A model generated the notes under the pieces. The model worked only from the letters and a program-made list of their open reading frames with translations, did not search any database and was not told the DNA's origin. A DNA stretch of 64,000 bases from Clytia hemisphaerica (Eukaryota > Cnidaria > Hydrozoa > Leptothecata > Clytiidae), in NCBI GenBank assembly GCA_902728285.1, contig CACVBU010000784.1, forward strand, positions 940,463-1,004,462, written 5' to 3'. The position numbers were made by a program, and so were the translations under genes. Positions 1 through 64,000 of this stretch are shown one piece after another; position 1 is the first letter of the stretch; each line of letters opens with the position of its first letter.

Positions 1-205
1 CAAGGTAATTTTCCTTGGGAAATACAAGAAACTGTACATAAGATGATTTTCCTTGGGAAATACAAGAAATCGTACCAGGTTATTTTCCTTGGGAAATACA
101 AAAAACTGTATATAAGATGTATTTTCCTTGGAAAATACAAGAAATCGTACTAGGTAATTTTCCTTGGGAAATACAAAAACTGTACATAAGATGATTTTCC
201 TTTAA
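1..205. repeat. Subtelomeric minisatellite, block 1
   Basis: Tandem units of about 36-39 bp, each with the core TTTTCCTTGGGAAATACAAG followed by an alternating tail (ACTGTACATAAGATG or TCGTACCAGGTT). The same family returns at 1770-2120, 3300-3395 and in degenerate form at 5050-5260. Open frames running through it are repeat artefacts. Confidence 0.9.
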
Positions 206-536
206 CATTTAAAATTTCATTAATATTAAAATTTCATTTTTTTTGTATTGTTTACTACTTTGTATCTACTATTGGTATGATCGGACTCTATTACAGTTTA
301 TTAGCCAAATTAAGCATGATGCTAATTACATGCTTTTAAAACGTATTTCAAGGCATTACAAATATTATGGATATTATGAAATTTGTCGTTCTTTTTGTCT
401 ATTTTTAGTAATGCAGCTTTCTTTAGATAAACCTCCTAACCCTAACCCTCAGGGGATCAGAATAAGCTTAACTAAGGCTCCAGTACGGAGCATTTATTAT
501 ATTATACAAGAACCGTAACATGTGTCTAGAGTTTAA

Positions 537-633
537 ACCCTAACCCTAACCCTAACCCTAACCCTAACCCTAACCCTAACCCTAACCCTAACCCTAACCC
601 TAACCCTAACCCTAACCCTAACCCTAACCCTAA
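537..633. repeat. Internal telomeric tract (CCCTAA)n, copy 1
   Basis: About 16 uninterrupted CCCTAA hexamers on the + strand, the orientation expected of a left chromosome end (TTAGGG on the other strand). It is preceded and followed by the same unique-looking blocks that flank copy 2, so it is an internal tract in a duplicated subtelomeric module rather than the physical end. Confidence 0.95.
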
Positions 634-959
634 TCTACTGCCACCGCAAAAACTATGTCTAGATTTTAAGACTGTAATAGTAAATTGTAAAAGTCTCAAA
701 TAGACGCTTAAATAGTACTGAAATTCTCGTGACCATATAAATATTATGTCATTTGCTTTTGACATATTAATAATTTGTATTAAAAAAAATCTCATAACCA
801 TATTAATAATATGTAATAAAAATAGAGGCGGAAAAAAGCAATTTAAGCAATTTTAGTGAAGCATTTGAAGTTCGGCCTCCTGCATCCAACTGAAAAAGGT
901 AGGAGGTATCGCATTAGACCTAGCCACATACTTTAAGACCATTAAGAACTAGCTGTGTT

Positions 960-1480
960 CCCTCAGGGGATCAGAATAAGCTTAATTAAGGCTCCAGTAC
1001 AGCCGTAAAAGCAAGAAGTTGAGACTTTAATAGACAATTTGTAAAAGTCTCAAAAATATACTTTTACGGCCGTACTGGAGCCTTAGTTAAGCTTATTCTG
1101 ATCCCCTGAGAGAAGCCAGCTTTTAAGTCTAGTGTTAAAACTCAGAGTTATAACTCTACCCTTCTAACCTAGCTTAGAGCACTTCCAAATCGTTTGTAGT
1201 TTCAAAATTTCGTCGCAATTTTCCTATTTTTTCAAATATTATGTCCATGATTGTAAGAAGTTGAGACTTTAATAGACAATTAGTAAAAGTCTCAAAAAGA
1301 TACTTTTACGGCTGTACTGGAGCCTTAGTTAAGCTTATTCTGTTCCCCTGAGGGAACACAGCTAGTTCTTAATGGTCTTAAAGTATGTGGCTAGGTCTAA
1401 TGCGATACCTCCAACCTTTTTTTAGTTGGATGCGGGGGCCAAACTGCAAATGCTCTTAAAATTTTCCATCGCTTTTTTTT
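960..1480. repeat. Subtelomeric block carrying a CAGGGGATCAG inverted-repeat motif
   Basis: The motif CTCAGGGGATCAGAATAAGC with its continuation into GGCTCCAGTAC is present near 963-1000 forward and near 1070-1110 inverted. The following segment, including TCGTTTGTAGTTTCAAAATT, recurs near 3390-3650, 3900-4200 and 4200-4610, and inverted at 4620-4880. No gene is supported. Confidence 0.85.
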
Positions 1481-1769
1481 CCGCGTGAAAACGCGTTTTA
1501 CGCCGTTTTTACGTAAAAACCTACCAGTGGAGCTATTGAGCTAAAATTAAAACTGTCCCAGGGTTACACATTTGATTCTACGGTGGCCGGCGTCCGCACA
1601 TACCCAGCACCCAGTTTTGCCTAAGTACGCCCCCCGGGCTTAGAACCAAAACCTCTGAAAATACAAGAAATTATATTAAGTGATTTGACAAAAGATGTTT
1701 TCCTTTCCCTTGCAAAGTACAAGAAATTACTTCAATTAGTTTTCCTTGGAAAATTCAACATATTTTTTT

Positions 1770-2120
1770 AGGTAATTTTCCTTGAAAAATACAAGAAACT
1801 GTACATAAGATGATTTTCCTTGGGAAATACAAGAAATCGTACCAGGTTATTTTCCTTGGGAAATACAAAAAACTGTATATAAGATGTATTTTCCTTGGAA
1901 AATACAAGAAATCGTACAAGGTAATTTTCCTTGGGAAATACAAGAAACTGTACATAAGATGATTTTCCTTGGGAAATACAAGAAATCGTACCAGGTTATT
2001 TTCCTTGGGAAATACAAAAAACTGTATATAAGATGTATTTTCCTTGGAAACCTACAGAAATCGTACTAGGGTATTTTCCTTGGGAAATACAAAAACTGTA
2101 CATAAGATGTTTTCCTTTAA
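1770..2120. repeat. Subtelomeric minisatellite, block 2
   Basis: About nine units of the TTTTCCTTGGGAAATACAAG minisatellite, followed by the same AT-rich segment, short CCCTAA motif and telomeric tract as block 1. Positions 1-850 and roughly 1900-2755 are therefore two copies of one module. Confidence 0.88.
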
Positions 2121-2447
2121 TATTAAAATTTCATTAATATTAAAATTTCATTTTTTGTATTGTTTACTACTTGTATCTTACTATTGGTATGATCGGACTC
2201 TATTACCGTTTATTAGCCAAATTAAGCATGATGCTATTACATGCTTTTAAAACGTATTTCAAGCATTACAAATATTATGGATATTATGAAATTTGTCGTT
2301 CTTTTTGTCTATTTTTAGTAATTGCAGCTTTCTTTAGATAAACCCTCCTAACCCTAACCCTCAGGGGATCAGAATAAGCTTAACTAAGGCTCCAGTTACG
2401 GAGCATTTATTATAACAAGAACCGAACATGTGTCTAGAGTTTAAAAC

Positions 2448-2522
2448 CTAACCCTAACCCTAACCCTAACCCTAACCCTAACCCTAATAACCCTAAACCC
2501 TAACCCTAACCCTAACCCTAAT
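2448..2522. repeat. Internal telomeric tract (CCCTAA)n, copy 2
   Basis: About 11-12 CCCTAA hexamers with one irregular unit (AATAACCCTAAACCC) near the middle, in the same module position as copy 1. The flank starting AATCTACTGCCACCGC is shared by both copies. Confidence 0.93.
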
Positions 2523-2949
2523 CTACTGCCACCGCAAAAACTATGTCTAGATTTTAAGACTGTAATAGTAAATTGTAAAAGTCTCAAATAGACGCTTAAA
2601 TAGTACTGAAATTCTCGTGACCATATAAATATTATGTCATTTGCTTTTGACATATTAATAATTTGTATTAAAAAAAATCTCATAACCATATTAATAATAT
2701 GTAATAAAAATAGAGGCGGAAAAAAGCGATTTAAGCAATTTTAGTGAAGCATTTGAAATCTTTTTAAGCCAAACCCTTTAGAACATAGAGTATCATCTTC
2801 TGTCATCGATTAAGCTAATGGATTAGTGATAAGTCATCTGTGGGACCGCTAGTTGTTTTTAAAGTTTACATAGTCTTACGGTTATATTTTATTATGTACA
2901 TACCTGTGTTGTAATTAGTTCCTCTGTAAATATGAAAAATGAAATAGTC

Positions 2950-3310
2950 TTAGGGTGTTCCCATTTATAGAGACTCCCACTTAGAGAGACTTTTTTACAA
3001 TTTGTCTTGTCAAAATTGAAATTTTTTCCTAAAACTCGTGAATTTTCCGACCCTTAGAGAGACTACTTTGAAATTTTCTGATTTTTGTAACCCTTAGGGA
3101 GACTATGGAACGTGAAAGAACGGACCCTAAAAGTCCGCACATACCCAGCACCCAGTTTTGCCTAAGTACGCCCCCGGGCTTAGAACCAAAACCTCCGAAA
3201 ATACAAGAAATTATATTAAGTGATTTGACAAAAGATGTTTTCCTTTCCCTTGCAAAGTACAAGAAATTACTTCAATTAGTTTTCCTTGGAAAATTCAACA
3301 TATTTTTTTA
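2950..3310. repeat. Dispersed repeat shared with a distant intron
   Basis: Contains CCCTTAGAGAGACT and the phrase CACATACCCAGCACCCAGTT. Recognisable relatives lie near 1585-1650 and, outside the subtelomere, near 19195-19340 inside an Ig-gene intron. No coding content seen. Confidence 0.7.
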
Positions 3311-3384
3311 GGTAATTTTCCTTGAAAAATACAAGAAACTGTACATAAGATGATTTTCCTTGGGAAATACAAGAAATCGTACCA

Positions 3385-4880
3385 GGTTATTTTCTGTTTG
3401 TAGTTTCAAAATTTCGTCGCAATTTTCCTATTTTTTCAAATATTATGTCCATGATTGTAAGAAGTTGAGACTTTAATAGACAATTTGTAAAAGTCTCAAG
3501 AAGATACTTTTACGGCTGTACTGGAGCCTTAGTTAAGCTTATTCTGTTCCCCTGAGGGAACACAGCTAGTTCTTAATGGTCTTAAAGTATGTGGCTAGGT
3601 CTAATGCGATACCTCCAACCTTTTTTCAGTTGGATGCAGGGGGCCGAACTACAAATGCTTCACTAAAATTGCTTAAATCGCTTTTTTCCGCGTGAAAACG
3701 CGTTTTACAGCCGTTTTAAAGCTTATAACGTAAAAACCTGACCAGTGGAGCTATTGAGCTAAAATTAAAACTGTCCCAGGGTTACACATTTGATTCTAAG
3801 TCGTCTTAAATTATGTTCTATGACCTCCGGTCGCTTCTTGATCCTCAATTCTGACCGAACCACACGAACTATGTCCATAGGTTAAGACTTTAATAGACAA
3901 TTGTAAAAAACGCTTTTACGGCCGTACTGGAGCCTTAGTTAAGCTTATTCTGATCCCCTGAGAGAAGCCAGCTTTTAAGTCTAGTGTTAAAACTCAGAGT
4001 TATAACTCTACCCTTCTAACCTAACTTAGAGCACTTCCAAATCGTTTGTAGTTTCAAAATTTCGTCGCAATTTTCCTATTTTTTCAAATATTAAGTCCAT
4101 GATTGTAAGAAGTTGAGACTTTAATAGACAATTTGTAAAAGTCTCAAAAAGATACTTTTACGGCCGTACTGGAGCCTTAGTTAAGCTTATTCTGATCCCC
4201 TGAGAGAAGCCAGCTTTTAAGTCTAGTGTTAAAACTCAGAGTTATAACTCTACCCTTCTAACCTAGCTTAGAGCACTTCCAAATCGTTTGTAGTTTCAAA
4301 ATTTCGTCGCAATTTTCCTATTTTTTCAAATATTATGTCCATGATTGTAAGAAGTTGAGACTTTAATAGACAATTAGTAAAAGTCTCAAAAAGATACTTT
4401 TACGGCTGTACTGGAGCCTTAGTTAAGCTTATTCTGTTCCCCTGAGGGAACACAGCTAGTTCTTAATGGTCTTAAAGTATGTGGCTAGGTCTAATGCGAT
4501 ACCTCCAACCTTTTTTCAGTTGGATGCAGGGGGCCAAACTGCAAATGCTTCACTAAAATTGCTTAAATCGCTTTTTTCCGCGTGAAAACGCGTTTTACAG
4601 CCATTTTAAAGCTTATAACGATTTGGAAGTGCTCTAAGTTAGGTTAGATGGGTAGAGTTATAACTCTGAGTTTTAACACTAGACTTAAAAGCTGGCTTCT
4701 CTCAGGGGATCAGAATAAGCTTAACTAAGGCTCCAGTACGGCCGTAAAAGTATCTTTTTGAGACTTTTACAAATTGTCTATTAAAGTCTCAACTTCTTAC
4801 AATCATGGACTTAATATTTGAAAAAATAGGAAAATTGCGACGAAATTTTGAAACTACAAACGATTTGGAAGTGCTCTAAG
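3385..4880. repeat. Array of duplicated subtelomeric blocks ending in an inverted copy
   Basis: At least three direct copies of the 960-1480 block are followed by an inverted copy at 4620-4880 that ends exactly at the N gap. Stretches of identity exceed 200 bp by eye. No gene is supported here. Confidence 0.85.
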
Positions 4881-4890
4881 NNNNNNNNNN
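4881..4890. other. Assembly gap (10 N)
   Basis: Ten N characters. A fixed short gap between repeat copies usually marks a scaffold join, so the link between 1-4880 and the rest of the window is less certain than elsewhere. Confidence 0.98.
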
Positions 4891-5299
4891 TTTTAATTTC
4901 TTTAACATAAAAAAAAATGTCTGATGTAATTCTCCTCCGAAAATACAAGAAATTATATTAAGTGATTGACAAAAGATGTTTTCCTTTTCCTTGCAAAGTA
5001 CAAGAAATTACTTCAATTAGTTTTCCTTGGAAAATTCAACATATTTTTTTAGGTAATTTCCTTGAAAAATACAAGAAACTGTAATAAGATGATTTCCTGG
5101 GAATACAAAAATCGTAACAGGGTATTTTTCCTTGGGAAATACAAAATAAATCCTTGGAAATACAATAAAGTATGTGATTTTCCTTGGAAAATACAAGAAA
5201 TATGTCTTAACTATGTTTCCTTGGAAAACATAACTAACTGTTCGTAGAAATTTTCCTTTTACATTACTAAAACATATTTCGCATAAGTAAACAAAATAT

Positions 5300-5811
5300 G
5301 TGTAATTTCTAAAGTGAAAGCGAGCGAAGCGAGCGTAATAATCATGTTAAAGGGTCGTCTCGGACGACGCCGGGACGGCTAGTAGTTATAATTATGCGAA
5401 ATTTTAATTATGCTAAAAAAAATAGAGTGAAAAAAAAGTATGATTTGGCGTCAGATAATCAAAAAGTAATATTTGACGTCAATAAAATATTTCAACCAAT
5501 GAAATTTGTACTTTGACTGAACTATTGCTCAGTTATTCGAAAATTCGACGAAGTTAAGACAGCAGTCCGCAGTTCACAATTTGCTGAATCGATATTTGGA
5601 TATCATTTTTGGCATCTTATCAATCAACTGATAGTGGATCAACCGAAAGCCCCTGGAGTTTTTACGAAGATTCAAAGAAGTATTTGAGCAAATCAAGACA
5701 GTACATTGGCAATTAGAGAAAAAAACATTTTTCTATCGATCGTTTAGTGGGACATATTAAACAATTTTTATCGGATACCGCATTTGGGTTGAATAATTCA
5801 GCTACGTGGCC
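5300..5811 (+). other. Upstream region of the coiled-coil gene
   Basis: About 500 bp without an open frame, lying before the start codon at 5812. It should hold the promoter and 5' UTR, but I see no recognisable promoter motif. A GC-richer patch with GAGCGAAGCGAGCG lies near 5320. Confidence 0.4.
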
Positions 5812-8800
5812 ATGGACCGTGAACAGGCTTCGGCCACTGAGACGACTCTACATGCGCCAGAATCTAGCTTAATGCAGGCTCGAACCGCCAGTATGATTGC
5901 CAAAAGGAATGAGTCAGAAACAACTCTCACACCGCGTGAATCTATGATCATGCAAGCACGCACAGCTAACATGATCCTAAAGAAGAGAGATTCCACTCTC
6001 TTCCATATGAAATCTTCCACGCAACTACACGCCCGGGAATCCTCCATCTTACATCCCAAAGCATCTACTATACTACATCCGAGAGCGTCGAGTGTACTAC
6101 ACGCGAGCGATTCTAGCTCGAGCGATTCCCAGCTTTATTTAAAAGCTAAAACAAAACGCATTGAGCAATTCGAAGCTCGTTTAGGTGACCAGAAACAGGT
6201 ACGAAAGTTCTTTCCTTGCTACAGTGGAGTCTCTTTAACTCGAACCTCTATAACTCGTCTCTTCAACTCGAATAAGTTTCATGGTATCTTTTCTATTTCT
6301 ATTTGGTTGAGTTGCAGGAGGCTTTAGAGTCCTATTCTCGCAACTATAGACGCTTACTAATGAGCGTCCCGTCAGCACCTTGAACTGACTACCCAATTCC
6401 CCTCACATGGCATGGGTTAACCCGGGCGAAGGAACGTTCACTTGCCAAGTGAACTGCCGTGAGTGGGAATCGAACCCTGGCCGCCTGCACAGAAGCCAAG
6501 GTCGACTACCACTATACTACGGCACCTTTAGTAAACAATGCTTTAAAAACCTTACTCCACAACTTGTAATTTCCATGATTTGAACAAAATTGGGTTCCCT
6601 GTTTGTGTTGAATTATGGATGCTCCACTGTCATCTTTATATTTTTGTTTTCAAGCACAGAATTTACAATCGTGTACAATTTACCTTATACCAGACTATAA
6701 TTACGACAAGTTGGTGGAATATAACGCTATCTTTAAACACAGGCAACTTTATATCGGGGAAAAAGTTATAGTAAAAATTAGTCAAGGGAAGAATGGGTCT
6801 CTGTCAATAATTTTGTTACAGCCCCGTTGAAATGGAGTCATAAAGAATCATTTTCCTTTCTCTCGTGTTGTAGATAATACTGAAGCAACGTCAACGTTTA
6901 CGAGATTACAATTCTCAAATCAAAGAGAAAGATTTGAGAATCAACAAACTGACCTCTGAAATGAAAGAAAGAGAAGTTGAATTTGACAAATTTAAGAAGG
7001 TCAACAACGAAAAAATTAAGGTAAGACGGTACAAAGTTTTATAGCTTTAAATTTTTGACTTTACCATCATCGGTTTCATTGATATGATTTTCAACGAAAA
7101 GACAAACCAATAGACGATATCGGATTTAGATAAATGCAATGCATTCTGGTTTCTAGGGACTCTCAAAGGAATTATAATAGATCAATTATAATAGATTATA
7201 ATTCCTTTGAGAGTCCCTAGAAACCAGAATGCATTGCATTTATCTAAATCCGATATCGTCTATTGAGGTAATACTTAACAGTCGAATGACTACGGTTGAC
7301 TCTCGTTAATTCGAATTTGAGCAAGGGGAATCTTATTTGTTCGAATTACAGAGACTAAACAAAGTATTTCAAGAGGGTCACCCCCTAGACGGGAACTGGA
7401 CATTAGTTCGAATCATTGATGGATTCGAATATATGAGAGTTTGCTGAAAAATAGACGGACAACCTAACTTTTCATATTTTGACTTTAGAAATTGGAAACT
7501 GAGGTTAAAACACTCAATGAAAAGAACCAAGGGTATAGTGAGATCTTGAAAGACCAAGACAAATTCTTAAAAAGCTTTCAAAAGGAGCTGACAGAAGAGT
7601 TGACGAGTCGTGACATCGCACTGAAAAAGGCTCAAGAGATTGAGGCGAAAAATGCCGAAAAGGCAAAGGTAATACGAATTTTACTTTGTATGTAAATTTT
7701 CATATTTAGAAATTAAAAATTTCCGACAAGCACAGAGCACTACTCTATGATTGGATGAATTTGAGATACAACTTCTCAGTTCTAATTCTAATGTAGGCAG
7801 TATATGTTAGTATATGGCAACCACATCAGTATATGGTGAAAGACATCAAATCAGTATGAATGAAGATAGGTTTGAATGGCTCTACATCACGAGTCAAAAT
7901 GTAGCTGATGATTATTAGAACATGAAGCTTAAAGCAAACCACCAACCAATTTATCAAATTGTTTTTCTTTATAGGAAGTTGAAGGTCGGCTCTCTTCAAA
8001 AGACGACGAGATCACATCTTTAAAAAAGCGCGTTGAGGCTTTAACAGCGCTCCTCCAAGAACAGAAGCGTGAAAAAGACGCTGAGTTGTCAGGGAAAGAA
8101 GCGGCCCTAGAAGCTGCTAACATTAAAATTGCTGGTTTGGAGGATGAATTAAAACAAGCAAGTCAAAAAGACTTGCTTATTGAAAGCCAGGTAAGCGATA
8201 ATTGGGCAATTTTATATCCATACAGGGTGGACGAAAATTTCCAGGGGGTAATAGGAGAAGAATTATCAGGGGGTATAAAAGGAGAAATTTTCATTTTTCC
8301 AGTAGGTAAAAAGTTATTCTAAAATTTCCAGGGGGTAATAAAGACCGATTTTCTTCCGATGATATCGAGACCAATTTACATTGAAATATAATATATCAAA
8401 CTACATAGTGCTTTGAGTGTACAATAACTTAAGTGGAGGGAAGGAAGTAGCCAACCTCGTCCCCGTGTATCCCGGGTTTCATTTACGTTTCTAACGTACA
8501 CCAGAGAATACTCTAATTAAAAATGACGCATCGTAAGCATTAAAAAACTGATACTCCATTGGTAAGGAGGCAGGGTCAATCTATTTTGAATGGTGTTTGG
8601 ACGTCTTCAAATTCTTTCAAATTCACCTTTTAGAAAGAAGAAATAGCGACTAAAAATGAGAAATTACAAAAGTTGGAGGTTAACTTGAAGAGCACTGATG
8701 CAGAAAAGGTAGGTATAATTTATCGAATTGGACAATGTTGTTCCATCGCATCCGAATGTATAGCCATATAATTTGACCGGTACAATGAAACTTCGGATCT

Positions 8801-9587
8801 ATTCGAATAAGAATCGGGTCAGGGTCAGACTCAAAATTTTTACCAGGTTTTGATATTTTATGTTTTCTTTGGTGTAAGCTGGTATTTTTTCAACAAACGC
8901 AACATTTAAAGGGTCAGTTTATGTAAGTTACTGTAATGCATTTTCAGGGCTAGCCTGGAGAGAGAGAATAAACGATTTTTGAGAAAAAAATATTTTTCCA
9001 ATATTCTAAATCACTTTAGGAGTAATTTTTACAAGCCAAAGCGCTCGAAAAATTGAAATCACATTAATCTACACAACACGTATTTGTTATAGCTATCACT
9101 TGAGGCTGCTCTTGGAGAATTACAAGAAAAACAAGCCAAAAAGGGCTGTAGATTATTCAGTTGTTGGTCAACCATCTTTTGTCGAAAAAAACATGGACAA
9201 AAATCAGGCAGAAACGGCCACGGTACAAAGAAAGAAGAAACTGCACTTAGCAGCTCTACCAATTTCAGCCAAGTAGCCTCGAAATCTACCGAAAAGATTG
9301 GTCCTGGCTCATCATGCGATATTGTCAAAGATATTGTTAAAGATATCAATAAGGGTGCAGAAAGCTCTTGCAAAGTCGATATTCAACAACGTCAAAACGT
9401 TTCGAAAGTGAAAGAGGTCGAACAAGATGTCACCCCAGAAGACAAAACAGACGTCCCTGACAGTGTTCTTGCTGGTGGCGATGACGCCACCACTGGCGGA
9501 CAACCCGCCCAAAAAAGTACCACCCCTTATGATGACGTCCCATTGATTTATGTTACCGATGAATCTGGCAATTCTCGCCAATTGTAA
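5812..9587 (+). CDS. Unrecognised coiled-coil protein with octapeptide repeats, six exons
   Basis: Coding exons are 5812-6198, 6874-7020, 7489-7668, 7975-8190, 8634-8708 and 9093-9587. All junctions are GT-AG and phase 0, giving about 499 residues. The ATG at 5812 sits in GTGGCCATGG, a strong initiation context, and no earlier in-frame ATG fits. Residues ~14-100 are degenerate 8-residue repeats such as HARESSIL, HPKASTIL and HPRASSVL, rich in Ser, Thr, Arg and Ala. Residues ~115-350 are Lys/Glu-rich with heptad-like leucines (for example KLTSEMKEREVEFDKFKKV), a predicted coiled coil. A Cys cluster (GCRLFSCWSTIFCRKK) follows near residue 353, then an acidic, low-complexity tail ending SGNSRQL. 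The Cys cluster could be lipid-modified or bind metal; that is inference. I recognise no family. It converges on the Ig gene with ~111 bp between stop codons. Confidence 0.82.
5851..6112 (+). repeat. Octapeptide repeat region within exon 1
   Basis: The encoded residues fall into ~8-residue units, best seen at the end of the region as HARESSIL, HPKASTIL, HPRASSVL, HASDSSSS, with earlier units HAPESSLM, QARTASMI, TPRESMIM, QARTANMI, HMKSSTQL and two insertions. The consensus is roughly H-[AP]-R-x-S-[ST]-x-[LI]. Confidence 0.75.
6220..6600. mobile_element. MITE of the ACTCGAA family interrupted by a SINE
   Basis: The left part (AGTCTCTTTAACTCGAACCT) and the right part (CTTTAGTAAACAATGCTTTA onward) match the two halves of the intact copy at 23421-23566. 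The tRNA-like SINE at ~6330-6524 lies between them, so this is a nested insertion in intron 1 of the coiled-coil gene. Confidence 0.6.
6330..6524 (-). mobile_element. tRNA-derived SINE
   Basis: On the - strand the head reads like a tRNA: TGCCGTAGTATAGTGG, with a box A match (TAGTATAGTGG at 6509-6519) and a box B match (GGTTCGATTCC at 6466-6476), closing with ACTCACGGCA. It runs into a non-tRNA body with a hairpin (GTTCACTTGCCAAGTGAAC, 6436-6454) and continues ~110 bp. The anticodon stem is poorly paired, so it is a SINE head and not a working tRNA gene. Confidence 0.75.
7108..7265. mobile_element. Perfect palindromic MITE, 71-bp arms
   Basis: The left arm from CAATAGACGATATCGG is matched base for base by the right arm ending CCGATATCGTCTATTG, separated by about 16 bp. 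It lies in intron 2 of the coiled-coil gene. Its ends resemble those of the palindrome at 23752-23931, so both are probably one family. Confidence 0.85.
7283..7446. mobile_element. MITE of the GTTGACTCTC/ATTCGAA family
   Basis: Starts ACGGTTGACTCTCGTTAATT and ends in the diverged inverted form near ATTCGAATATATGAGAGT. Same family as 13474-13645, 34462-34587 and 42227-42343. Confidence 0.55.
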
Positions 9588-9613
9588 ATTATGTAAAAAT
9601 ACTATTTAATCAT

Positions 9614-9619
9614 TTTATT
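9614..9619 (-). promoter_or_regulatory. Candidate polyadenylation signal of the Ig gene
   Basis: AATAAA on the - strand, 80 bp beyond the Ig-gene stop codon. It lies only ~30 bp past the stop of the opposing coiled-coil gene, so the 3' UTRs of the two genes probably overlap. Confidence 0.55.
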
Positions 9620-9698
9620 CTTTTTTTGAAATATATTTATAAACAAAAACCCAAAAGCGAACAGTCTCAATTTCCCTGAGCTTCACAAACTGTCGACG

Positions 9699-9868
9699 TT
9701 AGTTTTCTAGGAAATTGTGTTTTATGAAGTTAGACTTATAATGGTACCTTGGTTTCCTTGCCAACCATATCAATGCTACGGCAGCGAGAACGGCTGCTAT
9801 GGGAACCAAAACATACAATGCAATGTAAGGGTCGCCTTCGAATTCTGACATGATGGGGATTGGTACTC
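9699..9868 (-). CDS. Last Ig-gene exon: transmembrane helix and short tail
   Basis: Encodes a juxtamembrane stretch (VPIPIMSEFEGDP), a hydrophobic helix YIALYVLVPIAAVLAAVALI, then a basic stop-transfer (ARKPR) and a short tail ending in HNFLEN and TAA. The tail has two tyrosines (YHY) but no known signalling motif. Confidence 0.88.
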
Positions 9869-12800
9869 CTAAATGAAAACAAAGTAAGCAATTGTAATTT
9901 CAAAACCCGTTCAATTCGCAGATTATCTTACTTGATTCACTCATCCTCGGTGGGAGGGCATATATGCTTTCAAGAATCTATAATGAAATGCGAAGCTCAG
10001 CGTGTTGCTTATTTGTTCTTAAACATTGGAAAATATCAGGCTGGTGATCTTATTAAAAATGTGTATTATTAAGAATATGCACCCAGAACCTTTCTCGTGT
10101 AGACAAAAAATAGACGATTGTGAATCTTTCACGTTTCTTACAGATTAGGTGAGCAAAAAAGTTCACTCACCTAGACAGTTTCCAATACAACTTTCTGATT
10201 CATATGCCGGATCGATACATGAATCCAAGTTACACAACCGTGTTCGGAAGCGGGTTCCAGCGCCGCATGAATTGTTACAACCACTCCAATACGTCCATTC
10301 CGTCATTAAAGTACCTTTGTAAAAAGAATGGGAAAATCATTGAAGACTGTCCATTTCAAATTCTGAATTCAAACAGTGGGTTAGTATCTCCCTAGGGTTT
10401 GGTTTATATTATACTATAAGAATGCTTATCAACTTATCTAAGGGCCTTGATTAAATTCTAATGAGACCTGATGAATAAACTGCAATTAAGTTGTGAATTG
10501 TTTTACCGTAAATCCTCGAATAAGTATAGTCTATCTTAGGGTGGAAAATGACATCCGAAAGGATCGTGTAGATGCTAATCAGAAGGAAAATTCCAATGAA
10601 AACCTATCAAGTTGATTGTTTGTTAACGTAACTTACCAAATACAGCCACAGGGAAAGGTACGGATACAGTTGCACCTGCATTGGATGCATGACAAAGATA
10701 TACACCATCATTGAATTCTTCCTTCGGTACCGTCAAAACGGAACCATTCTGAAAGATACCATTTTCACCGTATTTAGTCCAATAGAATTCTGGTTGTGGG
10801 TCACCAGAAGCAGCGCATGTGCAAGTCGTCACGCTACCGGAAGTCACGCAAGTGGGTGTTACCGTGATGTTGGGCGGAACTTGAGATAAGAAAAGTAGTT
10901 TGTTTTACCAATCATTTTACAAATTAATAGACACTAAGTCTTAATCGGACCCCTGAGAAAGTATGGACCAATGAAAACCTGAGATTTTGTCATGTGTACT
11001 GACTCATATAAAAGCCCTTAGGAAGTGAAATTGATATGTTGAATCTCTTAGCCCACCGGCAATCAATTTTAAAGTTGAGAAATTCTTCGGGTCAATGGAA
11101 AGATAAGAGTGTTAAAAACAGAAGACACTGGTATCGATATTAAAATGAATTTGGCTATACAACCCTTAAAAATATCTGGTATTCAGATTCGATTCTTTTA
11201 AATGAGTTGAAAAGAAAGATACTTAAAGCCCATTAATTTTAACACTGTGCACCATTTTTGCTATCATGTAGAAACCACTCTCAAGGAAATTACTATAATT
11301 ACGTTGACATGGTTTTCACATGATGGCCAAAAAAGAGTGCTACCACATTTAAGGTGAATTGATGATAAAATATTAAGATCAAATCAAAGGAATGTATGCT
11401 GAAAGAAACTTACTGGCAACGATCAATTGGACAGTGAAATGATCCAAACTGGTTCCTTCACTGTTGGTGGCTGAGCAATTATATAAACCACTGTCTGATG
11501 TCTGCAAAACAAAAAGTGAATACACTTGATTCTGTCTAACTTTTCGAATTATAGAATGGTTTCGGATTACAGAGAGTATTTATGGTATTGATTGAGCAAA
11601 GGGAATGAGAATTGCGTCAGTTAATGAATCCTATTTTCTGACAGTTGAAAATAAGTTTCAAAACGGAATCAGTTCAAACTATTCTGGTAATTTTACAACC
11701 GTTTTATCCACAGTAAAGTCTCTTTAACTCGTGCCTCGGATATCTCTTTAATTCGAACAGGTCTTGGTCTTTTCAGGTAACAACAGGTAACAAACCCTTA
11801 TAAACAAGAGTGTATAACTTGATTTTCTGTAACTCGGAAAAAGTTCCCCACACGTGTTCAAGTTACAGAGTTTACACTGTAGTAGGTTACTTTTACTGTC
11901 AAATCGTCAAATAGCAAAATAGGGCCTTCTGATGTCTAATTCCTGAATCATTTTTCTCCGAATCTGTGTCTTCTTACCGCTGCAGAGCTGATTGCCAGGG
12001 AATCTCCATTATTATTTGTTCCATCAGGTGATACCCATGTGTATGAAGGAATGGGATTGGCTAATGCAGAACAATTCAAGATGACGGAATCCCCTTCACC
12101 AACAACCACTGTTTGTGTGAGTGGGTTGAATGTCGGTAAAACTGAAAAACAAAAAATAAAGTTGCTTGATTGAAATAAAAAGTACAGTGAAGTCTTCATA
12201 ACTCGAACCTCTATTATTTGGTCTTCATAACTCGAACCTCTAATACTCGGTCTTCATAACTCGAACCACTAATACTCGGTCTTCATAACTCGAACCTCTA
12301 TTATTTGGTCTTCATAACTCGAACCTCTAATACTCAGTCTTCATAACTCGAACCTCTATTACTCGGTCTTCATAACTCGAACCTCTAATACTCGGTCTTC
12401 ATAACTCGAACCTCTAATACTCGGTCTTCATAACTCGAACCTCTAATACTCGGTCTTCATAACTCGAACCTCTAATACTCGGTCTTCATAACTCGAACTC
12501 GAACTCTAATACTCGGTCTTCATAACTCGAACCTCTATTACTCGGTCTTCATAACCCGAACCTCTATTACTCGGTCTTCATAACTCGAACCTCTATTACT
12601 CGGGCTTCATAGCTCAAACCTCTATTACTCAAATGTCTCCTTGTGTGTTCCACTGTATTGCTTTTGATAACAGACCCAGCGCAAAATTTCTATTAACAAA
12701 GAAGAATCCAGGATTCTTTCAAATCTCGTCCCCGTGTATTCCAAGCTTTATTTACATTACTGATGGAAGCCATAGAATATTATCTGGCGCTACCAGTAAG

Positions 12801-15800
12801 CATGTACTAGTAATCTATTAACAGTTTTTTCATGGTTAATTATGTACATATCGTAAATCCTCGAATAAGCGCCCGGGCGCTTATTTAATTTTTCAGGCTC
12901 TAAGGGGGGCGCTTATTCGAGCGGGGCACTTATTTTTTTATTTCAGAAATTCGTATACCAACAAATTCGGAATCTGCTTAAACTTAACTGTTTCAAAGGG
13001 TTGATTTTTCAAAAAGGGATGAATAAAAGAAAAATTGGAAAAATCCAATTGACAATTTCTATCATTTTATTCTTAATCGCTTTCTTTCTTTTTAAGACAC
13101 AAGTATCTACTCAATATCTTATTCAATCAATAACAACATTCGAATAAGGAGGGGGCGCTTATTTGAGCGTGGCGCTTATAATATTATTTTAACTAAAAGG
13201 GGGCGCTTATTCGAGCTGGGCGCTTATTCGAGGATTTACGGTATTCTAAAACTGCTTGTTTTTTGCGAAACAATGTTTCAGCAAATCTAATGAGGTTATA
13301 TATCTACCAAACTTTGAAATATCACAAAATTAGCTAATCCCATTCATTAAAACGATTCTGCATGCATCAGTTTTATGAGGACTTTTTGACAGTAGAAATT
13401 AACTTGCAACACAAGTATGAGTAAGTAAGTAAACAACTACAAGTTTAGGCTCACAAAAACTGAATGAATGTGATACAGTTGACCCTCTCTTATTCAATCT
13501 TTAAGGGACCAAGTATTTTCTTCGAATTAGAGAAAGATTCGAATTAGAACAAGTATTCTATTTGACTTTCTACCTGAGGAGATTTCAATTCGAATTACAG
13601 AAAAGCTCGAATAATAGAGGTTCGAATTAGAGAGAGTTGACTGTACAAATGAGAAAGTTCTTCATCAAAAAGAGCAACAACTTACAGTGTACGTTCAATA
13701 TTTCTTCTTGACTGCTTTGGCCAGCAACATTCTGCGCCAGACACGTGTACGTTGCAAAGTCTGCACTCTCAATACTAGTAATGGTCAACCGGCTCTCTTT
13801 CACTACTTTGTCCGCCGTGGTAGAAATCGTCGTCGTCGTGTAATCGGACACGCTTATCGGCACGCCGTCTTTCTGCCACGTAGCGGTTGCTTCAGGGTCA
13901 CTTTCGAATCGACAAACAAAGGTTTCAGATCCACCGAGAGTGGCGTTCCGTGATCCAGACATTAATCCGGGTGCGATGAAAGTCGGAGCATCTAGTAAAC
14001 AAATTATTGAAATAGAGTTGAGTTAGACCATAAGGCAGAAAATTTCAAATTAGCATTTAAGATATTTTATTGACTACAGTGGGATCTCTATAACACGCAC
14101 GGGGAACGCAAATTTGTTCGAGTTAAGGAAATTTCAAGTTATGGAGTAAGGTTTGTGAGGCATTATTAACTAAAAGGAACAGAAAATTCGTTCAAGGTTA
14201 AGAAGACATTCGAGTTATAGAGGTTCGAACTATGGAGACTGTACTGTACATCTTTAAATGTAGACCTCCAAACAGGACGTAGCTTGACAAAATATAAAAA
14301 ACCGATTACCTTATTACACAAATATTACTAGGAAAGTATTTAACGGCCTTGAAAATTTGCATGATCTGAAATTAACACGAATTTTTCAGCGTTTTCAAAG
14401 AAACAACGGCTGGTTTTAATGAAGGGGGTTTTTATTGACACGAAATTTTTCACTTCGTGTTAAACCCTATTCAACCTAGGCTTTTAGGGGCGGTTCAGAA
14501 CTAGGGGGGGGGGGGCTTTTCCTGTACCACCCCTTAACTTTTGATCTAGTTGGTCTTTTTGGGTGAAATTTGGCACACAAGATCTTTGTCACGTAAGGTA
14601 ACTTTTGACAAAAAATTTTTTTGATGACGTCACTCATCATGCCCAAGGTGAGCAAAAACCGAAAATTTCCTTTGTTCTTATAAATAGCTATTGTATTCTA
14701 ACAAAAGCTTTAGAACAAAGTTGTCTGAGTTTAAAATGCTTATTTTATCCTAAATATTCAATAAATTACGGTTTAAACGATATATTAGACATTGAAAACA
14801 AATTTGTATTGGAAAAGTGTCAATTTTTGTGACACCTTACTGTCAGAAATGTCATCATACTCAAGGTGTGAAAATTTTTAGGTGTCAAATTTTTTTTTAT
14901 TTTGAAGCTAAATAAAAGTTAGGAATTTACAGAAAATTTCAAGGCAAAAGCTCTATTATTTCAGGAGCTATTACCAATAGTTTGACGTCCGAACAGAAAG
15001 AGCCCCCCCCTAGGCCGAATAGGGTTAATAAAATGACTAGTAATATTCGTGTAATAAAGTATGTTTCTACTAATGCTTTGACGTAATCTATTTCACAGAT
15101 GAATCGGACCAAGAAATACCGCATACACGTTTTTTTATAAGAACATCCAAAATTTCTGAAGCCTTCGGATGTTCTTAACTTTTTAAGTTTTAAGCCTAAA
15201 AATGTTCTTAATGTTCTTATTTTGACCATTTTGTGGATATTTTTGAACCTTTTCCTAAAAAATAGGGTGTTTTTGAGTCGACAAAGCCTTAAAATATTCT
15301 TAACATTTTTGCCAGCGAAGCCTTTTGTTCTTATATAGTTTGTTCTTATAAAAAAAAGCGTGTACTCTCACAAACTGTTAAGCTGATAAGTTCTTAAATA
15401 TGTCATTTCAATTTACAGAAAGTTTACTTAAGTCCAAACATGACGTTAGATGAACGTTAGAACAACGTTGTGTACCAGCTGGAATTAGCTCTAGTTTAGA
15501 GGCCCGACTTTATATCTTATTCTAATTGATAGAGCAGGCAATGCCGCGCTCTAGAATAAAATAAGAGCCAAAAGAGATGTTTTTGTTTTGGATAGAAAGT
15601 TGACAGAAAAATTCTTCGATTGAAACAGATTGAAAGAAGTCATTACATTGAAAGATGCAAATTGACATTAAAAGAGATCAATGGGATGACTTTGGAAAGC
15701 AAACTTTGTTTAAACTTAATTTCGAAATTAGAATAGGTAGGTAAAAAGTAGATTATGCTATGGTCTAAGACAAATCACTATAGCTAAGAAAAAAGCCCAA

Positions 15801-18800
15801 GGCCGAAGAAAATTCGCAAGCGATTTTTTTGCTGAAAAAAGATTTTACAGCCGGTTACAGGCAGTTTGCCAGCCGTTTCCTGCGTTTACTATTCCTTTGT
15901 AACGGACAATAACATCGTCTAGACGAAAAGTGGGACATCTAAACAAGAGTTTCACTTACATTGTACATTGATATTGATCGGGTCCGATTGTGCCGAACCC
16001 AAATCATTCTGTGCTCTACAATAATACATTCCTTCATCCGTTCTTTCAATTCCTGCTCCATTAGCTTGGAAAAGCAAAGAAGTGTTGAAAACTCTCTCAT
16101 AATCTTCATTAGGGACTGTTTGTGTTTGCTGAGATATAAGATCAGTAACCGTTTGGTAAGTCACACCCCCGTCTGATGAGTAGAACCATTGAACGTTGGA
16201 GACTGGGTTGGAATCGATGTTACACGTGAGTGACGGCCATGAATACTCGATCACATCTACTGTTTGGTTACTGATCGGAAAATGCGGAGTCACAATTGGT
16301 GGGTCTGAAAGAAATGATAGACGGGATTATAGATTGAAAATATCTCACTCTTTTGTTTCTCAAGTTGGATCCTATCGTTTTCTTTAAAATAAAATAATGA
16401 CGACTTTAATATCTATAAATTCATGGGGACAAAAAGATCAAAAATATTGAAACTCTGAAAGAAATGATAGACGGGATTATAGATTGAAAATATCTCATTC
16501 TTGTGTCTCTCTTATATCGTTTCGTTTGAGTTAAAATTTTGACGACATTCAAACCAATCAATATATCATGGAAACAACAATTAAAAAGATTGATAGCATA
16601 ACAACATTCAAAATCAGTTATTCAAAATCTGTAATCAAAATTCTACATATCATGTCTTAGAATCTCAAGAATTGAATTGAACTTGAACTTGAAAAAGACA
16701 GGTCGGAATGTCGTTTTAAACCGGTTATGTTTTATTTTGATTTTGGTTATACACGTCTGAGGGCTTTTATGTTTCACTACGAAGAATCTACAAGATTAGG
16801 TCAATTTAATTTTAAAGGTTTTGTTTTTAAATAAGAGTGGTATCGTTTTCTTACTCATCAATTTTAATTCACAAGCTTTTTCGCATTGGATTGACACGGA
16901 TGTGGAGTAAGATGGTCAGAAAGAGGAAAAATTGCTTATATCAGCATAATATACAATAGGCAGACACCGTCCTGATATGAAATATGTGTCTGGTATGAAA
17001 CGGGAACACTTTTGTAAAAACAAAACCTTTAAATAAAACTACAACGGTAAAGAAGAAACAATCCGCAAAATGAAAATACTCACAGCAAACAATTAATTCA
17101 GTTTCAACTTCTTTGGTTCCCCTGTTGTTGGCGGCTTTACACGTATAATTCCCCGAATCATCTTTACTGGCACTCTGGAACGTCAATAATGACGTCATGT
17201 TTGTTTTGAAACTATCTGATGAAGTCGTACTCGTTGTGATGTCATAATCGGCATTGTTTGATAATAACGCGCCATCTTTATACCATTCGATTGTTGATGC
17301 TGGGTTGCTATGGACTACACATTCTAAATATTGTGGTCCAGTTCCGGCATTGATTTTGCTGGTACTCGAAAGAGTTACACGTGGTGAATCTAAAGGAAAG
17401 TTTGAAAGTATATGTGATGAAGAGCGCTTACATCTAAACATGGAATTTTGGTACCAACAGCACACACCATTTTAGCCTCCTTTGTACCGTACAGCCAGGT
17501 ACAGCATAAAGCGAAAATTGGATTTTTAAGAAGATGGTGAAACCTCCATTTTTATTTCAAACTCAGGTAAGTTATGACATGTCTCAAAAACATGGCAAAA
17601 AACATCACACCTCATACAAGGGTGTTACGTAATTGTTTATGCCCTCATAAGCGCGAGAATGATTTATAATCGAACCAAACTAGAAATTTGATTTTTTAGT
17701 AAACTCATTAACTCTAAACCTCCTCATTCAGCTCATTCTTCTGATAGATGTCGGGAAGCTACAATCAAATATTTTGGAAGGATAGAGTTTTAACTCTAAG
17801 TTTTAACATTAGACGGCGATATTCTCGCCGAACTTTAAATTTCTAAAAACCAAAATTCTCATTATATTTTGACCCAGATTCTACTCACATAGGACGATGA
17901 CATTGACTGGAGTTGATACAGAGCCATGTTCGTTGGACGCAGTGATGTTGTAAACACCTCCTTCCTCAGGCGTGGCCGATGTACTGGAATAAGTGCTTGA
18001 CCGGTATATGTCGTAAACGGTCCGTGGTTGACTATCAACTTCCGTTGTGGCCGAAGGAGCCAGTACCGTATCATTGAGGGTCCAGGTGTAGGTGACTTCA
18101 GGGACACCACGAACCTCGTACATGATGTTGAATGGATCGCCTTCGTTAACGGTAATATCTGTCGGTACTGTTTCTTCAATGGGAGAATCTGAAGCAAAGA
18201 TACAAAGATTATTTGTAATTACAGGGTTCCACTATTTAGCATTTCATGCATCACTTAATAAAATCAAATCTTTGAAACATACGTTTGCGATAATAACGCA
18301 TTATTTGGAATTGAAGTGTATTTCTAGAAAACGATTTCTTACTTTAAAAGAAAATTTTTTGAATGTTCAAAAAAATCTTACATGCAACAGACAAACTCAA
18401 AGGTTCTTCGTCATGTCCAATGAGATTGACAGCTTTGCACGAGTACAATCCGACATCTGTCAACCGCTGAACATCTTTGATCGTCAAGTTGGATGAAACT
18501 TCAGTATAGTAGTCATGATTCGTTGTCGTTTCATCAATCTTAAAATTTCAATAAAAATACAATTTAGGATATAAACAGCTGAAAAGGCTTCTGACTTCAC
18601 GTCACTTTTAAAACAGCTGATTGCTTGCAAGTGACGTATTGGGTAGAAAAAACAACAGAAAAATGACAAAATTCCACGTGGTGCCATTGCATGTACCATT
18701 GATACATTTGAGTGGAAGGCGCTGGAAAGAGCTTTACCTACACAAGGATAGGTATTTACTAAAAAGCTCAAAATTTAAGTTTTTTACTCCAGCGATAAAT

Positions 18801-21800
18801 GTGATATACTGAGGTACAGTGTCACAGTGTTTTTAAATGATCTCAAAGAAGCAGTACTAGATAAGAACCAAACAAAGTTCCAAACAAACATGCGACTTGT
18901 ATAGAATGAGGAGAGCAGAAGCTTACCTGATAGTCAGTATCGGTGCTCAAAGGACCAGTGCTTCCATAGAACCATTGAATGGTTGGTGCAGGCTCAGCAT
19001 GTGCGATACAACTTAATGTCCCATCATCACCTTGGATCACACTGGCGTTCTTCGTGTAACTGATAATCGGAACATCTAAAAAGGTTAAAGGTTTATATTA
19101 TAGAATTTTCGAAAATTTTCTTCCATTTTCCTAAAATTCCCTATCCTTAGACAAGACCTTTTTTACAAGTTATGTTTCGAAACTAAAAGGTTTCGTAAAA
19201 ATCGAGAGTTTTCCGAACGTTAGAGGGACTATTTAAAATTTTCTGACCTTTGGAGCCCTTAGAGAGACTTTAAAAGATAAAAAAAACGATCCTTATCGTC
19301 CACACATACCCAGCAGCAAATTTTGGCCTAAGTACCTTCCGGATGAGTTTGTAGTTAACTGTACCAAAATGGGGGTCCTGTAACTCACTATTCCACACCC
19401 CCTATAACAACTGAAGAAAACTTTAGCTAAATAAGGAAAATACCTAAAAAAATACGCCGTGCCTTTCTCAGTGTAAAAGTGGACACTGCTGCTAAATAGA
19501 TTTCAGCTTTTAACCGTGATCTCACCAATTTCATAAGGAAATCTTACGACAAAGGAAACCATTCATAAACTATACATACATTGAACAACCAATGTTGCCA
19601 GCTGACTGGTTACACATCCAAGCAGATTACATGCTGTGACATTATACTGACCAGACATAGTGCGGTCAGCTGCGGAGGAATAAGGGAGGGAGGTCTGCTC
19701 CACTGTATACCAAGTCGGGTCTGCATTATTGACTTCAGTCACTGATGGGGAAGTAGCCAATGGGATGCCATCTTTATAATAAGTAAGGGTTGCGGCTGGA
19801 CTTGATTCGACGACTAAAGTGAGTGGTGTTAAGGCGTCGCCTTCGGTTAGACGGATTTCTGATGTTGGGTGGTCTGTTGTAATCACAGGTAGATCTAAAA
19901 TGAACAAAAATTGAAATTAAACATGCGTTAAGAGGAAAACAAGAGAGTAGGTTCCGGTCAAAATCTAGGCGCAGAATTAAACATTCAACAGTCTCGATTT
20001 CCAGACCATTATTCTTATTACGCAAAATAGGGGTAATTCTCCTACAAAGTAAAAAATAGAAGTATATCTGCCATAAAAAAAACCACGCGAGAGAATGTTT
20101 GAATAATTTTTTCTCTTTTGCAGTACTGTTTTCTTTTGCAGTACTGTTCACCTTTTAGTGTTTGATAATTAGGTGAAGCTGATTATTGACCTGAAATTTT
20201 AAATTATTAGTCTAGATCTAGACTAAATTAAACAAGGAAAAAGCCATAATAATGGAACGCAATCTTTACTTTTCATTCATTCCAGAAACTTACCACCATG
20301 AAAGTGAGTTATGCTTTGACAGATAACTAGGCTGTCCATATCACAAGAGGAAATCATTATGGATGAACTTTAGCACCATCATGCACTTATTGATTGAAAA
20401 TAAAAACCTGTGAAAGAAACTTACGGCAGACGGAAACATTATAAGCAGCTGTGGTCGTGCCTTTGCTATTAGACGTCGAACATTCATATTCATTGCCGGC
20501 AGTTTTGCCAATGTTCGTGATGGATAAAGTTGAAGTTACACTAGACGAAAATAGACTGGTGTAGAGTGTGGTCTGAGTGATGGTGTTAGCCCCACCGTCT
20601 GTTATGGTGACGCCATTATGTTTCCAAGTGATTGCTGCTGGTGTTGGGTTGCCAAGGAACGTACATTCGATTTCCAATGTTTCAGTTTCGTTAACATGTG
20701 TATTTTGCGGAATGATGGTCGTTAACACCGGTTTGACTTGAAGCAAGAAAATCAAGAAAAAATTTTTAATATGTAAGGCCGTTTGTAATCACATTTTCAA
20801 GTCTCTACCATTGGTTAAAACCTCTCGAGAGTGATCGGCACTGTCGGATTTAAAGACAATAGAGCAAGTACGTCGGAAACATGCGAAAGAGGAAAAAGCT
20901 TGTTAAAAGACAATGAAATCACAATTACAAATCTCTTCGTCTGATAAGTTCGACAGGGCCTATGGTTGGTATTTCTAAAAACGATGTAATAGTCCATACT
21001 AAAAGGGAAAATTCAAAATAATCTCTTTCGCGTTCGAATTAGAGAGCGCCAACTGTACTAAAATACTTACATTCAACGATGACATTCCAAATATCAGTTT
21101 TGCAGCCAACCAGATTGCAGGATTGGATTTTGTAGACACCGGAGCTGGTGTAATCCACCGCTGTTTTGGAAAGAGAAGTTTCTTGCACTGTTTGGAAAAT
21201 ATCCTGTGAGGTTGTTGTATTGACCATAGTATGGTCCGAACCAATGAGTGTATCGTTGAAGTAATAGTAGAAATTTGAGTAAGGGTTTGAATAGAAGGAT
21301 GGAACTTGTAGAGATAATGGATCGCCTTCGTTCAAATTGATTGTATCAATTGTATCTGGGCTTCCCTGATCTAAAATATTAAAGCAAAGTTTAAAATGAT
21401 GAATACACCTATAATGCAATGAAAAAACGTCGAACAAAATATGAGATATGAAGGCGGTCTTTTTTACTGGCTTTACAGCTTAGTCAAGAGAATCGTGGTC
21501 TAAGATTTAGATTCGTGGAGAACTAATAATGAATATCCGATTTCAGAGAATGCTCCATCTATAAGTTTACAAGTAAAGAGGGTTTAACTCTGTATTAGAC
21601 AGCCAACTTTTAGCCCTGTCTATTCTGATTGTAATCTATAATTTGCAGAGAGTTGGCAGTCTAAAGTTAGTCGGTTGTCCTCTTTTGACCTCAATGCAAC
21701 ATCAGTCTATTACAAACAAAGATTTAAACTACAAGCTTTTTCGGTCCAATTGTTGCCTACTATAACAATTAGAATAGGGTAGGGCAGAATGTAGGTCATC

Positions 21801-24800
21801 TAAACAAAGCCTTAGCGAGTTAGAAACTTAGTTCGGTTACTTACAGTAGACGACAAGGACAGTTGAGATATTTCCCTGTTCCAATCCCGAATCTGCAAAA
21901 CATTGATAATTTCCAGCATCCGTTCTGTTGACGTTGGTGATATTCCATGCACGTTCTACCAATGCATATTCTGCCGTGTTCTCAATGACGTCGTCACCGA
22001 ACGTGTATCGTACGTCAACTGTAGCGACACTCCACGTCACCGTTGCAGCAGGATACGATTTGACGCGACACGAAAGGGAGACGTCAGTTGATTCGTTGAC
22101 GTAGTAATATTCTTGAGGGTGATCAGGACGTGCGAATGTTAAATTATCTGAAGTAACGAAAAGTTTCATTGAACACATTTACCTAAATCATCATAATTAA
22201 CCATTTTTTTGTCTAGTCTTTGTAATATTGTCAAATCTGATACATCAATCCAGACATCGGTTTATCTAGTAGAGCTAGAATAAAAGGTATTTAAAAGACA
22301 GACAAAAGAAACATCATCCCTTAAATATTTCGAAATTTTAACCCGTTCTTGATACGCTGTGGGCCCTCAACAACAAAAGAAGGTATAATGTTTCTTTTGT
22401 TTTTAAGATTGATTGTAAGGGATTTTCATAAAACTTACAAATGATGCTTATTAACGTCTTATTGGTATCCATAGCAGCAATATTTCCCGCCAGTGTGTTT
22501 TTGGCTTCACATGTCCACTCTCCAAAATCTTCTAACTGCACGGTCGTAAACAACAGCGAATGATAGGTTGTCAAGCTGTCTGATAATTTGGTTTCATCAC
22601 TCACCACCCTCCCGTCTCCCGGCACAATGTAAAGGGTTCCGTTGAAATACCAATCGATATCCGGTTGTGGATTACCGGTCGCCGTACAATTAATCTTGAG
22701 GTTTCTTTCATATTCGGTTGCCGTAATTTCAACAGGTGGGAAATCAATAATGGTAGGTGGATCTGTGGATAGAAAATGAATAGAAAAATCATGCTACTTA
22801 AAGCGGGACTGCTTTTTGGAAAGAAGGACATCAAAGCTTTTCAAGGTCAATTATTATATACCTTATCGGGGAAAAATTGGTCACTTGGTAAACGCATTAA
22901 GGCCGGGGAGAATTTTCGTCGGGGAAAATATTCGTCACTTGTCCAAAATTTCGTCACTTTTCCCCGACGAAGTTTTCCCCGATAAGGTGTCATATTATTG
23001 CATAATAGCTTATTTTCACAGCAAAAAGTCACGAACATCAAAACAAATGAAGAGACTGAACTTACAAAGTACATCAACAGTTGTTGCAAAGCTGACATTC
23101 CCCAAACTGTTGGACGCAAGGCATGTATATACACCAGCATGGTCCGTCGCCACTCCGGTGATTCGGAAATTACTAGTTGTGTGGTAAGAATCTGGTTGGT
23201 TCTCAGCATTGGTGATAGTATGCGTTGCATTAGGGGTAATTTCTACACCATCTTTGTACCAAGTGAATGTTGGTAGTTCGTTACTCGTAGCAACACATGA
23301 TAAACGCAAGATGGCATCCTGGTTGACTTGCTCCAATGCGTTTGGGTTTGCTGTCAGTTCTGGTGGATCTAATGGGGAAGAAAACGCAAAGGTCATGCTG
23401 TAGAGCCGTGTTAGTATATCGGAGTCTCTACAACTCGAATGTCTCTTTAACACAACAAGTTTTATCGACCCTTTAGTTAACAATGCCTTACAAACTTTAC
23501 CCCATAACTCGAAATTTCCTTAACTCAAACAAATTAGTGTTCTCGCGTTCGAGTTATGGAGACTCCAATTTATTTCGATTATTTCAATGGAAGAGTTACC
23601 AAGGTTAGAAACACGTTTTAAGAATCTCTTAAAAAGATGCTTACCCCCTGGATATCGTATTTGTTGCTTGAAAAGACACTTTACCCCCTGAAATTCCGCT
23701 CCCTTGTAGATATTTAACCCCCTGTATACCCACTTTTGAACAAAAATCGTTAATAGACCTTATCGGAGTTTTTGATTTTTCTAAAAAAGCGATGCATTGT
23801 AGATTGTTTCGGGGGTATTACAATAGAAATCTCTTAGGAATTCCTCGAGGGAATTCTATTGTAATACACTCGAAACAATCCCACAATACATCGCTTATTT
23901 AGAAAAATCAAAAACTCCGATAAGGTCTATTCCCTGCTGGATATCCAATATCCTCAACAGGGGGCACGGAATATTTCTGGAAAAGCCCATAAGATTATGG
24001 TGTATTTCTGTTCAATCATGGGTATTTTTAACATTTTTATAAAAATCATCCTAATCAGTATCCATTTTTTATCAGTATTTTTGATGTGCGTGTGTATCAA
24101 GATTACGTCGTTAGTTAAGATTACGTCATTATACTCGTCCAAAAAAACCAGAATTTACCCCCTTAGTTTGCTCGGATTGAATAAGAAACACGTAATCTAC
24201 ACATATCAAGAATTGATTGAAATTCTTTATAATGCAATGTGTCTTTGATCTATGAAATAGACCTCCAAACACTCACACAGGGCACAGGATTTACGGTAGC
24301 CTGTTAGACGAAAACCGCTTTTTTATCGCCTGTTATTTTTTACTGCGGAATCGAATTGGTCGAAATTGACGCAACGGATGAAAAAAGTAGAACTTCCTTC
24401 AACTTTTTTTCTTGTTTGCGCGAAACCTTTTTATGGCGTGATCTTTTTTTCAGGCAAAAAGGTTAAAAAAAACTGTCACCCGTTTCGCGCGAAAGTGGAG
24501 ACCAGTCTTTAAAAAGAAAAAAGGGAGAACTGCGTGCGGGGGTTCAGCGGATGGGTTTATTAAGATCCCAGTCTACATGTTAGAATAAAGGTTCGTGTTA
24601 GAGTATTGACGAAGTCTGACTTTCAAGGGGAATTGGATTTTCATCGAGTAATGCGTATTGAATAATAAAGGAGCGTCGCTTATGAGAGTTTCTTGGTTAC
24701 GTTCGCTTTCGAGATTATGACGCGTATCGAATAGTAGATCGTCGCTCATGAGTTTCTTCGTTATGGTGGCTTTTAATATCATCGAATTATGGCGCGTATC

Positions 24801-27800
24801 GAAGAGTAGATCGTCGAATCAGAGAGCTACAACTGTTTTTATAATCTATTGAGACATTGGAACGGCGACCGTGAACACGAGCCAAAATGGAAGATCATCT
24901 ATTGAAAAGCTTAAGCAAAAACACAATTACACGGGGCGATTTATATTACTGGTATCACAGAGTGCACAAGAAAATTCGAGCGAAATATTGGGAAATAAAG
25001 AACTAACTTACAATTGCTACACGGTGTTTCATTCTGGCGAAGTCTTCAGGCAATGCAGTGTATTGTAGATATTATTTCATTTTATTTATTTGAAATACAA
25101 TCTACAATACACCTGCATTGCCTGAAGACTTCGCCAGAATGAAACACCGTGTAGCAATTGTAAGTTAGTTCTTTATTTCTTGATATTACTGGTCTATGAA
25201 TAATAGACGTCCAAAAAATGACAACATTTGAATGCCACATTCGACCAAGGGAAATATAAAATTGAAAGAAAAACTCTACTCTTATTATGTGTAAAAGCAG
25301 ATAAACTGCTTGTGGTTTGGGAATTGGTTAAATTGGAAATACCCTGGTAAGTTGGGAATTACCAGTTGAACTTCATCATTTTCTGTACAATTAGGCTACG
25401 TCATATTTTCCTTCTTTTCGAGCGTAAAACTCCTACTCACTGAAACAATAGAGAGTTTCGAAACCTAAGCTAATCAGCTGTGTTTTAAACATTCTTTTAT
25501 TGGAATCTCTATTGATAAACATCTTTTGTGAAAGTTGTCTACTCTTAGGTTCCAAATAAACGGGGGGGTTCGAATAAACGGGGGGGTTCGAAAATTTTCT
25601 AGATTTTAATAAACGGGGCGGGGGGGGGACCTAATTGCCGGGGGGTTGGAAATTGTACTTCTGAAACCCAAAAATAAGGTGAAAATAGGCTAAAATCAGG
25701 CTATTTGGAGCAAAATAAGGGGCCTTCTCTTTGACAGCTGAAAATATTCTTAGAGATTAATAAACGGGGGGGTCCTAATAAGGTCCGGGGGGTTGGAAAA
25801 TTTTCGAAAAATTAACAAGCGGGGGGGAGGCGTTTATTTGGAACCTAAGAGTATTATGTTTAAACCTAGTCTACACAATAGACAGCTCCAGGCTTTTAGA
25901 CCTTACTCTTGGTCTATAGGCACTGCTATAGGCGGCCACTAGTGACCCCCACCGGGAATTGCTTATTAATAGGTTTAAACATAATAGACAACTTTCACAA
26001 AAGATGTTTATCAATAGAGATTCCAATAAAAGAATGTTTAAAACACAGCTGATTATTAGCTTAGGTTTCGAAACTCTCTATTGTTTCATTAAAACCTCAG
26101 TGCGCATGCAATTTATCTGAAGAATTTCAATATTCAAAACAAGAGCAGTGCTCATATCCCGAAGAGTAGGAGTTTTACGCTCGAAACGAAGGAAGATATG
26201 ACGTAGCCTAGTTTAAACCTCTATACAATAAACTACTGTACAATAAGATAACAAGAGTACCGAGTTAGTATATGAGGCCCCCCCAGCGGTTTGCGTGATG
26301 GCGTGATTGGGACTTTTTTCTTGCGTGATGGCGTGATTGGGACTTTTTTCTTGCGTGATGGCGTGATTAGAGATTTTTTGGCGTGATGGCGTGATCAAGA
26401 TTTTGGCGTGATTCGTGATAGGGCAAAAATTTAAGGCGTGATGCGTGATTTGGGCTATGTTTCGCTATTTTTTGCATGATGACAAATTTTAGCGATTTTC
26501 GTGATGCGTGATAGAGAAAATTTTTTTGCGTGATGGCGTGATTAGGGGTGCCGCTGGGGGGCCTCGTATATGGAAGAAAATGAAAACAAACTTTACAACG
26601 GCATACCGGAAAAGTGGGATAGGGGAACCCGGGAACCTAAGTGGGAACTCTAAGTGGGAGCCCTAAGTGGAAACTCTAAGTGGGAACCTAAGTGGGAACT
26701 CTAAGTGGGAACCTAAGTGGGAACTCTAAGTGGGACCCTAAGTGGGAACTCTAAGTGGGAACTAAAAAAATATAAAAATATCGCTTGATGGGATAGGGAT
26801 AGGCTGCATCTTAATGAGCAACCAGCTACATCTTAACGAACAACCAGCTACATCTTAATGAGCAACCAGCTACATCTTAATGAGCAACCAGCTACATCTT
26901 AATGAGCAACCAGCTACATCTTAATGAGAAATCAATAGCAAAAAAAATATTGGAAAGGCTTCCATGAACTCTAGTTTTTAGATGTCAATGTACTTTTTAC
27001 CCGGGGGGGGGGGGGAGTGGGTTTACCAACTGACGGTATGTGCGGCGAAAAAGTTGGCTTTTAGAATCGCACCCTTACAGTGCAGAAAAAAATCGGTGAA
27101 ATTCATACCCTTACAGTGTTTTTCAAATTTTAAACTCTTTTAGAGCAAAAAAATCAACATTTTCGAGCAAAAATTTGCAGTTTTTCCCAGATTTGCTGAA
27201 ATTTCCACCCTTACAGTGCATTTATCAAAAGTCCACCCTTACAGTGCATTTCTGATATTTTGAAAAACATACCCTTAACCGCCGCATACCCGTCGGTCAA
27301 TTTGCCTGACTGCCCCCCCCCCCGGGACTTTTTATAACCTATTCTTCTTAAAAAAACTGGGTTATTGTTATACGAGTATGTTGGTAAAAACCAAATTAGA
27401 AGGAGTTTTCACTTTTTTTTTGGTTGGTCGGTTTGCAGATGGATTTTCTTTGAAGCAGCTAATTAAATATGATGTAAACATTTTTTGAATAAAGGTAGTC
27501 TTTAATCACAAAGCATTTTAAAATGACAATTAGACTTATCTTAGTAATTAAATTTCTTTTAATCGACTGTCATACTATGAGGTAATCGAGAGCGCCATTT
27601 CCAGGGAGTGTCTCACCTATGGTGCATTCAAACTTATTTTTCAGCTGAGTGCAAGTTGCATTGTGGGACCAAATAAAGCATGGGTGCTTTGCGAAAACGA
27701 GATGGTAAATGTTATTGCGTGGATGGAGAGAAATGTAAACAGGGTGGCGAGGTGAATGAGTACAAGTTGTTCATCAAAATGGGGTTGTAATCATAGAGTG

Positions 27801-30800
27801 AGGAAAGCTAAAGATAATTTCCTTACAGCTATCACGAACGCTCAAAACTTTATTATCCCTACAAATCGCCATTCAAACACTTCATTCAAAATACCGGGAG
27901 CCGATAAAAATGCAGATGAGTTGATCATGTATGAATCCAATTCACGTACACAAGGATAAAGAGATGAGGATTTGATTTACTGAAAATCTCTTCGATCACG
28001 GTGAAAGTAATAACTCTGGTACACACGTATTCGAGTTTACACAAAATTTTGTTTAAGTCTGTCTTAGACTACAGTATAAGGATTTATCCAATTAGAGAAA
28101 AAATCATGTAAAAACGATTTAAAGTCAAGATCCTCTTCAAGTACACACTATCTTTGATAATAACACAAGTTTTGACTGTTCTTTTTTTTCAATAGATTTA
28201 GAGGTACAGGATGTTCTCAGTTGGATGTTCTCGTTAGTCTATATTCCATTGCTACTTTAGTAGGGTTTAATTTCTCTATTATGATTTGTTCTAACAAAAA
28301 CTTGCGAAAACCTTGAGATGGGCGACATGGGATGGCCCGGGAAGAGAGGATAATGGGGGGGGGGGGGGGTGTTTTCCTATGAAGTGGAGAAGAAAGTGCA
28401 CGAAATTTCAAAGAGATAAACGATGGTATGTTCGCTGCTTTGTCACAAAGAATGTAGTGAGTCGATTGTTCGTGACAATTTTTCAAATTGGGGAGAAAAT
28501 CAAATGGGAGTCTCAATGGGAGTTCGCAATCTACTAATTAGACGCGGGCCTCCCATATAACCAAACATTCAAGATGACTTACACATGACATTAAAGTAAG
28601 TTGTTTCATTATCGGTTCCAATGGAATTGCTTGCCAAACACATGAGCGTTCCCAGATCGTCCTTATCCAAAGTGTTCATGGTGAGCGTGCTCTCTACTTC
28701 AACCTCTGTGTCTGTACTACTAACCGTCGTCTGTGAAGCGGAATGGCGCGAAATGGGTAGACTGTTCAAATACCTTGAAAAAAGAAAAAATTCGTGATAA
28801 AACTTTGACGATATTTTGTCCTTTACACATCCTTATCAAGTTATAAGGCAAGACCAATTTAATTTGTTCTACGGGCAGATCGTTAGAAAAATATGGGTCG
28901 GTCGGTAAAATAAGAATAAATTTTTCATTTATCAGGGTTGGTAAGGTACCGAAAATACTTCTGGATCAAAAACTCACTTTATTTTATCTTCGATGAAGAT
29001 CATAATAAAATTGTAGTGTATGGAATGCTTGATTTTCTAAATTTTTCAATTTCTTGAATTAATTTGCAGCTTTATTCAAATTTAATTCTTACAAATAACT
29101 AGTGTGTAAAATCTATTGTAGTGGAAATTCAATATTTTTATTTTTTTTTGATTTTAGCCAAAATAGGGTCGGTCGGGCTTGTAGAACAACAAATTAAACT
29201 GATCTCACCTAAGAAGATTTTTAACTATCGACCTATGCGGCAGAAGCTGAGTGCCAGGGTTCTCCATACAAGGGGCGAATGACGTCAAATGTCTTTGAAG
29301 TAGTTGAAGTACTCAAAAGCATTAGTCTTTTCACGGTCAAAAGGAATCATGGGTAATCAGGACCCAACCTAGTTCCCTGTGTTAGCGCTAGATAACGTCA
29401 ATAGTTAAGTTAAGTAAATCGGTAAAATCACGACGACGAACGAAAATTTAACAGGCTAGTGAGTTTAAACCAATCGTCCGTCGTCGTGATTATCCTGGTA
29501 TGCTTAACCTCAGTAATCAGTAACGTGAATAAAGCCTGGGATACACGGGGACGAGGTTGATCAGGACCAACGCGCTCTGAGCGACCTTTTTTTGGTCTAA
29601 AATGGAGGCGCAATCAGTCCTGATTACCTTATGGTTCATCGTGGCAAGGAAAATTGAAACTTTAAATTAATAAATACTCTCTCCCCTTTCATAAAACAAT
29701 CTTTTCATACCATTGAATAGTGAGAGGGCCTGGGTAACCAACAGCGGTACATTTGCGAACGATGTTGGTGTCACCAGTCGTGTGGTTGTCATATTCTTGG
29801 ATCAGAGTATGGCTCGTAATATTCACCGCGTCTGAATAAAGGAGCATGATTAAGTGAGTTGTCAACAGTATTGGTAAATCAAAAAGCTCTTGAAATCCTA
29901 TCTATTCCAACAAGATAACACAACAATTAGTAGCTTGATAGGTAGTATGGGATATCCGTAAAATGAATGGCTTTAAAGGGTCACCTGTCAATTTTAAACT
30001 CGTATGTAGATCAACGGTATTACCAATAGACATTCCTAAATTCATATAATATTATGCGGCCCGTTATTTATGTCAGCAAACCGGACGTCAAACAAGGGGT
30101 TCAAATAGTTTGGAATCCCAGTACTTTCCAAATTTAGTAACAGTAAAGGAAAGGCGAGTCAGCAGGCAGCAAGTCCTCTAGAAAGACTGTCTGAAAGTCC
30201 TCGATTATTGGTTTTACCAATTATCCCTTTATCCAATTTATCAAATTTAATAGTAATCAAACTACCACTAATATACAGGGTGCCCCGAAAAAAAGCATCG
30301 AGTCGTACCACTTCTATAGAAAGAAAGTTCTTGTGTGTGTTTCACTAAATTTGCAATGTTTATCATATTAATTGTCATGAGACATCTTTTATGAATAACT
30401 TTTACAAAAAACAATTCTCAATAACTTTAACGTCATGAAAATTGTAAAGAAAGTTAATTCTTTTTAATCATAATGACTGATGTAAAAATAATTATTGTGT
30501 TGGTATATCTATCTTACATTTTGTTAAACACAAGCAAGAACCTTCTACTCGGAATCATGTTTGAGCCATAGATTTATAAACCCCGTAGGGCTAGATGGAG
30601 TGCTTTTGCTGAAAAGTGTGCCGAGGTTAGGTAGGAAATCCTACCTAAATCACGTGACATTATAATAGAATTTCAGCGCTTGACCAGTCAGAAGCTTCGC
30701 GGGTTTTCGAAAACAATGGCAACAACATTTTTCCCGATATTCTTTATTTTGCCTGCGACGGCTTAAAGCACGACATCTAGCCCTTTGGGCTTTATATCTA

Positions 30801-33800
30801 TGGTTTGAACTCAATACTTTTTTTTAACAGTAATAGAACTTACAATGTACGATAAGTGATACATTTTGTTGTACGGCGTCATAAATATTATCAGCGGAAC
30901 ATTCGTACGTTCCATAATGTTCTAATTCAGTTGGATTGAAAGTAACCGTTGATGTTTTGAAGACGATGGTCCCTACACATTTATCGATAGTCTCTGTTGT
31001 GATGTTATCGTATAACACACCACCATCCAGTTTTGTCCAAGTGATTTCAGGCGCTGGATTCCCATAGAAGGTGCACGTTAGACTTGATGATTGAGGTTTG
31101 ATACCGTAGACAGGACTTGTGTAATTATCGAGGATCGGTTGCGCTGAAAATGGAATAAGTATAATCGTGTGTCTCAGAGTTGAAATCCTCTACATTACAG
31201 AAGTGACTAAATATCACTTTTGGTGTTTACAAGAACTTTGTAGGGAATTCCTCTTTTTATCAAATATTATTTGATTGTAGCTCGGTAGAAGTCTAGGGAG
31301 CCGGTATTCTGGGTTTCACCCACCCCTGTATCTTCAAAATGTAATGAAAAACTATGGAATTTTGGAGCGAATTCTCACAACTTTTTGCTTGCAACTGGCA
31401 GTTTCAGATTGATTGGTTAATTTTTTGCATTTATATAATCATCAAGAAAAAACAACTATTTCATTTTTTGTAGTACTCCGATTTTAATGTCTTTGGACAT
31501 TCGTCAGCTACTAAATAAGAAAGAATTTGGTTCATATCAGACTACATTTTTGGGTTATTACATATACATACCTGTTACTTCCAACGCCAGCGTTGCATTA
31601 TCACCAAAGCCCATCACATTGTACGGGTGGCACGTATAATTACCACTGTCTGAATATGCCACAGATGAAATATTGTATATCCCATCCGTAACGTTGGCAA
31701 CCAAGCTACCATCTTTGTAGATGAGGTAATACATGGGTTCAGTGGATGCATCAGTATCACATTGAAGAAGCGTGGTGGAAAGAAGATGAACCGGGTTCAC
31801 TGTAGCATTCAATGTTGTGTTTCTCGGAGCGTCTGAAGAAAACCAATAATAAAAGTTCGGAATGAGCTCTTCCAGAAAATGTTTGTACATAGGGGGTGGA
31901 GGATATATTGCCCGGGGGGGATAGTGAAAAATTTACAAAATTTACCTTGTTGGCCTGTTTTGGGGTAGTTTTGAATGTCCGGGGATCGACTGATATTTGT
32001 TCAGGGGGTTAGACCTGTTGTCTGGGGTCTAAAGTGTGTGTCCGGGAGGGGGTAAACTACCATAAAATGTTATATCCTCAGACCCCACCCATAATCATTT
32101 TTTTTCTGGAAGAGTCCAATAAATGAATGATCTCTTACCATTTGCTTAAACAGCATTTTTTTAACAAAAAGGAAAAAACAATCCCATCCTCCTGCACCGC
32201 GTGAGCACAATCTTATGGAATTTTTGTTTGTTAATTCTGCTTTGTCTGCATTTAAGAGGCGCGCCTCCTTTCCGTATCGCCAAAAGGAATATGTATCTTT
32301 AATTAAAAAGTGAAATGAGTCACGAAAATTTCCTTCAGTAATTAATTTGAATATTTCAGCTCATCCAAGCAAAATAGGAGCAAGATTGATTTCAAGATTA
32401 TGAAAAAATGACCAAATCTATAAAAGTTCTAATCACAATTGAGCTAGAGCTGACTAAAATACTGTATAAAGGCTATTAGAAGATAATCAAATACACTTAC
32501 AATAGACATCAACTCTTCTGTAAATCCTCTTTTCAGTCAGTTTGTTTTTAGCTCCACACGAATAATTGCCGACATCTTGATGGCTCGCGCTCGTGATCGT
32601 TAAATCTGACGTCACAATGGTTTCATTGCCAACCGTGTCCGTACTCCAGTCAGTGATGAAATAATCACTTGTGTTTGTCAATGCTGTTGTCCAATCATCT
32701 TCAAAATACCAGAAGAGGTCTGGGGCGGGTTTTCCGGTCACCGTACAAGTGAGCGTGATATTCTCCTCCTCGTAAACTGTCGCAACATTAGGTGTGATTG
32801 ACATACTGTGTGGATTGACTGGGAATGAAAAAGTAATCAAACATTATTGGTTTTAAATTACTTTAAGTTGCTTTATACTTGTACTAAAGAAAAGACTATA
32901 CAATATTTTCAAGAGAGCTTATCAAGCATGATACAGACGAAACAACGATTTTGATAGAAAACCGCCAATTGAAAATGTCCAGAGGTTATTACTAAGGCTC
33001 GACTGGGATGGATGACAAGTTAATCTAAACAAACCGAGGATAAATTAGAGTCCAAAGCTGCTATACATAAAATATAATAAATTCATTGGGGTAGTGGAAT
33101 CAATAATTACAAAAGCCCCGCTAAGACAGAAAAAGAATTATGATTCATACCAACAACAGTGAGATATGTGACGTGATGAAAAACTTCTGCAGAATTATCG
33201 AAATTGATTTTGACACCGTAATAACCTTCATCAGACAATTCAATATGGTGGATGTAAAGACCAGACTTGGTGCTGGCTTCATACGTATACTTGGTGTCGT
33301 CTGTAAAGTGAAATATTCATCATTTTATGATTCATGTTCGGATTGATGTTGGATGAAAAGAAAATCTTTTAACCCAGCTGGTACAAAACGTTGTTTTGTG
33401 AACATTAGATAAACGCTGAAAGAACGTTGTATGTCAGCTGGGAAAACTGATAAACTTTACAAAATTCGATCGATATTTTACGAAGATACTTTTATTTTCA
33501 TGGAGTTCACGGTCAGCCGGCTCCGCTATTTATCACTTTTAGAATTATATTGCACTTGTCGTTTATAAGAGGGCTTGTTAAAAGGGTTATGAGCTTTTGT
33601 TGAATTTCTGCATAACACAAACACTCAGAGCAGCTCAGAGTTAACATATATTAAACCACCCATGATAATCTCTTGGAAAGTGATGCACAGACGAGCTGTC
33701 AAAAACAATAAGATCATAAGTACACGCTCTTGTTTAGCTTTCACTCAAAAACCATGTCCTTATAATCATACTAAAGGCCGGTCTCCACTTGTGCGCGCTT

Positions 33801-36800
33801 CAATCGCACTTTTTGGCTTCAATCGCACTTTTTGGCTTCAATCCTTTTTGCTTGGAAAAAAATTACGTCATAAAAAATGTAGCGCGCGCTTGAAAGAAAA
33901 GTGCTATCCTTTTGAATATTTTAACTTTTTTCAACCGTTACGTCAGATCGCGCCAATGGAGTTGCTTCATTTTTCTTTTGACCAATAGCGTGGAAGCTTT
34001 GCTCGAAAAAGTGCGATTGAAGCGCGCGCAAGTGGAGACCGGCCTTAAGGGATGTTCAAAGCGTAGCAAATAAAGTACACACATTTATGACAGACTTCAA
34101 CATTCAAAGATTTTTCAAAAAAAAATATATCCTCTTACTTTTCATGTTGAGACCTGGTGCAGTGGGTTGTAATTTTCCGACCAGAAATTCTACAGTTTCG
34201 TTCCCATCGATATATTTTTCCCATACAATGTCATCGTACGGTTGCGTGTAAGTGTATTGCCAATCAAAGAAGATAGAATCACCCAGAGCACCGCATAACG
34301 GAGTGTCCGGTACATTTGTGAGCATTCCGTTTACTGTGAAGAATAGGTTACCGTATAAATTCGAATAAACGCCCCGGGAGTTTATTACTTTTTTTTTCGA
34401 TTTCACGTTTAAAAGAAGGGGGCGTTTAGTCGAAAGTAGTAATATACAGTATAATGAGTATACAATTGACTCGAATGACAGAGAGAGTATTTTATATCAC
34501 TTTCCAGCTTAGGGGACCAATACTTCAGTTCGAATTATAGAGAGATTCGAATAGTAGAGATTCGAATTAGAGAGAGTTGACGGTACTTTTTTTTATTCAA
34601 GCCATTTTATCGTTTGCACCATTCCGTAATTTGAAGTCAATCTTTGACAGATCAGCTTGGAAAGACTTGCAGAATTATCCATAAGCCACTTCATAAACGT
34701 AATGAATCATGGGTAATCAGGACTGAGATTGTGTCTCCATAACGACTTCCCGTTGGTTAGATACAAAAACATCGAAACTTTTGGACCAACAGAAAGTCCT
34801 TAATAGAGCACAGTTGGTCCAAAAGTTTGGATGTTTTTGCGTCTAGCCAACGGGAAGTTGTTTTATGAACACCATCAGTCAACTTTTTTTAATCATTTTT
34901 TCTGAAAGAGCCTTGGAAGTTGTTTTATGAACACCATCAGTCAACTTTTTTTAATCATTTTTTCTGAAAGAGCCTTATAAGGAGCATCTCACAAAATCAC
35001 CGAACTAAGAAAGCAGAAGAGAACTTACAGACAAGAACACGAATCGTTTTACTGATGGAAGTGAAACCCGAAACACTCGCTTCACATCGATACTCTTTAC
35101 TGTTCTCTGTTTCTTCGATTGGATCGATTCGAATCGCACTGGTAGTCGTGTAATAAAACGTGTTATCTATCACAGATTCGTTGAATTTGATTACGTTGGA
35201 AGTAATCTCGACGTTGTCCTTAAACCAACGGACGGGTCCGGCGGTACTTGACACGAGCTGTGGATACGACGTAATGTTACAGTACAGGAGAACGGAGTCG
35301 TTGACGTACGTACTGAATATTTCCACACCGCCAAGTTCGTACGTATCACGATCGAGCGCCACCAACGAAATGTCCGGTTGGTCTGAATGCAAATAAAGAA
35401 ATTAGAATGATAGGATAAAAGAGATCGAGAAAGTGAATTTCAACTTCTAGCATAGCTTTTTGTTTTTTCCTTGGTTACTTTAAAGAGAAATTCCCAAAAA
35501 CTTGCTTTCATTCTCCGTTTGGTGCTAGAAAGTTTTAACGAATTAACCATAGCTTGATCCTTGAAAAGGGCGTTCTGCTGACTCCCAGTCCCTTACTTTT
35601 TTTAACGAAAAGACCATTATTTGACACCAGAAGATGGATATGAATCGAGATGACAAGGTACTTGCCAGTAACAACAAATTTGAAATACGAACTTATATAT
35701 ATTAACACTCATTTTAACGGGGGAAAAATAAGTCGACCTACAAGTAAGGAAGACATTTGTGGTCTCATTATCTGCGTAACCAATACCATTCGTTGCATAG
35801 CAACCGATGACACCAGAATGTGATCTGTGCCACCAAATCTCGATTTCACTAGTCACTACCCATAATCCTGTTACGTTACTTGCTGATACCTATGTGAGAA
35901 AATTATAAGTTGTTTTATTCTTCGTTTTCAAACATCAGCCTGATTTGTTTACATAAATAGCAAACTACAGCCTAAAATTTTCCATTTCTATCGAACAAGT
36001 CTATCGGTTCATCTAAATTAGATGTCTAGCAAATAAATCTAGCGATCATGCTGAACTTGCATTTGATTGGAATATAATTAATTAAAAGCAATGGAGCAGG
36101 TTTTTGAATATGTTATTTTATGAACCAACCAACCAATTGACAGTCATACCTCAGTGACATTGGTTGTCATAGCAACACCATCATTCTGCCACGTGACTGT
36201 GGGTTTAGGAAAACCCTCTACTGTACAAGTGTACGTGACCGATTGTCCTTCTGTTGGTGTGACAGATGGTTGTACAAGAGTCGTTGCCGTAACATTGGGC
36301 GCGCCTTGAAAAATAAAAATTAGAACCTGTTAGATCAAGGATCATAACAAAATTCAAGGTTTTATTTAAACGTAAAAAAATATGATATAAGTTGGAAGAA
36401 CGGTTTATACCATTTTTGATAAAATCTGACTGGTTAAATATGAAACATGAAAGGCCTGAATAAATGATTTTAAGAGGTCTGGAACTTCTAGTAAATGAAG
36501 AGTAACACGGAGATGTGTCTTTTTTCTTTCTTAAGTGATTCTAAGTTTTTATACATAACAATCAAGAAGAAAACAACTATTTCATTTTTGTAGTCCTCTA
36601 ACTTTCATGTCTTTAGACAATCATCAGCCGAGTGACACTCTTTAGACTGTGCTGAGGAGCAAGCTGTGCTTCTCCGTTCACCACAAGCGATTATGCGAAG
36701 CTCAACACTTAGTGTTTACTCGCTTACCCGAGCTGCACCGACGAGTCCTAACAAGAACAAAACACGTGTCTGCGGATAGGTGGATTGATGTATAGACAAT

Positions 36801-39800
36801 ATCAAAAATACAAAAGTGGAAAATCAATGCATTCGACTTACAATTGACATAAACCCAAAAACTATCACTGACATTGCCAAGGTTGTTTTCACCATAACAT
36901 TGATAATGTCCATACATATCTTTGGTGACTGAAGTGAATATCATGTCGTTCTGAATGTACGTGATACTGGAGTTTGAACTGACGATGGTTTTAGTTTCGG
37001 TGAACACGCTGTTTTCACCGGAGATCTTAGTCCAATTTACATTGTTTGTCTGGGTGATAAAGAGAAAAGAAGATTGGAATTCACATGGGTTTTTGTTGTT
37101 TTTACTGAAAAGACATAAAGAGTTCGCACCTTATTAAGTAACCCAATTGATCCGTAACTTCAGTAAGCTGGAAGGCGAGATACAGGGGCGTGTATTTCAC
37201 TAGAAGACGAGATAGAGGGGCGTGTAATTCACTAGAAGGCGAGATACATGGGCGTGTATTTCACTAGAAAGCGAGATAGAGGGGCGTTTATTTCACTAGA
37301 AGACGAGATAGAGGGGCGTGTATTTCACTAGAAGGCGAGATAGAGGGGCGTGTATTTCACTAGAAGGCGAGATAGAGGGGCGTGTATTTCACTAGAAGGC
37401 GAGATAGAGGGGCGTGTATTTCACTAGAAGGTGAGATAGAGGGGCGTGTAATTCACTAGAAGGTGAGATAGAGGGGCATGTATTTCACTTACCTCCAACG
37501 GGCTAGCCTTGATTCCACACATTAAAGTTATAATGTCTCCTTCATCGTAAATCTTAATGGAATTATCGAACGACCAAAACGTCGGGACAACTGAAGAGAA
37601 AGTAGAGAAAATTCAATAAGACAAAAAATATGATTATTATAACAATTGGGAATGGAATGAACCTGCAACTATTTCAAAATTTGGGGATGAGATGGAGTTT
37701 TTATAAAATACTTCGCTTATTGGTCATTTGAAGTAATAGAGATAACACGTTCTTTCAGTAACAAATTTGTTTTATTAAAGGTTAACGACCAACAAAATCA
37801 AATTAAAGCTTGTAAAAACTCCAACTTGTCCCAAATTTTCAGCTCTTGGTATTGTTCAGTCTTTCATTTAGATTTTAATGAAGAGAAGCAAAAGTTCAAA
37901 TGTCTTAAAATTACTATCATATCTTTATCAAATTTTACTCTTACTTGAGATATTAAGCATTAAATCCAAATCATCTTGTCCGTGTTTGTTTATGACTCGA
38001 CATGTATAAATCCCGTCATCGTACAAACCTACGGGACCGATCGAAAACGAAACTTCTCCGTCAGTTGCATTATGGGTAGCAAGGATGACACCGTTGCGGA
38101 CCAGTTGGTACGAAGGTGACGGATTAGCGTAAGCTTGACAATAAAGCGTTGTTGTTGCACCAAGATTGATGCTTGGTGAGGAGAAATTTCCTTCAGTAGC
38201 GGTCACTGCACCGGGAGGATCTGAGAAGGAAAGTATTTAAATGTAATTATTAGCTAGAGAATATTGATAAAATTCCACTCTTAAAAAAATCTTTTCAATG
38301 AGAACGAAACCAAAACCTAATTCGAAAGCTGCTATTAAAGTTACAGGTTTCTATTTTACTCTGCAGATTGTTATGAGACAAAATTCAAGAAATAATGTGC
38401 TGCGAGATCAATTTTCTAAAACCGCGCTTCAAGGGAAAGAGAATGAACATGATGCCAAATGTCATCAAGAAGATGATCCTAAAGACGCAGGTACAGGTAG
38501 ATTTTGTTAATTTTGACTTTCCATATTTGAGTTAGTGATTGATAGTCTTTTACCAGCTGTAACACGTTTTTACCTAGTGTTCTTTTTGTTCTTATAAGGG
38601 TACGACTTTATAATTGTTTTATAAACGTATCATACTTACATTCCACGACAACATTGGTAGTCTGGTTGTTCCAATTGACTTGAGTTGTCTCGTAATAAGA
38701 AGCACATTGGACGTCTCCAGTATTATTCAAGCCTATTGTCATCAGATCTAGCCTGGATGACACTAAAGTGGCTCCACAGCCTGATTGAACTGTAGATGTT
38801 TCTGTAAGAGAATTCAAAAGTTGTATAAAAACATGACCGGAGAAACACCAACTTTAGTATTAAATTTTCCTTTAGGGATTGAATTCTACATAGGTCGCAT
38901 TACGTATTCGAGGAACTATAACTGATATATGTATATACTCCAGCTAAGAAAAACAGTAAAATTCACCTGTAATGTCATAAGTATATCCATCAGATTGTAT
39001 GAGTGTACCATTGTGGTACCATAAAATGGAAGGTGCTGGCAGGGCGGTCACATTACACCATAAGGAGGCGGATCCACCGCCCAGTAAAGTGTATGTTGTG
39101 GCTGCTTCAAAATTCACGACAGCCGAAACTGGAATTGAGAGAGAGAAAACAACATTTTTAAGGTTCGTGTTTATTACAAGCTTGATTGGCGATAATAAAC
39201 AACAATTTGGATAAAATTATATTAATACGTCTCTAACGTATGCATGCACCGGTGAAAGACTAAAAATCTATAAAACATCCAGAAAGACCCAAGCTTCGAT
39301 GGATTAACTGGCGGATTTTTTTCAAAGCTACAAGTGACGATGTTTAATGAATGTTCATTGAAATAGTTTAACTTCTTAGTAAAAGTAATTTTCAAACTAA
39401 TATATAACGCTTTAAATCAATGTTAAGAAAGATACCCGTCTAACGCAATATGAAATGAAAAAACGAGTCTTTACACAGTCTTTACGTTGAATTTCTATTG
39501 TTTTCATATAAAAAATTGAAAATTCAAAGTCGAATATCTCAGCTTTGGAAAATAGTTGGGTCAAAAACTTTGGAGGAGTTTCTTAGGACCATAAAAGGTA
39601 TCTCTAAGCCAAATATCAAAGATCATCTGATAATCCCTATAAGAAAGACGCCCGTCAAACGCAAAGGCGATATTCACCCCGGATATTTACCTTGGTTTTT
39701 GATTTCAGTTTGACCAGTGGCGTGATCGATATTGTCATAAACAACATCGATCTTGATAATGGCTTCATCGGAAGGTGCAAAGGAGGCAATCTTCAGACCA

Positions 39801-40667
39801 GCATTTGGAGAAAACGATACCCTGTGGAAACATAAAGAAAATGAATAAATAAATTGTATAGTCTTTATTTGGAAATTTATCGTGGCTTGGATCAAGAGTT
39901 TTGTTTGGTTATGTTTCGAGAGGCTCTTCTCCCGAAATGAGAACGTAAACTTTTACTGATTCGATAGGAATATCTAATTCGAATAAAGATTCGAAATACA
40001 GATAGTATTCTAAGATGTGTTTCTCCCCGATTATAGAAAGATTCCTGGTACAAGATTACTGATAACAAACTAGTTCTAACTTTTGGAGACTTCTTTCCTT
40101 GATCATTCTAGAAACTAATTCAAATATAGTAAGGAAATGGTAAGGACAAATTGTAGTTTATGCAAACTAATGCCATCCCATGACAATTGAAGTGTTATCA
40201 TATAACACCAATATTACTATACAATATTATTATAAACGACTCCAGTCTATGGTAAATAAATCTCATGATTTTGTAGGTTAATAACACGAGTTGATAACTA
40301 GGCGATTGAGAGCAATCAGGGTTCTCTGGCGCAATCTGTGTTTATTGGCGGTCTGGCAAAGTTCTTAAAAAAGCGAATGCTTGAAAGGAAAACATATGTA
40401 AAAAAACTAAATCAAGCACTGAAGTAAATCACCTTGTTTCCTTCGCAGGTGTAAACTGTGATCCTTCATTGAGTAGGAAAGTATTGTTTCCATAATTTGC
40501 AATCTCATCCACTAGATTGCCATTGGCATCCGCTTCATACCATTTGATGCTACTCAAAGCATTGTGGGAAGCATCATATTGCCATTGGATAGTAGCCTCT
40601 GATCCACACTCGAAATATGAAACGGCTGCAGGCTCGCTTACAAAATCGATTTCAGTACCATAGACAG
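9699..40667 (-). CDS. Giant 24-Ig-domain single-pass membrane protein, 33 exons (5' exon missing)
   Basis: I could join 33 exons by GT-AG sites in one continuous frame, about 7,550 coding bases or ~2,515 residues. They encode 24 Ig-like domains, one transmembrane helix and a ~19-residue cytoplasmic tail. Every domain boundary is a phase-1 intron, and each domain is a multiple of three bases; eight domains (D1, D2, D4, D5, D7, D11, D18, D23) are split once by an internal intron. This is the classic layout of exon-shuffled extracellular Ig proteins. Role is inferred: cell-surface adhesion or recognition. The tail has no ITIM or ITAM motif. D1 and D7 are Cys-less V-like domains; D15, D17 and D19 are non-canonical. 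No signal-peptide exon was found between 40668 and the caspase. Because V-like domains usually sit at the N-terminus, D7-D24 could be a second gene, but no signal peptide or stop was seen between D6 and D7. I assign no gene name. Confidence 0.8.
10637..10879 (-). CDS. Ig domain D24 (membrane-proximal)
   Basis: Single exon, 243 bp. Canonical I-set-like domain: B-strand Cys (TTCTCAASG), C-strand Trp (EFYWTKYG) and F-strand Cys (GVYLCHASNAG). It ends in phase 1 and joins the transmembrane exon in frame. Confidence 0.88.
11414..12141 (-). CDS. Ig domain D23 (two exons)
   Basis: Exons 11978-12141 and 11414-11501, phase 0 between them. The first half has EGDSVILNCSALANP and TWVSPDG, the second DSGLYNCSATNSEG, so the canonical Cys pair and Trp are present. 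Confidence 0.87.
11715..11885. mobile_element. Degenerate MITE of the ACTCGAA family
   Basis: Starts AGTAAAGTCTCTTTAACTCG and ends near TTCAAGTTACAGAGTTTACA; inverted ends are recognisable but diverged. In an intron of the Ig gene. Confidence 0.45.
12190..12631. repeat. 29-bp minisatellite, ~15 copies
   Basis: Unit CGGTCTTCATAACTCGAACC followed by TCTAATACT, repeated about 15 times with a few variants (one copy has an extra TCGAAC). The unit resembles the terminal motif of the ACTCGAA MITEs, so the array probably arose by amplification of a MITE end. It lies in the intron between D22 and D23. Confidence 0.93.
12852..13240. mobile_element. MITE with GCGCTTATTCGAGG terminal repeats
   Basis: Left end CGTAAATCCTCGAATAAGCG, right end CGCTTATTCGAGGATTTACG, exact inverted repeats with further inverted GGGCGCTTATTCGAGC sub-repeats inside. 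About 389 bp, AT-rich centre. Fragments of the family occur near 10505, 24290 and 34350. Confidence 0.85.
13474..13645. mobile_element. MITE of the TACAGTTGAC/ATTCGAA family
   Basis: Left end TACAGTTGACCCTCTCTTAT, right end TTAGAGAGAGTTGACTGTA; inverted terminal repeats of about 20 bp with internal GAATTAGAG repeats. The best-preserved copy of this family here. Confidence 0.75.
13686..13991 (-). CDS. Ig domain D22
   Basis: Single exon, 306 bp. Canonical features: ETFVCRFESDPEA, TWQKDG and ATYTCLAQNVAG. Donor T|GTAAG and acceptor TAG are both clear. Confidence 0.9.
14078..14250. mobile_element. MITE of the ACTCGAA family
   Basis: Left end ACAGTGGGATCTCTATAACA, right end near GAACTATGGAGACTGTACTG. 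The inverted ends and the internal CGAGTTA motifs match the copy at 23421-23566. Confidence 0.6.
14460..15028. mobile_element. Inverted-repeat element with CCTATTC..CCTAGG ends
   Basis: Left end TTAAACCCTATTCAACCTAG, right end CTAGGCCGAATAGGGTTAA, about 20-bp imperfect inverted repeats; each is followed inward by a G/C run (14506-14516 and ~15002-15010). About 569 bp with no credible coding sequence. Confidence 0.65.
15441..15482. repeat. Partial CAGCTGG hairpin repeat
   Basis: One end of the palindromic family seen whole at 52215-52312: ACAACGTTGTGTACCAGCTGG, preceded by AACGTT motifs. Confidence 0.5.
15960..16304 (-). CDS. Ig domain D21
   Basis: Single exon, 345 bp, slightly long for an I-set domain. 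Canonical residues: PSLTCNIDSNP, QWFYSSDGG and EGMYYCRAQNDLG. The extra length lies between strands C and F. Confidence 0.9.
17084..17389 (-). CDS. Ig domain D20
   Basis: Single exon, 306 bp. Canonical: YLECVVHSNP, IEWYKDG and GNYTCKAANNRG. The donor is T|GTGAGT. Confidence 0.9.
17889..18188 (-). CDS. Ig domain D19, non-canonical (no disulfide)
   Basis: Single exon, 300 bp. The B-strand Cys position is Tyr or Val (FNIMYEVRG) and the F-strand reads GGVYNITASNEHGS, with Ile in place of the Cys. Compared with D15 and D17 it also has Ser at both positions of their shifted Cys pair, so no disulfide is predicted. Confidence 0.85.
18382..19075 (-). CDS. Ig domain D18 (two exons)
   Basis: Exons 18927-19075 and 18382-18538, phase 0 between them. 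Canonical: DDGTLSCIAHAEP, IQWFYGS and VGLYSCKAVNLIG. Confidence 0.87.
19580..19894 (-). CDS. Ig domain D17, non-canonical with shifted Cys pair
   Basis: Single exon, 315 bp. The B strand (LTLVVESSP) has no Cys, the C-strand Trp is replaced (LTYYKDG), and the F-G turn reads SGQYNVTACNLLGC. The two Cys flank the turn Asn-Gly instead of bridging the sheets. Confidence 0.87.
20425..20736 (-). CDS. Ig domain D16
   Basis: Single exon, 312 bp. Canonical: LEIECTFLGNP, ITWKHNG and NEYECSTSNSKG. The exon ends GTC TGC C|GTAAG, a variant of the usual terminal phase-1 T. Confidence 0.9.
21071..21370 (-). CDS. Ig domain D15, non-canonical with shifted Cys pair
   Basis: Single exon, 300 bp. EGDPLSLQVPSF has no B-strand Cys, the C strand reads NFYYYFND without Trp, and the F-G turn is SGVYKIQSCNLVGC, the same pattern as D17. 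Confidence 0.87.
21845..22147 (-). CDS. Ig domain D14
   Basis: Single exon, 303 bp. Canonical: VSLSCRVKSYP, TVTWSVA and GNYQCFADSG. Confidence 0.9.
22439..22762 (-). CDS. Ig domain D13
   Basis: Single exon, 324 bp. Canonical: INCTATGNPQPDIDWYFNG and GEWTCEAKNTLAG. A palindromic element (22859-22989) lies in the intron upstream. Confidence 0.9.
22859..22989. mobile_element. Inverted-repeat element with ACCTTATCGGGG ends
   Basis: TACCTTATCGGGGAAAA at the left is mirrored by TTTTCCCCGATAAGGTGT at the right, with internal CGTCGGGGAAAA copies. It lies in the intron between D12 and D13. Confidence 0.7.
23066..23368 (-). CDS. Ig domain D12
   Basis: Single exon, 303 bp. Canonical: LRLSCVATSNELPTFTWYKD and GVYTCLASNSLGN. 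It lies just downstream of the largest intron (23369-28582), which is filled with repeats. Confidence 0.9.
23421..23566. mobile_element. Intact MITE of the ACTCGAA family
   Basis: Inverted ends GGAGTCTCTACAACTCGAA and TTCGAGTTATGGAGACTCC, 146 bp. Used as the reference copy for the family. Confidence 0.75.
23752..23931. mobile_element. Palindromic element with AATAGACCTTATCGG ends
   Basis: Left arm AATAGACCTTATCGGAGTTT is matched by AAACTCCGATAAGGTCTATT on the right. The arms are ~80 bp with a few mismatches; the centre has a CTCGAG-containing mini-palindrome. Confidence 0.78.
24992..25179. mobile_element. Long palindrome, ~80-bp arms
   Basis: The arm starting GAAATAAAGAACTAACTTAC is repeated inverted, ending GTAAGTTAGTTCTTTATTTC, with one single-base difference in length and a ~25-bp AT-rich loop. 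In the large D11-D12 intron. Confidence 0.85.
25392..26210. mobile_element. 819-bp foldback element with ~150-bp arms
   Basis: Left end TAGGCTACGTCATATTTTCC, right end GATATGACGTAGCCTA. The arms share long inverted stretches such as AAACATCTTTTGTGAAAGTT. The right arm has ~65 bp of extra sequence. The centre holds G-run repeats (AATAAACGGGGGGGTTCGAA and relatives). Confidence 0.78.
26288..26545. repeat. GCGTGATG minisatellite
   Basis: Repeats of GCGTGATGGCGTGATTGGGA with T-rich spacers, ~30-bp unit at the left end, decaying to the right. Confidence 0.85.
26628..26762. repeat. AAGTGGGAACTCT minisatellite
   Basis: About ten short units of 12-13 bp (AAGTGGGAACTCT / AAGTGGGAACCT) in tandem. Confidence 0.88.
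26805..26932. repeat. 22-bp minisatellite (CAGCTACATCTTAATGAGCAAC)
   Basis: About six near-identical 22-bp units (AGCTACATCTTAATGAGCAA core). The third distinct minisatellite within 650 bp. Confidence 0.9.
27000..27326. mobile_element. hAT-like MITE with 8-bp target duplication
   Basis: A 327-bp element with inverted ends opening CCCGGGGGGG and including GACGGTATGTGCGGCG / CGCCGCATACCCGTC, flanked by identical 8-bp ACTTTTTA copies at 26992-26999 and 27327-27334. Inside are several CACCCTTACAGTGCATTT repeats. 8-bp duplications are typical of the hAT superfamily. Confidence 0.82.
28583..29831 (-). CDS. Ig domain D11 (two exons)
   Basis: Exons 29711-29831 and 28583-28773. The intron splits the C-strand Trp codon (TG|G) in IQW|YLNS. 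Canonical: VRKCTAVGYPG and LGTLMCLASNSIG. Confidence 0.87.
30566..30803. mobile_element. MITE with CCATAGAT..GGGCTAGATG ends
   Basis: Left end CCATAGATTTATAAACCCCG with GGGCTAGATG, right end CATCTAGCCCTTTGGGCTTT to ATCTATGG; ~28-bp imperfect inverted repeats, 238 bp in total. Flanks TTTGAG and TTTGAA may be a worn target duplication. Confidence 0.7.
30844..31143 (-). CDS. Ig domain D10
   Basis: Single exon, 300 bp. Canonical: SSLTCTFYGNPAPEITWTKL and GTYECSADNIYD. An extra Cys (DKCVG) lies between strands. Confidence 0.9.
31572..31832 (-). CDS. Ig domain D9
   Basis: Single exon, 261 bp, short. Has both Cys (TTLLQCDTDAS; GNYTCHPYNVMG), but the C-strand Trp is replaced (YYLIYKDG). Confidence 0.88.
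32501..32818 (-). CDS. Ig domain D8
   Basis: Single exon, 318 bp. Canonical: ITLTCTVTGKPAPDLFWYFE and GNYSCGAKNKLT. Confidence 0.9.
33151..34333 (-). CDS. V-like domain D7 (two exons), Cys-less core
   Basis: Exons 34139-34333 and 33151-33300. The B strand reads GDSIFFDWQY, with Trp where a V-set domain has Cys, and the F strand reads LSDEGYYGVKI, with Val instead of Cys; the C-strand Trp remains (DIVWEKY). A single Cys sits upstream (PLCG). It aligns with D1 along both halves, with an intron in a similar place. Confidence 0.85.
33373..33442. repeat. CAGCTGG hairpin repeat, diverged copy
   Basis: CCCAGCTGGTACAAAACGTT at the left, AACGTTGTATGTCAGCTGGG at the right; ~70 bp. Same family as 52215-52312. 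Confidence 0.65.
33774..34047. mobile_element. MITE with AAGGCCGGTCTCCACTTG ends
   Basis: AAGGCCGGTCTCCACTTGTG at the left and GCAAGTGGAGACCGGCCTT at the right, both followed inward by GCGCGCTTCAATCGCACTTT or its inverse. About 274 bp, no coding potential. Confidence 0.82.
34462..34587. mobile_element. Short MITE of the GTTGAC/ATTCGAA family
   Basis: Starts CAATTGACTCGAATGACAGA, ends TTAGAGAGAGTTGACGGTA. Confidence 0.5.
34741..34978. repeat. Hairpin plus 62-63-bp tandem duplication
   Basis: ACTTCCCGTTGGTTAGATAC near 34745 pairs with GTCTAGCCAACGGGAAGT near 34840-34860. The hairpin is followed by two near-identical copies of GAAGTTGTTTTATGAACACC through GAAAGAGCCTT at ~34852-34915 and 34916-34978. 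Confidence 0.75.
35029..35382 (-). CDS. Ig domain D6
   Basis: Single exon, 354 bp, the longest. Canonical: VLLYCNITSYP, VRWFKDN and KEYRCEASVSG. Its terminal phase-1 base joins the D7 exon in frame, which supports one gene across D6-D7. Confidence 0.88.
35742..36304 (-). CDS. Ig domain D5 (two exons)
   Basis: Exons 36150-36304 and 35742-35889, phase 0 between them. Canonical: VTYTCTVEGFPKPTVTWQND and GVIGCYATNGIG. The donor is GTAGG, weaker than its neighbours. Confidence 0.86.
36842..37590 (-). CDS. Ig domain D4 (two exons)
   Basis: Exons 37493-37590 and 36842-37049, phase 0 between them. Canonical: IITLMCGIKASP, VNWTKISG and GHYQCYGENNLG. The 5' splice site of the first exon opens directly into a 32-bp minisatellite. 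Confidence 0.87.
37169..37490. repeat. 32-bp minisatellite starting at a splice donor
   Basis: About ten copies of GGGGCGTGTATTTCACTAGA plus AGGCGAGATAGA. On the - strand each unit contains AGTGAAATAC, identical to positions +3 to +12 of the D4 donor, so the array begins inside the 5' splice site. Confidence 0.92.
37945..38220 (-). CDS. Ig domain D3
   Basis: Single exon, 276 bp. Both Cys present (TTTLYCQAYANP; GIYTCRVINKHG), but the C strand has no Trp (SYQLVRNG). Confidence 0.88.
38640..39128 (-). CDS. Ig domain D2 (two exons)
   Basis: Exons 38967-39128 and 38640-38801, 162 bp each, phase 1 between them. Canonical: ASLWCNVTALPAPSILWYHN and TGDVQCASYYET. Confidence 0.86.
39691..40667 (-). 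CDS. V-like domain D1 (two exons), Cys-less core; most N-terminal found
   Basis: Exons 40433-40667 and 39691-39821, joined through an AG|G Arg codon. The B strand reads GSEATIQWQYD with Trp for Cys, the C strand SSIKWYEAD, and the F strand SDEAIIKIDV with no Cys. It matches D7 (FECG/PLCG, WQY, GL-I, SDE). The exon begins in phase 1, so a signal-peptide exon must lie upstream. Confidence 0.82.
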
Positions 40668-42412
40668 CTAAATGAAAGTGGGAATGTTTTATATATACAT
40701 AAGCTAACAAAGAATCTCCTTTAATTCAGGCTAGGCAACCTACTTGTATCCTCCAATAGATTTCGTGTTCTTTACTTACATGCAACTTTGTACAAGTTAT
40801 CAAAAATATGCAAAGAGAAGATACAGACAATGCTGCAATTAGGTTAAGGCGAGATGTCTTATCAAATGATAAAAAAATAACACCCCCTTCACTGCCCCAC
40901 TAGGACCCCAGAGCTTCCCACTGGAAAAATTGCCTAAAATATATCGTCCACGGTGGAAAATAATCCTCCAATTTTTGTCCCCACTGAAAATAATCAAATA
41001 AAACAATCCTCACTGCAAAAATATTGTGCTATTTCTCCCATGCCCGCTGGATTTTCTGACTTGAAAACAAAAGAATTTAAATCCCCAGCCATAAAAAAAT
41101 ATTGGAATATCAATCCCCCTCGAGTTTCAGTCCATTATTTGTATCCCCACTGGCTGAAAAAATCCTACCGGGTCTGTGAGAAGGGGAAAATTAACTCAAA
41201 ATCAGAGAAATGTATGAATACTCACTGTTCGAGAAAAATAAAACAAAACCAATGAAAAATGCCCAATTTGGCGCGTTATTGGTATACAAAACCATCTAAG
41301 TTGATAAAAATTGATGCTAAAATAATTAGCAAGTCGTCAAATAAGAATGTGGTCAAATCAGGTCAAATTAAAATCAAGCTTTTATCAAAATGAAAATATT
41401 TCAAAACAAAAGATAACTTATGAAATTTTAGCTGAGATTTTCCTTTTCTTCTTTTTCCTATACTTTGTCACTGAAAAATCATCTCAGATTGCTTATTTAT
41501 AACTTGATACGTCATTGTTGCTAAGAGCAACCTATATTCAAAATGGTCTATCCCTCATTTATGCATTATCCATAAATTCACATAAAATTTGAATAATTTA
41601 ATAATATAAGTAAAAGAAAATTCACAAAATAGATAAAATTTAAATTTTGATGAGAATAATTGAATTAAAAATATCTATGGGATACGACTTTAGTTTGATA
41701 GAAATTGAAAACGGAATTTAGCAATCCTTCTCTTGAAAATTGCCTATTGTTCAAAATTTGGTAGTCTTAGCATAATGTGGTGTAATTATTTCAGAATTCA
41801 AAGCATTCAAATTTTTGAAATAAAAAAAAAACAGTAACGAAAGTGCCAAGTATTTTTCTAAATTTTGAAAATGAAAAAAATGAAAAAATTTCATAATTGC
41901 AATAAAGAACGAATTCATTAACTAATGTTTCAGCCAACTGTGGAATCTAAAACCAGCAGCCGGACCAGCAAATTTCGATTCTTAAAAAAGTCAACTGGCT
42001 AAAAATAGAGAGCTTTTGATATAATCTAAATACTTGTAAATCTACATATCTGGTATCTATAAAAAAAGATGGATAAAATTATGCACTTTTAAAGTCACTA
42101 GGAGTGCCCTTGTTCATCAATTTCTGATCAATTTCTATCATACCCTGTCCATGATTCAAAAGGAAGAAACATTATTAGTTTAACTTTAGGTATTTCCCTT
42201 CCATGGATTTCTATCTAAGATCACGGTCAACTCTCACTAATTCGAACTCGAACGGTGATTCTAACTTGTCCCTCGAAAGAAAATGAGAATCTAGTTCGAA
42301 TTATCGGGAAAGATTCATAATTCAAATTAGCGAGAGTTCATTGAAATTTTCTGAATATTTGGAGCAGGACGCACTATCCACCATAACATTGGTCAATAAC
42401 AAAGGCTGCTCT
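40668..42412. other. Region between Ig gene and caspase; expected to hold the Ig first exon
   Basis: AT-rich. The signal-peptide exon of the Ig gene must lie here or beyond the caspase, but I could not place it. A MITE of the GTTGAC/ATTCGAA family occupies about 42227-42343. No other supported feature. Confidence 0.5.
42227..42343. mobile_element. MITE of the GTTGAC/ATTCGAA family near the caspase 3' end
   Basis: Starts ACGGTCAACTCTCACTAATT and ends with AAATTAGCGAGAGTTCA; inverted ends of ~18 bp. About 70 bp beyond the caspase stop codon. Confidence 0.6.
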
Positions 42413-43291
42413 TCAAGAAACAGGTGGAAAAATATAAAGTTCTTTCCGTAACTGACTAACAGTACTCGTGGCTTGTTTTTTACCGGACGTGTCCGGATCA
42501 TTAGTGTAAGAAACCTGTTGACAAACTTCAGCGTTGACTCGAGTCAACATTCGCACAACGTCCATTGTGTGTGCATGTTTGGTGAACACTTTACATAGAG
42601 CCTGTATAAACCAGGACCCTGTTTCACCATTTCGCCAAGAGTAGAATCCATACGCTGTTGAATATGCGTAAAGAAAATCAGCTTCGGCTGGGAAGGAAAT
42701 TTCGCGTTTCGAAGGGCTGCTTGGACCATCTGTTTCTAATGTATCCATGTAGTTGACACCTTGACAAGCCTGGATAATCATTACTTTGGGTTTCCCGGCT
42801 AGATTGGAGCCTTTCATGTAATCGGTAATTTTACGAATTTCTATTGGTCCGTCGGTCATGTAAAGGTTTTTCTCTAAACCGTGTGTTAAGAAAGCCATGA
42901 AGAGGGTACTGATTGGCTGAAAATGGTCATGTGATATTCGCTTCATAACTTTAATCAACTCTTTCGTACTAATGTCTTTAAAGACTTCAACGATGAATCC
43001 AAAATCTAAGAACATATTGACCAAAGTTTCACAATCTCGATTCGTTCCTTTCCTTGGTGAAGCATAATAACCAGAATGGTATGAAAACTCTTCGATATTT
43101 ATAATGATTAATTTACCACGAGGGAACGTTCTCATATTGTACGAATCGGGTGGGAAAATGTGTTCGAAAGAATCGTCGTTGTGGGGATCAAACTCTGGTT
43201 GGAATATCTTGTGTCGTCCTAAAAACATCTCGTCCTTATTGTCTTTGTCGAGAGCTCTGGATACTGCTCCTCCGTCCGTTTCATCACACAT
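42413..43291 (-). CDS. Executioner-type caspase, intronless
   Basis: One uninterrupted 292-residue frame. It is a cysteine protease of the caspase-3/7 type (clan CD), cutting after Asp in apoptosis or related signalling in the cytosol. Visible features: start of the p20 fold (KLIIINIEEF, ~60-69), S1-pocket Arg in SPRKGT (Arg80), catalytic His in FLTHG (His137), catalytic Cys in IIQACQG (Cys176; the common form is QACRG), then the p10 part with EADFLYAYSTA and YSWRNGETGSWF (~203-228; Arg220 for S1/S3). It ends KELYIFPPVS. The N-terminus is short, with no CARD or DED, so it is an effector form. Candidate processing sites are DETD|G at residue 6 and LETD|G at residue 188. No intron interrupts it, unlike its intron-dense neighbours; a retrocopy origin or a lost-intron gene are both possible, and no poly(A) trace is seen. 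Start chosen at the first ATG of the frame. Confidence 0.92.
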   Translation of the reverse strand: MCDETDGGAVSRALDKDNKDEMFLGRHKIFQPEFDPHNDDSFEHIFPPDSYNMRTFPRGKLIIINIEEFSYHSGYYASPRKGTNRDCETLVNMFLDFGFIVEVFKDISTKELIKVMKRISHDHFQPISTLFMAFLTHGLEKNLYMTDGPIEIRKITDYMKGSNLAGKPKVMIIQACQGVNYMDTLETDGPSSPSKREISFPAEADFLYAYSTAYGFYSWRNGETGSWFIQALCKVFTKHAHTMDVVRMLTRVNAEVCQQVSYTNDPDTSGKKQATSTVSQLRKELYIFPPVS

Positions 43292-44464
43292 TTTTATAGA
43301 AATCTCAAAATTGCTTATTTATTTTTCTTGAGTATCTTACACTAAGGTGGTCGATAAACACAGGTTATGTCTGAGCATAGTCCATCATTTTCCAAAGTCT
43401 TGTTAATTGTTTGGTCGGATGAATGTTTAATGGTCTTTTTGTATCATTCTAGAATTTCGTCATTATTAGTGTTCTCTATGTCTCTGTGTGTATTGTTATT
43501 GAGGTTTTTCTAAAAATATAAAAATATATTATTAGCAGCGTAGTTAAGAACAATGCCCTCTTCTGTCTGGAATATCAACTTTCTTCTCTGAAATCAAGCC
43601 TGTTAATATATTGAGAAAGCCAGTGATTATAAAAACATCGAGATATTTGAGAATATTGTATATTTTGTTAAAAAGCTTTCACGGGATCAAATTTCATTTT
43701 TTCAGAGCGAGAAACAAAAAATAATTTATCAGAAGTGATATGAGATGTCATTAGATGCATCTTGGTATCAGGAGTTTATCAAAGTCAATATGGATAAGAA
43801 GCTGATGTGTGAATTTTGAATACACCCCTAACCCGAGGTATATTTTGCATAATAAAGATGCGAAGCCCACAGCCCTTACAAGGACCACTCAGCGAGACCA
43901 AATTGCAATGAAATAACAACAACAGAGGCTTTCTCTTTTATTTTTCGTATAAAGTTAAAAAAAATGGTCTATTCATTATTTATCATTTCTAAAAATTCAG
44001 GCATTTTATAGTATACCTAGATACTAGGTGAAAGAAACAAAAAGGAAAAGAACAATAAATAAATTTGATTCGTTGTGTGTGATTTCACATGGTCAACCTG
44101 GTCATTCGTCACCCTAAGAAGAAATATATAGAATATATTAATATCTGATAGATCCAATGTTTTAGTTTGAATTACAGAAAGATTTGGATTATAGATGTTC
44201 AAATTAGAGAGATTAGAGTATCAAATGGCTAGAAATTTCAGTAGTAGTTTCAACTGGTTTCACCAAGCTTTCATGAAAAAATACATTTGAAATTTACACG
44301 GGCTCTCCGTATGTAAAGAATAGCAACAATGAATGATACATGGGTTTCAACAAAGAAATTCGTATCTTGTAAAGATACGATCAAATGGGAAAGCTTGCGT
44401 AAATATACCCAGTGTCAAAAAAGTTACTCCACCACAAAAAAATACATATAATTTAAAAAATGTT
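43292..44464. other. Intergenic region, caspase to MCCC1
   Basis: About 1.2 kb, AT-rich, with no credible open frame. It should hold the caspase promoter and the MCCC1 3' UTR. A fragment of an ATTCGAA MITE lies near 44160-44215. Confidence 0.45.
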
Positions 44465-45675
44465 CTATTGTTGGGCTATGCTTACATGTTCCTTGATTTT
44501 GAGGACTTCGTCATTTTGGTTGACCATTTGACTGGCATCGACAAATACTTCTTCTACGACACCATCGTGTGGTGCTACAATATTATGCTGAGATGAAAAA
44601 ATATATCTCAATTGAAATGCAAGTGAAAGGTATTGCGAGATTTTGTAGCAAACAGAGTTCAAAGTAGACGTATTCAATATTGACAATACTGTAATGCAAA
44701 ACCTATTAAATTCAGATCGTTTTTCCAAATATTTGATAAACAATTATTGCTGAAATCAAAAGCCTTATCTGAGTTTACTAAGAAAGAAGCCCTATGTTAG
44801 TGTCAAGGAGATATAAGTTTAATATTTTTAATAATTGGACTACATATATCTTATTTAATATTTCTTTCAGTTTTTCTTCTGGGTTTCAATATATGGGAAC
44901 ATAACAACTAAAAATATGAATTCGAAAGCTTACTTCTAGCTTCATAGCATAGATGACAGCTACAGTATCTCCTGCTTTAACTTCTTCCCCTACTTTCGCA
45001 CGCACCTAGAGAGAGAGAGAGAAGAGAAAATGAGAGTAGGCTACTATGCTAAGAAAAAGGCTAATGCAATAATGATGCTGCTAGGTAAGAAGTCGTGTGT
45101 AGATAAATAGAATCAGATTTTCAGCCGCTATCTAGAACTTCAATTAATTTTGATAGAAATTGATTGCTTGAGAAATTTGTCATGATCAAACTTTAATAGT
45201 CAGCTTAAGGTAGAAATTGCATCGAATGAGATAAAAATAAAAAACTTTCAATGTAACAGTAGAGGAAACTCTAAATAAAATAAATTCTATCATCGCTGGT
45301 GTTGAAGCTGCTAGAGAATTGAAAATAGGATAATATCATCATAATATGATATTATTCGGACCAGCGTACTGAGTGCTAAGTATCAGTTTTCTCATAATAC
45401 CCTCGCAAATTCCTCTGTTCATTGCTTTAAAATGTGTCTGCCATGTATGTTAACCAGAGAGTACTAATAGGTTCGATGCCTTTGGTAAATATCTCTCAAA
45501 GAACATCTTCGACTCAGAAATGACAGACATTTGTATGTAAGAGAATTTAATTAAAAGAGCATACCTCCATAATGGTTCCAGTCATGGGTGCAATGATACC
45601 ACCTTGCGGTAGAGCGGCTTCGATCGTCTCTAATACAAACTTAGGTCGCTGTTTTTGGACTTGGAAATGTGTGTC
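44465..45675 (-). CDS. MCCC1: MCCC1 biotin carboxyl carrier domain
   Basis: Three exons (45565-45675, 44934-45005, 44465-44587): [33 protein letters not shown] with the biotin-accepting Lys, then [18 protein letters not shown] and the C-terminal IAQQ. The residue after the biotin Lys is Leu where most carriers have Met. Confidence 0.9.
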
Positions 45676-48600
45676 CTATATAGACAGAATATTCAAAGAA
45701 TGCAAAAGATTGACTTTTATTTGACGAGTTCCATATTGGGTCAAGTTGTAGGTCCCCTAAGATTTTTAATTGCTACGTAACGACAATCGGAAAAAATGTC
45801 CTACGTCGAGGTTTACAGAGGATGATTCTTCAGCCGCTACTTTAAAGGAAGAAACTTTCGCCAACCCAAAAAATCGCGAAAGGGATAAGACTAGACCTTT
45901 GTGAAAACATGTAGTCCACCGTCGTGCGTTACAAAACTATATCGTTCCCGTTGTCCGTTGATTGTGACATTTGCTATCGTTTGATTCTCGCTCGTTTCCA
46001 GGTTCCCACTGCAAACAAATTCTTCATCGCCAACTTTGATAGATACGTGGCCATCAGAATAAGTTACGTCCAACGTCAAATCTGAAGCAGGAGTAAGATA
46101 ATGGAATACTTTTCATGCTCTTGGTAAAGTTGGTAATAGCTCAAAGTTTCAAATGAAAAATTACGAAAACTTCAATAAGCAAAACTCGCTGAAAACGTAA
46201 GTTGGTCTAATGTCGACATCCCTAATCTAATTCCGACACCCATCTTACACATAGGATTAAAAGGTAGGTCGAAATCACTGATTGGAAAAATATTTTTCCT
46301 CTCTGACCGCTAATTAGCAACCGGCGATTCCAGCCTTCCTGTTATTCACAGCTCTATAAAAGAAGGGTGTCGGATTTAGATGACGGATGTCGACATTAGA
46401 CAAACTTACGGTATATAATACATATAAAACGAATTTCGTATGCCATTCTTGGGAACCAATCATTATAATGTCCGAGAGAGTGTAAAAAGAAGCTACAAGA
46501 ACGAACCTAGCGTAGTGATTTCCTAGAATATTCTAATATTTTTAGTTTATTTTCTAGGCCAGTTCCCCTGATGGGATGGTTCATCTCTCTCTCTCTCTCT
46601 CTCAGAACGAACCTTGGTCTCCATCTTTGATTTGAATTGATTGGTGTTCATTGACATTCACTCGGTACGATGAAAAGTTATTCATTGGCGAATGTGTATC
46701 TAAAATGGAATGAAAAAATTCTTTATGGATTTGGCGACTCTCCACTTTCGATAGTTATCTATCCGATTGCTCCATTTACACTCGATCCTTCAGCAGAGAG
46801 CCAACAAGTACTATTTTGAAAATTTGATATTACATACGGTCTTGTGCTTTGTAACCGAATGCTCTGCCTTTACGGTGTTCTCTACCAAAAAGCGTAAGTT
46901 TTCGCGAGTGTGCTGGAGTGTGTAAGAAAAAGTCCTATCCTCCTAATCTTAATAATAGTAAACTCGATTAGAACAGTTAAATAAACGGACCTGAGAGGCG
47001 ACTTTTTTGTGCTAAAGTATTTTGTTCATCGAGTATAAGGGCGAATCCGGCTTGTGCTAATTGATGTCCATTCAATCCTCCTCTTTTTGGGAAGAGCTCG
47101 TCATTATGTTCCTAGAAAAAATATGAATTTTACTTTCAATGCAAAAAATAGAATTTAAGTTGCAGAAAAATGAATTATTGTCGTAGGTCATTTTCCAGTG
47201 GAAAAGCTGAGAATTGTTCTTAAATATTTGTTCCTTAAATACCGATAGGATTCAAACTAATAAGAGAAGAGCCTTTAAGAGTTAGCCTGTACCAAACTCG
47301 TGAAAACTCGCGGAAAACACGCACAGTACGCCATACTCCACTGCAGAGGCAATAACAATATTACACGTGGTCTTACAGGCTAATTCAAGGTAAACAATGC
47401 AACAGAGATATCGTACTTGAATAAAGTCTGTGTGAACATCGGCCGTTACAAAAGCAGGGTGCGATGCTAAATCTTTCAGGAACTTTAAGTTGGTGCTCAA
47501 ACCGACAACCTGGAAAAAATTAGGATGGTTAGACTTAACACAATAGACTCAAGTTAAAAGTCATTCGTACTATGTAAAAAAATCAAAAAGGGTAGATTGA
47601 ACCAAATCTCAATTTTTTGAAACTATGAACTTGGACTACTACAAAAAAAATGCTAAATGTTATTTTTTCTTGATTGTTACTGTATTAAAATGATAACAGC
47701 AAGATCTTTATCCATCAGTTTTTTTAAGTTCTTTAGAACCTTTTGCATGACTGATACTTACATGATATTCAGAGAGTTTTCTATACAACTTCTTCAGAGC
47801 GGTCGCTCTATCTTCATCCCACACAACAAGTTTAGCGATCATTGGATCGTAATACTGGCTCACTTCGTCTCCTAGAAGGAAGAAATTTTGAAGAATGTTA
47901 AACACAAAATGTCTTGCCTCCCATTCCCTTTCTGTTTTCTCATATAAAATGGAAGCCTTATATATGTAATGAAATACTTATAAGAGACTGCACTGAGTTC
48001 TAAGTGTATTTTTATTAAATTTGCCTATGAATTGATGCCTAATATGATGCTTCAAGCCAAAATCTGTCTGTTCTTAATCCAGTATTTTGAAGGGATATTT
48101 TGCATTTTTGGGCTAAAAATAAATTTTGACTTCTCCATTCTACCTGACAAAACCTCCATATTTATCAACGTAAGTAGTTACAATTTTTTTCACACTTAGT
48201 AAGCAAGATCGTGATAGGTCAATTTTTGGCTTTCAAAAATAGATTTCGGTCTAAATCAAACAAGCTATTGACAAGTTATCTTCCAAAAATGAAATGTTGT
48301 TTAATAGCTTGTTTGGTTTACAAGGAAACTTCCGAATTTTTTTGTTTAGCTATTTTTGAAAGCCACGATCTTGCTCACACAGTGTGAAAAAATTAAGGCA
48401 TAAAAAAAGGAAAGTACTGATTGAAGAAATACCTTGGCGAACACCAGTTTCAATACGAACATCAGACGAAGGCAAAGGTGTAGAGAGGTAGTGTAATTTA
48501 CCGGTGCCTGGTAAAAAGTCACTGAAAAAAAAAATCATTTCATTTAAATCTGAATTTATTGAAGAAAATTGACAGTGATTCTTTCAATTGTTTCTGACAT

Positions 48601-51600
48601 TGAGGAAGTGATTTCTTGTTGTCAAGTTTACAATTTTAGGAACTTGTATCAATACACAATATAAGAACTGTCCTTATCAATCATGTTTCATGTTCTCAAC
48701 AGAAGAAAAAATGAAATTCCCCCTCCCGTGGTGCGCATGCACCAAGTTGAGAAAAATACTTTTATTAGTTCTACAAGAAAGGCCCGCCTCCTTTTTATAT
48801 CATGAAGAAATATATATCTTAAAAATGTTTTACTAAAATTTAACAAAAAACCAGCTCTTACCTATCAGGATCTTCAGCATAAATCCTTGCTTCAAAAGAG
48901 TGCCCTTTAATTTCGAGGTCTTCTTGTGTGAAAGGGAGTCGTTCACCAGCTGCTGCTCGTAATTGTAATTCCACCAAATCAACGCCGGTAATCATCTCAC
49001 TGACCGGATGTTCAACCTGTGTAAAGGAGAATGGAAAATTGTTTAAAAGTTTACTATGGAAATTTTTAACAAAGAAACAAAAGAAAACTATAGTCAACTA
49101 TAGCTGTAGTAATCAACATACTGGACACATCGAGTACGTCACTAAATATAGTCAAATATGCACCACAAAATTATAAACAATGATTAATTCTGATATGATA
49201 CTATAATGACATGGCCTAGTAATTGAAATTTTGCAAAAATCCCTTATCATATGCAAATATGAAATAAATACCTGCAAGCGAGTATTCATTTCCATGAAAA
49301 AGAAATTTTGCTCCTTGTCCATAATGAATTCGACAGTACCTTTCATAGAAGAGGAAAATGCTTTTGATTGGTCTGATAAAAGATTTCAAAATAATTTTAA
49401 ATTCGAACATTATTAAAGTCTATTCACGATAAGTGTGCACTCTTTTTTCATTTACCTATAACTTTTGAAGGAGTTCTTCAATCTTTATAAATTTAGTATC
49501 ATTGGAAAGATATTACTGAGTGGAACAATTTAAAATAAAAAAGTCTTTGAAAAAATTCTAAAAATGAAGATGAAAATGAAGAAGAAAAAAATGAAGATCT
49601 TGTAGAGAAGTGCTATAACTTTCATTTTCACTGGAGTGAATCCTTGATTATCGAACGTCATCACTGTGAAAAGATTTCTCAAAAATAATCATTCAGTCAA
49701 AAGATATCAAACAAAGTTATAAGCTGATTGACGTCTAAAAACGCTGTTTTCTGCTGTTTTCTGCTATTTTTTGGGGTCAATCACTTATTAACTTTGTATC
49801 ATAACTTTATATTGAATAAATATTTTAGTGAAATTTCTTCACAGTGATGACATCCTAAGATCAAAGAATCTCTCCAGAGAAAATGAAAGTTATAGCACTT
49901 CTCTAAAAGATCTTCATTTTTTTCTTCTTCATTTTCATCTTCGTTTTTAGAATTTTTTTAAAAACTTTTTCATTTCAAATTGTTCCACTCACAAATATCT
50001 CTCCAACGATACCAAATTTATAAAGATTGAAGAATTCCTTTCAAAGTTATAGGTAAAAGAAAAAAGAGTGCACACTTATCGTGAATAGACTTTAGTCAAT
50101 GTTTAAAGTAAACTTTTCGTATCAAAGGATACATTATTACAGAAAAACTAAATCTCTTTAAATTTAGTTGAACTTAGCGATTAAAATGCATTCACTTATA
50201 ACTCTGACTGAGAGGTAATCAATCTAAAAAAGACATTTTTGAACACTGTCTGAAAGTCTGAAAGTTAAATAAAATTTTAGGAAAAAACCAGTTTGTAATT
50301 CACCTGCTCCAACATAATTGACAGCTTTCGCAGCCCGGACTGCAGCTTCACCAATTTCTTTGCGTACTTGATCAGACAAGCCAGGCTAAAAAAACAAAAA
50401 AACATAGAAAAAATATAAATGACTGAATTCATAGCGCACTAGTATTTTAGACGGAAGTGATATAATCAAATCCTTTCCCTGAATCAAAAAAAATCCAGAC
50501 ACTGCCTTACAAAAAACTTGTATTGTTGAAGAGCCTCTGACGCAAAGAAAGATGAAGATTTTATCAACTTACCGCAGGTGCTTCTTCAATAATCTTTTGA
50601 TGCCTCCTTTGTACACTGCAATCTCTTTCAAATAAATAGACTGTGTTTCCGTATCTATCAGCAAAAACTTGAACTTCTACGTGCCTAAAATGAAAGACAA
50701 CCTTTCAAATAAACAAGAGATAGAACAAAAGAGAGAAATAAATAAAATGGTTCGTATTTTATGGTCATTGGGTGTCTGTCATAAAAGGCTAAGAAAAGAG
50801 TTTATAACAGAATACTAAGATACTAGAACATTAGAGCCTGAGTTATCAATAAACTCTACTACCTTGGGCGTTCTACAAATTTCTCAACCAAAAATTTGTC
50901 ATCATCAAATGCTTTTAGTGATTCATTTTTTGCTGACTCAAGTTGAGCTTCAAAGTCTTCAGGCTTGGTCACGATTCTCATTCCCTGGAGAAGAAAGTTA
51001 TCAAAAAAAGTCATTGAAAATTTAAATCTTATTTGTACAAGATCAAATATGTTAATATTATCATCACGGCTAGTACTGATGCTGAAAAAAATCCCTCCTA
51101 AGTGCGTTTTAACTTTAAGCAATGAGTGTTTATTAGTTTGGTGAATAAACTTTTATATTTTTTTTTTTTATAAGTGATTTTAAGCTACAAGGAGTTTTTA
51201 GATCCACACTTGTCAAAAGCTGCTTCCATACATTCCATACAATGTTTTTAGCTTGCTCCACTAATGTGTTTAATCAGAAAGGGCATTCTTATTAAAATTA
51301 TACCTAGACAAAATATGCCGTCAAGTTCTCGATAATGTGAAAATCTCTAATCATGTATGGGAGAAGAGTAAAAATGGAAATTCACAAAGGGGTGGGCCCC
51401 TCAAACTGTGAATTAATTTCTTTTTCTTTTTAATTTGATTGTCCTTTTAAACCACCTTCAACATGCAAAGGACTACTTACCTCGTTCAGCAACAGCTTTA
51501 ACCGGAGTACGACCCCGGGTATCAGCTAGTTTAATTTAATTCCTATTCCACTGCAGAGTTTAGATGAAAACAACACTTCTAGTTTGCTCAGAATCACAAT

Positions 51601-54528
51601 TTAAACTTGTACACTTTTTGAATCACTTCTAAATGTATATTGTGAATGTCAGTGTATAAGGCAAAAGATTTTCTTGAAGGAAAAAGTTATGTAAATTGTT
51701 GATCAAAGTGAATAAAAATACCTTGCCACCGCCACCTCTAACTGCCTTCAGCATAACAGGGTACCTATTAGGGATAAGATGCGGAAAGTTGAATGATGAA
51801 ACAAAGGATGAAACAGTTTAACTCAAAGTAGCTAAGAAATTTGACCAGTTGTTTTGTTGATTTTTCTCTTTCTAGTAGAAAGATTTTATGAGATACTATA
51901 CTAGGCTTTATTTATATCCCTCCTTGAGGAAGAAGAAGAACAAAAATAATGAATATTGTATTTTAATTGTATTTCAATCTTTGTATTTTGATGAAATTTA
52001 CCCAATTTTTTCTGCTTCACTTTTCAATGTTTCAATGCTTTGGTCTTCACCATGGTAACCTTTGATTACAGGAACTCCAGCACTTTCCATGATGTATTTT
52101 GAAGTACTGAAGAAAATGTGAAGAAAAATAATATATAATATCCACTGAAACAATGAGAGAAAGGCGCCGAGTTTATTACAGAAATAGCAACCAAACAAAT
52201 TTTACATGAATTTCCCCAGCTGGAACACAACGTTGTTTCAACGTTTATTTAACGTTATATGGACGTTGTGAACGTTAGATAAACGTTGAAACAACGTTGT
52301 GTGCCAGGTGGGTCATTGTAGCTTACCTTTTAATTCCCATATCTCTGATAGCAGAAGATGGCGGACCAACAAAGATAATGCCTTCATCCTCACAAAGATT
52401 CGCAAATTCTGGTTTTTCTGATAAAAACCCATAACCTGGATGGACAGCCTTAAAAATGAAATTGCTTAATTTTAAGATGTGTTAGCTTTAATGGTGCTAA
52501 CAAATATAATATGTAACAAGAACAGATAGATTATTAGTGTAGACTTGGTTATTTTTTACTTTTAGATTGAGCTTTTTTTTGCATTTCCCTTGACTATTTC
52601 TATCGGTTTGAGAGTCCCTGAGGCAAAAAAAAAGAAAACTAATGAAAGGTTTTGGATTTGAGCACTTTAGCCAATACACATACATAAAGGATTACTGAGG
52701 GGAATGTCAAAAAAGATTGCAGCCCTTCTTTACTTTTGGCTGTTCAAGGTCTCATTTGTTAAGAGAATTAGCAAAGTAGTGCTGTCAAAGTGGTTAAGTC
52801 ATAATATGAGAGTTCTGATGATATTTAATCCTCTTTGTAGGGGCTCTGTAATTTGAAGATAATCGTTTAATGAACTGGGACCTGAAACATTCTGAAAGGT
52901 GGGTGGACATACATCTTAGGGGGGGGCCTAAATTTGGCAGGGGGACCTATTATTACCCTAGTCGGATATTTGGCAGGGGGAGCCATGATTTTTCATTACC
53001 TGTGCACCACTTTTCTTTGCAACATTAATGATCTTCTCCATTCGTAAATAACTATCAACAGCTGGTGAAGGCCCGATATGGAAAGCTTCATCTGCCTGTA
53101 ATGAATCAAATGTAATCAAACAAATATGAAATTATATGTTAACAGAATTTCAAAAACAGCTATTTCATCTTAAAAAAAGAGTAAAATTGGAAACAGGAAA
53201 AGGACATTTCTTTAGTAATACCATAAAATGTTATAATAGTGTTTTTCTTGAAAAAACTTGTTTATTTGAGAATTAGTGGAACTTTTTTTAATCTTCTAAA
53301 AAAACATTCTACATTTGAAACATTTGGTTGAAAATGACAGTGATGAGTTTTTTTACTTGTTGACAATTAAATGTACGATCTTAAATCATCTCATACTTTT
53401 GAAGGAATAGTAGCCTGAAAACCTGGCAATAAAAACAGTTTTCTGGATCCTGTGTTTTTTATTAATTTGTTTTACAATGTTTTGATCACCAGAGCTAAGA
53501 GAGCTAAGATTTCTTTGCTCCTATTATTGGTTTGAGATAAATTTATTGAGGAAAAAATTATTTTATGATTGTAATGACATTTGGGAATTCTTATCAACAT
53601 TTTTTAGAAATTGAGAGCAAGACGTTTTTCCAACGAAAGGTTTTGTAGTTGCTACACTTCTGGAAACATAAAGATACTGATTAAAAGGTGGTTAAGAATC
53701 ATATTCTGGCTGTCCTTAATGCCCTTAGATTAAAAAAGTGAGACATAGACAAGTCCTGGCTACAGTCTTACAAAGAAAAAGATTAAATACCATATTAGCA
53801 TGAAGAGATTTTTGGTCAGCATCACTGTAGCATGTTACGCTTTGTATTCCCATTCTTTTTGCAGATTGCATAATACGACACGCAATTTCACCTCTGTTGG
53901 CAATGAGTAGTTTATCGATGGGTTGCACTTAATGAAAAATATAGTGTGAAATAATTTGTTTCATAGTGCGGAAAGGGGTCTGATCCCCCCTTCTTAAATG
54001 ATCCCCCCCTTCTTGACATCCCCCAACCTTTAAAAATGCCTATCCCCCAAGGGTTTTGGGCTAAATTTTTTATGGTAAAAAGGGAGGGGAAACAGTAAAG
54101 AAAAATTAAGTCTGGCAAATAGAATACCACTTTTTAGTGAAAATAAAGAACTTCCTTTCATGCAGACCAAATTTCATAACAGTGCTGGAAAATAATCTAC
54201 AATATATGTAAGCCCCCCCTTCTTAAACGATCCCCCCTCCTTGCTATCCCCCCTTTTTAATGAAAATTTCTGATCCCCCCCTTCTTCACTTTTTTGGAAG
54301 GTGTCATCCCCCCCCCCTTAAGAAAGGGGGGGGGTTCGAACTATGTGTTTACTTTGAACAATTGACAACCACTCATAGGTGTGTAATAAAATAAAAATTC
54401 ATACTATGAAATTGAGATTAGACAGACAGTAATAAAGATAAATAGTCATAAAACCCATAATCAATGTACAATTGTTACCTTTAAGTTCAGAGCTTTGTCC
54501 ATGAATCAGTTTCTTTGATGATGACAAC
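44465..54528 (-). CDS. MCCC1: Methylcrotonyl-CoA carboxylase alpha (biotin-carrying) subunit, 21 exons
   Basis: Catalyses ATP-dependent carboxylation of biotin for 3-methylcrotonyl-CoA carboxylase, a mitochondrial leucine-breakdown step; partner is the beta subunit MCCC2. Exons (5' to 3'): 54479-54528, 53791-53927, 53000-53095, 52327-52448, 52002-52106, 51722-51764, 50863-50984, 50573-50684, 50304-50385, 49272-49339, 48862-49016, 48433-48521, 47762-47871, 47417-47509, 46991-47111, 46838-46879, 46613-46699, 45897-46081, 45565-45675, 44934-45005, 44465-44587. They join in one frame, ~708 residues, close to the ~725 usual for animals. MCC rather than propionyl-CoA or pyruvate carboxylase is indicated by [24 protein letters not shown] and the C-terminal layout. 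The exact start is not found: the first exon seen ([11 protein letters not shown], presequence-like) has no ATG, so a further 5' exon is expected. The biotin site is AMKLE, not the usual AMKME. Confidence 0.93.
45897..47111 (-). CDS. MCCC1: MCCC1 linker (BT-like) region
   Basis: Four exons (46991-47111, 46838-46879, 46613-46699, 45897-46081) encoding [48 protein letters not shown] and THDGGLHVF. The 42-bp exon 46838-46879 is a micro-exon. Similarity to animal MCCC1 is weaker here, as is usual for this region. Confidence 0.85.
46585..46604. repeat. MCCC1: (CT)n microsatellite next to an MCCC1 splice donor
   Basis: About ten CT dinucleotides; on the - strand (AG)n starts about nine bases after the donor of exon 46613-46699. 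A second purine/pyrimidine tract at 45006-45024 forms the polypyrimidine tract of the exon 44934-45005 acceptor. Confidence 0.85.
47417..49016 (-). CDS. MCCC1: MCCC1 biotin carboxylase C-terminal domain
   Basis: Four exons (48862-49016, 48433-48521, 47762-47871, 47417-47509): [71 protein letters not shown], then [11 protein letters not shown] and HTDFIQ. Confidence 0.92.
48188..48396. repeat. Inverted repeat in an MCCC1 intron
   Basis: TCACACTTAGTAAGCAAGAT and GGCTTTCAAAAATAG at the left are mirrored by CTATTTTTGAAAGCC and ATCTTGCTCACACAGTGTGA at the right, with an inner pair CAAGCTATT/AATAGCTTG. About 200 bp. Confidence 0.7.
49272..51764 (-). CDS. MCCC1: MCCC1 ATP-grasp domain
   Basis: Five exons covering the glycine-rich loop [31 protein letters not shown], the [20 protein letters not shown] block, [19 protein letters not shown] and the metal and bicarbonate part MEMNTRLQ. 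Catalytic residues of the family appear intact. The ~930-bp intron 49340-50303 holds a 670-bp palindrome. Confidence 0.92.
49424..50092. mobile_element. 670-bp near-palindrome in an MCCC1 intron
   Basis: The left arm starts AGTCTATTCACGATAAGTGT and the right arm ends ACACTTATCGTGAATAGACT. Long inverted matches continue inward (for example GAAGTGCTATAACTTTCATT against AATGAAAGTTATAGCACTTC) to a centre near 49757. It nearly fills one intron. No coding sequence. Confidence 0.82.
52002..53927 (-). CDS. MCCC1: MCCC1 biotin carboxylase N-terminal domain
   Basis: Four exons (53791-53927, 53000-53095, 52327-52448, 52002-52106). Visible motifs: [15 protein letters not shown] at the start, [44 protein letters not shown] and [14 protein letters not shown]. 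Confidence 0.93.
52215..52312. mobile_element. CAGCTGG hairpin MITE, complete copy
   Basis: CCCAGCTGGAACACAACGTT at the left mirrors AACGTTGTGTGCCAGGTGGG at the right, with inner AACGTT repeats; about 98 bp. Relatives at 33373-33442 and 15441-15482. Confidence 0.75.
53975..54335. repeat. C-rich tract with GATCCCCCCTTCTT repeats
   Basis: Several copies of GATCCCCCCTTCTT and relatives, ending in a C run followed by a G run (CCCCCCTTAAGAAAGGGGGG). In the intron between the first two MCCC1 exons found. Confidence 0.7.
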
Positions 54529-54782
54529 CTTAAAATCGAAATAAATGAACACAAATTTACCTTATGATAAGTCCCACGAGTTTACATCTTTTAACATAGT
54601 TTGTGTCTGTTTTAATAAGCTTCTTACGATTTCTTTCAGTTTAAAAGGTCTTTATATTCTTAAACCAAATATTGTCTTATTTGTACCACAGCGCCACATT
54701 CATGGACTCAGTGCCAAATTCTGTATTGTATATTTATTTATTTTTAATTATTTTAATAGGGATATAAAGAACCATTGTATCA

Positions 54783-55596
54783 GGGGGGGGGGGTCAAGCA
54801 GTTAGTACAAGACATCATGCCTACTAAGTGATTCTTTGGAGGAAAGAGGCCACACCACCACCCTTTGACAGTTAGTATGAAATATACTAAGTGATTTCAA
54901 AGGAAATTCACTAAGGACCACCCCTTAAAACCTATCAAACGAGAGTGTGATATTTACTTTTTGTCAAACCATGTTCCCAAAATTGTTTTGAAACAGTTAT
55001 TGATTTGGTATGATGAATTAAAATGAATCAAAAATTTTATTTTAACACAACGCTGTACAGCGATATATGTACAAGAGTTTCAAATAACGAAGTACTTCTC
55101 AATTGATACAATAATGAAACACCGTAAACCAAAAACATAAACATAATATGTAGCGTTCAATCAAGGCAGAAAAAAATACTTTTTCATGATTTATAAAGAA
55201 CAAGATTACGAACTTTTACAATTTCAAAATCGATCTGACTTTTTTCTTTTATTTATCAATCTATAGTTAGGGAATTCCCCTGATATAGTGTTTAACTAAA
55301 GGGTAATACCAAACAAACTCCAAAGAAGACTTAAATGTCTTAGGTTCTTTGATTTCTCTTATGGAGGGGGATTTCCCTGATTGCTTTTAGTATTTATTTT
55401 TAATATTTTTCTAGAAAAGGTAAAAAAGTAGCACTTAGTATTCATTTGTACTAACTGTTTTCCTAGATTTTTTACTTGACACCACCCTAGCAGTCACTTA
55501 GTACCATCAAGTACTAACTGATTTTTGAAAATTTTGTAGGTATACCACCACGGTACTAACCGGCATGATGTCTTATACTAACTGCTTGACCCCCCC
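54783..55596. mobile_element. Inverted-repeat element with GGGTCAAGCAGTTAGTA ends
   Basis: Left end GGGGGGGTCAAGCAGTTAGT then ACAAGACATCATGCC; right end GGCATGATGTCTTATACTAA then CTGCTTGACCCCCC. Inner copies of TACTAACTG and CACTTAGTA motifs occur near both ends. About 814 bp. Confidence 0.78.
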
Positions 55597-56311
55597 GATT
55601 GTATTACTCTTTAGTGGATAAGGGGGTCCTTAACAACCCCCATCAAATTATTGAGAAAAGCAGAGTTTCTACACTAAGAAAACCCGTTTTTTTCATATTT
55701 ACAGGTAGCTTAATGTTACTAGAGACAGAAAAGTCTCACAAGAATGGTCTCAGACCCATGTGTCAATAGTAATAGGGAAGCTAACAAGCTCCAAAACAAC
55801 CGAAAACATTACTACTTCCCAAAACTGGGGCTGGCTGGAGACCAAAACAAATTATCTTCCTAGATGAGGGCGCCCTTTTTGGATTTATTGTTAAGGCCAT
55901 CTAGCAGTATAGACTATAACTCCTATATCAAGATAACAGGATTTGCAGTGTGGACCAATTTTACTTTCATTTTCAGTGGTTTCATTTTTGATTTCAAACC
56001 AACAACAGCTTGCCCATAGTTACAGGGGTTTGTGCAAAAAGTAAAACATAGAAAATTTTCCAAATCCCACATTTCGATTTTAAAATAATAAAAAATGAAA
56101 CTTTTCCATGTTTCAAATTTTTTGCACCAATTCTTCAAAATTAAAATATTTCAGATTTTAAGTTCTTTTATTACTTAATGATTTTTTATGGTACTTTGTT
56201 GACAATCTAACTCTCGCATTAAATTTCCCCTTTCTTCAAAAAATTGAAGATGAGAAATAGTTTACACCTCAGGATCATGGACTGAACCAAATAAAAGGGG
56301 TGTTATGAAGG

Positions 56312-56593
56312 GTGAGATTAGTCAGCCACCCGTCAGACAAAGCAGTGAAAGGCCACGTGCCCGAAAAGAAGGGCTGTGTGAAATGCAGCAATCTTATTGG
56401 TCATTGGTGGAAATTAAATAAACAGTCCGCAAAGGAGCGCAACGAAGCAATCAGTAGAAGAGACCACTTTCGTTTTTGTTGCAGATTTCAATATAAACTT
56501 CTCACAGAGATTTCTTGTCAGTATGTTGTGTCAACTTGTCAGCATTGTATTGTTGCAGATGGAAAGATAAAAAAGGTAAGACAAGCTTTCTAA
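56312..56593 (+). other. Unidentified open frame with Cys motifs, possible transposase remnant
   Basis: A 93-codon frame with GHVPEKKGCVKCSNLIGHWW followed by an Arg/His/Cys-rich stretch (RRDHFRFCCRF). This loosely recalls the zinc-ribbon tail of piggyBac-like transposases, but no DDE core or terminal repeats are seen. It may equally be chance. Confidence 0.2.
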
Positions 56594-57773
56594 TCCTGAT
56601 ATAGGAGTTTAAATCTAGACTGTCTAAAATGGTAGACAGAGTTGCGAAAAGACAAAGGCGCCTGCTGCATCGAGGGTGGTAATGCCAAAATTCCCAAAAT
56701 GTATCCTCCAACAGAAGGCAAGTTACTCCACTGCAGCGCCCAACGAATGGTGTTTCACTGAATATCAATTATAAGAATATCTATGTGCTTAACTTCAGCA
56801 GTAGACTTTGAGTGCTTCATTGAAGACGAGGAAAATGAAAGATAAAATATGTGCAGGTTAATTTCATTTAAATAGGTATGTTTTTATCATTGTTGAAAGT
56901 TGGAGAACATTTTACAATGACAGAATTTTTTTACAACCAATTAAAGGCACAATCTGTTACTGCCGTTAGACAGTAGTTTTTGTTATATTAGTTTTGTGTT
57001 TCATTTGTATCATAGCATTTGTATTATGTATAGGTATAATTGGTTTATGATCATATTTTAATGTCCCTTATCAGGCAAAATTCCAAGCACTTTTCACACT
57101 GGCCGTTTTTTGATCTAGAAATTGAGTTTCAGCCATGCCATTGCTATTATCTGAGATTAGAGTAGATTAGAGTTTATTAATGATATCAAGAATTAAAATG
57201 CAACAAAAATAAGTACTTTTCTTTCGTAACATAAACAAAATTATCGTTTACTAGTAACTATAATAGAATACACTTTAACCATGCATGGATAGTGGCCGCG
57301 GTTCCACTTTGAAAGTGGTAGGTGTTAGGGTGATAGGGCCGTAGTTTAGTGTCCCTTAATTAGTGTCTAAGGAGGGAGAAAATTTTTGAAAATTAGCCCT
57401 TCTAGACTGGTTAAAACAGGTCTTTTTTAAAGCTTACGGCCCCTGATGGAATGAAATGCTTGAAGAACAAAAGGAATGCTTCAAGAACAAAAGAAACAAA
57501 GCTTTATTTATTAAAGTAAGATTTCAAAGTAAAAAAGGAGCAAACATTGTGGAATGTACTTTCCACTCGATATTATTCTAACAAATCTGGAGTTTTAAAA
57601 GTGATTATAAAGGAAAAATTGATCAGAAAATGGGACATATTTCTAGCGGCCTTCTTCGTAAATCAATAAAACGGTTAATAATTCCACTCTACAATAGAAT
57701 AAAAAATAAAACTGTAGGTAACAATAAAAAGAATGGCCTTAAAAAAACAAATGTTTTGATATTTTTCTAATGA

Positions 57774-58441
57774 GCCTTCGATTCGGGGAGTTTCTAAACA
57801 TCGACCAGAAATGGCGACCAAAACCAGCGACCACGACCGGCGACCAGATAAATTTGGGTTATCGAGTTTACCTGCTCTCTCCACCGTAGAGAACATCCAA
57901 ATCGAGCCCTAATGTGGCTTTCAAATGAACCACTGAGCACGTGGCTGAGAATTACTCTAGCTAGAGAATACTAAAAGTGACTTTTGACGTTACCAGTCAT
58001 TTTCTAGACAAAGGAAGGCCAGTTTTAGAGATATCAATCTCATCAATTATTCTATTGTCCTTACATTGTCAAAATAACTTATTGTGATGAAATAATGATC
58101 TGATGATCAAATATAAAGCTTCCTAAATAAATTCCAGCAAAAATTTTGCCAATAATTAATTTGATGCCGAAAATACAAAAGGATAGAATTGACACTCTAT
58201 TCAAGCTCCAAGAGCGTTGAAATGGCTGCTCTACATGTTTTGCATGTGGCTTTATAATCACTGTAGGTGAGACAGGGGTGAGCTTTACTCTTCAATTCGA
58301 TAAATAAATGATCATAAGAGAAAGACTCTACGGTGGAGAAAGAGGAAAAACTCGATAACCCAAATTTATCTAGTCGCCGGTCGTGGTCGCTGGTCGTGGT
58401 CGCCATTTCTGGTCGATGTTTAGAAACTCCCTTCGATTCGA
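57774..58441. mobile_element. Element with ~115-bp inverted arms
   Basis: TTCGATTCGGGGAGTTTCTA at 57777 onward is inverted in AGAAACTCCCTTCGATTCGA ending near 58441. The arms include GCGACCACGACCGGCGACC and its complement and end at CTCTCCACCGTAGAG / CTCTACGGTGGAGA. A ~430-bp AT-rich interior has no coding sequence. Confidence 0.75.
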
Positions 58442-59140
58442 ATGTTTTGATGTTGATTTCGTCAAAAGAATGGCAAGAGAGAAAAACACACAAAGAGAGA
58501 AGAAAAAATATTATATTGTTGAAAGATATAAAGAATGAGAGAAATTGAGCTTACCTTTGATTATAGAGTAAATAACTTTGACTATTGTTTACTAAGGTTT
58601 ACTGCCGATATTTTTCCGACTTTTTATGACTCAAAAAAATTTTTTTCTTCAAATATTGAGTTTCAAACTCAATTTAAAATTGAGTTTTCTGGCCGTATAA
58701 CGGCCACAGAAAAGTGCTTGGAATTTTCACTGCTTATGTATTAATTATATGATAATTATGTATTATTATTAGGAACGTTTTGTCCTTTGTGTATTGTTAA
58801 CGTTGTGTAAGTCTCGTGGGAGTCTTGTCTACCGTTCTGTATGTTATAAATGTTTGTGTGTAATGTTGGATCACTTAGATTTATACCATTTCTTGCAGTT
58901 TCTTGTGTTATTTCATTTGCTATGAGCTTTTCCTTGACTTTGTATTTGTGTTTATTTTATAGCTGTTACTTATCAGAAGAACGCGTTTGAGAACCAAATC
59001 ACCCTAAATGTCTCTGTTCATGAGTTTGGCCATTGGCATTTATACAATCTGCTTACATTTATAATGTTTGCTATATCATCTAGGCAAAAAAACTGATTAC
59101 AACAGCATGTCCTAACTGAATAATGCTCTTAATCATGTAG

Positions 59141-59145
59141 TAAAT
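59141..59145. repeat. Target site duplication (left)
   Basis: TAAAT directly before the 5' LTR, repeated exactly after the 3' LTR at 63982-63986. Confidence 0.92.
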
Positions 59146-59250
59146 TGTTAACGTTCATATTCTTCTTATCGTTATAGGCTAGTATATATTAACATTAGCA
59201 TTTGGTGTGGCTGTGGGGCTTTTATATTATTCAGCGTTATTGACTTTTCA
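59146..59250 (+). repeat. 5' LTR, 105 bp
   Basis: Starts TGTTAACGTTCATATTCTTC, ends GCGTTATTGACTTTTCA. Identical to the 3' LTR along its whole length. Confidence 0.96.
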
Positions 59251-59269
59251 TGGTAGCAGAAAGTGGTTC
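59251..59269 (+). promoter_or_regulatory. Primer binding site, tRNA-iMet type
   Basis: TGGTAGCAGAAAGTGGTTC directly follows the LTR. Its first ten bases complement the 3' end of animal initiator tRNA-Met, and part of the following bases also match. Confidence 0.85.
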
Positions 59270-59272
59270 AAA

Positions 59273-60181
59273 ATGGCATCATCAGAAAGTTTTCAAAAGC
59301 CCCCAGCCTTTGGAGATGACAAACCTTATACGAGATATGTGGAAGAATTGCGTGCTTGGACTTATGTCACAAACCTTGCCAAGAAGAAGCAAGGATTAGC
59401 GGTAGCGTTGTCTCTACCAGAGGATGACAAATCCCAAATAAGAGACAAAGTATTCAATGAAGTTGATCTTGATGATCTAAAAAAAGACGATGGCGTAGAA
59501 ACTTTGATAGCGTTCTTTGATACAGTGTTTAAAAAAGATGAGTTGGCGGAAGTGTACGAATATTACTTCAATTTCGATCGATATAAGAAAGTTGAAGGCG
59601 AAACAATGGATACGTACATACTTGAATTCGAGAAGCGTTACAATAAAACAAAAAAATTCAAAATGGAGTTGCCAGAAAGTGTCCTGGCATTTAAACTACT
59701 TGAGAACTCAGGGTTGCTAAATAATGATCGTCTTATGGTTCTGACAGGAGTTAATTATAATGAACACACCACGTTATATAACAAATGAAAAACTCATTGA
59801 AAAAGTTCTTTGGACAACAAGCAAAACCCATCGCAAACCGAACCATCTAAAAGCATCAAATTGGATATCCATGAATCGAACCAGGAGGAAGCTAACATCA
59901 CTTTCAAACAGAAATTTCCAAATCGCGGTCGTGGCAGAGGACGAGGCAGAGGACGTTTCACCAACTACCAAAACAGACCGTTCAACAGAGGAAGAGGTCA
60001 ATCCACCAGTCGCAAAACGAACCCATTGGATGGTGATGGAAACATACTCCGCTGTATGGCATGCGATTCAACATTACATTTCGTGAAAGATTGCCCTCAT
60101 GCTTATGAAAATCTTGAACATTCATTCTACATAGAGACTGAACAATTTGCTCTGTTTACGGGCCAAATAATGATGAAATGA
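59273..60181 (+). pseudogene. Copia gag, frame-broken
   Basis: Starts at the ATG of MASSESFQKPPAFGDD, with a copia-type gag core (DTYILEFEKRYNKTKKFKME). The frame shifts between about 59785 and 59815. A second frame holds a Gly-Arg-rich stretch (FPNRGRGRGRGRGRF) and a zinc knuckle of the CX2CX4HX4C form (CMACDSTLHFVKDC), then stops at 60179-60181 before the protease. Confidence 0.88.
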
Positions 60182-60199
60182 CAGTGTTGTTAACAAGAA

Positions 60200-61867
60200 T
60201 CTACCAATGCTGCCGTTCTCGACAGTGGATGCTCGTCGACAGTTTCTGGACAAGATTGGATAGAGTGTTTTATCGACTCACTAAGTGACAGTGAAAAAAG
60301 TGAGATTATTTACAAAGATAGTGAAACTATTTACAAGTTTGGAGGTGGTGAACGACTCAAATCAAAAGGTAAAGCATTGTTGCCCTGCTACCTTGCCGGA
60401 CAAAGATGCACCATTGAAACAGATATTATTGATAGTGATATTCCGATGCTTTTAAGTAAAAATGCAATGAAAAAAGCAGGAATGAAACTTGATTTGGTGA
60501 ACGATAAAGCTGAAATTTACGGAAATGTTGTTAACCTACAAAGTACATCAGCAGGCCATTATTGCATCCCTTTGAGAGACACATCTATTGACATAGAATG
60601 TTGCTTTACCGGTGTCGAAAGCGATAAGGAAATTTCCGCAGTTGTCACAAAACTTCATAAGCAGTTTGCTCATCCGTCCCCGAAACGCTTAAAAGGTTTA
60701 TTACGAGATGCAGGAGTTCTGTCGCCAGGTTGCTCCAAAGTGATTGATGCTATTTCAGCTGATTGTCAAATTTGTCGTAAATTTAAGAAAACTCCTGCAA
60801 GGCCAGTTGTCAGTTTACCATTAGCCACCACCTTCAATGAAGTCGTAGTGATGGATCTCAAGAAGTGGGAAGACGGTAAATACATTCTTCATTTAATCGA
60901 TGCAGCTACAAGATTCACCATGTCCAGATTTATAAACGATAAAAAGCCGTCGACCATTGTAGATAAAGTCATGCTTATGTGGATCGGATCAGGATTCGGT
61001 TGTCCACTGAAATTTCTAGCAGATAACGGTGGTGAATTTGCAAATGAAGAGTATAAGAATATGTGTGCTAACCTTAATATCGAAGTCAGAAACACTGCAG
61101 CAGAAAGTCCATGGCAAAATGGATTATGTGAACGTAACCATGCCGTTGTTGATGAATGTTTGCAAAAGGTCCTGGAAGAAAACCCAAAAATGAAACCCGA
61201 TGTTGCCCTAGTATGGGCAATTCATGCAAAAAACTGTTTACAAATGAACTCTGGCTACAGTTCCTATCAGCTTTTGTTTGGACAAAATCCTAATCTTCCA
61301 TCCGTGATCGTCGATAAGCCACCAGCTTTAGAGGGTACAACAACATCTGAACGTTTCTATCAACATCTTAACAGTCTACACTCAGGGAGACGTGCATTTA
61401 TACAAGCTGAATCATCAGAGCGAATCAGGCGTGCATTGCGACATCAGTTACGAAGCCATAGCGAAATTTTCGAAGTCGGTGATGCTGTATACTACAAACG
61501 AGAGTCTAGCAACAAATGGAAAGGTCCTGGAAAAGTTATTGGTCAGGACGGAAAAACTATCTTTGTCCGCCATGGAAGTGTTTATGTAAGAGTTCCCAGT
61601 TGTCGAATCCTCAAAGTCGGAGAAGAATTCAACCCAAATCCAAACAGTAATCCAACCAAACGTATTAACTCCAAAGTTACAGTCCCAACAGCATGTGACA
61701 AATCGGAAATCATCGATACCGGATCTACAGAACCGATTGACAGCCCAGTGACAATTCAGTATGAAGATGATGCTCCTATACCACCCACCTCAGATCAAAC
61801 ACATGTAGTACCACCACCAATGCCTGCAGCTGTATCAGAAACAGTCAGAAAGACAACTTTTTCCTAG
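60200..61867 (+). pseudogene. Copia protease and integrase part of pol
   Basis: An aspartic protease active site (AVLDSGCSSTVSG, near 60215) opens a long frame that continues through the integrase zinc-binding motif (HKQFAHPSPKRL ... CQIC, 60650-60785) and the catalytic core with Asp in VVVMDLKKW, Asp in FLADNGGEF and Glu in PWQNGLCERNH. It ends at a stop (61865-61867) caused by a frame change before the RT. Confidence 0.92.
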
Positions 61868-61922
61868 ACTACAGGACATTGTGCGTATTAAACAAAATAA
61901 CTCAGCAGAGGAGGTAAAGCAA

Positions 61923-62878
61923 CAGGAAAGTTTGCATCGTGGTTCAATGTCGAAAATGTAGAAAATGGTGAACATTCATGTCTTGACTTTTCAGCGATTG
62001 AATGGGAAAATACCAGTGAAAGTGTCAATTTCAATGCTATATTTCATCCCACAAATGACCAAGAAAGAGAACTTGTCAAAGAAGCTAAAGAAAAAGAGCT
62101 TCTTAATTGGAAGTCATTTGACGTATATGAACCGGTTGAATTCGAAAACCAACCCTTGATTTCAACAAGATGGGTAGTGACTGAGAAACAACCCAAACCT
62201 AACCTTACAGTTAAAGCTCGACTTGTAGTGAGAGGATTTGAAGAGACATCAGATATACCAAGTGACTCTCCCACAATATCCAAGGACTCTCTTCGCACAT
62301 GTTTTGCTATTGCCTCTACAAAGCAATGGCCTATCGAAATGATTGATATTAAGTCAGCGTTTTTACAAGGAGAAGACATCCATCGTGAAATCTATGTCAA
62401 ACCCCCCACTGAAGCAAAAGTAGCTGAGAACCTAGTTTGGAAGCTACGAAAAGTAGTGTATGGGCTCAACGATGCATCCCGTAATTGGTATTTTACGATT
62501 CGAGAAACACTACTAAAACTTGGATGCGTACAATCAACCATCGACAAAGCACTGTTCATGTGGCGTGATTCATCTAACCAGCTTGCAGGAATGTTTATCC
62601 TACATGTTGATGACTTTTTGTATGCTGGTTCACAGACCTTCTTAAAGACTGTTGTGAAGAAGGTGTGTGAAATTTACAAAGTTGGTTCTAAGGGAACTGA
62701 TATTTTCAAATACATCGGATTGGAAGTTTCGACCAACCAAAATGAAACAACTTTATCGCAATCGATCTACGTAAAGTCAATGAAGGAGATTCCAATCACG
62801 CCATCGAGAAAGTTACGAAAGAACGATAAAGTGACATCCGAAGAGGAAAAACTTTTGAGACAGCAATCGGTCAATTGA
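61923..62878 (+). pseudogene. Copia reverse transcriptase part of pol
   Basis: Frame with the copia RT hallmarks STRWVVTEKQ, KARLVVRGFEE, DIKSAFLQGE, VYGLNDASRNWY and the catalytic box HVDDFLYAG (usual form YVDD). It ends at a stop at 62878 where the neighbouring frame continues with LNWVATQTRPDLSYDV. Confidence 0.92.
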
Positions 62879-63557
62879 ATTGGGTCGCAACACAGACACG
62901 ACCAGATCTTTCATATGACGTTCTTGAACTGAGTATGATAACCAATCGAGCCACAGTAGATCATTTACTTCAAGCGAATAAAGTCATCAGAAAGTTGAAA
63001 TCTGAAGCGTTACAAATCAAGTTCCCACGTCTTGGAGAACTGAGTAATCTTAAGCTAATGTTATTCAATGATGCATCGTTCGCCAATCTTCCTGACGGAA
63101 CTTCCAGTACTGGTGGTCGAGTTGTTTTTCTCTTCGGCGAAGGAGATAAATGCTGTCCCATTTCCTGGTCGTCTACAAAGATTAAACGTGTCGTGAGAGC
63201 AGCACCCTTGCTGCAGAAACATTGTCACTTGCTGATGGTTTGTGAAAGTGTTTTCGTTATCGGATGTCTTTCTAACAGAATTGATTTACGGTAAATCTGA
63301 TCAACAGAATCGAATCCCCATAAAGTCATTTGTCGACAACAAATCTCTGGTACAAAATGTTCACTCAACAACTATGGGTATCGGAGAAAAGGCTACGCAT
63401 TGAAATGGGTGTCATTTATGAAATGATACACGATAATAAAATGTCCATCAAGTGGATCGAAGCTTCGAAGCAATTAGCTGACTCCCTTACGAAACGGGGA
63501 GCGTCTTCCAGTAAATTAAATCAAGTTCTTGTTTCTGGAAGGCTACGTCCTCCATGA
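62875..63557 (+). pseudogene. Copia RNase H part of pol, several frame changes
   Basis: WVATQTRPDLSYDVLELS leads into RNase H with FNDASFANLPDG, SWSSTKIKRVV and, in another frame, KSFVDNKSLVQ. Frames change near 63200, 63250 and 63350. The last frame ends SIKWIEASKQLADSLTKRG, typical of the copia C-terminus. Confidence 0.88.
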
Positions 63558-63863
63558 GAGGATGTTGTTAATGTTATTCGATATTGGTATTTGATATGTT
63601 GATTACATGGTGAGATATGTTTTGGTTTATATTGATGAGAATGGTATTTAAATAGTTATGATGATTTTGATTTATTGAAAGTTTCTGGTTCGCGATCGAT
63701 TATTGATGGATATATTTGTTCCAGTTGATATTGGTTATGTTGAAAATGGACTTTTTATACAATGACCATTGGTCTTTGGTTTTGATATTTGTTTTATTGG
63801 TGTGCTTTGCTTGGCTGGCATGATGAAATGTTTTGATAGTATATTTTATTGATCACCTCATAG

Positions 63864-63876
63864 ACAGAGGGGAATC
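63864..63876 (+). promoter_or_regulatory. Polypurine tract
   Basis: ACAGAGGGGAATC immediately before the 3' LTR; a purine-rich run in the standard position for plus-strand priming. Confidence 0.75.
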
Positions 63877-63981
63877 TGTTAACGTTCATATTCTTCTTAT
63901 CGTTATAGGCTAGTATATATTAACATTAGCATTTGGTGTGGCTGTGGGGCTTTTATATTATTCAGCGTTATTGACTTTTCA
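63877..63981 (+). repeat. 3' LTR, 105 bp
   Basis: Identical to the 5' LTR. Followed by the TAAAT duplication at 63982-63986 and 14 bp of flanking sequence. Confidence 0.96.
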
Positions 63982-64000
63982 TAAATTAGGCGGCTATTGA

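Follow-up and report, generated by a model that had tools for sequence, protein, structure and literature searches.

Can an immunoglobulin (Ig) domain part with the disulfide that clamps its core and have a small one at a hairpin tip in its place? Extracellular Ig domains are best known by the disulfide between strands B and F; the B and F cysteines are often missing in intracellular I-set domains and are not strictly defining. The question is raised by a long animal gene on the minus strand of the 64-kb window (the whole stretch of DNA that was analysed), encoding 24 Ig-like domains followed by a TSP1 domain and what is probably a membrane span. In this gene, a relocated cysteine pair in I-set domains is real, and it is probably bonded.

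Gene model and second copy

Exons were called from AG/GT ends, with phase 1 at the borders between domains (Table 1). D1, D2, D4, D5, D7, D11, D18 and D23 are each encoded by two exons, and D15, D17 and D19 each occupy a single exon of phase 1-1 bounded by AG and GT. D1 and D7 resemble each other in type; both are V-like but match V-set only weakly. The interval from 17889 to 21370, to which the original prediction was attached, runs from the low end of the D19 exon to the high end of the D15 exon. The exon with the membrane span starts at 9868 and probably ends near 9748, and its translation is in phase with the TSP1 exon. At the thresholds used, the second half of D7 lacked a donor and that of D23 an acceptor, and no signal peptide exon was identified in the gene model. 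The translation was made in two sets, D1-D11 and D12-TSP1, with the D1-D7 frame and the D8-D11 frame unjoined. The model thus covers D1-D7, D8-D11 and D12-TSP1 as separate stretches, and the Ig run may belong to two genes, the second starting, for example, at D7. The gene product is probably a long type I membrane protein.

Table 1. Positions of the domains and codons discussed, in window coordinates.
Feature	Position	Strand	Basis
Ig-like domains D1-D24, full span	10637..40667	-	exon model from AG/GT ends, translation
V-like D1, two exons	40433-40667 + 39691-39821	-	weak V-set match
V-like D7, two exons	34139-34333 + 33155-33300	-	weak V-set match
D14 exon, canonical Ig domain	21845..22147	-	exon model, Pfam, translation
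D15 exon, Ig domain lacking the core Cys pair and Trp	21071..21370	-	exon model, AF2 model, fold matches
D15 hairpin Cys codons	21117-21119 and 21102-21104	-	translation
D16 exon, canonical Ig domain with third Cys	20425..20736	-	Pfam Ig_3 1.4e-13
D17 exon, Ig domain lacking the core Cys pair and Trp	19580..19894	-	exon model, AF2 model, fold matches
D17 hairpin Cys codons	19629-19631 and 19614-19616	-	translation
D18 half 1, exon phase 1-0, canonical	18927..19075	-	exon model, Pfam
D18 half 2, exon phase 0-1, canonical	18382..18538	-	exon model, Pfam
D19 exon, I-set Ig domain, no Cys, Trp kept	17889..18188	-	Pfam I-set 2.8e-10
D19 Ser codons at the places of the pair	17935-17937 and 17920-17922	-	translation
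TSP1 (thrombospondin type 1) exon, after D24	10171..10314	-	Pfam TSP_1 9.1e-08
Likely single membrane span, exon after TSP1	9759..9827	-	hydrophobicity judged by eye

A second copy, seen from D5b (the start of the examined stretch) to TSP1, lies on contig C244, with 87-97% identity in aligned blocks of more than 500 bases. We take it to be the other haplotype of the same gene. The changes between the copies are mostly silent, with 53 silent and 12 replacement changes over 11 in-register domains (dN 0.0047, dS 0.071); the ratio of silent to replacement changes is 5:1 in D17 and 5:0 in D19. In the assembly (loci L010 and L011), D13 of the second copy shows a gap of 20 bases, its D15 gains 5 bases, and about 340 additional bases lie within its D12. 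The length differences in D13 and D15 break the frame as assembled; all three differences may reflect a null allele or an assembly error.

Elsewhere in the window, a caspase domain is encoded in a single open frame at 42416-43318 (Pfam 3e-48), and a retrotransposon with an integrase core and RVT_2, presumably Copia-like, was found at 59183-63294. Interstitial AACCCT-type repeats, resembling telomere repeats, lie at 536-633 and 2447-2521.

The cysteine pair across the F-G turn

It had been predicted that the core Trp and both core cysteines are missing from D15 and D17, which would have two new cysteines at equivalent places, and both the exon translation and a joint alignment bear this out. 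D15 has exactly two cysteines, residues 84 and 89 of 99, within YKIQSCNLVGC, and D17 exactly two, residues 88 and 93 of 104, within YNVTACNLLGC; the two pairs share columns in the alignment and form C-N-L-x-G-C across the F-G turn, and the place of the core Trp is taken by Tyr in both domains. D19, which had been assigned to the same type, has no cysteine and carries Ser at both columns of the pair (YNITASNEHGS), but it keeps the core Trp (TYTWTLND), unlike D15 and D17. In all three domains, strands B and F are free of cysteine, and Y83, N89 and G92 (D17 numbering) are invariant, so that the Tyr of strand F and the N-x-x-G turn are present. Among 22 tabulated domains, which leave D1 and D7 aside, the canonical pair is missing only in D15, D17 and D19; judged by eye, D1 and D7 also seem to lack it.

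The proposed alternation with canonical D14, D16 and D18 likewise holds, D14 and D18 having the two canonical cysteines and D16 having these and a third. The latter is the last full codon of its exon, at the C-terminal end that adjoins D17. In the D20 exon (17084-17389) an odd third cysteine is also the last full codon, at the junction with the next domain. In the raw translation, a third cysteine also appears to end many other domains (for example, VECK), mostly as TGT read through into the intron; in D14, D15, D17, D18 and D19 it was rejected on this ground. D15 and D17 have no third cysteine because the spliced border codon encodes Tyr or Phe, and the same applies to D14, D18 and D19.

By Pfam, D19 is an I-set domain (2.8e-10, above the curated cut-off), D17 matches Ig_3 at 1.1e-05, below the cut-off, and D15 matches Ig_3 at an E of 0.075 only. 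AF2 models, each built from one and the same set of 16 aligned single-exon domains, all of this gene, gave a mean pLDDT of 85.6 for D17 and 90.3 for D15, and both have an Ig fold. The top fold matches of both models were Ig domains of KIT, DIP, titin, myomesin, FLT3, FGFR and others; one entry titled as a titin FnIII fragment was found among the 50 fold matches listed for D15. By their predicted structures, D15 and D17 are I-set Ig domains, with a fold of the I-set kind. In the D15 model, the cysteines are the final residue of strand F and the opening residue of strand G, and in the D17 model they lie one pair farther out from the two-residue loop. According to these models, the two cysteines of each pair should face each other.

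The same C-x-x-x-G-C occurs across the F-G turn in a gene rich in fibronectin type III (FnIII) domains on contig C517 (loci L061, L063, L070, L072 and L078), which resembles usherin (human USH2A). It is another gene, and the domain family differs from that of D15 and D17 (fn3 8.9e-10, one domain scanned). In 24 F-G hairpins chosen by eye from open frames at the five loci, covering part of the gene, both cysteines were present in 10/24, one in 0/24 and none in 14/24; seven of the ten paired hairpins have the strict form and three differ in loop length or in a letter. The chance of such perfect pairing at these counts is 5e-07, a value to be read with the knowledge that related domains are not independent. 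Along this array, paired hairpins partly alternate with cysteine-free ones.

Given this shared motif, and a strand F pattern, Y-x-[IV]-x-A-x-N-x-x-G, that is common to the Ig family of D15 and D17 and to FnIII domains, it could be argued that D15 and D17 are themselves usherin-like FnIII domains whose F-G hairpins bear the pair. This identity was discarded and is extremely improbable, since no fn3 match was reported by Pfam for D15, D17 or D19 up to an E of 10 (the HMMER filters drop most weak matches) and Ig domains lead the listed fold matches of D15 and D17 alike. The Ig_3 or I-set matches of D17 and D19, and the position of these phase 1-1 exons inside a run of Ig domains, also argue against it.

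The proposed local disulfide at the F-G hairpin of D15 and D17 is considered likely (probability of about 0.78), as predicted from models and sequence. It is supported by the cysteines on facing strand ends in both AF2 models, by the retention of the pair in both haplotypes and by the all-or-none state of the FnIII hairpins (24/24). One argument offered for the bond, the joint absence of both cysteines from D19, is not supported, as in canonical domains of this gene Ser also precedes the Asn (D11, D12 and D16) or follows the Gly (D21). Set beside these sequences, the two serines of D19 are nothing unusual for an I-set domain.

The cysteines might instead have other partners, one of those of D17 bonding to the third cysteine of D16 and those of D15 being free or bonded to another chain. 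The third cysteine of D16, as the last full codon, adjoins D17 and, by the usual Ig topology, presumably lies close to that pole of D17 at which the F-G turn is found; moreover, D16 and D17 hold five cysteines together, and therefore at least one must be free, intermolecular or bonded elsewhere. Yet D14 offers no third cysteine to D15, which has the same pair, the models set both cysteines of each domain opposite one another, and D20 has a third cysteine at the same end though D21 lacks hairpin cysteines. Thus, this arrangement is judged improbable, and a bond within each hairpin is preferred.

Occurrence and history of the pair

The genome searched comprises 417 Mb in 951 contigs. When 50 Ig-rich loci, which overlap, total 188,773 bases and were mostly recruited by Ig searches, were scanned for the motif, D15 and D17 were the only domains with the pair, and N-type turns with a single cysteine were absent. 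A wider scan of 80 loci added two matches, taken as chance, that lie in neither Ig nor FnIII domains, one in L070 and one in L073, the latter with internal stops, and these were set aside. Close protein matches to D17 and D19 were confined to the two copies of this gene, with weak ones at other loci; of 502 candidates in a genome-wide Ig_3 search, 150 were scored and 30 yielded loci. In this one genome, the pair was thus seen in two Ig domains of a single gene.

Searches of solved structures returned 11 weak matches with the whole of D17 and two, at chance level, with the whole of D15. Non-exhaustive searches with hairpin probes found the pair absent from all aligned matches (4/4, and the five aligned of seven), and with a whole FnIII domain of the C517 gene as the query it was absent from the five aligned of 113 matches. 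In the literature, narrow queries that left subscription journals mostly outside found no title or abstract opening on an F-G hairpin disulfide in an Ig domain.

The probability that two randomly placed cysteines of D17 land on the places of those of D15 is about 2e-4. The two domains are probably related, and therefore shared descent is the first explanation of the coincidence. Around the turn, D15 and D17 are identical at 9/17 residues versus 20/82 elsewhere, in a segment that was chosen post hoc and includes the usual turn residues of I-set domains; with that caveat, the closer identity there counts towards a bond.

The pair may then be a neutral relic of this descent, bonded or not and with no effect on the domain, a reading that is doubtful although it has points in its favour. 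D19 manages without the pair, and other Ig domains of the same genome stand without the core disulfide: a home-made profile gave 110 distinct Ig matches in the 50 loci and the window, with fragments and some second-copy domains counted, and a recognised F-strand cysteine was missing in 22/110, some of them merely fragments and many titin-like by eye. The ratio of silent to replacement changes is 4:4 in the compared part of D15, which therefore shows no strong constraint there. Against neutrality, D15 and D17 are only about 30% identical, yet each has kept both cysteines, and both are present in the two haplotypes, with one silent change in a Cys codon.

It had also been suggested that a two-domain unit was duplicated three times. 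In trees that excluded D1 and D7, D15+D17+D19 (87/80) and D15+D17 (87/72) were obtained with all columns, whereas leaving out eight trait columns weakened the grouping of D15, D17 and D19 and gave a weak free tree with D15+D19 (77/74). When D15, D17 and D19 were held as one clade without these eight columns, the fit was slightly better (p-AU 0.581). The suggestion thus survives in its odd-numbered half, as a weak group of D15, D17 and D19, but finds no such echo in D14, D16 and D18, which do not group, although grouping them is unrejected (p-AU 0.213); an intron splits D18 but neither D14 nor D16. Because the branching order of D15, D17 and D19 differs between the trees, a gain of the pair in D15 and D17 and a loss in D19 are indistinguishable.

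Possible mechanics and comparison with known systems

In mechanical terms, D15 and D17 would have lost the core disulfide that joins strands B and F, and a short disulfide between the end of F and the start of G would close the four-residue turn N-L-x-G. Such a bond would pin the F-G tip, a usual contact loop. Under load, D15, D17 and D19, lacking the B-F clamp, would unfold nearly completely, and their neighbours, clamped by the B-F bond, only partly. Since the bond would enclose four residues (D15 and D17) or be missing (D19), extension would be nearly full, and soft and stiff modules would therefore alternate. Each IgC2 domain of contactin-4 has a disulfide by which about half of the domain is sheltered; of the lengths gained on unfolding, those of about 10 and 18 nm were ascribed to IgC2 and that of about 31 nm to FnIII domains (PMC5562865).

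It is only tentatively proposed, and is on balance unlikely, that these domains form a distinct Ig subtype in which the core clamp was swapped for a staple of the FnIII kind, so that even-numbered domains resist and odd-numbered ones yield under tension, with contact loops pinned. If the core bond was dropped and an F-G staple gained, as in the usherin-like FnIII domains, this would be one fix reached by two families. Because clamped and unclamped Ig domains adjoin in the same protein, the role of the core clamp is directly testable.

The fold itself is well known, and the loss of the core disulfide with a small one at the hairpin tip in its stead is probably a modest variant. The I-set Ig domains that lack the B-F disulfide, such as those of titin and the like and domain 4 of KIT, are a close known system. 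Siglec-type V-set domains resemble D15 and D17 in being Ig domains whose B-F bond is replaced elsewhere; in the former, however, the moved disulfide joins strands B and E inside one sheet, whereas in D15 and D17 it would join the two sides of a hairpin turn.
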